Below, piece after piece: positions 1 to 48,718 of a stretch of DNA of 48,718 nucleotides. Positions within the stretch are counted from its first letter, which is position 1; each line of letters opens with the position of its first letter. Below the pieces are notes generated by a model. The model did not search any database. It was not told where the DNA came from and worked only from the letters and a program-made list of their open reading frames with translations. The position numbers and the translations under genes were made by a program. This stretch comes from Acidimicrobiaceae bacterium (GTDB lineage: Bacteria > Actinomycetota > Acidimicrobiia > Acidimicrobiales > UBA8190), in the NCBI GenBank assembly GCA_003139255.1, contig PLIG01000150.1, positions 494-49,211 on the forward strand, written 5' to 3'.

Positions 1-3000
1 AAACGCTGCCCGCCGAACTGTGCCTTCCCACCGAGGGGCTGCTGGGTGATCATCGAGTAAGGCCCGGTCGAGCGGGCGTGGATCTTGTCGTCGACGAGGT
101 GAGCCAGCTTCAGGATGTACACGTAGCCGACCGATATCGGGTTGTCGTAGCGATCACCGGTCCGGCCGTTGTACAGAGCGGTCTTGCCGTCGGGACTGAT
201 CTGGCGAGTGCCGTCGGCCGAGTCGGGACGCAATCGCTCGAAGAGACGGCGGATCGTGGGGTGCCGGCCCGCTTCGTCCTCCTCGTCCCAGTGCGCCCCG
301 TCGAAGGCCGGCGTCGCCACCCAAACGGCGGGTTCGGTGCGCGGGTGGGTCTTGGCGCGGCCATCATGCCCATCGCGGGCAGCGCCGTTCGCAGATCGAT
401 CGCCGGCTACGGAGGCGGCGATCGCGTCGCCCGGGGCAGAGGAGGCGCTCGTCCCGTCCCCGTCCCAGCCCCAGCGTGCCGCGTAGCCCAGGTGTGACTC
501 GAGCACCTGGCCCACGTTCATCCGGCTGGGAACACCCAGCGGGTTCAAGATGATGTCGACGGGGGTGCCATCCGCGAGGAAGGGCATGTCCTCTATGGGC
601 AGGATCTTCGAGATCACACCCTTGTTCCCGTGACGGCCGGCCAGCTTGTCGCCTTCGGAGATCTTTCGCTTCTGGGCCACGTACACCCGGACGAGCTGGT
701 TGACCCCGGGAGGAAGCTCGTGGGAATCCTCCCGGGAGAAGACCCGCACGTCGATCACCTTCCCGGACTCGCCGTGGGGCACCTTCAACGAGGTGTCGCG
801 CACCTCGCGCGCCTTTTCGCCGAAGATCGCCCGAAGGAGGCGCTCCTCGGGGGTCTGCTCGGTCTCGCCCTTGGGGGTGACCTTGCCTACGAGCACGTCC
901 CCGGCGTCGACCTCCGCTCCGATGCGGATGATCCCGCGCTCGTCGAGGTCCCCGAGGATCTCCTCGGAGAGGTTGGGTATGTCGCGGGTGATCTCCTCGG
1001 CACCGAGCTTGGTGTCCCGGGCATCGACCTCGTGCTCCTCGATGTGGATGGACGTGAGCACGTCGTCTCGCACCAGGCGCTCGGAGATGATGATGGCGTC
1101 CTCGAAGTTGTAACCCTCCCAGGGCATGAACGCGACCAGCAGATTCTTGCCCAGAGCCAACTCCCCGTTGTGGGTTGCGGGCCCGTCGGCGAGTACGTCG
1201 CCGGTCGAAACCTTCTGGCCTTCGTCTACGACGACCTTCTGGTTGATCGAAGTGTTCTGGTTTGACCGGCGGAACCTGGCCAGCGTGTAGCGCTTGCGCC
1301 GGAGATCCTGACCCAGGCGGTCGCGCTGGTTCGCGCGGTACTCGACGGTCACGTTGTCGCCCGACACCTCGGTCACCGTCCCCTCGCCCTCTGCCAAGAG
1401 AACGTCTCCAGCGTCGCGTGCCGCGCGTGCCTCCACGCCCGTGCCGATGTAGGGAGCCTCGGGAACGACCAGTGGCACCGCCTGCTTCTGCATGTTGGCA
1501 CCCATAAGGGCCCGGTTGGCATCGTCGTGCTCGACAAAGGGGATGAGGGCCGTCGACACCGAGACGATCTGCTTCGGCGAGATGTCCATCAGGTCGACCT
1601 CGGCCGGGGGCACGAAGTCGATCTCGCTCGTGGTCCCGTACGAGGTTGACGTGGCGCCCACGCGAACCCCCGCCCCCTGGGGGCCGCGCCTGACGAGCAC
1701 CCGGTCAACGACGAATCGGTTGTGCTCGTCGAGCTTGGCGTTGGCCTGGGCTATGACGTGCTCCTCTTCCTCGTCGGCAGCCAGGTACACGATCTCGTCA
1801 CTCACCCGACCATCGACCACACGGCGGTAAGGGGTCTCGATGAACCCGTACTCGTTGACCCGGGCGTAGGTGGCCAGCGCCCCGATCAGGCCGATGTTCG
1901 GTCCCTCGGGCGTCTCGATCGGGCACATGCGCCCGTAGTGCGAGCTGTGCACGTCACGCACCTCGAAACCGGCGCGCTCGCGCGAGAGTCCGCCCGGACC
2001 GAGCGCCGAAAGGCGCCGCTTGTGGGCCAGGCCCGAGAGCGGGTTGTTCTGGTCCATGAACTGGCTCAGCTGGCTGGTCCCGAAGAACTCTTTGATGGCA
2101 GCGACCACCGGCCGGATGTTGATGAGGGTCTGGGGCGTGATCGCCTCGACATCCTGGGTGGTCATGCGTTCGCGCACGACCCTTTCCATCCTGCTCAGCC
2201 CCACACGCACCTGGTTCTGGATCAGCTCGCCCACAGACCTGATGCGCCGGTTCGCAAAGTGGTCCTGGTCGTCGATGCGATACCCTGCCCCGCCGTCCGC
2301 CAGGTGGAGCATGTACGTGGCGGTTGCCAAGATCTCCGATGGGCTCAGCACACCCTGGTCGGGAGCCGGACGCTCGAGGTCGACGTCGAGCAGCTCACAG
2401 ACGCGCTCGATCTCCGGACCGAGCTTGCGCTTGAGCTTGTAACGGCCGACCCGGGTCAGGTCGTAGCGCTTCGGGTTGAAGAAGGCGTTCTCGAAGTAGC
2501 CGCGCGCTGCCTCCGCCGAGAGCGGCTCTCCCGGGCGCGCCCGCTTGTAGATCTCGAGCAGCGCCTCCTCACGGGTCGGAGCAAGGTCTCGTTCACGCTC
2601 CCACTGACCCTCGAGGAAGTCGAAGTGCCGTACGAAGCGGGCCAGGAAGCCTTCGTCCTCGTAACCGAGCGCCCGCAGCAGGACGAACAGTGACAAACGT
2701 CGTTTGCGAGCCACGCGCGCTCCGGCCGTGACGTCCTTCGACGGCTTGGCCTCGACGTCCAGCTCGATCCACTCGCCCCGGTAGGGATGGATCGTGCCGG
2801 TGACGATCGTCTTCGGGTCGCGGCCCGGTTGAAAGATGACACCCGGGGACCGCACCAGTTGGCTCACCACCACACGCTCGGTACCGTTGATGATGAACGT
2901 GCCCTTGTCCGTCATCATCGGGAAATCCCCCATGAAGACGGTCTGTTCCTTGATCTCACCGGTCTGCGCGTTCATGAAGCGTGCCCGCACGAAGACGGGC

Positions 3001-3272
3001 GCGGAGTAGATCATGTCCTTCTCTTTGCACTCCGCCTCGGAGAACTTCGGGGACGGCCGGAGGTCGGGATCGGTCGGATCGAACTCCAGCTCCAGGCTCA
3101 GCTGGCCGGTAAAGTCCTCGATGGGGCTGATGTCGGCGAACGCCTCAGCCAATCCCTTCTCGAGGAACCAGCGGAAGGAGTCCCGCTGGATCGCAACGAG
3201 GTCCGGCAGGGGCATGACCTCGTCGAGGTTGGCGAAACTGAAACGTCCCGGGCTTTTTGACCGTGCAGGCAA
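1..3272 (-). CDS. rpoB: RNA polymerase beta subunit (3' end outside window)
   Basis: This is the catalytic beta subunit of RNA polymerase. The reading frame is open from a TTG start at 3272, which has a GGAGGAAG ribosome binding site just upstream, to the left edge, giving 1090 codons. The frame starts with [20 protein letters not shown] and passes through the rifampicin-binding region near 1965-2090 ([13 protein letters not shown], then [12 protein letters not shown]), where the usual Asp, His and Ser are present, so no resistance substitution is seen. It ends at the conserved [20 protein letters not shown] region. About 60-100 C-terminal residues are therefore missing beyond the edge. Between the LGWAA-type motif and ATPAFDGA there is a variable linker, as in mycobacterial RpoB. 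The gene lies downstream of rplL but has its own likely promoter and a long leader. Identification is certain; the TTG start is well supported. Confidence 0.97.
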
Positions 3273-3637
3273 CGGTCTTCCTCCAAAGTGCGATGTCGGT
3301 CGGTGGGGTGTTGCGGTGAGAATCGGTGGATGGCGGTTCTGGTCGATTCGGTGGTGACGGTGCTGAGGGTGCTGCTGGGACTACGGGGTCGGGGGCCGCA
3401 CAGCGAGAGCCGGTACTGCGCGATCGCCGTCTGCCCGCACTGCTGGGTTCGGGTCATACCGTCAATCCGGCGGTGCCCGGAGCCTCACAGCAGGTCGGAC
3501 GCGTTTCGGATCGGCGTGTCTCGGTACCGGATCTGTCAGGTGGCCAAAGGGAGCGGGACCGGGCAGGTGTAGCCAGGGCGCGCGCCATTAAGCCGTCGAA
3601 TGCGGGGTGACGCGAAAAAGGGGCACGGCAACCGACT
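3273..3637 (-). promoter_or_regulatory. Long untranslated leader of rpoB
   Basis: About 360 bases separate the likely rpoB promoter from its start codon, and I see no convincing gene in them. Several short overlapping frames exist on the minus strand, but none has a ribosome binding site and a recognisable product. Long rpoB leaders occur in other actinobacteria, so this may be a site of post-transcriptional control. That is an inference. Confidence 0.5.
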
Positions 3638-3666
3638 AGTGTACGCGAAAACGCGCCAAAAAGCAA
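3638..3666 (-). promoter_or_regulatory. Likely rpoB promoter (TTGCTT-17-TACACT)
   Basis: On the minus strand a -35 box TTGCTT (3661-3666) is followed after exactly 17 bases by a -10 box TACACT (3638-3643). It is the best sigma-70-like promoter in the 486-base rplL-rpoB gap. Its -35 box lies inside the 3' arm and U tract of the terminator described separately. Confidence 0.6.
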
Positions 3667-3678
3667 CCCCTGGTTGCT
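3658..3678 (-). terminator. Intrinsic terminator after rplL
   Basis: Read on the minus strand, AGCAACC and GGTTGCT form a 7-bp stem with a 3-base loop, followed immediately by TTTTT. It lies 80 bases after the rplL stop codon. The loop is tight, so strength is uncertain and some read-through into rpoB is likely. Confidence 0.6.
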
Positions 3679-3758
3679 GCCACAGACAGACTACGGAAGT
3701 GCCCGGTCTGCGTCAACCATCTTCGAGTACGCGAGGCGCCTGACGGCACCCCCAGGGC

Positions 3759-4160
3759 TCACTTCACCTCGACGGTGGCACCGGCCTCGTCGAGCTTGGT
3801 CTTGGCCTTGTCGGCATCAGCCTTCGACACCCTCTCGAGCACCGGCTTGGGCGCCGAGTCGACCAGGTCCTTGGCCTCTTTGAGACCAAGGCTCGTCAGT
3901 GCACGGACCTCCTTGATGACCTGGATCTTCTTGTCCCCGGCGCTGGTCAGGACCACGTCGAATTCGGTCTTCTCCTCCTCGCCGGAGGCCGGCTCTGCAC
4001 CACCCCCGGCTGCCGCTGGTGAAAAAGCCATCGCAACAGGTGCCGCAGCCGTCACCCCGAAACGCTCCTCGAAATCCTTCAAGAGCTCCGAGAGCTCGAG
4101 CACGCTCAAATTGCCGATCCCGTCGAGGATCTCGTTCTTGGTCAGGGTCTTCTCAGCCAC
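3759..4160 (-). CDS. rplL: 50S ribosomal protein L7/L12
   Basis: The 133-residue product is the stalk protein of the large ribosomal subunit, which recruits translation GTPases. The N-terminal dimerisation domain ([20 protein letters not shown]), the Ala/Gly-rich hinge around residues 40-60 and the C-terminal factor-binding domain ([20 protein letters not shown], then [10 protein letters not shown]) are all present, ending in ATVEVK. The start is GTG at 4160, preceded by AAGGAGG. Frames extending further upstream would run into the rplJ gene and are not needed. The gene follows rplJ by 34 bases and is presumably cotranscribed with it from the rplJ leader promoter. Confidence 0.97.
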
Positions 4161-4194
4161 CTTTGCCGTCCTCCTTGGTCTTGACCTTCTCGGT

Positions 4195-4809
4195 CTAGGC
4201 GATCTCTCCAGCGGCCGCCGCCGCCACGACGCCGCCCTCCGGAGCCTGCAAAACTGCAGGCGGTTCCTCCTGCACGGCTGGCGGCGGTCCACCGCGCTCT
4301 TCGATCAGTGCATGCACGCCGTAAGCGAAGCTGCGGGGCAGCGCCTGGAACAGGCCTGCGAGTTGTCGCAACGGGGCAGCAATGGCGGCGGCGACCCCAG
4401 CCAGCAGAACTTCGCGCGAAGGCAGATCGGCCAGGCGTGCGAGGTCCTGGGCCGAAAGGAGCCCCTCGCCGTGAAGCCCTCCTTTCACAACCAGGTTGGG
4501 GTTCACACGGCCGTAATCGCGCAGGGCCTTCGCCACGGCGGTGATCTCTCCCGAGACGAAGGCGATACCGGTAGGCCCCGACAGCAACGGGTCGAGCAGC
4601 TGGTGACGCCCACCTGCGATCGCGAACTTCACCAACGTGTTCTTGTAGACCTTGTACTCGCCGCCCGCAGCTCGAAGCGCGCGGCGAAGCTCGGCCATCT
4701 CGCTCACCGCGAGACCGCGATATTCGGTGAGGACAACAGCCGCGGCCAAGTCGAGGCGCCCACGCACCTCGTCGACCACTGCAACCTTCTCGGGCCTAGG
4801 GTTGTCCAT
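4195..4809 (-). CDS. rplJ: 50S ribosomal protein L10
   Basis: The 204-residue product anchors L7/L12 dimers to the ribosome. It starts at ATG 4809 ([15 protein letters not shown]) with GGGGAG six bases upstream. A longer frame to 4893 would cover the leader and is rejected. The L10 fold is clear: [20 protein letters not shown], then [13 protein letters not shown] and the GPTGIAFV segment, followed by a C-terminal helix that binds the stalk. The last residues are Ala-rich ([11 protein letters not shown]). In bacteria L10 with L12 represses its own mRNA by binding the leader, and the 236-base gap upstream would hold that leader. Confidence 0.97.
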
Positions 4810-5021
4810 CTGGCTCCCCTGCTCATCGGTGCACCTCGGTGCACCGACCGGTACGCCTCGCGGCGCAGGTGTTCTGGCCGTCACCGCGGCCACCGAGCAG
4901 GGACCGAAGACCCCGAGGTGGAACGTGGTCGTCGCCTAGTCGGGTGGGCCAGGGCCCCTTCGGCGCCAGTGGCGCAACCGGAGGTCTACGGCGACGGCTG
5001 TCTGACTCGCTACAGAGCCTA
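4810..5021 (-). promoter_or_regulatory. rplJ leader, probable L10 autoregulatory RNA, with -10 box
   Basis: The rplA-rplJ gap is about 235 bases and has no gene. On the minus strand a -10 box TAGGCT lies at 5016-5021, giving an untranslated leader of about 200 bases before rplJ. The leader is rich in local inverted repeats, for example GGTGCACCGAGGTGCACC just before the start region. This size and place match the L10 leader family. I infer the function from position and could not fold it. Confidence 0.5.
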
Positions 5022-5044
5022 CCCGACGGACCGGCGGGGACATT

Positions 5045-5761
5045 CTAGGCCGGTGTGTCCAGTTCCTCCACCTCGCGGGCCCGCGCGGGGTCGATTCGTA
5101 TGCCCGGCGACATGGTGGACGCGAGGGTGACCGAACGCAGGTAGCGACCCTTGGCAGCTGCCGGCTTCACCCGCACGAGCTCGTCTATGACCGTGTGGAA
5201 GTTGTCCAGCAGCTGCTCACGCGAGAAGGAGGCCTTGCCAATGGCGACATGGACGTTGCCGACTTTGTCAGTCCTGTACTCGACACGCCCACCTTTGAAT
5301 TCGACTACCGCCTTGCCCACATCGGTGGTGACAGTGCCCGTCTTGGGGTTGGGCATGAGGCCGCGTGGCCCGAGCACGCGCCCGAGCTTGCCCACTTGGC
5401 CCATGAGGGCGGGCGTGGCGATGGCAACGTCGAATTCGAGGTAACCGCCTTCGATCCGTGCCACCAGGTCGTCAGCACCGACAACCTCGGCCCCTGCCTC
5501 GCGAGCGGCCGCAGCATCCTCACCGGCGGCGAAAACGACGACGCGGGTGTTCCTACCGGTGCCTGCGGGAAGGCTCAAGGTCCCCCGTACGATCTGGTCC
5601 GCCTTTCGGGGGTCCACCGCCAACCGCACGGCCAGCTCGACCGTCTCGTCGAACGAGGCGCTGGCGACGTCCTTCAGAAGGTCAACGGCCTCCGCCGGTG
5701 AGTACAGCCGCTCCCGGTCGAGCCTCTCGAGCGCTGCGGCGTAAGCCTTTGCTCTGTGCAC
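5045..5761 (-). CDS. rplA: 50S ribosomal protein L1
   Basis: The 238-residue product is the L1 stalk protein. The L1 signature is present ([20 protein letters not shown]), as are the N-terminal [19 protein letters not shown] segment and the [13 protein letters not shown] region. The length is normal. The start is GTG 5761 with GAGAGGAAC upstream. The gene follows rplK by 47 bases, the standard rplK-rplA operon order. L1 often represses this operon by binding its mRNA, but I did not identify the binding site. Confidence 0.97.
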
Positions 5762-5808
5762 GTCGGTTCCTCTCTTCTTCTTGCCACTCGTTGCCGACGA
5801 GCTGCCAC

Positions 5809-6240
5809 TCAGCGAGTGACGGCGACACCCATCGAACGCGCCGTGCCTTCCACTTGGAGCTTGGCCGCTTCGAGGTCGTCGGTGTTCAGGTCCGGCAGCT
5901 TGACCCTCGCGATCTCGGCAACCTGGGCAGCGTTGATGCTCCCTGCCTGCTCACGGCCGGCGGTCGCGGCCCCCTTCTCCACACCGGCTGCATCTCGGAT
6001 CAGCACCGGAGTCGGAGGGGTCTTCAGGACGAAGGAGAACGAGCGGTCCTCGAAGATCGTGATCTCGACAGGAACGATCTGACCGCGCTGGCTCTCGGTC
6101 GCCGCGTTGTACTGCCGGCAGAATTCCATGGTCTGCACGCCGTGTGGTCCGAGCGCGGTACCGACCGGCGGCGCGGGCGTAGCACCCCCGGCGGGTAGCT
6201 GGATCTTCACGACTGCCAGAATCTTCTTCTTCGGCGGCAC
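5809..6240 (-). CDS. rplK: 50S ribosomal protein L11
   Basis: The 143-residue product binds 23S rRNA in the GTPase-associated centre. The N-terminal domain carries the proline-rich [20 protein letters not shown] and the [11 protein letters not shown] segment, and the C-terminal RNA-binding domain carries [18 protein letters not shown]. The start is GTG 6240, with GGAGGT 13 bases upstream. The N-terminus (MPPKKK) replaces the commoner MAKK. The gene lies 46 bases after nusG. Confidence 0.97.
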
Positions 6241-6286
6241 GGGGCGGTGACCTCCAATCGGACCTGTTAGGTCCTGTCGGACCTGC

Positions 6287-6976
6287 TTAGAGCTTTGCGA
6301 CCTGGCTGAACTCGAGCTCGACTGGGGTCTCCCGGCCGAAGATGTTGACCAGGACCTTCAGCTTGAACTGGTCCTCGTTGATCTCGTCTATCTGCCCCGA
6401 GAAGTCGGCAAATGGACCCTCGCGCACGCGCACGGTCTCGCCGACCTCGTACTCGAGCCTGGGCCGGGTCTTCTTCGCCGGCTCGGGGCCGCCTTCCACC
6501 TTCACCTGCAAGATGCTCTCCACCTCGCGCCGTGACAGCGGGGTGGGCTTCGTCCCAGGGCCGACGAACCCCGTGACCCCCGGGGTGTTGCGGATGACCG
6601 ACCACGAGTCGTCGTCGAGGTCGCAGCGGGTGAGCAGGTAGCCGGGGAACACCTTCTTCTGGACGATCACCTTCTTGCCACCCTTGAACTCGACTACGTC
6701 CTCCATGGGAATCACGACCTCGAAGATCCGGTCCTCCATGTTCATCGATGAGATTCGGCTCTCGAGATTCGACTTCACCTTGTTCTCGTAGCCAGCGTAG
6801 GTGTGCACCACGAACCATTGGCCTGGACGGTCGTAGGGGCTCTCGACGAAGACCTCGGGCTCCCCTTCGTCTTCGCCCAGTTCGTCGTCGGTCACGGTGC
6901 CCGCATCCAGTTCCTGGTCGGTCACGGTGCCCCGGGTGGGTTCGGAACCCTCGGGCTCCGTGAGCAGCTCGCTCAT
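6287..6976 (-). CDS. nusG: Transcription termination/antitermination factor NusG
   Basis: The 229-residue protein binds RNA polymerase and Rho or ribosomal protein S10. The NGN domain starts near residue 52 ([20 protein letters not shown]), with [17 protein letters not shown] and [10 protein letters not shown] further on. The C-terminal KOW domain is [20 protein letters not shown]. The first 50 residues are a non-conserved acidic tail, as in other actinobacterial NusG proteins. It contains a 10-residue tandem duplication ([10 protein letters not shown] / [10 protein letters not shown]). The start is ATG 6976, 10 bases after the secE stop, so secE and nusG form an operon. Confidence 0.97.
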
Positions 6977-6986
6977 GACCAGCAGC

Positions 6987-7295
6987 TCACGACTTGAAGA
7001 GGAAGATCACGGCGTGCGAGAACGCGTAGTTCAGGACGAAGATCAGGGACACCAGCAGGACCAAGGTGATGAAGACCACCGTTGCCGAATTGACAACCTC
7101 GGGACGAGTGGGCCACGCCACTTGTCGCAACTCAGAGCGCACCTCGCGGGCGAACTCCACCACCCGACCGGGGGCGGACATCTCCGGTTGCGCCTGCGGG
7201 CGGGGCTTCGCAGGTGCCTGGCGCCGGGCCGCGGGAGAGCCGTCGGCCTCCACTTGGCCCTGGCGCTGCATTATGCGCTTCATCTCTCGGTTCAC
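6987..7295 (-). CDS. secE: Preprotein translocase subunit SecE
   Basis: The product is the small membrane subunit of the Sec translocon. The conserved C-terminal part is clear: the amphipathic segment [21 protein letters not shown] followed by one membrane helix ([20 protein letters not shown]). The N-terminal 45 residues are a charged, proline-rich tail. I chose GTG 7295 (102 residues), with GAAAGG about 11 bases upstream; ATG 7283 is an alternative. Frames starting further upstream would overlap tRNA-Trp and are rejected. The gene lies between tRNA-Trp and nusG, as usual in actinobacteria. Confidence 0.93.
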
Positions 7296-7340
7296 TGCTT
7301 CGCACGCCTTTCGACTGCGCACCTCTTGGCGGGAAGGTAG

Positions 7341-7416
7341 TGGCAGGGCAGGAGGGACTCGAACCCCCAACCGCCGGTTTTGGAGACCGGTGCTCTACCA
7401 GTTGAGCTACTGCCCT
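7341..7416 (-). tRNA. tRNA-Trp (CCA)
   Basis: The minus strand folds into a complete cloverleaf. The acceptor stem is AGGGCAG/CTGCCCT, the anticodon loop is CTCCAAA with anticodon CCA, and the T loop is TTCGAGT. The discriminator base is G and the CCA end is encoded. It lies between rpmG and secE. Confidence 0.96.
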
Positions 7417-7583
7417 CCGGCAGCTCGGGCACCACTGCCCCCCAGCCGGCCTTCGGGGACCCAACAAAGGAGGTTACCTCGTTCCACAGGCGGACTGCGG
7501 CGCCCCCGAGCCCGGCTGAGGCCCTTTGCCAGCCGGTGGGCCGTGTCCAATGCACCTTCGGTCCGAGGGTGCGCCCCAACCCC

Positions 7584-7748
7584 CTAGCGGGTCTCTTTGT
7601 GGAGGGTGTGGCGGCGATCCCAGCGACAGTACTTGTTCATCTCGATGCGCTCCCGGTCGTTCTGCCGGTTCTTCATCGTGATGTAGTTGCGCCGTTTGCA
7701 CACCTCGCATGCCAAGGTGACCTGCACGCGCTTCTCGTTCTTCGCCAT
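7584..7748 (-). CDS. rpmG: 50S ribosomal protein L33
   Basis: This 54-residue protein of the large subunit starts at ATG 7748 with AGGAGCG upstream. It reads [20 protein letters not shown] and ends [17 protein letters not shown]. The first zinc-knuckle half CxxC is intact, but the second half has only one Cys: CRWD stands where CPxC is expected in zinc-binding L33. The protein therefore sits between the classical four-Cys form and the Cys-less form. Whether it still binds zinc, perhaps with Asp as a ligand, is unknown. Longer upstream frames would run through two tRNA genes and are rejected. Confidence 0.95.
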
Positions 7749-7816
7749 CGTCGCTCCTGCTCTTGCTCTGCAACATCTCGGGCGAGACGCCCCCGAGGGC
7801 TCCTCCCCACGGCTTG

Positions 7817-7889
7817 TAGCGGCGGCGGGACTCGAACCCGCGACCCCACGATTATGAGCCGTGTGCTCTACCGACTGAGCTACGCCGCC
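7817..7889 (-). tRNA. tRNA-Met (CAT)
   Basis: The minus strand gives acceptor stem GGCGGCG/CGCCGCT, D arm, anticodon stem CACGG/TCGTG with loop CTCATAA (anticodon CAT), and T arm GCGGG-TTCGAGT-CCCGC. The first acceptor pair is G-U rather than the mismatch typical of initiator tRNA, so it is most likely the elongator. The CCA end is not encoded. Confidence 0.93.
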
Positions 7890-7972
7890 GTGTTGCTGAC
7901 GCCTACGGCACCATTGTGGGACCCCACCCCCTCCAGATGGGCGAGGTCCGGCCCCACCGCTGGCCGTAGGTG

Positions 7973-8045
7973 AGCCCCCTGTCGGAATCGAACCGACGAC
8001 ACCAGCCTTACCATGGCTGTGCTCTACCGACTGAGCTAAGGGGGC
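7973..8045 (-). tRNA. tRNA-Thr (GGT)
   Basis: The minus strand folds with acceptor stem GCCCCCT/AGGGGGC, anticodon stem CAGCC/GGCTG with loop ATGGTAA (anticodon GGT), and T arm GTCGG-TTCGATT-CCGAC. CCA is not encoded. It is the first gene of the tRNA-Thr, tRNA-Met, rpmG series. Confidence 0.95.
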
Positions 8046-8071
8046 CGGCACGGCACTTGCCGCAGCGTCGC

Positions 8072-8100
8072 AGCATATCGTCCCTCGCCCACTCTGCCGA
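8072..8100 (-). promoter_or_regulatory. Likely promoter of tRNA-Thr / tRNA-Met / rpmG
   Basis: On the minus strand TCGGCA (8095-8100) is followed after 17 bases by TATGCT (8072-8077), placing transcription start about 20 bases before tRNA-Thr. The -35 match is partial. Confidence 0.5.
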
Positions 8101-8115
8101 AGCGCCGCCCGCCGG

Positions 8116-8121
8116 TACCAT
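8116..8121 (+). promoter_or_regulatory. -10 box (TACCAT) of a leaderless start
   Basis: TACCAT lies 8 bases before the ATG of the acetyltransferase gene, and no Shine-Dalgarno sequence is present. This is the spacing expected when transcription begins at the start codon. Confidence 0.5.
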
Positions 8122-8129
8122 CCCATCTC

Positions 8130-8615
8130 ATGCAGGTCCGCTTGGCGCATGCGGGCGACGCCGAGGCGATCCGTCACATCTACAACGCGGAGGTGACGGA
8201 ATCGACGGTCACCTTCGATCTTGAGCCGCGCACCGCACGCGCCCAGCGTGCTTGGGTCGCTCGACATCAGGGCGTGCACCCGGCGCTCGTTGCCGTGGAG
8301 GATCCCGAGGTGTGCGGTTTCGGCTCGCTCTCGCCGTTTCACGACCGTGCGGCCTATGCCACAACGGTGGAGGACTCGGTCTACGTCGAAGGGGACTGGC
8401 GCGGTCTCGGCGTGGGCCGCCTGCTGCTCGAGGAGCTGGTGCGCCTGGCGACCGACCAGGGCTTCCACACTGTGATCGCCAGAACCACCACTGGCAACAT
8501 CCCCTCCATTGCCCTCCACCAGACCTGCGGATTCACTCTCGTGGGCATCGAGCGTGAAGTCGGCCGCAAATTCGGTCGGTGGCTCGACGTTGCCATCCTC
8601 CAGCGGATGCTTTGA
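8130..8615 (+). CDS. GNAT-family N-acetyltransferase (phosphinothricin acetyltransferase/MnaT-like)
   Basis: The 161-residue protein has the GNAT fold. It starts [20 protein letters not shown], typical of the PAT/MnaT branch, which acetylates amino-acid analogues such as methionine sulfoximine or phosphinothricin. The acetyl-CoA-binding motif A is [20 protein letters not shown], and the C-terminal part has [20 protein letters not shown], also typical of this branch. The start is ATG 8130; transcription is probably leaderless. It is divergent from the tRNA-Thr gene and convergent with mptB. The exact substrate cannot be told from sequence. Confidence 0.85.
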
Positions 8616-8726
8616 GAGGCGTCCCGAACCGATCCGACCGGCGTAACACCTTCGTGCCTGCAGGCAGATCAACCGACGGCTCTTGCCGTGCGCCGGCGGC
8701 CACTTACCTCGATTCCGGACATCCTC

Positions 8727-10451
8727 TCAAACGCCGACATAGTCGAAACCGGGCGCCGGTTCGCCCACCTGCCCTCTCGGCCCGTCGCCACGCCGGCGCC
8801 AGCGGGGAAGAAGCCGCTCGCGGTCGAACGGGGTGAGCGGAACCGTGAGGATCGCGAGACACGCGAGCAGTGCGAGGGCCACGCTAAGCGGGTTGGCGTG
8901 CAGCAGGTCCCATGCCAGCTGCCGGCCGCCGGGCAAACCCACGAAGACGGAGAAAACGGAAAGCCCGACGATTAGCGAACAGACCTTCCGCGTCGCCACC
9001 GGGGCGAGGAGGAGGAGCCCCCACGACAGGTACCACGGCTGGACCACCGGACCGAGCACCACCACGAGCAGCATCGTGAGCCCCATGGCGCGCAGGACGC
9101 CGACCTGGTCGCAGCGCAGCAACATCCTCACGCCCACCACCGCCGCTGCGCCGAGCCCGACGACGCGGGTCACCGACAACACGCTGTGAAGCGGTACGCC
9201 CACCCCCACCAGATGCGTGAGGTCGGTGATCACCATCCCCGCCCCCGTCGCCGGTGCCACCCACGAGCGGACCGTCCCGGGTGTGGCCAGGTTCATCACC
9301 CAGCTCCAGCCGAGACCCGTCACGAGAGTCAGCGCACCCATGACGGCGCCAGCCACCAGTCCGGCGGTGACCACCGGGCGCACCCGGGCGCGAAGCGGCA
9401 GGTCGGTGCCGGTCCAGTCCCAGGCGATGTAGAGGATCCCGAGGGCGGCTGGGATCTTCACCGCAGCCGCGAGCGAACAGAGCACGATGCCGGCGACGGG
9501 TCTACCGCGTTTGGCAACCGCCAGGCCGGCCAGCATCAGGCCGAGCATCAGGGCGTCGTTGTGGGCCCCCCCTACGAGGTGCAGGATCGTAAGCGGGTTG
9601 AGCACTGCCAGGGTGAACACGTACGCGGCGTCACGTCCCATGCTGCGGGCCAGGGTGGGGATGCTCAGGGCGATCAGCCCTACGCCACCGAGCGCGAGCA
9701 GGCGTAGCAACAGCAGATCGGGCACCTCCTGGTGAAACGAGATGCTCGTGATAATGCCGTCGAGCTTCATGAACAGAGGCCCGTAGGGAGCGGGTGTGTT
9801 CAGCCAGAGCTTGTCCACCAACGTCACCGACGGAACCCCACCAAGCACCCCCGGGCCGTAGTGGTAGGGGCTTATGTGATGGCTCATCATCTCGCCTTGA
9901 GCCACGTAGCTGTAGACGTCGCGGCTGAAAAGAGGGGGCGCGAGCAACAGAGGTAGCACCCACAGGGCGAAGACCCCCACCAGCTTGCGCACGGGCACTC
10001 CCTGTAGCTGGGATGTGGCGCGTATGAGGCTGTACCAGGCGCGCATCAGGAGCACCAGCCCCCCGTAGACAGCCACCAGCCCGAGGAAGAGGCCGTGCGT
10101 CGAAGGTTTCGCTCCCGAGGCGGGCACTCCGAAGAACCACGCGCCGGCCTGCTTCAACACGAAAGGCGAGCGCTGCTGGGAGACTCCCGCGGTGATGGCA
10201 GTGACGGCGATGCATCCGAGGATCGCGGGTCGCACTAGAAGACGTGAGCCGTCACCGGCAACCGAAGAGGGGGTGATGTCGGGACCGACGAGGGCGTTGA
10301 AGGGCCAGCGCGACCGCACCGCCTCGTCCCACGCGGTCAACCTGTCGAGAACTCTCGGCACGGCAGGCACTGCTGCCAAGCGACGAGCCGGCCCACGTAT
10401 CAGGCGGCCGAAGAACCCACGAAGATCGGTCTTGGTCGCTTCGCCCGTCAC
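8727..10451 (-). CDS. mptB: Polyprenol-phosphomannose-dependent alpha-1,6-mannosyltransferase, MptB-like
   Basis: The 574-residue integral membrane protein has about a dozen hydrophobic helices. After the first helices it carries FSRDVYSYVAQGEMMSHHIS near residues 176-195, followed by PYHYGPG and APYGPLF. This Asp-bearing periplasmic loop is typical of GT-C glycosyltransferases of the MptA/MptB group, which extend lipomannan-type alpha-1,6-mannan with polyprenyl-phosphate mannose in mycobacteria and relatives. The family call is firm but the sugar specificity is inferred. The start is GTG 10451; a promoter TTGACG-17-TAGCTG lies at 10501-10529. The C-terminal 45 residues are charged and cytoplasmic. 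It fits with the other polyprenyl-linked glycan genes nearby (GtrA, UppP, the Alg5-like transferase). Confidence 0.85.
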   Translation of the reverse strand: MTGEATKTDLRGFFGRLIRGPARRLAAVPAVPRVLDRLTAWDEAVRSRWPFNALVGPDITPSSVAGDGSRLLVRPAILGCIAVTAITAGVSQQRSPFVLKQAGAWFFGVPASGAKPSTHGLFLGLVAVYGGLVLLMRAWYSLIRATSQLQGVPVRKLVGVFALWVLPLLLAPPLFSRDVYSYVAQGEMMSHHISPYHYGPGVLGGVPSVTLVDKLWLNTPAPYGPLFMKLDGIITSISFHQEVPDLLLLRLLALGGVGLIALSIPTLARSMGRDAAYVFTLAVLNPLTILHLVGGAHNDALMLGLMLAGLAVAKRGRPVAGIVLCSLAAAVKIPAALGILYIAWDWTGTDLPLRARVRPVVTAGLVAGAVMGALTLVTGLGWSWVMNLATPGTVRSWVAPATGAGMVITDLTHLVGVGVPLHSVLSVTRVVGLGAAAVVGVRMLLRCDQVGVLRAMGLTMLLVVVLGPVVQPWYLSWGLLLLAPVATRKVCSLIVGLSVFSVFVGLPGGRQLAWDLLHANPLSVALALLACLAILTVPLTPFDRERLLPRWRRRGDGPRGQVGEPAPGFDYVGV

Positions 10452-10500
10452 CTCGAACCCATCAGCTCGGATTTGGTCCCCTGGTCAAAGGTAGACCACC

Positions 10501-10529
10501 CAGCTACCTCCACAGGGCCTGCCCGTCAA
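10501..10529 (-). promoter_or_regulatory. Candidate promoter of mptB
   Basis: On the minus strand TTGACG (10524-10529) and TAGCTG (10501-10506) are 17 bases apart, about 50 bases before the mptB start. The -10 box lacks the final T. Confidence 0.4.
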
Positions 10530-10633
10530 CAAGCTCCTGTCAGAAACGGAGAATCTTCGTAAAGACATTGTAATGAGGTGTTGCCCAAAGGCAAGTCGGT
10601 GGAGCCAACGCGGCGACGTCCGGGTGAGACACC

Positions 10634-10668
10634 GTCTGTGGGCCGGAAAGTGTCTGTGGGCCGGGAAG
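10634..10668. repeat. Tandem duplication of the tRNA-Tyr 3' end
   Basis: GTCTGTGGGCCGGAAAG (10634-10650) is followed by GTCTGTGGGCCGGGAAG (10652-10668), an 18-base period. The second copy is the 3' terminus of tRNA-Tyr plus flank; the first is a partial extra copy just downstream of the gene. Confidence 0.8.
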
Positions 10669-10738
10669 GATTCGAACCTTCGTAGGCAATGCCGGCAGGT
10701 TTACAGCCTGCTCCCTTTGGCCGCTCGGGCACCGACCC
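10657..10738 (-). tRNA. tRNA-Tyr (GTA)
   Basis: The minus strand has acceptor stem GGGTCGG/CCGGCCC (one U-G pair), a long variable arm as expected for class II tRNA-Tyr, anticodon stem GCAGG/CCTGC with loop CTGTAAA (anticodon GTA), and T loop TTCGAAT. The discriminator is A and CCA is not encoded. Confidence 0.95.
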
Positions 10739-10843
10739 GCAGCGACGTTACCGCGAGGGCCACAGGCCCGTTGCAGACACCTTCTCCAAGGCACCGCGCG
10801 GCCGGCGGGCCACCGAGTCCAGGGCACGCACTGCACGCAGCAT

Positions 10844-10849
10844 TAGGGT
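10844..10849 (+). promoter_or_regulatory. -10 box (TAGGGT) of leaderless yajQ
   Basis: TAGGGT ends 7 bases before the yajQ ATG, and no Shine-Dalgarno sequence lies between. The start is therefore probably leaderless. Confidence 0.55.
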
Positions 10850-10856
10850 CTCACTC

Positions 10857-11345
10857 ATGCCGACTTTCGACGTCGTCTCCGAGGTGGACATGCAAGAGGT
10901 TCGTAACGCGGTGGACCAGGCCAATCGCGAGGCTGGAACACGATTCGACTTCAAGGGCACCGATTCTTCGGTCGAGCTCGGCTCGGGGGAGCTGGTTCTT
11001 CACTCGACCACCGAAGATCGCCTGCGCGCCCTTCACCAGGTGCTCGAGGAAAAGCTCGTCCGCAGGCAGGTATCCCTGAAAGCTCTCGAGGACAAGAAGG
11101 CTGAGGAGGCCGCCAAGGGAACGGTCCGCCAGCACATCGCGATCCACGCGGGCATCTCCGCTGACAACGCCAAGCGCATCAACAAGTTCATCAAGGACAT
11201 GAACCTGAAGGGGGCCTCCTCGCAAACTCAGGGCGACCAGGTCCGGGTGTCCTCGAAGAAACGCGACGATCTACAGACGGTGATCCAAGCGCTCAAGGAA
11301 GGGGACTTCGGCATCCCCCTCCAGTGCACCAACTTCCGCGACTGA
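10857..11345 (+). CDS. yajQ: YajQ-family nucleotide-binding protein
   Basis: The 162-residue protein matches the YajQ/DUF520 family over its full length. It starts MPTFDVVSEVDMQEVRNAVD and has the family segments FDFKGTDSSVEL, SKKRDDLQTVIQALK and DFGIPLQCTNFRD. YajQ proteins bind nucleotides, and in Xanthomonas a member is a cyclic-di-GMP effector; no role is known here. A longer frame to 10689 would cover tRNA-Tyr, so ATG 10857 is chosen, supported by the -10 box at the leaderless distance. The last 75 bases overlap the 3' end of the gtrA-family gene on the other strand. Confidence 0.93.
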   Translation: MPTFDVVSEVDMQEVRNAVDQANREAGTRFDFKGTDSSVELGSGELVLHSTTEDRLRALHQVLEEKLVRRQVSLKALEDKKAEEAAKGTVRQHIAIHAGISADNAKRINKFIKDMNLKGASSQTQGDQVRVSSKKRDDLQTVIQALKEGDFGIPLQCTNFRD

Positions 11346-11951
11346 CGCGCTCTCGACAGCAATCTGCCCTCGGACCGAGGCAGCCTCCGGCCGATCGAGC
11401 GCGAAACCCTGTTCTGCGCTGACGGCCGTCGCCTGCCTCGTCGCGATTCGCGCGATCTTTGCCTCGCTGTGCGCTTCGGCCCTCGGGCGATGGCGGAAGA
11501 GCTGCTCGAAGACCAGAAACTTCCCAACCCAAAGAACACCGTAGGCGGCCAAGTTCGCGCCTAGGACGATCACCGTATGCCCGAAGTGGTGAAGCTGGTG
11601 CGAGTCACTGAAATCGCGGGCCATAGCGGCTGCCCAGGTGGACAGCGCCAAACCGGCGAACGAAACGAGCCAGAACGGAAGGACCTCCTTCACCAGGTGC
11701 GACCGCCCCGCCTTGCCCCACGCCCAGCGGCGGTTCAAGTAGTACGAGGGCACCGTTGCAACCGCGTTGGCGAAGACAGCGGACGGCACCTCCGACCAGA
11801 GGTGAGCCACGCCGAACACGAGGCCAAGGACCCCGAGAGACACAATGGTCGAGATCACCGACACCATCGTGTAACGAACCAACTTCTTGCCATAAGGGGT
11901 CTGGTACACGCGCCGAAGGCGCTCGAAACTCTCCGCGAGCGTGCTGGGCAT
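11271..11951 (-). CDS. GtrA-family membrane protein
   Basis: The 226-residue protein has the GtrA domain in its first 160 residues: KLVRYTMVSVISTIVSLGVL, then ANAVATVPSYYLNRRWAWGK (the conserved NRxWxF-like motif), with four predicted membrane helices ending near WVGKFLVFEQLF. GtrA proteins are thought to move polyprenyl-phosphate-linked sugars across the membrane or to assist glycosyltransferases. The last 65 residues are a hydrophilic, non-conserved tail, longer than usual, and its coding DNA overlaps yajQ by 75 bases. I chose ATG 11951 rather than GTG 11960 because a TAAGGT -10 box overlaps the GTG and lies 7 bases from the ATG. Confidence 0.88.
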   Translation of the reverse strand: MPSTLAESFERLRRVYQTPYGKKLVRYTMVSVISTIVSLGVLGLVFGVAHLWSEVPSAVFANAVATVPSYYLNRRWAWGKAGRSHLVKEVLPFWLVSFAGLALSTWAAAMARDFSDSHQLHHFGHTVIVLGANLAAYGVLWVGKFLVFEQLFRHRPRAEAHSEAKIARIATRQATAVSAEQGFALDRPEAASVRGQIAVESASVAEVGALEGDAEVPFLERLDHRL

Positions 11952-11958
11952 CTGTGCC

Positions 11959-11964
11959 ACCTTA
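11959..11964 (-). promoter_or_regulatory. -10 box (TAAGGT) of the gtrA-family gene
   Basis: On the minus strand TAAGGT lies 7 bases before ATG 11951 and contains part of the alternative upstream GTG codon, which would then not be transcribed as a start. Confidence 0.5.
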
Positions 11965-12147
11965 CCCCCGCATCATGGCCGAACCTCGTACGCGACGCTC
12001 AAAGCGGTCTCTCAGGAAGGGGGCTGGAGGGCGATTCCCCTGGACAGGTCCACGAGCCACAGACTGCTCGTTCCTGGTAGTTCCTGAGCGGCCGCGAAGT
12101 TGCGCCGGGTGAACACTTGCGGTCGACCCGTAGGCGCCTGGAATGAT

Positions 12148-13014
12148 GTGCCCGTGGGCGAGGCCCTGGACTCCCTGGTGAAGCTGCTCGACATCGAGCC
12201 GATCGAGGTCAACATCTTTCGGGGTGTCGGCCCCGACGAGCACCGCCTGCGTATTTTCGGGGGCCAGGTGGCCGCCCAGTCGCTCATGGCAGCCGGACGA
12301 ACCGTGGAGCGGGGCCGGGTTCACTCGCTGCACTCGTACTTCTTGCGCCCCGGCGACCCGAAGGCCCCGATACTCTACGAGGTCGATCGCATCCGCGACG
12401 GCCGGTCGTTCACCACACGACGGGTCCTGGCGATCCAGCACGGGGAAGCCATCTTCAACATGGCGACGTCGTTCCACGTCGACGAGGAAGGCCCTCTCGT
12501 CCATCAGCTGCCCATGCCCAAAGTGCCCCTGCCCGATGAGTTGAAGCCCCTTTCGGAGCGGCTCGAACCCTTCCGGGACCAGCTCGCCGATTGGTTCGCG
12601 CGCCCCCATCCCATCGACCAGCGTCACGTTGGCGAACTGCCGTGGATCGCCCACGAGAGCCGCGAGCCAGTCCAACGACTGTGGATCCGAGCTGACGGCA
12701 CGCTCGGCGACGACCCGCTTCTCCACGCGTGCGTGGCGGTCTACGCCTCCGACATGTCGCTGTTCGACACGATGCTGGCTCCGCACGACGTGCGATGGCA
12801 CGGTGCAGAGTTCATGGGGGCCAGCCTCGACCACTGCATGTGGTTCCACCGGCCGTTCCGGGCGGACGAATGGCTGCTCCACGACATGGACAGCCCCAGT
12901 GCCTGTGGGGCGAGGGGCCTGGCTCGTGGCTTTCTGTTCGCTCGCGACGGGACGCTCGTGGTCTCCATGGTCCAAGAGGGCCTCATGCGTGTCATCACCC
13001 GCCCCTCGCCTTGA
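12148..13014 (+). CDS. tesB: Acyl-CoA thioesterase II
   Basis: The 288-residue double-hotdog enzyme hydrolyses acyl-CoA to free acid and CoA. With GTG 12148 as start, the length and numbering agree with E. coli TesB. The three catalytic residues fall at Asp202 (YASDMSLFDT), Ser226 (GASLDHCMWFH, where E. coli has Thr) and Gln276 (VQEGLMR). The N-terminal LVKLLDIEPIEVNIFRG and the FGGQVAAQSLMAA motif are typical. GTG 12154 is an alternative start two codons later. It is divergent from the gtrA-family gene and converges on gltA. The physiological acyl chain length is not evident. Confidence 0.93.
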   Translation: MPVGEALDSLVKLLDIEPIEVNIFRGVGPDEHRLRIFGGQVAAQSLMAAGRTVERGRVHSLHSYFLRPGDPKAPILYEVDRIRDGRSFTTRRVLAIQHGEAIFNMATSFHVDEEGPLVHQLPMPKVPLPDELKPLSERLEPFRDQLADWFARPHPIDQRHVGELPWIAHESREPVQRLWIRADGTLGDDPLLHACVAVYASDMSLFDTMLAPHDVRWHGAEFMGASLDHCMWFHRPFRADEWLLHDMDSPSACGARGLARGFLFARDGTLVVSMVQEGLMRVITRPSP

Positions 13015-13069
13015 TCGTACTGCCGATCACACCGGGCACCGCAGCTCCGGGACTCGTTTAAGCGAACGG

Positions 13070-14338
13070 TCAGCGATTTTCGAGCGGCACGTACTCGCGC
13101 TGCGCTGCGCCGATGAACAGCTGTCGGGGACGGACGATCTTGGCATCCTGCTCAAGCAGCTCCTGCCAGTGCGCAAGCCATCCGGAGGTCCGGGGAATGG
13201 CGAAGAGGACGGGGAACATCTCGAGGGGAAAGCCCATAGCCTGATAGATGAGCCCCGAGTAGAAGTCGACGTTCGGGTAGAGCTTCCGACTAGTGAAGTA
13301 CTCGTCTTGGAGCGCGACCTCCTCGAGTTTCAAGGCGATGTCGAGGAGCGGGTTCTTGCCGGTGACGGCGAACACCTCGTCGGCAATGCGCTTGATGATC
13401 TTGGCCCGGGGGTCGTAGCTCTTGTAGATGCGGTGGCCGAACCCCTGTAGCAGCGCGTGGCCACCCTTGACCGAGTTGATGAACGCGGGCACGTTCTCCG
13501 TCGACCCGATCTCACCAAGCATGCGGATCACCGCCTCGTTGGCTCCCCCGTGGCGAGGGCCGTAGAGGGCAGCGCACGCGGCCGCACAGCACGAGTACGG
13601 GTCGGCATGGGACGAGCCCAGGATCCTCATCGCAGTCGTGGAACAGGCTTGCTCGTGGTCGGCGTGGAGGATGAACAGGACGTCCAGAGCTCGCGCAAGG
13701 GCGGGGTTCACGTCGAAGCGGGGCTCGGCCACCTTCCACATCATCGAGAGGAAGTTCGAGCAGAAGTCGAGAGAATTGTCCGGGTAGACGAAGGGCATCC
13801 CCACGCTGAAACGGTGGGCAGCTGCAGCAAGGGTCGGCGTCTTGGCGATCACCCGGATGATCTGGCGCCACCGCGACCCGGGATCATCGATGTCCTTGGC
13901 CTCGCGATAGAAGGTCGACAGCGCCGCCATCGCGGATACAAGTATTCCCATGGGGTGGGCGTCGTAGTGGAAACCCTCGAGGAACCGCTTGCGTACGTTC
14001 TCGTGGATGAATGTGTGGTACGTGATCTCGTGGCTCCACAGGTCTAACTGCTCGGTGGTGGGAAGTTCGCCGTGCAGCAGCAGGTAAGACACCTCCAGAT
14101 AGCTCGACCGCTCAGCGAGCTCCTCGATCGGGTAGCCGCGGTAGCAAAGGACACCGTTTTCCCCGTCTACGAAGGAGATGGCGCTCTCGCACGTGGCTGT
14201 AGCGGTGAGGCCGGGATCGTAGAACACGATGCCCGGCAGAACCTTCTGCCACTCGCTGGCCGGTACCCCTCCCTGGCGGATCGGGATCTCAAGCTGGCTA
14301 CCCGTCCGGTTGTCGATGATTGTAATGCTCTCTGCCAC
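13070..14338 (-). CDS. gltA: Citrate synthase
   Basis: The 422-residue enzyme condenses acetyl-CoA with oxaloacetate. It is the long, hexameric type I form. The catalytic residues are His263 (GPRHGGANEA), His302 (GFGHRIYKSYDPR) and Asp358 (YPNVDFYSG). The N-terminal domain with the double-Cys motif near residues 50 and 65 is intact, so NADH sensitivity is possible but not shown. The start is GTG 14338, with AGGAGGG 10 bases upstream. Unlike many neighbours it has a normal leader, with -10 TAGGAT at 14370-14375. In this window it links the ethylmalonyl-CoA genes to the TCA cycle. Confidence 0.96.
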   Translation of the reverse strand: MAESITIIDNRTGSQLEIPIRQGGVPASEWQKVLPGIVFYDPGLTATATCESAISFVDGENGVLCYRGYPIEELAERSSYLEVSYLLLHGELPTTEQLDLWSHEITYHTFIHENVRKRFLEGFHYDAHPMGILVSAMAALSTFYREAKDIDDPGSRWRQIIRVIAKTPTLAAAAHRFSVGMPFVYPDNSLDFCSNFLSMMWKVAEPRFDVNPALARALDVLFILHADHEQACSTTAMRILGSSHADPYSCCAAACAALYGPRHGGANEAVIRMLGEIGSTENVPAFINSVKGGHALLQGFGHRIYKSYDPRAKIIKRIADEVFAVTGKNPLLDIALKLEEVALQDEYFTSRKLYPNVDFYSGLIYQAMGFPLEMFPVLFAIPRTSGWLAHWQELLEQDAKIVRPRQLFIGAAQREYVPLENR

Positions 14339-14369
14339 GACGCTCGGGCCCTCCTGTCAGGTTGGATGG

Positions 14370-14399
14370 ATCCTACGGCGCTTGGGGCGTCACGGTTAA
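14370..14399 (-). promoter_or_regulatory. Candidate gltA promoter
   Basis: On the minus strand TTAACC (14394-14399) and TAGGAT (14370-14375) are separated by 18 bases, giving a leader of about 25 bases that contains the Shine-Dalgarno sequence. Confidence 0.45.
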
Positions 14400-14517
14400 A
14401 TGCGGAATGCTCTGGCACAAAAGAACAGCCTCTTCTGCGCCTGTGGTCCCACCTTCCCGGGCTCTTTCCCCACTCAGTCTCCCCCGGGCTTCTTTCGCTA
14501 CTTGGCCTCCCGGGCTT

Positions 14518-15909
14518 CTATCGCTGCTTGTTTCCTGCCCGGGTTCTCGTCCCAGCTCGTGAGCTCGCCGGCGCACGGATGACGTTCTCGATCAGAGGCG
14601 GCGACGTGGCGGCCGAGCGGCTGGGGTCGCCTGAATAGACGGCCGTGATCGCGTGAACGTCGGCAGCCGCATAGAACACCGAACAGGTCGCCTCACCGCG
14701 GCTCACCGGCTGGGCGGTACAAGTGGCGATCGGCAAGCTGTCGTCGTCGAACGCGACCGTCCCGTTGGCCGCGGGCAACCCTGTCAACGACGCGGACACG
14801 CGAACCGTATAGGTCACTCTCTTGCCCACCGCGATCGCGCTAGCCGACGGCAGCACCGACATGATCGTGACCGCTTTGTCCACCGCCACCGAAAACGACA
14901 TGACTACGGGACTTGCAGGCGTTGCCGGCGTTGCGACAACGCGTAGCGTGTAGGACGCCCCCGGGGCGACAGCAAGGGCGCGAAGCACTAGCGCGACCGA
15001 AGTGCCCGCAGCGATGTCGATCGTTGTCCCGAGAGAAGCGGTGCTCTGCGCGCCCGAGGAGGCTACTGAAGCCACCACCTCCACCCGATGCTCGTCCACA
15101 TTGCCCTGGTCGGCCACGACCACGTGCACACGCAGTGCAGCGCTCGGCGGGACGAGGACACCGGCCGCCGAGCGCTGCGACGGCGCCGGGACCGTGACAA
15201 CGTTTGTGATCGCGAGGCGGTGAGCCGGTGCCAGCGTAGGCGACCCGTTCACGGCCGCCACGAAGTCGCTAAGGGGCCCTGGTGCCCACAACGACGGATC
15301 CGACACCCATGTTGACGCAACGAGACGAGGGGATCCCGCTGCACGACGAAGTGACCTCCTGCAAGCCGCCCACAAGGCGTCGTCCGATTCGAGCGCGCCG
15401 CCCACCGAGCTCATGGATCGGACCGTGCCCGCCTCATCAGCGGCTCGTGCGCCGGCTCCGGTCTTTCCGCCGAGCACTCCTTCCAGGGCACCGCTGAGGT
15501 CTGCTAATGCCCGGGCTCGTCCGTCGATGGAGCGTGCGCAATCGGAAGCCGCTGTCGCTGCGGGAACGGGAGGTGTGATCGCATTGAACTGCCCTGCGAG
15601 GGCCTCGCTCGAAGTGGCCAGCGCGTCAAGTTCCGCGAAGAACTTCGCTCGATCGAGGGTAGGGCCCTCTCGCAACAACGTCATCAGATCGGTGCCCGAG
15701 GAGTCCGAAGAAACAACCAGAGGTGCAACCAAAGCGGCATAGCCACGATCCACCGTCCTGCGGTACGAACTGGACGCTGGAGAGATCTGCGACACGGTCC
15801 CGATCGTCAGGACGACCACAACCGCAATGCCACCGGCAAGGACGAGAGCCGGGAGTAATCTTCGCTTGAGCGCGCGCCGCCGCCGGAACCGGCGTCTCTG
15901 CCCGACCAT
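14518..15909 (-). CDS. Secreted or membrane-anchored protein with C-terminal bacterial Ig-like domain
   Basis: I do not recognise the whole 463-residue protein. It starts with a strongly basic stretch (about 12 Arg/Lys in the first 17 residues) and one hydrophobic helix (LLPALVLAGGIAVVVVLTIG), which would anchor it with the rest outside. Residues 45-200 are helical with no known domain. Residues 240-340 look like beta-sandwich modules. Residues 355-445 match the Big_3_5-type Ig-like repeat: KRVTYTVRVSASLTGLPAANG, FDDDSLPIATC, then HAITAVYSGDPSRSAATSPP. The C-terminus is basic. It stands alone between gltA and the sulfoquinovose synthase gene, on the same strand as both. A cell-surface role is inferred. 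Confidence 0.75.
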   Translation of the reverse strand: MVGQRRRFRRRRALKRRLLPALVLAGGIAVVVVLTIGTVSQISPASSSYRRTVDRGYAALVAPLVVSSDSSGTDLMTLLREGPTLDRAKFFAELDALATSSEALAGQFNAITPPVPAATAASDCARSIDGRARALADLSGALEGVLGGKTGAGARAADEAGTVRSMSSVGGALESDDALWAACRRSLRRAAGSPRLVASTWVSDPSLWAPGPLSDFVAAVNGSPTLAPAHRLAITNVVTVPAPSQRSAAGVLVPPSAALRVHVVVADQGNVDEHRVEVVASVASSGAQSTASLGTTIDIAAGTSVALVLRALAVAPGASYTLRVVATPATPASPVVMSFSVAVDKAVTIMSVLPSASAIAVGKRVTYTVRVSASLTGLPAANGTVAFDDDSLPIATCTAQPVSRGEATCSVFYAAADVHAITAVYSGDPSRSAATSPPLIENVIRAPASSRAGTRTRAGNKQR

Positions 15910-15958
15910 TTGAGCACCTTAGAACGTGCATCTAAGACCGCGGCGGCCTCCCCGGAGG

Positions 15959-17275
<1,317 letters not shown>

Positions 17276-17401
17276 TTAAGGCGTGACACGGTTCCCATAG
17301 AGGATGGACCAAGAACCTGGGAGGAAGCTGGGAAGCGTCACAGAACGCCCTATGAGAATGTGAACACGTGAAGAACAGCCGCTCGTCGCCAGGGCCCTCC
17401 T

Positions 17402-17429
17402 TTGTGGTGGAGGCAGGCGTTGGTACCCT
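17402..17429 (+). promoter_or_regulatory. Candidate uppP promoter
   Basis: TTGTGG (17402-17407) is followed after 16 bases by TACCCT (17424-17429), preceded by TGG as in extended -10 boxes. A small hairpin TCAGCC-CAC-GGCTGA follows in the leader (about 17440-17454). Confidence 0.4.
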
Positions 17430-17490
17430 GGCGGCGCCTTCAGCCCACGGCTGACCAGCCGGGATCTACAGCAATCAGAAAGGGCTCGAC

Positions 17491-18471
17491 GTGCCCCGGT
17501 TCCTTCCAGCGACAGCAGCGTCCTCCCACGTGCACTTGCACGCAACGGTGATCGCCTCGGGCTCTGTGGGTGGCGCTCACGGGCCGATCAGCATGCTCCA
17601 GGCTGTCATTCTCGGGGTCCTCCAGGGCGTGAGCGAGCTGTTCCCGGTCTCGAGCCTCGGCCACACCGTGCTCTTCCCGTCCCTGTTCGGCTGGCATTCG
17701 GTGGTGAAGGTGCAGTCCAACCCCGAGTCGTGGTGGCTCGCCTTCGTCGTCATGCTCCACGTCGGGAGCGCGATAGGCCTGCTCATCTACTTCTGGCGAG
17801 ATTGGGTCCGAATCATCACCGCCTGGTTCGCCACCTTGGCCAAGAGACGAATCGAGACGCCAGCGGAACGCCTGGCGTGGCTCATCGTCGTTGGCAGCAT
17901 CCCCACCGGGATCCTGGGGCTCCTCCTCGAGCACCCGTTGCGCGTCGCACTCGCGAAGCCTGAGGCCGCGGCGTTCTTCCTGATCCTCAATGGCTTCGTC
18001 CTCCTCGCAGCGGAGCGCCTTCGGCGCCGCTCCGAGGTGAGAATCCTGGCAGCCCGCCACGGCGCAAAGGAAGAAGGCAGCCGCAAGCTGGATACTCTGG
18101 GCTACAAGGAAGCCAGCTTGATCGGCGTGGTTCAGTCCACGGCACTGATAGCCGGGATAAGCCGAGAAGGTGTCTGCATGACAGCCGGGCTCGTGCGGGG
18201 AATGGACCACGAGGACTCGGCTCGTTTCGCCTTCCTGCTCGCCACCCCGATTATCCTCGCCGCCGGTCTCTTCAAATTCTCCGACCTGACAGGCCATCTA
18301 GGCAACGGGATACGCGGGCAGGCCGTTGTCGCCGCTGTCTGTGCGGCTGTGACAGCGGTGATCTCCGTGCGTTTCCTCATGAACTACTTCAAGACGAGGA
18401 CCCTCACGCCGTTCGGCATCTACTGCATTTTGTTCGGCGTGGCCATGGCCATCGTCACCGCAGTCGACTGA
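17491..18471 (+). CDS. uppP: Undecaprenyl-diphosphatase, UppP/BacA family
   Basis: The membrane enzyme recycles undecaprenyl pyrophosphate to the lipid carrier undecaprenyl phosphate. Family landmarks are AVILGVLQGVSELFPVSSLGH at the start of the conserved part and a second motif AGISREGVCMTAGL. Both differ from the common forms EFLPISSTGH and PGxSRSGxT, but the catalytic Glu, Ser, His and Arg positions are kept. About eight membrane helices follow. GTG 17491 has AAAGGG six bases upstream and gives 326 residues. ATG 17593 would give 292 residues, closer to the usual family length, so the start is uncertain. The carrier role fits the neighbouring polyprenyl-linked glycan genes. Confidence 0.88.
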   Translation: MPRFLPATAASSHVHLHATVIASGSVGGAHGPISMLQAVILGVLQGVSELFPVSSLGHTVLFPSLFGWHSVVKVQSNPESWWLAFVVMLHVGSAIGLLIYFWRDWVRIITAWFATLAKRRIETPAERLAWLIVVGSIPTGILGLLLEHPLRVALAKPEAAAFFLILNGFVLLAAERLRRRSEVRILAARHGAKEEGSRKLDTLGYKEASLIGVVQSTALIAGISREGVCMTAGLVRGMDHEDSARFAFLLATPIILAAGLFKFSDLTGHLGNGIRGQAVVAAVCAAVTAVISVRFLMNYFKTRTLTPFGIYCILFGVAMAIVTAVD

Positions 18472-18588
18472 GAAGCACCCTCCCCTCCGCAAGAGCGCGA
18501 CCGCCCAGGCGGGCGCTGTCGGTAGAGTGAGCCAGATAGCGCCGTCGCGCGCCGCTCGCACGCGAACGCCGGAACGGAGGGCTCGGTC

Positions 18589-19452
18589 TTGCGGCGACGA
18601 CCGAAAGACACAGCACTCGGGCCGGGCTCCAGAGCCGTCTCAGAGGCATCACCGTGGTTCTCCGAGCCCACGAGGGCCGACCTGGTCGACCTCACCGTGG
18701 TGCTCCCCTTCTACAACCCCGGAACGCACATCGAGAACACGGTGGCCCGCACGGTCGAAGTGCTAAGTCGCACGGGTGCCTCCTTCGAAGTCGTGGCGGT
18801 TTCCGACGGTTCCACCGACGGGAGCGAGAAGCTGCTCGAGGGAGTCTTCCCGAACGTTGTATCGCTGGTAGTACTGCCGAGCCGAGGGGGCAAGGGCCTG
18901 GCGGTGCGGCAAGGGCTCCTCAGCGGGCGGGGCCGTTACCTCGGTTTCATAGACGGCGACGGAGACGTACCCCCCGATCTGCTGGCCGACTTTCTGGAGG
19001 TGGTGGCCGCCGAGCGTCCCGACGTCGTCCTGGGCAGCAAGCGGCACCCTCGCTCGGAGGTGGTCTACCGAGTGGCCCGCAGGCTCTGCTCGTGGGGATA
19101 CCAACAGCTCGTCCGCATGCTGTTCCGTCTCGATGTGCACGACACACAAGCTGGGATCAAGCTCGTGCGGCGCGAGGTGCTGGCCGACGTGCTGCCAGCA
19201 ATGGTCGAGCAGGGTTACGCCTTCGACCTCGAGTTCCTGGTGGTCGCCCGGCACCTGGGACACGGGCACCTCGTGGAGGCACCGGTGCGCATCGGTCGTC
19301 GCTTCTCGAGCACGATCTCGCCGCGGGTCGTGGCGCAGATGCTGGCCGACACCTTCGCCATCTGGTGGCGGCTTCACGTTCGCCACGCCTACGAACCTCC
19401 ACAGGCACGAGGACGTGAGGAGGCACCGCTCGGCGCTACACCCGGGCCGTAG
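18589..19452 (+). CDS. Glycosyltransferase family 2, Alg5/DPM1-like
   Basis: The 287-residue GT-A enzyme is of the polyprenyl-phosphate hexose synthase type. It has LTVVLPFYNPGTHIE, the nucleotide-binding VVAVSDGSTDGSE, the metal-binding FIDGDGDVPPDLL (normally D-x-D) and LGSKRHPRSEV followed by DTQAGIKLVRREVL, which resembles eukaryotic Alg5 and archaeal AglK-like proteins. It probably loads glucose or mannose onto polyprenyl phosphate, which MptB-type enzymes need as donor. There is no membrane domain. The start is TTG 18589 with GGAGGG eight bases before it. It lies 117 bases after uppP; a TAGAGT -10 box at 18523-18528 may serve it. Sugar specificity is unknown. Confidence 0.85.
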   Translation: MRRRPKDTALGPGSRAVSEASPWFSEPTRADLVDLTVVLPFYNPGTHIENTVARTVEVLSRTGASFEVVAVSDGSTDGSEKLLEGVFPNVVSLVVLPSRGGKGLAVRQGLLSGRGRYLGFIDGDGDVPPDLLADFLEVVAAERPDVVLGSKRHPRSEVVYRVARRLCSWGYQQLVRMLFRLDVHDTQAGIKLVRREVLADVLPAMVEQGYAFDLEFLVVARHLGHGHLVEAPVRIGRRFSSTISPRVVAQMLADTFAIWWRLHVRHAYEPPQARGREEAPLGATPGP

Positions 19453-19453
19453 C

Positions 19454-22400
19454 ATGCGCCCAATCATGGGCGACGTAGCCGATGTCGACGCCGAACAAAT
19501 CCCCGCTCAGCTCCTCGCCGCTGTAGCCGAGGCGAAGGGGCGCGACCGGTTGGCACCGGTCACGGTGGTCACATCCTCCGGCTACGCGGCGGTGTTCGTG
19601 CGCCACGCCCTTGCCACCGGGACCGACACGAACACCTGCAGGGGAATCGCCAACGTCAACAGCGCGACGTTGGAAGGGTTCATACATTCCCTCGGCATCC
19701 CCTTGCTCGCCTCGCGCGGGTTGAGATCAGTCTCTATGTCGATCCGCCTGGAGGCTCTTCGGACCGAGGCACTCACCGCCGGTGGATGGCTCGCGCATTT
19801 CGCCGAGCATCCGCGTTCCCTGGGCGCGCTCGAGCAAGCGCTGAAGGAACTTCAGCGCTGCCCTCCGGCCGCACTCGAGTCGATCAGCGCCAGGAGCTCT
19901 CAGAGTGACACGCTCGTCATGCTCCTGCGAGCCGTGCGAAGGCGCCTTCATGCACGCGGCTTCGCCGACGACTTCGATGTCGCGTGCGCCGCCCTGGAGG
20001 CGGTTCGTGCCCGGGGAGCCCCCACAAACGAACTCGGCCCGTTGCTCACCTGGCACCTGGGTCGCCGCCCTGGACCCGAGGCGACGGCCCTGCGCCACCT
20101 GGGGGCGCGCAGCATCGACGAGGGTGCCGATGTGCCGGCCAACCTCGGGACCTTCTGCGAGGTCCGCCCGTGTGCCGACACGGACGAAGAGGCTCGTACA
20201 GCGGTCCGCGTGGTGCTCGGCGCAGCAGAGAGTGGTGTCTCGTTGTGGCGGCAGGCAATCTTCCATCCGCCGCGAGCCGGCTACTCGCGGCTGGTCCACC
20301 AACACCTGGCCGGAGCGGGAGTGAGGGCGAACGGACCGGGCCTGCGCTGCCTCGACCGGTGCGCCACAGCCCGCGCCCTGCTCGGCCTCCTGGAGCTGGC
20401 CGGTGGTGACTGGGGGCGCGATCAGGTAACGACATGGCTCACGACCGCTCCCGTCGTCGCCGGGCCTCGAGGTCGTCCCGTGCCTGCCAGCCGGTGGGAC
20501 ACCCTGTCCGCTACAGCCGGGGTGATTCGTGGTGCGCGACAGTGGAGCGAACGTCTCGCCCGCCACGCGTCTCACCACGACGCAGACGCAACCGAGACCG
20601 AGGCTATGTCGGAGTTCGTTTCGAGCCTCGTCTCGTGCACCACGCCTCCGGGGGGAACTTGGACCGAGCACGCCCGGTGGGCAGGTGGCCTCCTGGACCA
20701 GTACCTGGACCCCGAAGCCTCCACCGAGCCCTGGCCGGCGGAGGAGCTAACCGCCATGGCGCAGGTGCGCGAGCTCGTCGAGTCACTCGGTGATCTCGAC
20801 CAGGTGTCTGGAGGAACCGATCTGACCTCTTTTCGCTTCGCGCTCAGAGTCCTACTCGAGCAGACCGACCTCGACACAAGGGAGCCGGGGGGAGGTGGCT
20901 TCGGCGATGGGGTGTTCGTTGCACCTTTCGGTGCCTCGCGGGGCCTGCGCTTTCACCAAGTGGTCGTCTGCGGACTGGCCGATGCGCTGGTACCGGGACC
21001 CGGAGGCGTAGATCCCCTGCTGGGCGAGGACGTCCGGCTGTCGGACACCTCCGGGACACTGCGTACCCGAGCGACGCGTCACGAGGAGCTGCGCGACGAC
21101 CTTGCACACGCAGTTCGCGCCGGCAGCCATCGCGTGGCCACCTTGCCCAGCTGCGACCCCCGCACCGGGCGCTCGCACTTCCCCTCGCGGTGGCTGCGCG
21201 ACCTCGCTCCCTCGGGCACACCCTGGCGACCTGTGGACTCTTTCGCCGCGGGCATCGCCGGCACGGGCCCCGCGCTCTCAGGACCCGAACTCGAGCTGCG
21301 AACGCTAGAGCGGTGGGTCAGCTGTGGCGGGAAGGCGGCTCGATCGCCCGTGGCCCAGGCCAATTCGCGTCTCGCGGCAGGCTACGAAACCATCACGAGC
21401 AGGGCAGGTTCCGAGTTCACCCGTTTCGACGGGTCGGTGGGAGCGGGGATCGTGTCGCCGTTCGACCCCGATACCCCGGTCTCGGCCACCAGGTTCGAGA
21501 CCTACGCACACTGCCCTCGCCGTTACCTGCTCGAACGGGCGCTGCGGGTCTCCAGACGCGTTCTCCCCGAGGAACTGTGGCGGATCGAGCCGGTCGAGCG
21601 TGGGAGCCTGGTGCACGCGATCCTCGAGGAGTACGTGGCCGAACGAGTAGCGGGGGCACAGCGATCGCTTGAACGCTTGCTAATCATCGCCGGCAATCAC
21701 CTCGACGAGGCCGAGGCGGGTGGTCTGGTGGGAAAGTGCTTGTTGTGGCAACTGGACCGAGCCGCAATCTTGCGAGACCTCCGGCGCTTCCACTGCGAGG
21801 AAGGAGACCTTCGACCGCTCTCGGTCGAGGCTGCCTTCGGCACCGAAGACACCGTCGCCCCGCCGGTGACGATCCTCTTGGAGGACGGACGCGAGATCCG
21901 CTTCAGGGGGAGCGCTGACCGGGTGGACCAAACGCCCTCGGGCCACCTGGTGGTCTCCGACTACAAGACGGGCAAGCAGAAAAGGCTGGGCGCTCTCTTG
22001 CGTGATCCGGTCGCCGCCGGCACGCTCCTGCAGCTCCCGCTCTATGCAATGGCTGCCCGTGCGCGCTTCGGGACCCGAAGCAGAGATCCCGTGCACGCGC
22101 GTTACTGGCTTCTGTCGAGCGAGCGCAGCGCCCCCTGTTACCACCTGGTGGTAACCGAGGAAGTCGAGGAACGCTTTCGCCAGGTGATCGAACGCATCGC
22201 CTCAGGAGTAGATGCCGGATGCTTCCCGGGCATACCCGGGTCTGTGCTCTACGACGGTCGCTTCGAGAACTGCAGGACGTGCGACTTCGACACCGTCTGT
22301 CCACCTGGGCGTGAACGGCAGTGGAACCGCAAGCACTCTGATCCCAAGCTTGGACCGGTGATAGGGCTCCTCTACGACAGGGTCCCTGACTCCCTGGCCG

Positions 22401-22486
22401 GAGCCGTGCTGAAAGGGTTCATAGACCCTGACGAAGAGCAGGCGCAGCATCGCGGACGCCTCCGTACGTTTGAGGAGCAGGCGTGA
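19454..22486 (+). CDS. addB: AddB-like helicase-nuclease subunit
   Basis: The protein of about 1010 residues is the AddB-type partner of the double-strand-break resection complex. The N-terminal helicase-like part has lost a usable Walker A (VTVVTSSGYAAVFVRHALA where GxxGxGKT would stand). The middle has the conserved GVFVAPFGASRGLRFHQVVV segment. The C-terminal PD-(D/E)XK nuclease domain has RFETYAHCPRRYLLERAL and VVSDYKTGK, and ends with the cluster NCRTCDFDTVC. Together with the Cys in AHCPRR this gives the four-Cys iron-sulfur site of AddB. I use ATG 19454; ATG 19466 is an alternative. The 3' end overlaps addA by four bases (GTGA). Confidence 0.9.
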   Translation: MRPIMGDVADVDAEQIPAQLLAAVAEAKGRDRLAPVTVVTSSGYAAVFVRHALATGTDTNTCRGIANVNSATLEGFIHSLGIPLLASRGLRSVSMSIRLEALRTEALTAGGWLAHFAEHPRSLGALEQALKELQRCPPAALESISARSSQSDTLVMLLRAVRRRLHARGFADDFDVACAALEAVRARGAPTNELGPLLTWHLGRRPGPEATALRHLGARSIDEGADVPANLGTFCEVRPCADTDEEARTAVRVVLGAAESGVSLWRQAIFHPPRAGYSRLVHQHLAGAGVRANGPGLRCLDRCATARALLGLLELAGGDWGRDQVTTWLTTAPVVAGPRGRPVPASRWDTLSATAGVIRGARQWSERLARHASHHDADATETEAMSEFVSSLVSCTTPPGGTWTEHARWAGGLLDQYLDPEASTEPWPAEELTAMAQVRELVESLGDLDQVSGGTDLTSFRFALRVLLEQTDLDTREPGGGGFGDGVFVAPFGASRGLRFHQVVVCGLADALVPGPGGVDPLLGEDVRLSDTSGTLRTRATRHEELRDDLAHAVRAGSHRVATLPSCDPRTGRSHFPSRWLRDLAPSGTPWRPVDSFAAGIAGTGPALSGPELELRTLERWVSCGGKAARSPVAQANSRLAAGYETITSRAGSEFTRFDGSVGAGIVSPFDPDTPVSATRFETYAHCPRRYLLERALRVSRRVLPEELWRIEPVERGSLVHAILEEYVAERVAGAQRSLERLLIIAGNHLDEAEAGGLVGKCLLWQLDRAAILRDLRRFHCEEGDLRPLSVEAAFGTEDTVAPPVTILLEDGREIRFRGSADRVDQTPSGHLVVSDYKTGKQKRLGALLRDPVAAGTLLQLPLYAMAARARFGTRSRDPVHARYWLLSSERSAPCYHLVVTEEVEERFRQVIERIASGVDAGCFPGIPGSVLYDGRFENCRTCDFDTVCPPGRERQWNRKHSDPKLGPVIGLLYDRVPDSLAGAVLKGFIDPDEEQAQHRGRLRTFEEQA

Positions 22487-25400
22487 GCAGCGCTGACGAC
22501 GACGCACGTTCGCGGATACGCGACGAGCTGGGCACGACGATGGTGGTCATCGCAGGGGCAGGCACGGGTAAGACCACAGAGCTTGTCGAGCGGATCGTCA
22601 AGCTCGTGCGGACAGGCACGGCGCGACTTCGCGACGTCGCCGCGATCACCTTCACCGAAGCCGCCGCAGCCGAGCTGCGCGAGCGCATCCGCCAGGCGCT
22701 CGGCGCAGCATCAGGCGACGCGCCCGCAGAGCAGCTGATCCGAAGCGCACTCGAGGAGCTGGACGACGCGGTGATCTCCACGCTGCACGCCTTCGCACAA
22801 CGGATCCTGCTCGAGCACTGCGCCGCAGCAGGACTGCCTTCGGGTTTCGAAGTTCTCGACGACACAGCGGACACTGTCGACTTCGAAGCCCGTTGGGCAA
22901 GCTTCGCCGACGTGCTCTTGTCGGACCCCGGCGCTGAGCCCGCGTTGGTGAAGGGGTTCACCACCGGGCTCCGGCACACCGACCTGCACGCCGTCGCCCG
23001 AGCTCTCCACGACAACTGGGACCGCCTCGAAGAGCGCGTCGACTGTGGCGACGAAGCCCACGCAGCTCCAGGCATGCAGTTGCCCGAGGCGGATCCCGCG
23101 CCCGTCGAGGAGGAGCTCGACAGAGCGCTGTCCCTTGTCAGCTGCTGTACCGACGAGGAGGACAACCTCCTTGCTCATCTGCACCTGGTGGTGGCGGACG
23201 CCCGGACACAGCTGGGCGCGGCGGACGGAGACGAACAGGCGGTGCTGCACTTGCTCACCAGCCTTCCCTCGATGCGCTGCGGGCTCGGGCGCCAGGAGAA
23301 CTGGGGGGATCGAATAGACGAAGTGCGCGAGGCATGCGCCGCGGCAGAAACAGCGCGCGCCCAGATCCTCACCTCTGTGCGAAGAGCGGTGCTCTTGGAC
23401 CTGCTACCTCGATTGATTGATTTCGTCCTGCAAGCGGCAAAGGAGAGACGCTCAGAAGGTCGGCTCAACTTCCACGACCTGTTGGTGCACGCCCGGCGTC
23501 TCCTGCGCAGCGGTGGCGAGCCCGTCGAGGCTCTGTGTCGCCGTTACAGGTGGATCCTCATCGACGAGTTCCAGGACACCGACCCCATCCAGGTGGAGAT
23601 GGCAGCACGGCTCGTCTCCGAGGTAGAGGGGGCGGGCGAGCTGCGCAGAGCATGTCCCGGGAGCCTATTCGTGGTCGGCGACCCCAAGCAATCCATCTAC
23701 CGGTTCAGGCGCGCCGACATCGAGCTCTTCGAGCAAGTGAGCGTCGAGGTCGGCGAGCACGTAGTCCTGCAAACCAACTTTCGCTCGGTCCCGGGGATCC
23801 TCGAGCTCGTGAACACCGTGTTCGAAGAGCTATTCGGCTCGCTACCGGTGCCCGGCCAGGCACAGCACCATGCGCTTCATGGCAACCGCCGTGCGCTGCC
23901 CTCCGTGGTGCCGGATGAACCCGACACGCTGGAACGACCTGCGTGGAGGACGGCGCCCGACATGGCGGTACACGAAGTTCACGAGCCCGTTCAGTTGTCG
24001 TTCGACGAGCTCCCGCCCGACGAGCTCCCGCCCGAAGGTAGTTCACCTCACCCAGAGAACAACCCCGTCTGCGAGTCACCCGAGGAAGCCAACAAAGCAA
24101 CGGTGGGCACCGGAATCAGACGGGTTCGGGCTCCGGTCGTGGTTCTCGGAGAACAACTGGAAGGCTCCATCCCAGACGTGCGTCGGCACGCAGCACGAGA
24201 CGCGGCCAGGTGCATCCACCGGATGGTCGAGGACCGCTGGGCCGTTGCCGACGCTACCGGCGGACGACTCCGCGCCACACGTTTCGGCGATGTGGCGGTG
24301 CTCATACCGACTCGTACGTCGCTCCCCTCACTCGAGGAGGCGTTCGAGGAGACGGGGATCCCGTACCGGCTCGAGGGTGCCTCCATGCTGTGGGGCACCG
24401 AGGACGTCCGAGACTTGCTCGCGGTCCTGCGCGCCGCGGACGACCCCGCAGACGAGCTGTCGGTGCTCGCCGCCCTTCGCTCCCCGGGTCTTGGGTGCGG
24501 TGACGACGACCTCGTGAGCTGGCACAGAGCGGGGGGACGGTGGGATCCGCGGACGCACGCCCCCCCGGAGCTCGCCGACCATCCGGTGGCGCTGGCCATG
24601 GCTGTGCTCGAGGCTCTTCACCGAGAACGGTGGTGGCTCGAGCCCTCTGCCGTCGTTGCCCGCGCCATCGAAGACCTTCGAAGCTTCGAACTGGCCTTCG
24701 CCTACAGACGCCCGAGAGACCATTGGCACAGGCTGCGATGGTTGTGCGATCAGGCCCGACTTTTCGACGAGACAGCAGGCGCCACACTTCGCGCATTCCT
24801 TGCGTGGGCACAGCAGCAGACACAGGGCGACGCAGGCGCGCGAGGAGTGGGACCGCCTGATCCAGACGACGACGCTGTGCGGGTCATGACAGTCCACGGC
24901 GCTAAGGGTCTCGAGTTCCCGGTGGTTCTCCTCGCGGGTCTGGAGCGTCGGGAGTCCGACGGGCACCACCCGCAATCCGTGCTGTGGACCAAGGATGGCT
25001 TCCTCGAGGCCAGGGCCGGTCCCCTCTTCCGCACCGACGGTTATGAAGAAGCAGGTGCTCGAGATCAGGAGCTGAACAACTTCGAGCGCCTGCGTCTGCT
25101 CTATGTGGGCATGACGCGCGCGCGAGATCACCTCGTGCTGTGCCTTCACCACCGCGCCCCCAACGCAGCAGAGGATTCTTCACTGGCTTCGCGATTGCTC
25201 GAGCTCTGCAAGGCACGCCCGGATCTGTGGCGGCGATTGCCACCGGACATCCGCGGCTCGCAGCCCGTCGAGACGACCCGGACCGACGGTGCTGGATCGG
25301 CCAACCCCGACGGCGACGACGCGGCCAACCCCGGCGACAACGGCACGGCGTGGAAAGTCTTCTACGAGCAATGGTCCGCCGAGCGCGCCGCTCTGCTCGA

Positions 25401-26118
25401 CGCGCTCAGGAGGAGACCGGTCACGACCGCCACCGCTTTGGCAGAAGCTGCAGCTCTCAGAGGTTCGGTGAGCGACCTGGCGCGGACCGACCCCGCGCGG
25501 CAAGAGGCGGGCGCGGCGCGACGAAAGAGCGCCGAAGTCTCGCTGCAGATCGGGCGCGCGGTGCACGGTGTGCTCGCAGCCGTGGACCTGACCAGCGGGC
25601 GCGACCCGAGCGGGAGACGAATCGACGAGCTGTCGCGGGCACGGGCCCTCGCCCATGGAGTGGACGAGCACGTCGGTTCGGTGACTTCAATGGTGAGCGC
25701 GGCTCTCGGGAGCGATGTTGTGAGGCGTGCGGCATCCAGGCGTCATTGGCGCGAGCTCTACGTGGCCATTCCCCTGGATGCTCGTACGCACCCGTCCCCG
25801 TCCCCGTCCCCGTCCCCGACGCCGGGCCTACTCGAAGGGTTCGTGGACCTGCTCTTTGAGGACGACGACGGCCTGGTGGTGGTCGATTACAAGACCGACC
25901 GGATCGCTGGCCCCGAAACCCTGGACGCCACGGTCGCGTTCTACCGACCCCAGGTCGCCGCTTACGCGGCCGCCCTCGAGAAGTCCTGCGGCCGACAGGT
26001 GTCGCGCTGCGTGCTCCTCTTCCTTGGCGACGGAAGGCTTACGCAATACGTGCTCGAAGGTGAGGAGCTAGCAGTGGCTCGCGCCGAGGCGCTCGAGATG
26101 GCGGCGGCGGCCAGCTGA
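22483..26118 (+). CDS. addA: AddA-like UvrD-family helicase-nuclease
   Basis: The 1211-residue protein is the motor and second nuclease of the complex. All superfamily 1 motifs are present: Walker A (AGAGTGKTTELVERIV, residues 22-37), Ia (ITFTEAAAAELRERI), II (ILIDEFQDTDPIQ), III (VVGDPKQSIYRFRRAD), IV (LQTNFRS), V (VRVMTVHGAKGLEFPVVLLAG) and VI (LLYVGMTRARDHLVL). The C-terminal RecB-like nuclease carries EGFVDLLFE and VVVDYKTDR. A Pro/Glu-rich linker lies in the 470-550 region. A hexanucleotide repeat encodes a PSPSP linker just before the nuclease. The start is GTG 22483 with GAGGAG upstream, translationally coupled to addB. Mycobacterial AdnB is a more distant possibility, but an AddB partner with iron-sulfur cysteines favours AddAB. 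Confidence 0.93.
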   Translation: MSSADDDARSRIRDELGTTMVVIAGAGTGKTTELVERIVKLVRTGTARLRDVAAITFTEAAAAELRERIRQALGAASGDAPAEQLIRSALEELDDAVISTLHAFAQRILLEHCAAAGLPSGFEVLDDTADTVDFEARWASFADVLLSDPGAEPALVKGFTTGLRHTDLHAVARALHDNWDRLEERVDCGDEAHAAPGMQLPEADPAPVEEELDRALSLVSCCTDEEDNLLAHLHLVVADARTQLGAADGDEQAVLHLLTSLPSMRCGLGRQENWGDRIDEVREACAAAETARAQILTSVRRAVLLDLLPRLIDFVLQAAKERRSEGRLNFHDLLVHARRLLRSGGEPVEALCRRYRWILIDEFQDTDPIQVEMAARLVSEVEGAGELRRACPGSLFVVGDPKQSIYRFRRADIELFEQVSVEVGEHVVLQTNFRSVPGILELVNTVFEELFGSLPVPGQAQHHALHGNRRALPSVVPDEPDTLERPAWRTAPDMAVHEVHEPVQLSFDELPPDELPPEGSSPHPENNPVCESPEEANKATVGTGIRRVRAPVVVLGEQLEGSIPDVRRHAARDAARCIHRMVEDRWAVADATGGRLRATRFGDVAVLIPTRTSLPSLEEAFEETGIPYRLEGASMLWGTEDVRDLLAVLRAADDPADELSVLAALRSPGLGCGDDDLVSWHRAGGRWDPRTHAPPELADHPVALAMAVLEALHRERWWLEPSAVVARAIEDLRSFELAFAYRRPRDHWHRLRWLCDQARLFDETAGATLRAFLAWAQQQTQGDAGARGVGPPDPDDDAVRVMTVHGAKGLEFPVVLLAGLERRESDGHHPQSVLWTKDGFLEARAGPLFRTDGYEEAGARDQELNNFERLRLLYVGMTRARDHLVLCLHHRAPNAAEDSSLASRLLELCKARPDLWRRLPPDIRGSQPVETTRTDGAGSANPDGDDAANPGDNGTAWKVFYEQWSAERAALLDALRRRPVTTATALAEAAALRGSVSDLARTDPARQEAGAARRKSAEVSLQIGRAVHGVLAAVDLTSGRDPSGRRIDELSRARALAHGVDEHVGSVTSMVSAALGSDVVRRAASRRHWRELYVAIPLDARTHPSPSPSPSPTPGLLEGFVDLLFEDDDGLVVVDYKTDRIAGPETLDATVAFYRPQVAAYAAALEKSCGRQVSRCVLLFLGDGRLTQYVLEGEELAVARAEALEMAAAAS
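25791..25820 (+). repeat. In-frame hexanucleotide repeat in addA
   Basis: CCCGTC is repeated four times, with a fifth imperfect copy (CCCGAC). It encodes alternating Pro-Ser in the linker before the nuclease domain. Copy-number change would not shift the frame. Confidence 0.9.
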
Positions 26119-26122
26119 GGGA

Positions 26123-27520
26123 TCACCCTCTCGCGGCGCCGGGCAAGCCGGGCGCCGCCTCGTCGGCGTCTTCGCCGTCAGGCTGCCCCAGTAGCTCGAG
26201 CGCTGGTGAGCCGCCCGAGAGCTCGGGCGCCTGGATGTGCCTCGCCACCGCGTCGACCTGCTCGAGGTCGAGCTCGTCCTTCTCGGCATCGCCTATCACG
26301 CCCAGCTCGTGGAACCTGCGCGCTTGGGGAAGGACGCTGTGCTCGAGCGAACCGACCGCCTGGTTGTACGCATTGACAGCGGACCGCAGGCTCTTCCCGG
26401 TGCGTCCCATGTGGTCACCGAACTTCGCCAGCCGCCGGTAGAGCTCGCGTCCTATTTGTTGCACCTCCCGGGCGTTCTCTGCCAACGCCTCGGATTGCCA
26501 CCCGTAGGCAACAGCGCGAAGCAAGGCGATCAGCGTCGTCGGGGTGGCCAGCAGAACATGATTCGCCACGGCGTGCTCGAGCAGCGAAGCGTCGTGCTCG
26601 AGCGCTGCGGTAAGCAGCGGGTCGCCGGGCACGAATGCCACCACGAACTCCGGCGAGTCCGCGAACTGCTGCCAGTACGCCTTCTTCGACAACGAGTCCA
26701 CGTGGGCCCGTAGCTGGCCGGCGTGGGCCTGCAAGTGCGATCGCCTGCTCTCGTCGTCGACCGCCTCGTTGGCATCGAGGAACGCCTGCAGAGGAACCTT
26801 GGCGTCAACGACCACCTGCTTCGCCCCCGGAAGCCGCACGACCAGGTCGGGGCGCAGCGGTCCGTCGAGAGACCGGGCGCTCACCTGTTCCTCGAAGTCA
26901 CAGTGCTCGAGCATCCCGGCCATCTCCACAACGCGCCGCAACTGCATTTCGCCCCAGCGTCCCCTCGTGGCGGGCGAGCGCAGCGCGGTGACCAAGTTTC
27001 GCGTCTCGAGCTGAAGCTTCTCCTGCGACTCGTTGAGCTGGTGTACCTGCTCGCTCAGCTGCGAGTACGCCTTCTGGCGCTCGAGCTCGAGCAACCTGAG
27101 CCCCTGCTCGTACTTGCCGAGCTGGTCGTGAAGCGGGACGAGAAGCTGCTCGAGCGCCTGACGGCGCTTGTCGAGGTCTCCCTTGGCCGACTCTTGGGCT
27201 TCTCGCATACGGGCATGGGCCAGTTCGAGGAACTGTGAGCTGTTCTGAGTGAGCGCTCGGCGCGACAGCTCGGCGAACTCGCCCACGAGCTGGCGCCGAA
27301 CCTCTTCGAGTGCGCCTCGGCGCTCTTCGGACCCGGCTCGCTCACACTCAAGTGCGGTTCTCAGGGCCTCCACCTCGGCTTGGGCCCTGGCCGCGTCGGC
27401 CTCATGGGCCGCGCCCTGCAGGGCGGATCGCGCCGAGACTCGAGCGAAGCAGACCATCCACGTCACCAGGGCGCCCATTACGACACCAACGGCGAGCCCG
27501 ACCAAGAGCCAGGCGATCAC
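26123..27520 (-). CDS. rmuC: DNA recombination protein RmuC
   Basis: The 465-residue protein limits rearrangements at inverted repeats and has a predicted restriction-endonuclease-like core. It starts with one membrane helix (WLLVGLAVGVVMGALVTWMV), continues with a long coiled coil (about residues 35-190, rich in Glu, Arg, Ala and Leu), and then the RmuC core: TRGRWGEMQLRRVVEMAGML, PDLVVRLPGAKQVVVDAKVPL and FVPGDPLLTAALEHD, later RTGKSLRSAVNAYNQAVGSL. The start is GTG 27520 with AAAGGAAG six bases upstream. The gene ends 4 bases from the addA stop, tail to tail, so two recombination genes are adjacent but not cotranscribed. Confidence 0.93.
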   Translation of the reverse strand: MIAWLLVGLAVGVVMGALVTWMVCFARVSARSALQGAAHEADAARAQAEVEALRTALECERAGSEERRGALEEVRRQLVGEFAELSRRALTQNSSQFLELAHARMREAQESAKGDLDKRRQALEQLLVPLHDQLGKYEQGLRLLELERQKAYSQLSEQVHQLNESQEKLQLETRNLVTALRSPATRGRWGEMQLRRVVEMAGMLEHCDFEEQVSARSLDGPLRPDLVVRLPGAKQVVVDAKVPLQAFLDANEAVDDESRRSHLQAHAGQLRAHVDSLSKKAYWQQFADSPEFVVAFVPGDPLLTAALEHDASLLEHAVANHVLLATPTTLIALLRAVAYGWQSEALAENAREVQQIGRELYRRLAKFGDHMGRTGKSLRSAVNAYNQAVGSLEHSVLPQARRFHELGVIGDAEKDELDLEQVDAVARHIQAPELSGGSPALELLGQPDGEDADEAAPGLPGAARG

Positions 27521-27567
27521 CTGTGGCTTCCTTTATCAGCCTGCACGCGGGCGAGAGTACCGCCGGG

Positions 27568-28734
27568 GTGTTGCGCTTTCGCGGACCACCGCTCGTGTCT
27601 CTGTACGGACGGCCTGATCCCGTGGCGTACCCCGTTCGAACGATCTTCGGCAGCTCGCCGAACATCACTTTCCGTCACGGCAAGGTCACCGGCGCCGATC
27701 TCAACGCTCGGAAGCTCGCCCTCTCGGACGGTACTCAGCTCGCTTATGACCAGCTCGTGTTGGCTAGCGGTGCCACTGCCGGCTACTACGGGATCCCCGA
27801 CGCCCGAGAGTACACACATCCCCTGTACACACTCTCCGACGCCCGACGGCTGCGCAACCAAGTTCTCGGATGCCTCGAGGCCGCAGATGCACGGCCCGCG
27901 GACTTCGACGGGGGGGCGCTCACATTCGTGGTCGTGGGCGGCGGGCCGACTGGAGTGGAGACGGCTGGAGCCCTCGTGGAACTGCTCGACGTGTCAGTGC
28001 ACCGTGACCGGTTGCGCATAGACCCGCAGCGCACCCGCGTCGTGCTGCTCGACGCTGGCGACAGTCTTCTCGCCGGGTTCACCGCTGTCGCACGTCGCTA
28101 TGCCGAGCAAACGTTACGGACTCGCGGCGTGGAGGTCCGGCTCTCGAGCACGGTGGAGGAGGTCACCGCGTACGGTGTGCGCCTCTCGAGCGGCGAGTGG
28201 ATCAAAGCGGCGACCGTCATCTGGGCGAGTGGTGTGACGGTGAACGGAACGCTCGGCGCATCGCTCGGGCTGCCGAGCGGGCCGGGAGGGCGCCTCGGGG
28301 TGCAACCCGACCTGTCGCTTGCCGAGCACCCCGAGGTGTTCGTCGTTGGGGACGCGGCCGCGGTCCCCTTGGGCGGTGGGAGATCCGGCCCTTGCCCGCA
28401 GCTGGCACCGGTGGCCATCCAGTCAGGAACGCATGTTGGACGCCAGATCCTGCGTCGCATGGCCGGGGACACTACAGAAGCATTCAACTACCGCGACAAG
28501 GGGATCATGGCCACGATCGGAAGGCGCGCCGCTGTGGCGCAGCTGTGGCGGGGCCCGGTGCTGCGCGGGACCCTCGGTTGGCTCGCTTGGCTTGTTCTGC
28601 ATCTCGTGTACCTGGTGGGGTTCCGCAACCGCCTCGTCGTGTTGGTCAACTGGGCCTGGCGCTACCTCGACTGGCCCTCGGGACCTCGTCTCATCGTCGC
28701 AGACCTGGACGTGGGTTCCGCCCTCGACGACTGA
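27568..28734 (+). pseudogene. ndh: Type II NADH dehydrogenase lacking the N-terminal FAD-binding segment
   Basis: The frame encodes the C-terminal 85% of an NDH-2-like flavoprotein. Intact parts are AYPVRTIFGSSPNITFRHG, the second Rossmann motif LTFVVVGGGPTGVETAGALV for NADH, the FAD-contacting VFVVGDAAAVP, and the C-terminal membrane-binding helices (MATIGRRAAVAQLWRG, then LHLVYLVGFRNRLVVLVNW). The first 55-65 residues, with the FAD GxGxxG motif and the LYQ motif, are absent. Upstream DNA is the start of rmuC, and no frame there encodes them. GTG 27568 is a guess; GTG 27595 also fits, and frames that start inside rmuC look like shadows. The rest has no frameshift. Either this is a recent 5' truncation, or the protein works in an altered way. 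An inactive gene is more likely. Confidence 0.7.
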
Positions 28735-28763
28735 ACAGAACCGAGACCGCTCCGGCGCGGCGG

Positions 28764-28769
28764 TACGGT
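28764..28769 (+). promoter_or_regulatory. -10 box (TACGGT) of phoU
   Basis: TACGGT ends 5 bases before the phoU GTG, without a Shine-Dalgarno sequence; probably leaderless. Confidence 0.45.
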
Positions 28770-28774
28770 TGGGT

Positions 28775-29428
28775 GTGCCCAGACGAGTCGCCCTGCACGC
28801 CGGCGCCAGCGCTGCCGAGGTTCCCGAGATCCTCGACCGAATCGACCACGAGATGATCAGGCTCTTCGCCCTCGTCGGCGAAGGAATGGCAGGGGCCACC
28901 GATTCACTTCTCGCCGGCGACCGTGAGGCGGCACGCGCACTGGCCGACCGTGACGAGATCGTCGACACGCTCTACAAGGAGGTCGAGCAGCTCGCCCAGC
29001 GCCAGCTCGCCCAGCGGTCCACGGGCCCCGAGGAGTTGCGCCACCTGGTCACAGTCCTGCGCATGTTGCCCGACCTCGAGCGAGGCGGGGATCTGGCCGA
29101 GCACATCTCACGCCGGGCGGTGCGGGGACTGGGCATCGAACTGTCACCGCGCGCGCGTGGGCTCGTGGAACAAATGGGCGAGGTGGCATGCGACATGTGG
29201 CAAGCAGCGGCCGACGCCTATGCCGACCGTTCTCCCGGGGTGGCCGAACATCTCGAGTCGCTGGACGACGAGATGGACGAGCTTCACGTGACGATCACCG
29301 CCGAGATCGCCAGTGGCTCGATGACCCTGCCCGTCGGCATCGAAGCCGCCCTCGTGGCCAGGTTCTACGAGCGCTTCGGGGACCACGCCGTCAACCTCGC
29401 CCACCGCATCTCCGTGCTCGCCCGGTGA
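28775..29428 (+). CDS. phoU: Phosphate uptake regulator PhoU
   Basis: The 217-residue all-helical protein is built of two similar three-helix halves. Each carries the metal-cluster motif: LERGGDLAEHISRR in the first half and FYERFGDHAVNLAHR in the second. PhoU restrains the PhoR/PstSCAB phosphate signalling system. No pst or pho two-component genes lie next to it here. The start GTG 28775 gives the normal PhoU length; the frame upstream overlaps ndh and is a shadow. Confidence 0.93.
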   Translation: MPRRVALHAGASAAEVPEILDRIDHEMIRLFALVGEGMAGATDSLLAGDREAARALADRDEIVDTLYKEVEQLAQRQLAQRSTGPEELRHLVTVLRMLPDLERGGDLAEHISRRAVRGLGIELSPRARGLVEQMGEVACDMWQAAADAYADRSPGVAEHLESLDDEMDELHVTITAEIASGSMTLPVGIEAALVARFYERFGDHAVNLAHRISVLAR

Positions 29429-29500
29429 GGACCGAGCAAGTCGCTGACCGAACGGGTTCCGAAGCGACCGCAGGCTCGAGAGCAAGCGGGTAGGCAAGCG

Positions 29501-30556
<1,056 letters not shown>

Positions 30557-30645
30557 TCACTTGCCTCAAAGAACCCACTAGTCCTCGAGAGCCTCTGTCG
30601 CGACGTAAGCAGAGCAGGTCGAGAGGTGGTCCCCAGAAGCCTGGC

Positions 30646-31125
30646 TCAGGGAGCCGACAGGTCGAAGGCGCGGTAGATCACCTGCACCGCCTCTTCGACA
30701 CGATCCGCCCGGACGACGCAGGAGACCCGGATCGGCGAGGTCGAGATCATCTCGATGTTGATGCCGGCGTCGGACAGCGACTCGAACATCGTCGCAGAGA
30801 CGCCGGGGTGCGTCCGCATGCCGGCCCCGACTAACGACACCTTCGCGATGCCGTCGTCGGCCAGGACCTCGCTCGCCCCGATCTCCGGAGCGAGCGCGTT
30901 GGCCACCTCCATGCTCGCGGCAAGGTCCACCATGGGGACCGTGAAGGAGATGTCGGTGGTGCCGCGCAAAGACATGTTCTGCACGATCATGTCGACGTTG
31001 ACCGTACGGTCGGCGAGGGCGCGAAAAAGACGGGCCGCGATGCCCGGCCGGTCAGGGACCCCGGTCACGGTGACCTTGGCCTCCGAGACGTCATGGGTGA
31101 CTGCGGTGACGATTGGCTGTTCCAT
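30646..31125 (-). CDS. lysC: Probable internal start: aspartokinase beta subunit
   Basis: Inside lysC, ATG 31125 ([18 protein letters not shown]) is preceded by GAGGAGG with 8 bases between. It would make a 159-residue protein made of the two ACT domains. Corynebacterium and Bacillus lysC genes are known to encode alpha and beta subunits from nested in-frame starts at this position. The match of place and ribosome binding site suggests an alpha2-beta2 enzyme here. Confidence 0.6.
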
Positions 31126-31863
31126 CGACGGGTCCTCCTCGGCGACCCAAGTGCCGGGCTCCCAGGTGAAGCTGGAACGCACGTGCAGGGGTACGTGGTG
31201 ATTACGGGCGAACTCCACCGAACGTAGGGCGAGCACTCGCCCGCCGCTCGCTGCGATGTCGAGCATCTCCTCGAAGCTCAGCCGCGCCAACCTTCGCGCT
31301 TCGGGAACGATGCGGGGATCGGCGCTGAACACTCCCGACACATCGGTGTATATCTCGCATGCATCGGCCTTCAGCGCGACCGCCAACGCCACCGCGGTCG
31401 TGTCCGACCCCCCGCGCCCCAGTGTGGTCACATCGCGGTCGATGGACACCCCTTGGAACCCTGCAACCACCGGTACCCGACCGGCTGCGAGGGACTCGCG
31501 CAGTCGGTCCCCCTTGACCTCGATGATCCTGGCCTTTTGGTGAGTGGTGTCCGTGATGATCCCGGCCTGGCTGCCGGTGTAGGACACGGCGTCCACCCCC
31601 AAGCCGGCCAGTGCCATCACCAGCAACGACATCGAGACACGCTCGCCGGCGCTGAGCAGCATGTCGAGCTCGCGCGCAGGCTGCACCGCGCTTACCTCCG
31701 CGGCGAGGCGTACCAGGTCGTCAGTGGTCTTGCCCATGGCACTCACCACCACGACCACGTCGTTGCCTCGACGGCGGGTGCGCGAGACATGGTCTGCGAT
31801 CACACGGAACCGGTCGGCGTCACCGAGTGAGGTCCCGCCGAACTTCTGCACCACTAGGGCCAC
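30646..31863 (-). CDS. lysC: Aspartokinase
   Basis: The 405-residue enzyme phosphorylates aspartate. The kinase domain has [15 protein letters not shown] at the N-terminus and [20 protein letters not shown] further on. Two C-terminal ACT domains, beginning at [20 protein letters not shown] and [20 protein letters not shown], bind lysine and/or threonine for feedback inhibition in this class. GTG 31863 is chosen because TAGGGT lies 8 bases upstream and a longer frame to 31884 would start before that box. An internal start for a separate beta subunit is visible (own entry). asd follows. Confidence 0.96.
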
Positions 31864-31871
31864 CAGCCTCG

Positions 31872-31919
31872 ACCCTACTCCCACCCGGCTTTCGGCTCCC
31901 GCGACAGGACCGGTAGTGT
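31872..31919. promoter_or_regulatory. Divergent leaderless -10 boxes for lysC and the anchored cyclophilin
   Basis: TAGGGT on the minus strand (31872-31877) lies 8 bases before the lysC GTG. TAGTGT on the plus strand (31914-31919) lies 6 bases before the cyclophilin GTG 31926. The two boxes share 36 bases of DNA, so any -35 contacts must overlap. Confidence 0.55.
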
Positions 31920-31925
31920 CGGGCC

Positions 31926-32735
31926 GTGCCCAGTGAGAAGCGCGCGCGAAAACGCGCGCAGAGAGAGGTAAAGGTAGCCGCCCTGGAGCGACAGCGCAGA
32001 CGACGCGCGAGCATACGCCGTACGATCACGATTCTCGTGTTGGTGGCGGTCGCGGTAGGTATCTACGTGGCCGTCAGCGCAGGCGGAAAGAAGAAGACGG
32101 GCGCTTCGGGGACCTCGACCACCACCTCCACCACCACGCTCCCTCAGACGGCCGCGTCTACCACCACGACGATCAGCCTTGCCGGTGACACGACTTCGGC
32201 CAATTGCCCCAGCAGCTTCAGCGCCTCGCTCAAGAAGCCATCTTGGAGCTCGGCCCCCCCGATGATCATCGACCCGACGAAGACCTACGCGGCCACCGTC
32301 AGCACGGACGTTGGCTCCTTTACCATCGCGCTTGACGCGTCAACGGCCCCGAAGACCGTCAACAACTTTGTCTTCTTGGCCGAGAACCACTTCTATGACT
32401 GCGTGGTGTTCCACCGGGTAATCCCCAATTTCATGGACCAGACCGGCGACCCCACCGGCACCGGCTCGGGCGGGCCTGGGTACCAATTTGCGGACGAGAA
32501 CATCCCGACAAACGGGTACACGGCCGGTGAGGTCGCGATGGCCAACTCCGGAAAGAACACGAACGGCAGTCAATTCTTCGTCCTGGTCGCTCCCTATCAG
32601 ACAGACAGCTATTCGTTGTTCGGGCACGTCACCTCGGGTTTGTCTGTGGTGCAGAAGATCAACTCCGACGGCAGCTCCGCCGGCACCCCCAAAGTGCGGC
32701 ACCGGATCGTGTCGGTGGTCATCTCCGAGTCCTGA
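31926..32735 (+). CDS. Membrane-anchored cyclophilin-type peptidyl-prolyl isomerase
   Basis: The 269-residue protein has a very basic N-terminus ([11 protein letters not shown]...[11 protein letters not shown]), one membrane helix ([18 protein letters not shown]), a Thr/Ser-rich linker of about 40 residues and an extracellular cyclophilin domain from about residue 115. The domain keeps the active-site Arg and Gln in [20 protein letters not shown], and later [11 protein letters not shown]. It probably assists folding of exported proteins. It is followed 85 bases later by a soluble paralogue. The domain is shorter than in eukaryotic cyclophilins, as usual in bacteria. Confidence 0.9.
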
Positions 32736-32820
32736 CCAGCCGCCGCACCTCGAACGCGAACCGCTCTCGCGGAAGCTCGGCACCCAGCCCAGCGTCACCC
32801 GATACGACAGGAGGATCACA

Positions 32821-33378
32821 ATGGCCACTTCGGACCTTCCCGAACCAGATGGCTCGAGCTCCAAGCGCCAGAAGTTCGATGCCGAGCCCCCGATGTGCAT
32901 CGACCCGGCGAAGCGCTACAAAGCAGAGGCGACGACGTCCATGGGAACGCTGACGATCGCCCTCGATCCACTTGCGGCCCCCAGAACGGTGAACAACTTC
33001 GTGTTCCTGGCCCGATACCACTACTTCGACGGCATCGTCTTCCACCGCGTCATCCCCGGCTTCGTGCTCCAGGGAGGAGATCCCACCGGCACGGGCCGAG
33101 GCGGTCCCGGGTACCAGTTCGCCGACGAGCTGCCGCCGCCGGGACGCTATGAGCTCGGCTCCCTGGCCATGGCCAACGCGGGCCCGAACACGAACGGCAG
33201 CCAGTTCTTCGTCATCTCCGGACCCGACGGAACACGCCTTCCCCCCAACTACTCCCTGTTCGGCAAGGTGATCTCGGGTCTGGACACGGTCGCAGCCATC
33301 GACGCCGTCGGCACACGCTCGGGTAAGCCCACCCAGACCGTCACTATCGAGTCCGTCTTGATCACCGAGACCGACTGA
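32821..33378 (+). CDS. Cytosolic cyclophilin-type peptidyl-prolyl isomerase
   Basis: The 185-residue protein has no signal or membrane helix and is a paralogue of the preceding gene. The isomerase residues are in IVFHRVIPGFVLQGGDPTG, with GSQFFVISGPDG and YSLFGKVISGLD further on. ATG 32821 has GGAGGATC just upstream, so unlike its leaderless neighbour it has a clear Shine-Dalgarno sequence. Longer frames overlap the previous gene and are shadows. The two genes form a tandem anchored/soluble pair. Confidence 0.93.
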   Translation: MATSDLPEPDGSSSKRQKFDAEPPMCIDPAKRYKAEATTSMGTLTIALDPLAAPRTVNNFVFLARYHYFDGIVFHRVIPGFVLQGGDPTGTGRGGPGYQFADELPPPGRYELGSLAMANAGPNTNGSQFFVISGPDGTRLPPNYSLFGKVISGLDTVAAIDAVGTRSGKPTQTVTIESVLITETD

Positions 33379-33431
33379 AGGTAGCTCCCGCCCGGTCCAC
33401 CCGACAGGCGAGCGCGGACCGCGACTCGGCC

Positions 33432-34106
33432 CTAGTGGGGCAGGGCGTCGAAACCGGCCGGTTCGCCGCTCACGAACACCTGAACCTCACCGGCACCCGT
33501 CTGGCGCCAGCTCCCGTCGGGATCACGGATCAGCGCGGTTCGCTCAGGAATGCCCACCACTGGTAGCCCCGGAGCGGCTAATGCGATCGACCGGTGAACC
33601 TTCTCGGCGTTCTCGTGACCGAAGTGCGGGATGACGGCCAGCTGCTCGAGCATTCCCAGCCCCACGGTCAACGCGCCGCCCCTTGGGTCGACCATCGGGT
33701 CGGTCAGCACCATCGCGCCAGCCGACGAGCCCGCCACCACGGCACCGTCTCGCCACGCGTCCAAGAGCGCCTCCCACACGGCCGAGGCCTTCAGCACCGA
33801 GCGCAAGTGCATAGGCGAGCCTCCCCCCAGATAGGTGAACCGGCTCGCACGGACTTCGGCCGCGTTCGTCTCGTCCTGCGCATCTGCCCGTCCGAGCACC
33901 ATGAGCCCCCGGGCGCGACCCCCGAACCGGGCGAACCACGCCTCGGCGGTCGCAACTGCCTTCTCGGGGTGCTCGTAGGCGGCAGCTGTGGGAATCACGA
34001 GCACCTCGGATCCGCCCGAGAAGGCAAGAAGCTCGGTGTCGAAGTCGCACCCCGGGCTCCACTCATCGCCTCCCACGAGAGCAAGAGGGCCGCACGTCAC
34101 ACTCAC
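33432..34106 (-). CDS. Peptidase S51 / class I glutamine amidotransferase-like protein
   Basis: The 224-residue protein resembles peptidase E and cyanophycinase. Landmarks are GPLALVGGDEWSPGC, VLVIPTAAAYEHPEK, YLGGGSPMHLRSVL and the nucleophile elbow VVAGSSAGAMVLTDPM, with the catalytic Ser in GSSAGA. It is most likely a cytoplasmic dipeptidase, and there is no cyanophycin synthetase nearby. I chose GTG 34106 because TAATGT lies 8 bases upstream and the alternative ATG 34118 is inside that box. It is divergent from the mutase leader ORF. Substrate unknown. Confidence 0.82.
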   Translation of the reverse strand: MSVTCGPLALVGGDEWSPGCDFDTELLAFSGGSEVLVIPTAAAYEHPEKAVATAEAWFARFGGRARGLMVLGRADAQDETNAAEVRASRFTYLGGGSPMHLRSVLKASAVWEALLDAWRDGAVVAGSSAGAMVLTDPMVDPRGGALTVGLGMLEQLAVIPHFGHENAEKVHRSIALAAPGLPVVGIPERTALIRDPDGSWRQTGAGEVQVFVSGEPAGFDALPH

Positions 34107-34114
34107 GGTCCGCC

Positions 34115-34120
34115 ACATTA
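34115..34120 (-). promoter_or_regulatory. -10 box (TAATGT) of the S51 peptidase gene
   Basis: On the minus strand TAATGT lies 8 bases before GTG 34106, the same leaderless spacing as other genes here. Confidence 0.45.
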
Positions 34121-34169
34121 CGGGTCTTGCCGGCCAGTGCTCGACACGCGGCTCGTGACCGCTCGCCGA

Positions 34170-34175
34170 TAAAAT
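34170..34175 (+). promoter_or_regulatory. -10 box (TAAAAT) upstream of the mutase leader ORF
   Basis: TAAAAT is one of the closest matches to TATAAT in the window. It lies 8 bases before ATG 34184, so the transcript would begin at or next to the leader ORF start codon. Confidence 0.5.
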
Positions 34176-34183
34176 GGCCCTTC

Positions 34184-34318
34184 ATGCCTGGCGAGGGGTG
34201 GGAACCAAGGAAATGCGAACCGTCGGCTCCCGAGGCGGGGACCGGAAAATCGCGAAATACGCTGCCTCGTAGGGGTTCAAGGTGGTGCTGCCCACCGAAA
34301 CTCAGGCCTGAACGGTGA
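34184..34318 (+). CDS. Small leaderless ORF coupled to ethylmalonyl-CoA mutase (44 residues)
   Basis: I know no homologue. The frame starts at ATG 34184, eight bases after TAAAAT, and its TGA stop (34316-34318) overlaps the GTG start of the mutase gene in a GTGA junction. It is rich in Pro, Arg and Gly and has three Cys (RKCEPS and WCCPP). The mutase gene has no good Shine-Dalgarno sequence of its own, so translation may depend on ribosomes ending this ORF. It could be a regulatory leader peptide or a small protein. The coding potential itself is unproven, and codon use is less GC-rich than in its neighbours. Confidence 0.5.
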   Translation: MPGEGWEPRKCEPSAPEAGTGKSRNTLPRRGSRWCCPPKLRPER

Positions 34319-36315
34319 GCGAGATGGCGCGCCCCGACCACGGAGGCGACTCGCCCTGGGTGATGCGCACCTACTCCGGTCACACCTCTGCCAAAGCCTC
34401 CAACGCTCTTTACCGGGCCAACCTGGCGAAGGGCCAAACCGGGCTCTCGATCGCCTTCGACCTACCCACACAGACCGGATACGACCCGGACGCGCCCGAG
34501 GCAGCCGGCGAAGTCGGCAAGGTCGGCGTGCCCGTGGCTCACTTGGGCCACATCGCACAGCTCATGGAGGGCATCCCCGTTGGCGAGATGAACACCTCGA
34601 TGACGATCAACGCCACCGCCCCGTGGCTTTTGGGTCTGTACATCGCGCATGCGCAGAAGACAGGGGTCGACCCTGCGACCCTGCAGGGGACCACACAGAA
34701 CGACATCGTGAAGGAGTACCTGTCGCGAGGCACCTACATATTCCCACCCGACCCCAGCAGGCGGCTCACCGTCGACACGGTCGCCTACACGCTCCGTCAC
34801 GTCCCGAAGTGGAACCCGATCAATGTCTGCAGCTATCACCTCCAGGAAGCGGGAGCCACCCCGGTGCAGGAGATCGCATACGCGCTTGCCACGGCGATCG
34901 GTGTCCTCGACGCGGTGCGTGATTCGAAGAAGATCGACTCCGCGGAGATCGCACAGGTGGTGGGACGTATCTCGTTCTTCGTGAACGCGGGCATCCGATT
35001 CGTGGAGGAGACGTGCAAGATGCGTGCCTTCAGCCGGTTGTGGGAACTCATCTGCACCGAGCGCTACGGCGTCGAGGACCCGAAGCTGCGCCGATTCCGC
35101 TACGGAGTGCAGGTGAACTCGCTCGGCCTCACCGAGGACCAGCCCGAGAACAATCTTCCCCGCATCGTGCTCGAGACCCTGGGTGTGACACTGTCACGCT
35201 CGGCTCGTGCCCGTGCCATCCAGCTGCCGGCGTGGAACGAGGCGCTCGGCCTCCCCCGGCCGTGGGACCAACAGTGGTCCTTGCGAGTCCAGCAGATCCT
35301 TGCCTTCGAAACCGACCTGCTCGAATACGACGACCTCTTCGACGGCTCACACGTCGTCGAAGAGAGGGCGGCTGAGCTTGCCGAAGAGGCAAGGACGGAG
35401 CTCGAAGACGTCCTCGCTTTGGGCGGGGCGTTCGAGGCCGTCGACGAGCTCAAGCGCCGACTCGTTCGTAGCCAGGCCGAACGGATGCGACGCATCGAGA
35501 CCGGTGAGCTGAAGGTCGTCGGCGTGAACTGCTTTATCGAAGGCGAGCGTTCGCCTCTAGTCGAGGGCGACGCGTCGGTCGACACGGTTCTGCGGGTCGA
35601 TCCGAGAGCCGAGGCGGGCCTGCGCGCGGACATGGCCGAGTGGAGAACAAGTCGCGACGAAGCCGCGGTACAGCGCGCACTCAAAGCTCTGCGCTGCGCG
35701 GCAGAGCAGGAGAACGTCAACGTCATGCCTGCGACGATCGGCCTCGCGCGCGCGGGCGGCACGACCGGTGAGTGGGCTCAGACCCTACGCGACGTGTTTG
35801 GTGAATATCGCGCCTCGACCGGGGTCTCGGGGGGCGTGGGGCACCGCGGCGCCGAACTGACAGCCGTCCTCGAACACACGCACGCGGTGACCAAACGCAC
35901 AGGACGCCCCCCTCGCCTGCTGGTCGCAAAACCCGGCCTAGACGGTCACTCGAACGGCGCAGAGCAGATCGCCGTCGCCGCTCGTGACGCAGGCTTCGAG
36001 GTCGTCTACGAAGGAATCAGGCTCACCCCCGAGCAGATCGCCACCGCAGCACGCGATGAGGACGTAGACGTGGTCGGCATCTCGATCCTCTCGGGCAGCC
36101 ACCTGGAGCTGGTTCCCGAGGTGCTCGACCGTCTGCGGGCGGTCGGAGTCGACGTCCCGGTAGTGGTCGGGGGCATCATCCCCCCGGCAGACGCCAAGCT
36201 CCTGCGTGAGAAAGGCGTAACGGCCGTCTACACCCCCAGGGACTTCCAGCTCACGCACATAATCGACGAGCTCGTCACCCTTGTCGAGCACCACCGCGAG
36301 GTCGCGGCGACCTGA
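34315..36315 (+). CDS. ecm: Ethylmalonyl-CoA mutase (coenzyme B12-dependent)
   Basis: The 666-residue enzyme rearranges (2R)-ethylmalonyl-CoA to methylsuccinyl-CoA. The TIM-barrel domain has PWVMRTYSGHTSAKASNALY, FDLPTQTGYDPDAPEA, QGTTQNDIVKEYLSRGTYIF and WNPINVCSYHLQEAGATPVQE. The C-terminal B12 domain has the DxHxxG motif at Asp543-His545-Gly548 (KPGLDGHSNG), SILSGSH and VVVGGIIPP. Length and wording fit Ecm/MeaA better than methylmalonyl-CoA mutase, and the nearby crotonyl-CoA carboxylase/reductase supports this. The start is GTG 34315 (ATG 34324 possible), overlapping the leader ORF stop. The gene ends 2 bases from the pccE stop on the other strand. Confidence 0.9.
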   Translation: MSEMARPDHGGDSPWVMRTYSGHTSAKASNALYRANLAKGQTGLSIAFDLPTQTGYDPDAPEAAGEVGKVGVPVAHLGHIAQLMEGIPVGEMNTSMTINATAPWLLGLYIAHAQKTGVDPATLQGTTQNDIVKEYLSRGTYIFPPDPSRRLTVDTVAYTLRHVPKWNPINVCSYHLQEAGATPVQEIAYALATAIGVLDAVRDSKKIDSAEIAQVVGRISFFVNAGIRFVEETCKMRAFSRLWELICTERYGVEDPKLRRFRYGVQVNSLGLTEDQPENNLPRIVLETLGVTLSRSARARAIQLPAWNEALGLPRPWDQQWSLRVQQILAFETDLLEYDDLFDGSHVVEERAAELAEEARTELEDVLALGGAFEAVDELKRRLVRSQAERMRRIETGELKVVGVNCFIEGERSPLVEGDASVDTVLRVDPRAEAGLRADMAEWRTSRDEAAVQRALKALRCAAEQENVNVMPATIGLARAGGTTGEWAQTLRDVFGEYRASTGVSGGVGHRGAELTAVLEHTHAVTKRTGRPPRLLVAKPGLDGHSNGAEQIAVAARDAGFEVVYEGIRLTPEQIATAARDEDVDVVGISILSGSHLELVPEVLDRLRAVGVDVPVVVGGIIPPADAKLLREKGVTAVYTPRDFQLTHIIDELVTLVEHHREVAAT

Positions 36316-36317
36316 CC

Positions 36318-36542
36318 TCAGCGACTGCCCCTGGGCCGGTTGCGCCGCAGCACGGTCGGCTTCGCCCACCACCGCCCGGAGAACCGCCATGTCGGTTGAT
36401 CGCGGCGCGACCCCTCGCCGGGGGCGCCGGCGCAGGGCCATGACTCGCTGACCGCGGCCAATATGGCTGCCACCACGTCCGGGGGAGGTTCCGGACGTAC
36501 CGAGACCACCTGGTGAGCACCTTTGTGGGCCTGTGGTGTCAC
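36318..36542 (-). CDS. pccE: Acyl-CoA carboxylase epsilon-like subunit
   Basis: The 74-residue product starts with GTG 36542, which overlaps the pccB stop by four bases (GTGA), so the two are translationally coupled. Residues 12-30 ([19 protein letters not shown]) match the IRVVRGxPTPEElAAL-type start of actinobacterial epsilon subunits. The C-terminal basic stretch around [11 protein letters not shown] is also typical. These small subunits bind the carboxyltransferase and raise the activity of propionyl- or acetyl-CoA carboxylase complexes. The family is poorly conserved, so the call rests on position, size and these two segments. Confidence 0.7.
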
Positions 36543-38095
36543 AACGGAACGTTCCCGTGTTTGCGCCGCGGCAGCTCCTCGCGCTTCGAAGCAAGCAGAC
36601 GGAGGCTCCGTACGAGCACACGCCGGGTCTCCGAAGGGTCGATAACGTCATCCACGTAACCGCGCTCTGCTGCCACGTAAGGGTTCGCGTAGCGCTCGGC
36701 GTACTCCTCGACCAACTCGGCCCGGCGTGCCACAGGGTCTGCCGCCTCTGCCAGCTCGCGCCGGTAGACGATCTCGACCGCGCCCTGCGGACCCATCACC
36801 GCTAGCTCCGCTGAGGGCCAGGCGAAGGCCAGATCCGCGCCAATCGACTTGGAGTTCATCACCACGTACGCACCGCCGTATGCCTTGCGGGTGATGACCT
36901 GGATACGAGGCACGGTCGCTTCGCAGTACGCATAAAGCAGCTTGGCGCCGTGACGGATGACGCCGCCATGCTCCTGATCGGTGCCCGGCATGAACCCAGG
37001 AACGTCGACGAACGTGATGAGCGGGATGTTGAATGCATCACACGTGCGCACGAACCGGGCCGCCTTCTCCGAGGAATCGATGTCCAGCACGCCTGCGAGC
37101 ACTGCTGGTTGGTTCCCCACGAGGCCCACGACGCGTCCCTCGATGCGGGCGAACCCACAGGTGATGTTCATCGCCCAGTGTGGGTGCACCTCGAAGTACT
37201 CGCCCTCGTCCACCACCGACGTGATCACCTGCTTCATGTCATAGGGCTGGTTGGGCGATGAAGGCATCAGGTCTACGAGCTCTGGAGCCCCTCGGTCCGG
37301 GTCGTCGTCGGTGACCACAATTGGTGGTTCTTCGAGGTTGTTCGACGGCAGAAACGACAACAGGTAGCGGACCTCCTCGAGGCAGGTCCGCTCGTCGGGA
37401 GCGACGAAGGTGGCCACACCCGACTTCGTGGCATGCGTCATGGCACCGCCGAGCTCCTCCAAGGTGACGTCCTCTCCAGTCACCGTCTTAACCACCTCGG
37501 GACCGGTGATGAACATATGACTGGAGCCGTTGACCATGAAGACAAAGTCGGTCATCGCAGGGGAGTAAACCGCCCCTCCGGCACAGGGTCCCATGACCAC
37601 GCTTATCTGAGGGATCACTCCGGAAGCCTCGACGTTGCGGTGAAAGATGCCTCCGTAGGAATGAAGAGACACGACGCCCTCTTGGATGCGTGCACCGGCT
37701 CCGTCGTTCAGCCCGATCATGGGCACGCCGATTGATGCCGCCAGGTCCATGATCTTGTGGATCTTCTCGGCGAACACCTCGCCGAGCGCGCCACCGAAGA
37801 CGGTGAAGTCCTGGCTGAAGACGCACACTCGGCGACCGTCCACCGTGCCGTGGCCGGTGATCACTCCATCGGTGTACGGCCGTTTGCGCTCGAGCCCCAT
37901 CCCGTGAGCCCGGTGGCGGGCAAGCATGTCAAGCTCGCAGAACGAGCCCTCGTCAAGCAGGTGCTCGATTCGCTCGCGGGCGGTCATCTTCCCCTTGGCG
38001 TGCTGGCGCTCCACGGCGTGGGGGGAGCCGGCGTGCAGCGCCTCCTCCTTGCGAGACTTCAGCGCCGCCAGACGCTGCGACATCAGGTGCTCCAT
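36539..38095 (-). CDS. pccB: Propionyl-CoA carboxylase beta (carboxyltransferase) subunit
   Basis: The 518-residue enzyme transfers carboxyl from biotin to propionyl-CoA (possibly also acetyl-CoA), giving methylmalonyl-CoA. The carboxyltransferase fold shows [19 protein letters not shown], the N-terminal oxyanion site [17 protein letters not shown] and the C-terminal [20 protein letters not shown] with [20 protein letters not shown]. Length is normal. The start is ATG 38095, with TAGCCT 8 bases upstream. pccE overlaps its end, and epi and ccr lie upstream on the same strand. The biotin-carrying alpha subunit is not in the window. Acyl preference cannot be read with certainty. Confidence 0.94.
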
Positions 38096-38103
38096 CGGCC
38101 GCG

Positions 38104-38109
38104 AGGCTA
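38104..38109 (-). promoter_or_regulatory. -10 box (TAGCCT) of pccB
   Basis: On the minus strand TAGCCT lies 8 bases before ATG 38095, with no Shine-Dalgarno sequence; probable leaderless start of pccB-pccE. Confidence 0.5.
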
Positions 38110-38165
38110 CCGGAGGTTCTCGGAAAGTCTCGCTTGGCGTGAAGCCGCTCTGTGCAGCTCTCGAA

Positions 38166-38609
38166 TCAGGGCTCTTGGACCAGCTCGATGAGGGTGCCGA
38201 AAGCTCCCTTCGGGTGCACGAACGCCACGGTCGTCCCGCGCGACCCGGACCGCGGCATCTCGTCTATCAACCGCGCGCCGCCTGCCTTTACCGCCGCGAG
38301 TGCCGCGGCACAGTTCACGACGCGGTAGCCGACGTGGTGCAGCCCCTCACCACGGCGCTCGAGGAACTTGGCCACGGGTGAGTCCCCGCGAGTTGGGCTC
38401 AGCAGCTGGATGTAGGAGCCCGCCACCGCGATCAATGCCTCCTCGACCCCGTCGGTTTCCATCCGCTCGCGGTGTGCGACCGCTGTGCCGAAGGTGTCGC
38501 CATAGAAGGAGATCGCCGAGTCCAGGTCGTTGACGGCGACTGCCACGTGGTCGATCTGGGTCAAAAGTGGCTCACGACCTGCCGTGGGCACGGTCAGGAC
38601 CTGCTCCAC
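38166..38609 (-). CDS. epi: Methylmalonyl-CoA (ethylmalonyl-CoA) epimerase
   Basis: The 147-residue protein of the vicinal oxygen chelate family epimerises the alpha carbon of methylmalonyl-CoA; in the ethylmalonyl-CoA pathway the same enzyme also acts on ethylmalonyl-CoA. Metal ligands are visible in [20 protein letters not shown] (His), GLHHVGYRV (His) and FGTLIELVQ (Glu). The start GTG 38609 lies 10 bases after the ccr stop, so ccr-epi is an operon. The first 15 residues before TQIDHV are not conserved, and a TTG start at LTQIDH is possible. Confidence 0.92.
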
Positions 38610-38619
38610 CTGGAGAAGC

Positions 38620-39960
38620 TCACCCTCCGAGCCGCCGGAAAAGTGTGATGCGCTCCTCGCCCACCCTCTCGCGTAGTTCGGGGTCGTCTATGCCGAGGCC
38701 CTCGTGCGGCGCCAGGCACAGCACACCGATCTTCCCCTCGTGTGTGTTGTGGTGCACCCGCAAGGCCGCTTCCCCCACCTCCACGAGCGGGTAGACGACG
38801 GACAACGTGGGCACCACTTTGCCCTCGCAGATTAGCTGGTTCGCGTCCCAGGCCTCGCGGTAGTTGGCGAAGTGCGAGCCCTTGATGGTCTTCAACCGCA
38901 TCCACAGGTGCCGGTTGTCGTACTCGACCATGTAGCCTGAGGTAGCCGCGCAGGTGACCACCGTGCCTCCGCGCTTGCAGACGAAGACAGACGCCCCCAT
39001 GGTCTGACGCCCGGGGTGCTCGAAGACGATCTCAGGGTCGTCGCCCACAAGGGCGCGCACATCCTTGCCCAAACGGCGCCACTCGAGCTCGTCCTGGGTG
39101 TGCTCGTCCAACCAGAAGCGATACCCAGCTGCCTTGCGGTCGATCACCGCCTCCACACCAAGCTGGCGCAGCAACTGCGCCTTCTCGGGTGACGACACGA
39201 TGCCCACGGGAACACCCCCTCCGTTCAGCACGTGCTGGACCGCGTAGCTTCCCAGCCCGCCGCTCGCCCCCCATATCAGCACCCTGTCGCCTTGCTGCAT
39301 GACCGCCCCGTTGCGCGACAACAACATGCGGTACGCGGTCGTGTTGCACAGTGCGTTGACCGCCGCCTCCTCCCAGCTGAGGTGAGCCGCCTTTGGCATG
39401 AGCTGGTTGGCCTTCACCACCGTGAGGTCCGCCAGGCCTCCGAAGTTCGTCTCGAACCCCCAGATGCGCTGGTTCGAGGCCAACATGGAGTCGTCATGGG
39501 AGGAGGGGTCCTGATCGTCGACGTAGTTGCAGTGGATTACCACCTTGTCGCCGGGCTTCCACTTGCGCACCATGGACCCCACCCGCACTACCACCCCGGA
39601 TGCGTCCGAGCCCAAGACATGGTGGTCCTGCGCGTGCCGCGAGCCCCACACGCCCTCCCTCCCGAGCCGCTGAAGAAACCCGAACGTCGGGAGCGGCTCG
39701 AAGATGGCGCTCCACACAGTGTTGAAGTTGATCGCAGAGGCCATGACGGCGACATAGGCCTCGTCAGGAGCGAGCTCGGGTAACGCCACCTCTGAGACGT
39801 GCAGTGACTTGCGTGGGTCCTTCTCGGCCGAGTCGATGCCGACGAACATCTCCACGTCGGATGCAAGCACGTGGGCTGCCCGGTACGACTCGGGGAGGGG
39901 CAGGGCGGCGAGCTCCTCCCCGCTCGCTCCTGCCAGGATCGCTTCTCCGAAGGCGCGCAT
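38620..39960 (-). CDS. ccr: Crotonyl-CoA carboxylase/reductase
   Basis: The 446-residue medium-chain reductase carboxylates and reduces crotonyl-CoA with NADPH and CO2 to (2S)-ethylmalonyl-CoA, the key step of the ethylmalonyl-CoA pathway. Starting at ATG 39960, the CO2-pocket residues known from the Kitasatospora enzyme have equivalents at Asn80 (AINFNTVWSAIFEP), Phe169-Glu170 (IWGFETNFGGLADL) and His362 (KGSHFANYREAW). The NADPH site is LIWGASGGLGSYAVQ. ATG 39960 has TATCCT 8 bases upstream; a longer frame to 40092 lies in the divergent promoter region. epi follows directly and the thiolase gene is divergent. Confidence 0.95.
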   Translation of the reverse strand: MRAFGEAILAGASGEELAALPLPESYRAAHVLASDVEMFVGIDSAEKDPRKSLHVSEVALPELAPDEAYVAVMASAINFNTVWSAIFEPLPTFGFLQRLGREGVWGSRHAQDHHVLGSDASGVVVRVGSMVRKWKPGDKVVIHCNYVDDQDPSSHDDSMLASNQRIWGFETNFGGLADLTVVKANQLMPKAAHLSWEEAAVNALCNTTAYRMLLSRNGAVMQQGDRVLIWGASGGLGSYAVQHVLNGGGVPVGIVSSPEKAQLLRQLGVEAVIDRKAAGYRFWLDEHTQDELEWRRLGKDVRALVGDDPEIVFEHPGRQTMGASVFVCKRGGTVVTCAATSGYMVEYDNRHLWMRLKTIKGSHFANYREAWDANQLICEGKVVPTLSVVYPLVEVGEAALRVHHNTHEGKIGVLCLAPHEGLGIDDPELRERVGEERITLFRRLGG

Positions 39961-39968
39961 GGCCGCAG

Positions 39969-40082
39969 AGGATACCCGTACCCGTAGAACTACGGGGCGC
40001 ACAACTTCGTGCCCAGGCGCGTCGTCCCCTCGTGCCCACGAGCAGGCTCGAGCCCACCGGAAGGTGGCCAGGGCCCTAGAAT
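39969..40082. promoter_or_regulatory. Divergent promoter region of ccr and thiolase
   Basis: TATCCT on the minus strand (39969-39974) lies 8 bases before the ccr ATG. TAGAAT on the plus strand (40077-40082) lies about 60 bases before the thiolase ATG, which has a Shine-Dalgarno sequence. The shared 180-base region would be the natural place for a regulator of acetate or ethylmalonyl-CoA genes; I saw no clear operator. Confidence 0.5.
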
Positions 40083-40141
40083 CCGCCACCAAGTTGGCCG
40101 GTTCGGCCGGCGCTCACAACCTCGATCTCCGGAGGCAAACA

Positions 40142-41326
40142 ATGGCAGGTTCCGTCATCCTCGCAGGGGCACGCACCCCGATCGGCAAACTCTCGGGCGC
40201 GCTCGCCAGCTTCAGCGCCATGGAGCTCGGAGGCTACGCGATCGCCGCGGCCTTAGGTCGCGCCGGCGTCGCCCCGCCAGACGTGGATTACGTATTCATG
40301 GGGCAGGTGCTCCAGGGAGGTCAGGGGCAGATCACCGCCCGCCAGGCGGCAACCAAGGCCGGTATCCCTATGTCTGTGCCCGCCACCACCGTGAACAAGG
40401 TCTGCCTGTCCGGCTTGAACTCGATCTATTTGGCCGACCTGCTCATCTCCTCCGGAGAGGCCGAGGTCGTCGTGGCCGGCGGCATGGAGTCGATGAGCCA
40501 AGCCCCCTACTTGTTGCTCGGAGCGCGCGCCGGCTATCGGATGGGCGACGGCAGCCTCGTCGACTCGATGACGTACGACGGGCTGTACTGCCAGTTCGAC
40601 CACTGCGCGATGGGACTCGGCACCGAGCGCTACAACAAGATTGCAGGGATCACACGCGAGGCGCAGGACTCCTTCTCCGCCCTCTCCCACGAGCGCGCGA
40701 CCGCGGCCATCAAAGACGGCCGGTTCACCGACGAGATCGTGGATGTCTCGGTGCCTCAGCGCAAGGGCGCCCCGATCATCGTCGACACGGACGAAGGCGT
40801 GCGCCCTGGTACCACCGTCGAATCCCTCGGAGCGCTCAAGCCATCGTTCGACAAGGAGGGCACCATCACTGCGGGTAACGCCAGCCAGATCTCCGATGCG
40901 GCGGCGGCCGTGGTGATCACTTCGAAAGCAAGGGCGGAACAAATCGGTACCACACCGCTCGGGGAGGTCATGAGCTACGGCCAGGTGGCCGGGCCCGATG
41001 CCAGTCTGTTGCTACAACCGGCACGCGCGACGCGCCAGGCGCTCGAGAAGATCTCGAAGAGCACCGCCGACGTCGACCTGTTCGAGATCAACGAGGCCTT
41101 CGCTATGGTCGGGTTGGCCTCGATGGCGGAGCTCGGCATCAACAACGACGTGACCAACGTGAACGGAGGGGCCATCGCCTTGGGACACCCGATCGGGATG
41201 TCCGGCACCCGCCTAGCCCTCACCATCCTCCACGAGCTGCGCCGGCGTGGCGGTGGGCTCGGGGTCGCAAGCCTCTGCGGTGGCGGCGGACAGGGCGACG
41301 CTCTCGTAGTACGAGCAGCCGGCTGA
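40142..41326 (+). CDS. Acetyl-CoA C-acetyltransferase (thiolase)
   Basis: The 394-residue thiolase condenses two acetyl-CoA to acetoacetyl-CoA or works in reverse. Catalytic residues are Cys88 (TTVNKVCLSGLNSIYL), His349 (ALGHPIGMSGTRL) and Cys379 (CGGGGQGDALV). GGMESMSQAPYLL is also typical of biosynthetic thiolases. ATG 40142 has GGAGGCAAAC directly upstream; longer frames cover the divergent promoter. Its place opposite ccr suggests it supplies acetoacetyl-CoA to the ethylmalonyl-CoA pathway. A beta-oxidation role is also possible. Confidence 0.93.
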   Translation: MAGSVILAGARTPIGKLSGALASFSAMELGGYAIAAALGRAGVAPPDVDYVFMGQVLQGGQGQITARQAATKAGIPMSVPATTVNKVCLSGLNSIYLADLLISSGEAEVVVAGGMESMSQAPYLLLGARAGYRMGDGSLVDSMTYDGLYCQFDHCAMGLGTERYNKIAGITREAQDSFSALSHERATAAIKDGRFTDEIVDVSVPQRKGAPIIVDTDEGVRPGTTVESLGALKPSFDKEGTITAGNASQISDAAAAVVITSKARAEQIGTTPLGEVMSYGQVAGPDASLLLQPARATRQALEKISKSTADVDLFEINEAFAMVGLASMAELGINNDVTNVNGGAIALGHPIGMSGTRLALTILHELRRRGGGLGVASLCGGGGQGDALVVRAAG

Positions 41327-41412
41327 CCCACAAGCCTGCAGGTGACGACCCTCGTAGGCCCCTCAGCACGCGCCAAATTGTTCCGCGCCGGAGAACACCC
41401 GTAGCGGTGAGG

Positions 41413-42012
41413 TCAGGCGTCCACCTCGCGCCGCCCCTCGAGCGCACGCCCGAGGGTCAGCTCGTCGGCGTACTCGAGATCCCCTCCTACCGGGAGGCCG
41501 CTCGCGATGCGTGTGACCCTCACGCCCAAGGGCACGAGCAGCCGGGCCAGGTACATGGCGGTCGCCTCCCCTTCGAGGTTCGGGTTCGTACACAAGATGA
41601 CCTCGGTGACCTCACCGTCAGATAGCCGGTCGAGCAACTCGCGTACGCGCAACTGATCGGGTCCTAGGCCCTCGATCGGGTTGAGCGCCCCGCCGAGCAC
41701 GTGGTAGCGGCCGCGAAACTCCCTGGTCCTCTCGACGGCGACGATGTCACGGGGATCCTCCACCACGCACAGCAAAGAGCCGTCGCGTCTCGGATCGGAG
41801 CAGAACTCGCAAAGCTCGCCCTCTGCGACGTTGAAGCAAATCGTGCACGAGGTGACCCGCTCCTTCACGGCGACGATCGCGTCAACGAGGCGCAGAGCAT
41901 CCTCGGACTCCACCTTGAGCAGGTGGAACGCGATGCGCTGGGCCGACTTCGGCCCGATGCCAGGGAGCCGGCCCAGCTCGTCCACCAATGAACGCAGCGG
42001 GCCCACGTACAC
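41413..42012 (-). CDS. recR: Recombination mediator protein RecR
   Basis: The 199-residue protein loads RecA on gapped DNA with RecF and RecO. It has the helix-hairpin-helix [20 protein letters not shown], a four-Cys zinc motif ([17 protein letters not shown]) and a Toprim domain ([20 protein letters not shown], then [17 protein letters not shown]). GTG 42012 is four bases after the dnaX stop and has GGAGG about ten bases upstream within dnaX. The usual dnaX-recR operon; GTG 42006 is an alternative. A longer frame overlaps dnaX and is rejected. Confidence 0.96.
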
Positions 42013-42016
42013 AGCG

Positions 42017-44023
42017 CTACACCTCCTCGGCTCCGGGGAATGCCAGCTTGATCCGTTCTTCGGGGCTGGGGCCCGCTCCGGCCGGCTCCGTCTCCGCTTC
42101 GAGCACCGCCGGGTCGAAGAGATCGGCTTCGGTGTCGGCGTCTTCGTGGTCTTCCTCGCCGCTCGCACCAACCTGCCTCGATGCGCCTCCGGTCGCCGCC
42201 GGCAAGCTCGAACCTGGCGTCGCGGATCGCGCGCCCTTGGAGCTCTTCATCTTCCGGGCCGCGACGTCAACACGCGACGTCCCAGTCGAGACACGTTGTG
42301 CGAGCTCTTCGGTGGTGTCCTCGTCGACCACCAGTCGAAGCGGGACTGCGGTGCCGAAGCGCGCGGCCAGAACCGACTCGACCTCGGCGCAGACTTCCTC
42401 GCAGTAGGAGCGATGCGTCTCGTTGGGGAGGGCGAACACAGCGGTGCCGTCCTCCGTCGCGACGAAACGGCCCACCCGAAAACGCGCCCGCGCGCGTCCA
42501 GGAAGAGACGCGAGCAGCCCGTCCCCCCACGCCTGCACCAGCTCGTCGCGCGAAGGCAGGGTCGCGGTGACAGTCGGCTGCCCCTCGCCCTTCGACGACG
42601 CTGTCTCGTCAGGGCTGAGGGCACCTCGCTCGCCGACTTTCCCGGCCTGCCCACGCAACGCCCCGAGAGCCCGGCGTGCCAACTCGGGGCCGCCGGCTTG
42701 AGACTTTTCGCCCCCAGCGCTCCCTTCTTCTCTTCCGCCACTCGTGGCATCAACAGCAGCCTCGTGCGCCGCAACGTTCATTTCCTCAACAAGCTCGCTG
42801 GAGCTGCGACTTCGCTCTCGTGGGGGTGAAGGAGCCGCCGGTGAAGCACCCGGGGACTCGACGGTGGACGTCGCAGAGCTAGGCGCGACGAGCCCCGATG
42901 CCAGAGCACGCTCGAGTCGCTCCACTCGCTCGAGGAGCGCCGACGTCGAATCGTCCGCTTCGGGATGCGCCAAGCGAATCAACGTCGCCTCAAGGTGCAC
43001 TCGCGGATCCGGCGTGTCGCGCATGTCGACCAGGGCGCGCCCGAGAGCCTCCATCGCCCGGACCACGGCCGGGAGCCCCATGCGCCGGGCCGTGTCCTCC
43101 ACATGAGCTCGCTCCTCGCCCACCATCGAAACGAGCCCCGGGGAGAGCATCGCCAAGAAGCCCTGACGCAAGTAGTCCGCCAGTTCACCCGCAAGGCGCT
43201 GAACGTCGTGACCTGCGTCGCACGCTTCCGCCACGCCGACCAGCACTCCCCCGGCATCACGTACGGCGAGGGCACCGGCGATCTCGGCGAGAACGACGAT
43301 CTCGTCGCCAACCGTGCCGCCGGCCGCGACCTGGTCGAGAGCAGACAACGCGTCGCGGGCCGAGCCACGCCCGCGACGCACCGCGCTGTCCAGGGCTTCC
43401 TCGCCCAGGTCGAGCTCGGCTTCCTCCCGTACCCGGCGCAACAAACCAGCCAGGACCTCGGGTCCGAGTAGACGGAACTCGAAGTGCTGGGTGCGGCTAC
43501 GGATCGTGGGGAGAACCTTCTGGGCGTCGGTGGTGGCGAGGACGAACACGACGTGGCCCGGAGGTTCCTCGAGGGTCTTCAGCAGTGCGTTCGACGCGGC
43601 AGTTGACAGCATGTGAACCTCGTCGACGATGTACACCTTCCAGCGGCCCGGTGTCCCCAACGCGGAGTGGGCCACCAGGTCACGCATGGCGTCCACCCCG
43701 TTGTTGGAAGCGGCGTCGAGCTCGTGCACGTCCATGGAAGTCCCCCGCGCAATCTCCACGCACGAGTCGCACTCCCCACATGGCTCGCCTTCGCGAGCAG
43801 CGGCGCAGTCGAGCGCCTTGGCCAAGATGCGCGCCGTGGAAGTCTTACCAGTGCCTCGGGGACCGCTGAAGAGATACGCGTGACCCATCCGGCCATCACG
43901 AACTGCGTTGCGTAGGGCCAGGGTCACGTGCTGCTGCCCGAGCACTTCGTCGAAGCGCTGCGGGCGAAAACGACGATAGAGGGACAGATAGAGGGCTGGC
44001 TCCGTGCCACCGGGGGGCGTCAC
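42017..44023 (-). CDS. dnaX: DNA polymerase III subunits gamma/tau
   Basis: The 668-residue clamp-loader ATPase begins with [18 protein letters not shown]. It has Walker A ([20 protein letters not shown]), the four-Cys zinc module ([16 protein letters not shown]), Walker B ([11 protein letters not shown]) and the SRTQHFEFR sensor. Residues 370-480 are a low-complexity Ser/Glu/Ala linker. The C-terminal tau part ([19 protein letters not shown]) would contact the polymerase. I saw no A-rich slippery site like that of E. coli, so only the full-length form is expected. GTG 44023 has TAGGCT 6 bases upstream, another leaderless arrangement. recR follows and SRP RNA lies upstream. Confidence 0.95.
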
Positions 44024-44029
44024 GGGCGC

Positions 44030-44035
44030 AGCCTA
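44030..44035 (-). promoter_or_regulatory. -10 box (TAGGCT) of dnaX
   Basis: On the minus strand TAGGCT lies 6 bases before GTG 44023; probable leaderless start of dnaX-recR. Confidence 0.45.
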
Positions 44036-44077
44036 CTGGCGGGGCGTTGCGGTCCGAGGTGGCCGGTGTCCGGTGCG

Positions 44078-44178
44078 GCGGCCAGATTTGCTGCGGCACA
44101 CGAACGTACCCGCTGAGAGCTGCTGCCTTCCGGCCCTGACTCGGTTCACGGGCGCCCGTTGCGCAGGACCCGGCCGCC
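44078..44178 (-). ncRNA. ffs: Signal recognition particle RNA, small bacterial (4.5S) type
   Basis: The minus strand carries the hallmark domain IV core GAGTCAGGGCCGGAAGGCAG with its GGAA tetraloop, then CAGCTC. Around it CCCG/CGGG, AACG/CGTT and GCGC/GTGC helices pair at increasing distance, making the rod of a hairpin RNA of about 100 bases. This RNA with Ffh targets membrane proteins. Position upstream of dnaX and beside a tRNA-Ser gene is common in actinobacteria. The ends are estimated from pairing. Confidence 0.85.
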
Positions 44179-44242
44179 GCACCGAGCATCGGCCGACGCC
44201 CGGAAGACGATAGCCTCCCTGCTGCCGCGCCCGGGCGGCCCT

Positions 44243-44328
44243 CGGAGGAGTGCGAGAGCGGACGAATCGGCACGACTGGAAATCGTGTGTGGGGAAACTC
44301 ACCGTGGGTTCAAATCCCACCTCCTCCG
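44243..44328 (+). tRNA. tRNA-Ser (GGA)
   Basis: The plus strand has acceptor stem GGAGGAG/CTCCTCC, anticodon stem CACGA/TCGTG with loop CTGGAAA (anticodon GGA), the long variable arm of class II tRNAs, and T arm GTGGG-TTCAAAT-CCCAC. Discriminator G; CCA not encoded. A TAGCCT -10 box at 44211-44216 may drive it. Confidence 0.95.
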
Positions 44329-44396
44329 CGCAACGCAGGAAGGGGTGGTGGATTGGTAGCTGGCGCGCTCATGCCGGCACGTCTGGCACCAGTGTC

Positions 44397-44885
44397 ATGT
44401 CTGGGTTGACAAGCTTCGGGGTACCAGAGCCGCAGGTGCTCGACGACGAGGCCGCCATGCGAAGGGCGCTGGACCAGGCCCGCGCTGCGGCCGCGCACGG
44501 CGACGTGCCAGTGGGAGCCGTCGTGGTATCAGAGGGCACGGTCGTTGCCTCCCGCCACAACGAACGTGAGCTGCGGCACGACCCGACCGCTCACGCCGAG
44601 ATCCTCGCCCTGCGCGATGCCGCATGGGCCATGGGTTCATGGAGGCTCAACATGGCGACGCTGGTCGTGACGCTCGAACCTTGCCCCATGTGCGCCGGTG
44701 CTGCGGTTGCCTCGCGTCTCGGGCGAATCGTGTTCGGGGCGGTCGACCCGAAGGTGGGCGCGTGCGGTTCTGTCTACCAGTTGTGTAACGATCCCCGCCT
44801 GAGCCACGAACTGCCCGTAACGGGCGGCGTCCTCGCCGACGAGGCGTCAGACTTGCTCAAAGCCTTCTTCTCCGACCGCCGCTGA
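44397..44885 (+). CDS. tadA: tRNA-specific adenosine deaminase
   Basis: The 162-residue zinc deaminase converts A34 of tRNA-Arg(ACG) to inosine. The active site is His66-Ala-Glu68 (PTAHAEILALRDAAW) and Cys96/Cys99 (LEPCPMCAGAAVASRLGRIVFG), and DPKVGACGSVYQL is typical of TadA. ATG 44397 is chosen; the frame upstream runs through tRNA-Ser and is a shadow. No strong ribosome binding site is seen. It lies between tRNA-Ser(GGA) and the broken tRNA-Ser(CGA). Confidence 0.93.
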   Translation: MSGLTSFGVPEPQVLDDEAAMRRALDQARAAAAHGDVPVGAVVVSEGTVVASRHNERELRHDPTAHAEILALRDAAWAMGSWRLNMATLVVTLEPCPMCAGAAVASRLGRIVFGAVDPKVGACGSVYQLCNDPRLSHELPVTGGVLADEASDLLKAFFSDRR

Positions 44886-45010
44886 GCCGAGCCCCTGACA
44901 CCGCTTCTCAACGATTGCCCATCCGTCGGGTGCTCTGACGATGCAAGAATGGCCCTTCTGGGTTCTTGGCCAAGGTCGCCCAGGCGCTGCCAAAAGCACA
45001 AGGCCCCGGT

Positions 45011-45050
45011 GGAGGAGTGCGAGAGCGGACGAATCGGACGGTCTCGAAAA
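45011..45050 (+). pseudogene. 5' half of tRNA-Ser (CGA), broken in the anticodon arm
   Basis: The first 27 bases are identical to the start of tRNA-Ser(GGA) at 44243. They continue into anticodon stem ACGGT and loop CTCGAAA with anticodon CGA (45045-45047). The homology stops one base after the loop: the 3' stem, variable arm, T arm and acceptor 3' strand are missing, and no 3' half was found in the remaining 3.7 kb. The precise break point in the anticodon arm is a common crossover place for tyrosine recombinases. Confidence 0.85.
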
Positions 45051-45311
45051 GCGCAAAAGGTCGTCGGACGAGATGGCGTGGGACGACGAAAGACGACCTG
45101 ACTTGGGACGATGTTGGTGTCCCACGACGCTCCACGACACCCGACGATCCCAGAAGACGTCCAAAACTAGGACAAAAACTAGGACAGGGCTCGCGAACGG
45201 CTCGTTTCGGGTCACCCAAAAGCCACATGCCTGTCGCGCTCAGAGAACAGCGTTCGAACCAGTCGACTAACAGTTCCCCGGCCCTTCGCAGCTGCGTCGC
45301 CGTAAGGACAC
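45051..45311. other. Repeat-rich non-coding DNA after the broken tRNA
   Basis: No gene is convincing here. The stretch has at least six GACGA/ACGAC motifs between 45060 and 45150 on the plus strand, inverted repeats such as GGTGTC (45116-45121) with GACACC (45136-45141), and a 12-base tandem repeat. This resembles the arm region of an attachment site, or a decayed integrase end, but no integrase motif is present. Confidence 0.45.
45163..45186. repeat. 12-bp tandem repeat AAAACTAGGACA x2
   Basis: Two perfect direct copies (45163-45174 and 45175-45186) stand in otherwise unique DNA 110 bases after the broken tRNA-Ser. Confidence 0.9.
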
Positions 45312-45494
45312 TTAGGCTGTCGCCTTCGCGACGATACGGATTTCGGCGTCGAGAGCCTCAACGATACGCCGGAGCGTTTTCTCGGTGGGGTTTGCCGCAC
45401 CGCGCTCGATCCGGCTGATCTCGCTCTGGTTGATGCCTGTATCGTCTGCGAGTTGCGCCTGGGTCACGCCGCGCTGTTCGCGCAGCTCCATCAA
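45312..45494 (-). CDS. Short XRE-family helix-turn-helix protein, probably 5'-truncated
   Basis: The 60-residue frame is almost entirely one XRE domain: ELREQRGVTQAQLADDTGIN, then QSEISRIERGAANPTEKTL and RRIVEALDAEIRIV. Relatives, including HigA-type antitoxins, are usually 90-110 residues with 30-40 residues before this point. Here a stop codon occurs six codons before the ATG, no Shine-Dalgarno sequence is seen, and no toxin gene is next to it. It may be a remnant of a toxin-antitoxin pair or a small intact regulator. Confidence 0.7.
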   Translation of the reverse strand: MMELREQRGVTQAQLADDTGINQSEISRIERGAANPTEKTLRRIVEALDAEIRIVAKATA

Positions 45495-45595
45495 CTGGAG
45501 CGATACCGGTCAGTCTTGCGCCCCAGCCCGGTGGACAGGAACCGGCAGGGACGCTACCGGACGCGCCGGGTCCCGGCGAGGGCGGGACCGAGGGG

Positions 45596-46390
45596 TCAGC
45601 CCACCGTGGCGATGCCGCCGTCCACCGGGATGATCGCCCCGGTGAGGTAGGCGCCGGCCCGCGAGGCCAGGAAGATGGCGGTCCCGGCCATGTCGTCGGG
45701 TCGCCCGATGCGCTTGAGCGGGGCGGAGGAGGCGATCTGCTCCCCGAAGGCCTCGAGGGTGGCAGCCATCATCTTGGACTCGAACGGCCCCGGGGCGATG
45801 GCGTTCACGGTGATGTCGGGTGCCAGGTGCCTGGCCAGGTGCCGGGTGAGCTGATGGACGGCGGCCTTGGACGAGGAGTACGAGTACGACTCGAGGATGG
45901 GCACGTGGAATGCGTCGATGGAACCGATGTTGACGACCCGGGAGGAGTCGTCGGCCGTGGCCCGGGCTCGCAGGAGGGGCAGGAAGTACTTGGTGGTGTG
46001 GAAGACGCCCTGGACGTTGAGGTCGAGGACCCGGTTCCACGAGGCGGAGTCGTGCTCCTCCAGCGGGGCGCCCCAGGTGGCGCCGGCGTTGTTGACGAGC
46101 ACGTCGACGTGGTCGTTCCCGGCGGCGACCGCCTCGGCCAGCCCCCGGGCACCCTTCTCGGTGGAGAGGTCGGCGGGGACGCCCCGGCACTCCCCGAGCT
46201 CGGACAGCTCGGCGACGGTGGCGTCGACCGCCCCGGCCTTCCGCGACGACACGATGACGGTGGCCCCGCCGGCCACGAACCCGGCGGCGATCATGTGGCC
46301 GATGCCCCGGGTGCCCCCGGTCACCACCACGGTCTTGCCGGTCACCGAGAAGAGTTCGGACGGCGGGGTGGGCGGAGGCTGCTGGCTCAT
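45596..46390 (-). CDS. Short-chain dehydrogenase/reductase, RhlG-like
   Basis: The 264-residue NAD(P)-dependent oxidoreductase has VVTGGTRGIGHMIAAGF for the cofactor, VLVNNAGATWGAPLEEH, the catalytic Ser in VVNIGSIDAFHVP and Tyr-x3-Lys in YSYSSSKAAVHQL, then NAIAPGPFESKMMAATLEAF and TGAIIPVDGG. The wording is close to RhlG-type 3-oxoacyl reductases, but the substrate is open. ATG 46390 overlaps the stop of the upstream dehydrogenase fragment (ATGA). Its DNA is markedly more GC-rich than the flanks, which suggests a different origin. Confidence 0.88.
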   Translation of the reverse strand: MSQQPPPTPPSELFSVTGKTVVVTGGTRGIGHMIAAGFVAGGATVIVSSRKAGAVDATVAELSELGECRGVPADLSTEKGARGLAEAVAAGNDHVDVLVNNAGATWGAPLEEHDSASWNRVLDLNVQGVFHTTKYFLPLLRARATADDSSRVVNIGSIDAFHVPILESYSYSSSKAAVHQLTRHLARHLAPDITVNAIAPGPFESKMMAATLEAFGEQIASSAPLKRIGRPDDMAGTAIFLASRAGAYLTGAIIPVDGGIATVG

Positions 46391-46692
46391 GGGTTGTGAA
46401 GGTATCCCACCCGGTCGTCGACCAGGGCCGACCGGTTCAGTGCCGACACGTCGGTGACCTCGGTGAGCCCCATGGCCACCTCCATCTCCTGGCGGAGGAT
46501 CCGGAGGATGTGGGCCACCCCGCCCTCCCCCCGGGCGGCCACCGCGTAGGCCCACGGGCGACCGACGAGGCAGGCCCGGGCGCCCAGGGCCAGCGCCTTC
46601 ACCACGTCGAGGCCGCTCCGGATCCCGCCGTCCACCAGCACCTCGGCGGCGTCGCCCACGACGTCGACGATGGCCGGCAACGCCGAGACGGT
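46387..46692 (-). pseudogene. 3' fragment of an FMN-dependent alpha-hydroxy-acid dehydrogenase
   Basis: Only the last 100 residues of the family are present. From TVSALPAIVDVVGD the sequence runs through the FMN-phosphate region EVLVDGGIRSGLDVVKALAL and ARACLVGRPWAYAVAA to the normal C-terminus. The first roughly 260 residues, including the catalytic His and substrate Arg, are gone. Upstream of about 46692 the frame continues to 46791 but is unrelated to the family, so there is an abrupt junction. The fragment overlaps the SDR gene by four bases, so the two were probably an operon before truncation. Confidence 0.82.
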
Positions 46693-47005
46693 GGGCAGAA
46701 TGGGCATGTCGGCTTTCGACGTAAACCGCAACGGCTTCTGCCGCGCCTGCAATAGTCGACCGATATCACCTGCTCCGCTGTGGCCAACCAACGTGCCAGA
46801 CCATCCGCTACTGCCGGGGAGGAGTGCGGCCTCGCTTAGCGCTGGGACGAGCAGTATCGCTCCGGGGCCGCTGATAGCGAGCGGTCCTGCCTGAACGCCG
46901 GGTTACCGGCATCGGCACTTCCCGCCTAGTCCACTTCGTTACCATTGAATCAATATCGAATGGCTTAAGATCTGTTAAGACTTGGTCACCGGGAGGGCGA
47001 GAAGG
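46693..47005. promoter_or_regulatory. Intergenic region with AT-rich palindromes before the lipoprotein gene
   Basis: There is no gene here. The right part (46941-46980) is far richer in A and T than the window average. It has nested inverted repeats: CCATT...AATGG enclosing ATTGA-A-TCAAT, and CTTAA-GATCTG-TTAAG. A TTGAAT box is followed 15 bases later by TAAGAT, a possible promoter for the gene at 47006. The palindromes could be operators. Confidence 0.4.
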
Positions 47006-47689
47006 ATGCCCAGGGACCAGGTGTTTCGCCACAGAGATCCTCGTCATTGCTCGATTGCAAGGCTTTGGTATTTCGGTCGTCTCTCAGTTCCTGCAGCAAT
47101 GGTCATCCTCTGTGGTGCGTGTGCATCCCCATCTAAGTCATCGACATCCCGCTCGTTGTCAACAAGCTCAACTTCGGTCACTTCACCCAACCCATCGACG
47201 ACAACCGGCCCCGTCACAACAGCCGCCTGTACACCGAACCAGCTCACGGGAACGGTCGCCTTCAATGCGACTGGCACAGAACTGGGAGCGATCAAGCTGT
47301 CAAACACGGTGAGCGAGGCATGCTCGCTGTCAGGCCAGCCGACAGTCACCGTGTTGGGCGATAACGGAGTGTCACTTGCCCAAACCGAGTCGACCTATCA
47401 TCGTGCCCCGGACTGGCCATCTCCAACACATCCGATTGTGCTGTCGCCTTCGGGTGAGTTGCCTCAAGCAATCGTCGAAGTCGACTGGGTTTGGTGCGGG
47501 CCATCTCCCCATGAGCTGGAATTTCAGGTCCGTTTCCCGACGTGGTCATCTCCACTTGATATTCCGAGAACTTCAATTTCACCGTCTGGGTTCTCTCCAG
47601 CAAGCTGTTCAAGCTCAGGAACTGGTGCACTCTTCGCCGTGGACTACGTACGCGGCTTTGGGTCGAATGGGATCATCGGACCCTCCTAG
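47006..47689 (+). CDS. Putative secreted lipoprotein, DUF4232-like
   Basis: I recognise the family only loosely. The 227-residue protein has a basic start, a hydrophobic segment (FGRLSVPAAMVILCGACA) ending in a Cys that fits an imperfect lipobox, a Ser/Thr-rich linker of about 40 residues, and a beta-rich domain. Its wording AACTPNQLTGTVAFNATGTE and SNTVSEACSLSGQPTVTVLG resembles DUF4232 proteins of actinobacteria. Paired Cys suggest disulfides. ATG 47006 is preceded by GGGAGG at nine bases. GC content is clearly lower than in the core genes, suggesting acquired DNA. Function unknown. Confidence 0.65.
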   Translation: MPRDQVFRHRDPRHCSIARLWYFGRLSVPAAMVILCGACASPSKSSTSRSLSTSSTSVTSPNPSTTTGPVTTAACTPNQLTGTVAFNATGTELGAIKLSNTVSEACSLSGQPTVTVLGDNGVSLAQTESTYHRAPDWPSPTHPIVLSPSGELPQAIVEVDWVWCGPSPHELEFQVRFPTWSSPLDIPRTSISPSGFSPASCSSSGTGALFAVDYVRGFGSNGIIGPS

Positions 47690-48226
47690 CAGGCGCAGGC
47701 CAGAACGATGGCATGCCGATGTTCTTGAGGTTGCCGGATGAGCCCTGCCCGGGAACGACAATTATGTGCCGGTCGCGCGACGATTGGGGAGTGTGCAGGA
47801 ATGCCGGGTTGCGTGACTCCAGATTGAAGCCTGTCGGAACAGCGTATGAGCAGTATCACGCGGGAAGTGGCTGTTGCATGAATCAGTTCGCGCGCTGCGC
47901 GAATGCACGTTCGTCCACCACATTGCCGTCTACGGTCCTGAATCGGCTCGTCATGACGGAAATGACCTCCCAAACTGGCCGTTGCTTGAGCGAGAAGGAT
48001 TCATGCGACAGCCTGGGAAGGTTCGTTACCGAACGGTGCATCCCGCGCCACATGACGAACTGACCTCTCTCACACGGCATTACTTATGCGCGACCGACCA
48101 GCGGCGACCCCACATCCCGATGCGAAGCAACGGCGAAGATCAGACAGGCTCGAGGGCCTCATCCACGAGTACGAACTTGCCGCGTGAGAGGTGGACCCGA
48201 CTTTTCGGACTGTACGGGTTGCACGG
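47690..48226. other. No recognisable gene
   Basis: Overlapping frames exist on both strands (for example plus 47713-48063 and minus 47686-47973), but none has a ribosome binding site, known motif or coding bias. One plus-strand frame is open from 47850 to the right edge, but past 48227 it is antisense to a real gene. I see no repeats or RNA genes. Confidence 0.5.
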
Positions 48227-48718
48227 TTATCGGGTTCTCCAGTTAACGAGTCCGTCTAGGGCTTCGACGACGCTGCCGTTGACGTACAGGGGGTTCACCT
48301 CGAGCGCGCTTAGGTCGTCACCGAGAGCCAGAGCGAGGTCGGCGATCGCGGCAATCGCGTCGGTGACGCGATCGAGATTGGCGGGTGGGCGTCCGCGGGC
48401 ACCCTGCAGTATGGAGGCGCCCCGTAGGCTCTCCAGGCCACGGCGAATTTCATCGCGGGCAGCCGGTAGGCGCAGCAGAGCGGCGTCGTCCAGGACCTCG
48501 ACGAAGAGACCGCCCAGCCCGACTGCAAGCACGAGTCCCCAGTCAGGGTCGCGGGCAACACCGGCGAGCAGCTCGATGCCACCCGAACGCATCGGGCTGA
48601 CCAGGACGCCGTCGACCCGATTTGCAGGTTCGAGGTTGTCCGCGCAGGTGAACACCTTGTGGAAAGCCGCGGCGACCTCCTCGACGCCGCTCACATCGAG
48701 GACTACGCCACCGATGTC
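48227..48718 (-). CDS. Acyl-CoA synthetase (ADP-forming type), ATP-grasp C-terminal part, 5' end outside window
   Basis: The frame enters from the right edge and ends at 48227, giving 163 residues. DIGGVVLDVSGVEEVAAAFH, DGVLVSPMRSGGIELLAGVA, RDPDWGLVLAVGLGGLFVEV and the terminal SALEVNPLYVNG are typical of the ATP-grasp domain of ADP-forming acetate/acyl-CoA ligases and related protein acetyltransferases. The CoA-binding and ligase domains, and thus the exact function, lie outside. GTG 48694 inside the frame is not the true start. Confidence 0.85.
   Translation of the reverse strand, partial: DIGGVVLDVSGVEEVAAAFHKVFTCADNLEPANRVDGVLVSPMRSGGIELLAGVARDPDWGLVLAVGLGGLFVEVLDDAALLRLPAARDEIRRGLESLRGASILQGARGRPPANLDRVTDAIAAIADLALALGDDLSALEVNPLYVNGSVVEALDGLVNWRTR

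Follow-up and report, generated by a model that had tools for sequence, protein, structure and literature searches.

A tRNA-Ser(CGA) 5' half broken in the anticodon loop as the probable end of an integrative island in an Acidimicrobiaceae genome

The stretch of DNA analysed here, 48,718 nt long and called the window throughout, covers positions 494-49211 of contig C113 in the genome of an Acidimicrobiaceae bacterium (G000; 2.87 Mb, 237 contigs, 91.3% complete). Its positions 45011..45050 (+) are very probably the displaced native 5' half of a tRNA-Ser(CGA) gene, forming the left attachment junction of an integrative island whose recombination took place in the anticodon loop and whose opposite end now carries the rebuilt gene. 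Most likely no tRNA was lost, a whole copy of tRNA-Ser(CGA) being present at that other end, and an apparent tRNA loss becomes a mapped island end. Within one bacterial family, three different tRNA genes show the less usual polarity of integration, in which the island supplies the 5' half together with the upstream region. Such sites offer a natural system for studying what determines polarity among related integrases and whether host tRNA expression is altered by an island.

Results and discussion

The 5' half in the window and the whole gene elsewhere

The 40 nucleotides at 45011-45050 are identical (40/40) to nucleotides 1-40 of a tRNA-Ser(CGA) gene at C180:2140-2179, with an E-value of 1.4e-14 in a search of the own genome, and the whole gene, at C180:2140-2227, lies on a contig other than C113. 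The identity spans the 5' strand of the acceptor stem, the D arm, the 5' strand of the anticodon stem, the anticodon loop and 1 base of the 3' stem. A preliminary description of this DNA had recognised the exact first 40 bases of a tRNA-Ser(CGA) cut in the anticodon arm, as the comparison with C180 bears out. It had also considered the 3' half lost; that half is indeed absent at 45050, and the intact gene on C180 includes it. Searching the genome for a second tRNA-Ser(CGA or TGA) returned this intact CGA gene as well as a tRNA-Ser(TGA) on C232, so the deduction that UCG must be decoded by another tRNA falls away, and a loss of tRNA-Ser(CGA) from the genome was discarded.

The break falls in the anticodon loop, a known sublocation for crossover, in a genome that holds the whole gene too. 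On anatomical grounds, the 7-nt loop CTCGAAA (45043..45049, +) would be the interval of strand exchange. Immediately 5' of the fragment just 1 further base is common to the C113 and C180 copies, and blastn of window positions 44701-48718 against C180 found nothing else shared beyond chance-length stretches. ARAGORN called no tRNA at 45011-45050 and five elsewhere in the window. An intact tRNA-Ser(GGA) at 44244..44329 (+; ARAGORN; Rfam RF00005, 52 bits), which neighbours tadA and lies outside the island, has its first 27 nt in common with the fragment. Between this tRNA and a dnaX-like frame, named by eye, sits a bacterial small SRP RNA (44077-44175, minus strand; Rfam RF00169, 77.7 bits).

At the thresholds used, the genome yielded two copies of the tRNA-Ser(CGA) 5' half and a single copy of its 3' half. 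A weak match on C97 was tried as a tRNA-Ser(CGA) 3' half and rejected, as it belongs to tRNA-Ser(TGA), to which it is identical at 53/55 nt; the tRNA-Ser(TGA) gene is also present in this genome (C232).

Native order beside tadA

The fragment starts 125 nt past tadA (tRNA adenosine deaminase; 44397..44885, +), the native left neighbour of tRNA-Ser(CGA), which was named in the preliminary description and by resemblance and whose start codon is unsettled. A tadA match at E<1e-40 was found in 36 of 41 genomes including our own, the other 35 being 55-74% identical, and only weak matches in 3 more of the 41. Full-length tRNA-Ser(CGA) is present in 14/17 family genomes, own included. The intact locus that had been expected after tadA in relatives is there: tadA is followed by a whole, same-strand tRNA-Ser(CGA) at 29-837 nt in seven of them (G006, G014, G008, G015, G009, G013 and G007). 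The spacing is 3.8 kb in G011 and 4.5 kb in G004, the two genes lie on separate contigs in G003 and G005, and tadA and/or tRNA-Ser(CGA) were not found in G002, G016, G001 and G010. Since tadA and the whole tRNA gene are adjacent in seven relatives, the left side of the junction is taken as native, and by gene order it is the native 5' side of the tRNA-Ser(CGA) locus that the window holds.

In a further relative, G012, tadA is followed by 39 nt of tRNA-Ser(CGA) and then by unrelated DNA. The gene is cut in the same loop, identity with the tRNA ending at position 40 in the window and 39 in G012, and no full-length tRNA-Ser(CGA) was found in this 77% complete genome. The view of the preliminary description that this is an integration site stands. 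Two observations count against the island reading. In G002 and G005 an intact tRNA-Ser(CGA) is accompanied by a divergent integrase or remnant, yet no displaced 5' half was found. Also, in no relative was tRNA-Ser(CGA) seen to be directly followed by the genes right of the C180 tRNA; a homologue of one is present in G007, 13 kb downstream and in opposite orientation.

The same anatomy at tRNA-Ile(GAT) and tRNA-Ser(GCT)

On contig C126 of G000, frames named by eye as dnaA, dnaN, recF, gyrB and gyrA are followed by a 40-nt tRNA-Ile(GAT) 5' half, 39/40 nt identical to the intact gene on C180, and then by other DNA. An integrase frame starts 78 bp from the 5' end of the intact tRNA-Ile(GAT) on C180, reads away from it and ends in N. 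Similarly, contig C80 of G002 carries gyrB and gyrA homologues and then a 40-nt tRNA-Ile fragment, and its contig C65 an intact tRNA-Ile with an integrase 84% identical to the tRNA-Ile one of G000. Among the 13 tRNA-Ile loci L165-L177, a gyrA homologue lies upstream within the 1.5-kb flank in 8; none was found within that flank at L168, L169, L170, L176 and L177, and a longer stretch of G008, the genome of L168, has one 2 kb upstream of tRNA-Ile.

At tRNA-Ser(GCT), two relatives carry both island ends on one contig without an assembly gap. A displaced 5' half of 37 nt precedes the intact gene by 13.9 kb on the same strand in G002 (C34), and one of 41 nt precedes it by 14.5 kb, again on the same strand, in G011 (C287), which delimits 5'-type islands of ~14 kb at L186 (G002) 1964-16020 and L187 (G011) 1474-16116. 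Beside the intact gene of G011 is a divergent integrase of 383 aa that aligns over 344 residues, at 33% identity, with the G002 Ser(CGA) integrase. At the G002 locus the integrase query found no match, and inspection by eye showed no more than a 175-aa N-terminal-like integrase frame. The tRNA-Ser(GCT) of G008 likewise has a divergent integrase, and the 7 kb retrieved there yielded no displaced half. In the 5'-type cases seen, the integrase gene is on the 5' side of the tRNA and points away from it. The gene 3' of tRNA-Ser(GCT) is alike in G002, G011 and G008 (YWLETLGCPKNQVDSDKL), and may encode a RimO/MiaB-like protein. A frame beginning like a metal-transport ATPase was noticed by eye in the G011 island.

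The constant 3' neighbour bears on tRNA-dependent lysogeny, in which the element would bring a complete tRNA of its own, the host gene would not be rebuilt, and the C180 gene would be element-borne. A report on actinobacteriophages (PMC10865867) describes such lysogeny with short cores; the host tRNA gene is there the target of a tyrosine integrase, as it would be here, and the C180 tRNA does adjoin mobile genes. The short core of those phages fails to rebuild the tRNA, however, whereas the core shared here is the whole 40-nt 5' half, not ~10 bp, and is compatible with rebuilding. Moreover, the displaced tRNA-Ser(CGA) 3' half that this reading expects was not found in the genome, where at 91.3% completeness the piece may be missing, the C97 candidate being tRNA-Ser(TGA), and the gene that follows tRNA-Ser(GCT) on its 3' side is unchanged across three genomes. 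tRNA-dependent lysogeny was rejected and appears very unlikely.

The single contigs also bear on the assembly. As the genome contains the 40 nt twice and repeats can cause contig misjoins, a chimera might have arisen at 45050 through this repeat; yet the same break is present in G012, after tadA and followed by a 12-bp tandem of different sequence at the same offset, and in both G002 and G011 a single contig carries this anatomy. A misjoin at 45050, which the preliminary description had allowed for, is thus exceedingly improbable.

Repeats past the break

The 12-bp tandem repeat reported in the preliminary description is real. It consists of two copies of AAAACTAGGACA at 45163..45186 (+; repeat scan) and starts at position 153 from the tRNA start, 114 nt past the anticodon loop. 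In G012 a 12-bp tandem of different sequence occupies exactly 153-176 from the tRNA start, 114 nt past the fragment. At the tRNA-Ile half of C126 a tandem lies at 144-166, 104 nt past the fragment, with a further 10-bp tandem at 59-78, and at that of G002 a weaker one, with a run of 9, lies at 147-167, 107 nt past the fragment. The tRNA-Ser(GCT) halves have a tandem of period 11 at 140-162 (G002; 103 nt past the fragment) and of period 12 at 109-133 (G011; 68 nt). Tandems of period 11-12 are therefore present at 6/6 displaced 5' halves found, starting 109-153 nt from the tRNA start, with runs of at least 11 at five of them and 9 at G002 Ile. Exact tandems of period 10-13 occur at 0.08 per kb in the window (4, including 45163-45186) and at 0.11 per kb over 135 kb of nine other loci, both of these background rates counting some junctions themselves. 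Because similar tandems occur 68-114 nt beyond the break in all six displaced 5' halves found, the tandem at 45163-45186 is probably an arm-type integrase site.

Two of these units are present again on the integrase side, TGTAGGGCA at the tRNA-Ile of C126/C180 and GATTGAAAGAC at the tRNA-Ser(GCT) of G011. Between the two tRNA-Ser(CGA) ends, only the 8-mer TAGGACAG of the C113 tandem is common to C180, for which chance could suffice; AAACTAGGAC also occurs 5' of tRNA-Ser(CGA) in G005, beside the integrase remnant. Of five intact tRNA genes examined on their upstream side, one has a tandem (G002 Ser(CGA), period 11); none was found at the C180 Ser, C180 Ile, G005 and G004 genes.

The tandem and the loop cut also weigh on the origin of the fragment proposed in the preliminary description, namely that an ordinary 3'-type island had inserted here, that a later deletion or rearrangement took the 3' half, and that UCG is decoded by another tRNA. 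It agrees with the preponderance of 3' fragments among tRNA islands (3760 of the 3919 tabulated in the Islander report, PMC4383910). However, an intact tRNA-Ser(CGA) exists in the genome, and the anticodon-loop cut occurs in two genomes with different downstream DNA and with a tandem at the same offset, features that one would not expect a deletion to repeat. With the gene whole at C180:2140-2227, read as the other end of the island, no such later event is needed, and we regard it as highly improbable.

Closer to the break, seven GACGA/TCGTC copies (45060..45147, no strand assigned) could be protein-binding sites of the island end. The seven GACGA within 45054-45160 are equalled in 3/2431 intervals of that size; the enrichment is called moderate because some 5-mer occurs at least 7 times in 30/2431 intervals of the same size. 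Of the arm-like repeats put forward earlier, the reading as integrase arm sites is plausible. No inverted repeat of at least 12 nt was found, and a laxer search gave four pairs of 7-11 nt. As folding yielded z -0.95 for 45054-45160 (30/200 shuffles as good) and z -1.87 for 45011-45110 (9/200), hairpins are at most weakly supported. A distant search of phage records with window positions 45000-45310 gave no match, and a scan for the sigma-70 consensus found no promoter or terminator near the C113 or the C180 copy.

Genes at the two ends

On the island side of C113, the first gene encodes a 60-aa helix-turn-helix protein (45312..45494, -; Pfam HTH_3, E 2.9e-16; PHROG 1373, E 1.8e-14). A short-chain dehydrogenase lies beyond it (45596..46396, -; Pfam adh_short_C2, E 2.9e-49), for which the relative loci fetched gave generic 31-34% matches only. 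A DUF4232 protein is also encoded in the right part of C113. A shortened FMN-dependent dehydrogenase, matching the last quarter of the profile (window 46387-46791), and an ATP-grasp piece (window 48227-48694) are possible gene remnants. No synteny was seen between the right part of C113 and the relatives' loci fetched; such absence right of 45050 would fit an island and is no proof of one. G+C sets the two parts little apart, at 0.660 left versus 0.642 right of the junction, the right side being patchy (0.57-0.72).

Upstream of tRNA-Ser(CGA), C180 carries a Doc-like toxin gene and a XerC-like recombinase, the latter (L004 735-1643) being the nearest recombinase, 496 bp from the tRNA. No arm-binding integrase was found beside this tRNA, and the best trace of a decayed one in the expected place and strand is 23 aa long with an E-value of 0.16, near search noise; the integrase of the island may have decayed. 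The XerC-like recombinase was considered as the responsible enzyme and rejected, since its loci in relatives do not lie beside tRNAs in the C180 arrangement: a tRNA within 600 bp downstream was found at 0/59 related loci scanned, and three (L108, L113 and L121) have any tRNA, none in that arrangement. The set comprised 62 loci (20 + 42), of which 60 were scanned, C180 itself included and L076 and L081 left out; the flank was at most 1.5 kb in the set of 20, many loci are cut by contig ends, and some are the same contig from two collections. The 42 loci in genome contigs are 66-95% identical in the best segment. XerC-like loci are mostly titled Acidimicrobi- or Actinomycetes, and the recombinase is widespread, its loci sharing no tRNA neighbour. 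A match to the HTH_25 gene of C180 is present in 10/40 relatives, never on the tadA contig among these 10, and is on one contig with an intact tRNA-Ile in G006, G014, G011 and G002.

Proposed integration and comparison with known systems

What is directly seen comprises both tRNA-Ser(CGA) sequences, the order of tadA and the tRNA in relatives, and two relatives in which single contigs show this anatomy at another tRNA; we infer that C113 and C180, separate contigs in the 237-contig assembly, are the two ends of one island. The attachment site of the island would carry a copy of the tRNA-Ser(CGA) 5' half, and a tyrosine integrase would exchange strands within the 7-nt anticodon loop, its arm binding probably taking place at the 12-bp tandem. 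The native 5' half would then remain beside tadA, joined to island DNA at 45050, and the 5' half of the island would join the native 3' half at the far end to give the whole gene at C180:2140-2227. Island DNA, presumably with an island promoter, would thereby lie upstream of the rebuilt tRNA-Ser(CGA).

Such an insertion is a known but uncommon mirror image of the usual one. In the Islander report (PMC4383910), 159 islands have a 5' fragment versus 3760 with a 3' fragment, for a total of 3919, and 2083 islands are anticodon-centred. As described there, the 5'-fragment class shares with the present case a displaced 5' tRNA fragment, a regenerated tRNA and a crossover in the anticodon loop; it differs in that the ends lie on two contigs in G000, those of G002 and G011 being on one. 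Conventional 3'-type anticodon-loop islands and prophages use the same kind of target, the same loop and related integrases, whereas in the window it is the 5' half, not the 3' half, that is carried and displaced. Other reports liken the anticodon loop with its stem to lambda attB, with its core sites and 7-bp overlap (PMC8371274), call partial tRNA genes left by integration common (PMC9897764), and note that mycobacteriophage cores usually include the tRNA 3' half (PMC10865867).

Polarity in the family

Displaced 5' halves number six, at Ser(CGA) in G000 and G012, Ile in G000 and G002, and Ser(GCT) in G002 and G011. Displaced 3' halves number 13, one of Ser(CGA) (G015), one of Ser(TGA) (G000) and 11 of Ile, the latter assigned from match ranges alone (six in G003, two in G009, two in G004 and one in G002). 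These counts cover four tRNAs, Ser(TGA) in one genome, and Ser(GCT) was reached through cross-matches of the Ser(CGA) query, which are blind to Ser(GCT) 3' halves, so that 6 versus 13, set against the 159 versus 3760 tabulated in Islander (PMC4383910), is suggestive only. We tentatively raise the idea, in our view rather unlikely, that the related anticodon-loop integrases of this family use both polarities, the 5' one being far commoner than elsewhere, and that islands which repeatedly replace tRNA upstream regions may control tRNA supply.

The conventional polarity is represented in G000 itself. An intact tRNA-Ser(TGA) on C232 (L160 2790-2874) has an integrase on its 3' side, and its displaced 3' half on C97 (L185 ~1400-1460), identical at 53/55 nt, starts at the anticodon loop; as far as anatomy tells, the pair is a conventional 3'-type island, a mirror image within the same genome. 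More widely, 30 integrase loci, one a genome among the matches listed, were classed by coordinates and ARAGORN. At 22 of these 30 listed loci, no more than 200 bp separate the integrase match from the 3' end of a same-strand tRNA; at L141 and L147 such a tRNA lies 0.7-0.8 kb away. L153 (G008) has the 5'-type arrangement, L149 is ambiguous owing to its partial match, and ARAGORN called no tRNA at L132, L135, L137 and L148. A weak Rfam tRNA match (36.7 bits) lies near L135, 94 bp before the integrase.

Tandems were checked at 24 tRNA-integrase loci, namely 21 of the 22 conventional ones (without L152) together with L149, L153 and L160. One of period 11-12 with a run of at least 9 lies 50-82 bp past the tRNA 3' end at 7/24 (L124, L126, L129, L131, L140, L142 and L146), which would fit arm-type integrase sites. 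Another tandem, of period 13, is at L139, and at L150 there is one on the 5' side of the tRNA; the other 15 have none. In G003, the six 3'-half-only tRNA-Ile(GAT) matches (two on C254 and one each on C64, C334, C303 and C120) suggest repeated or tandem insertion of islands at one tRNA gene.
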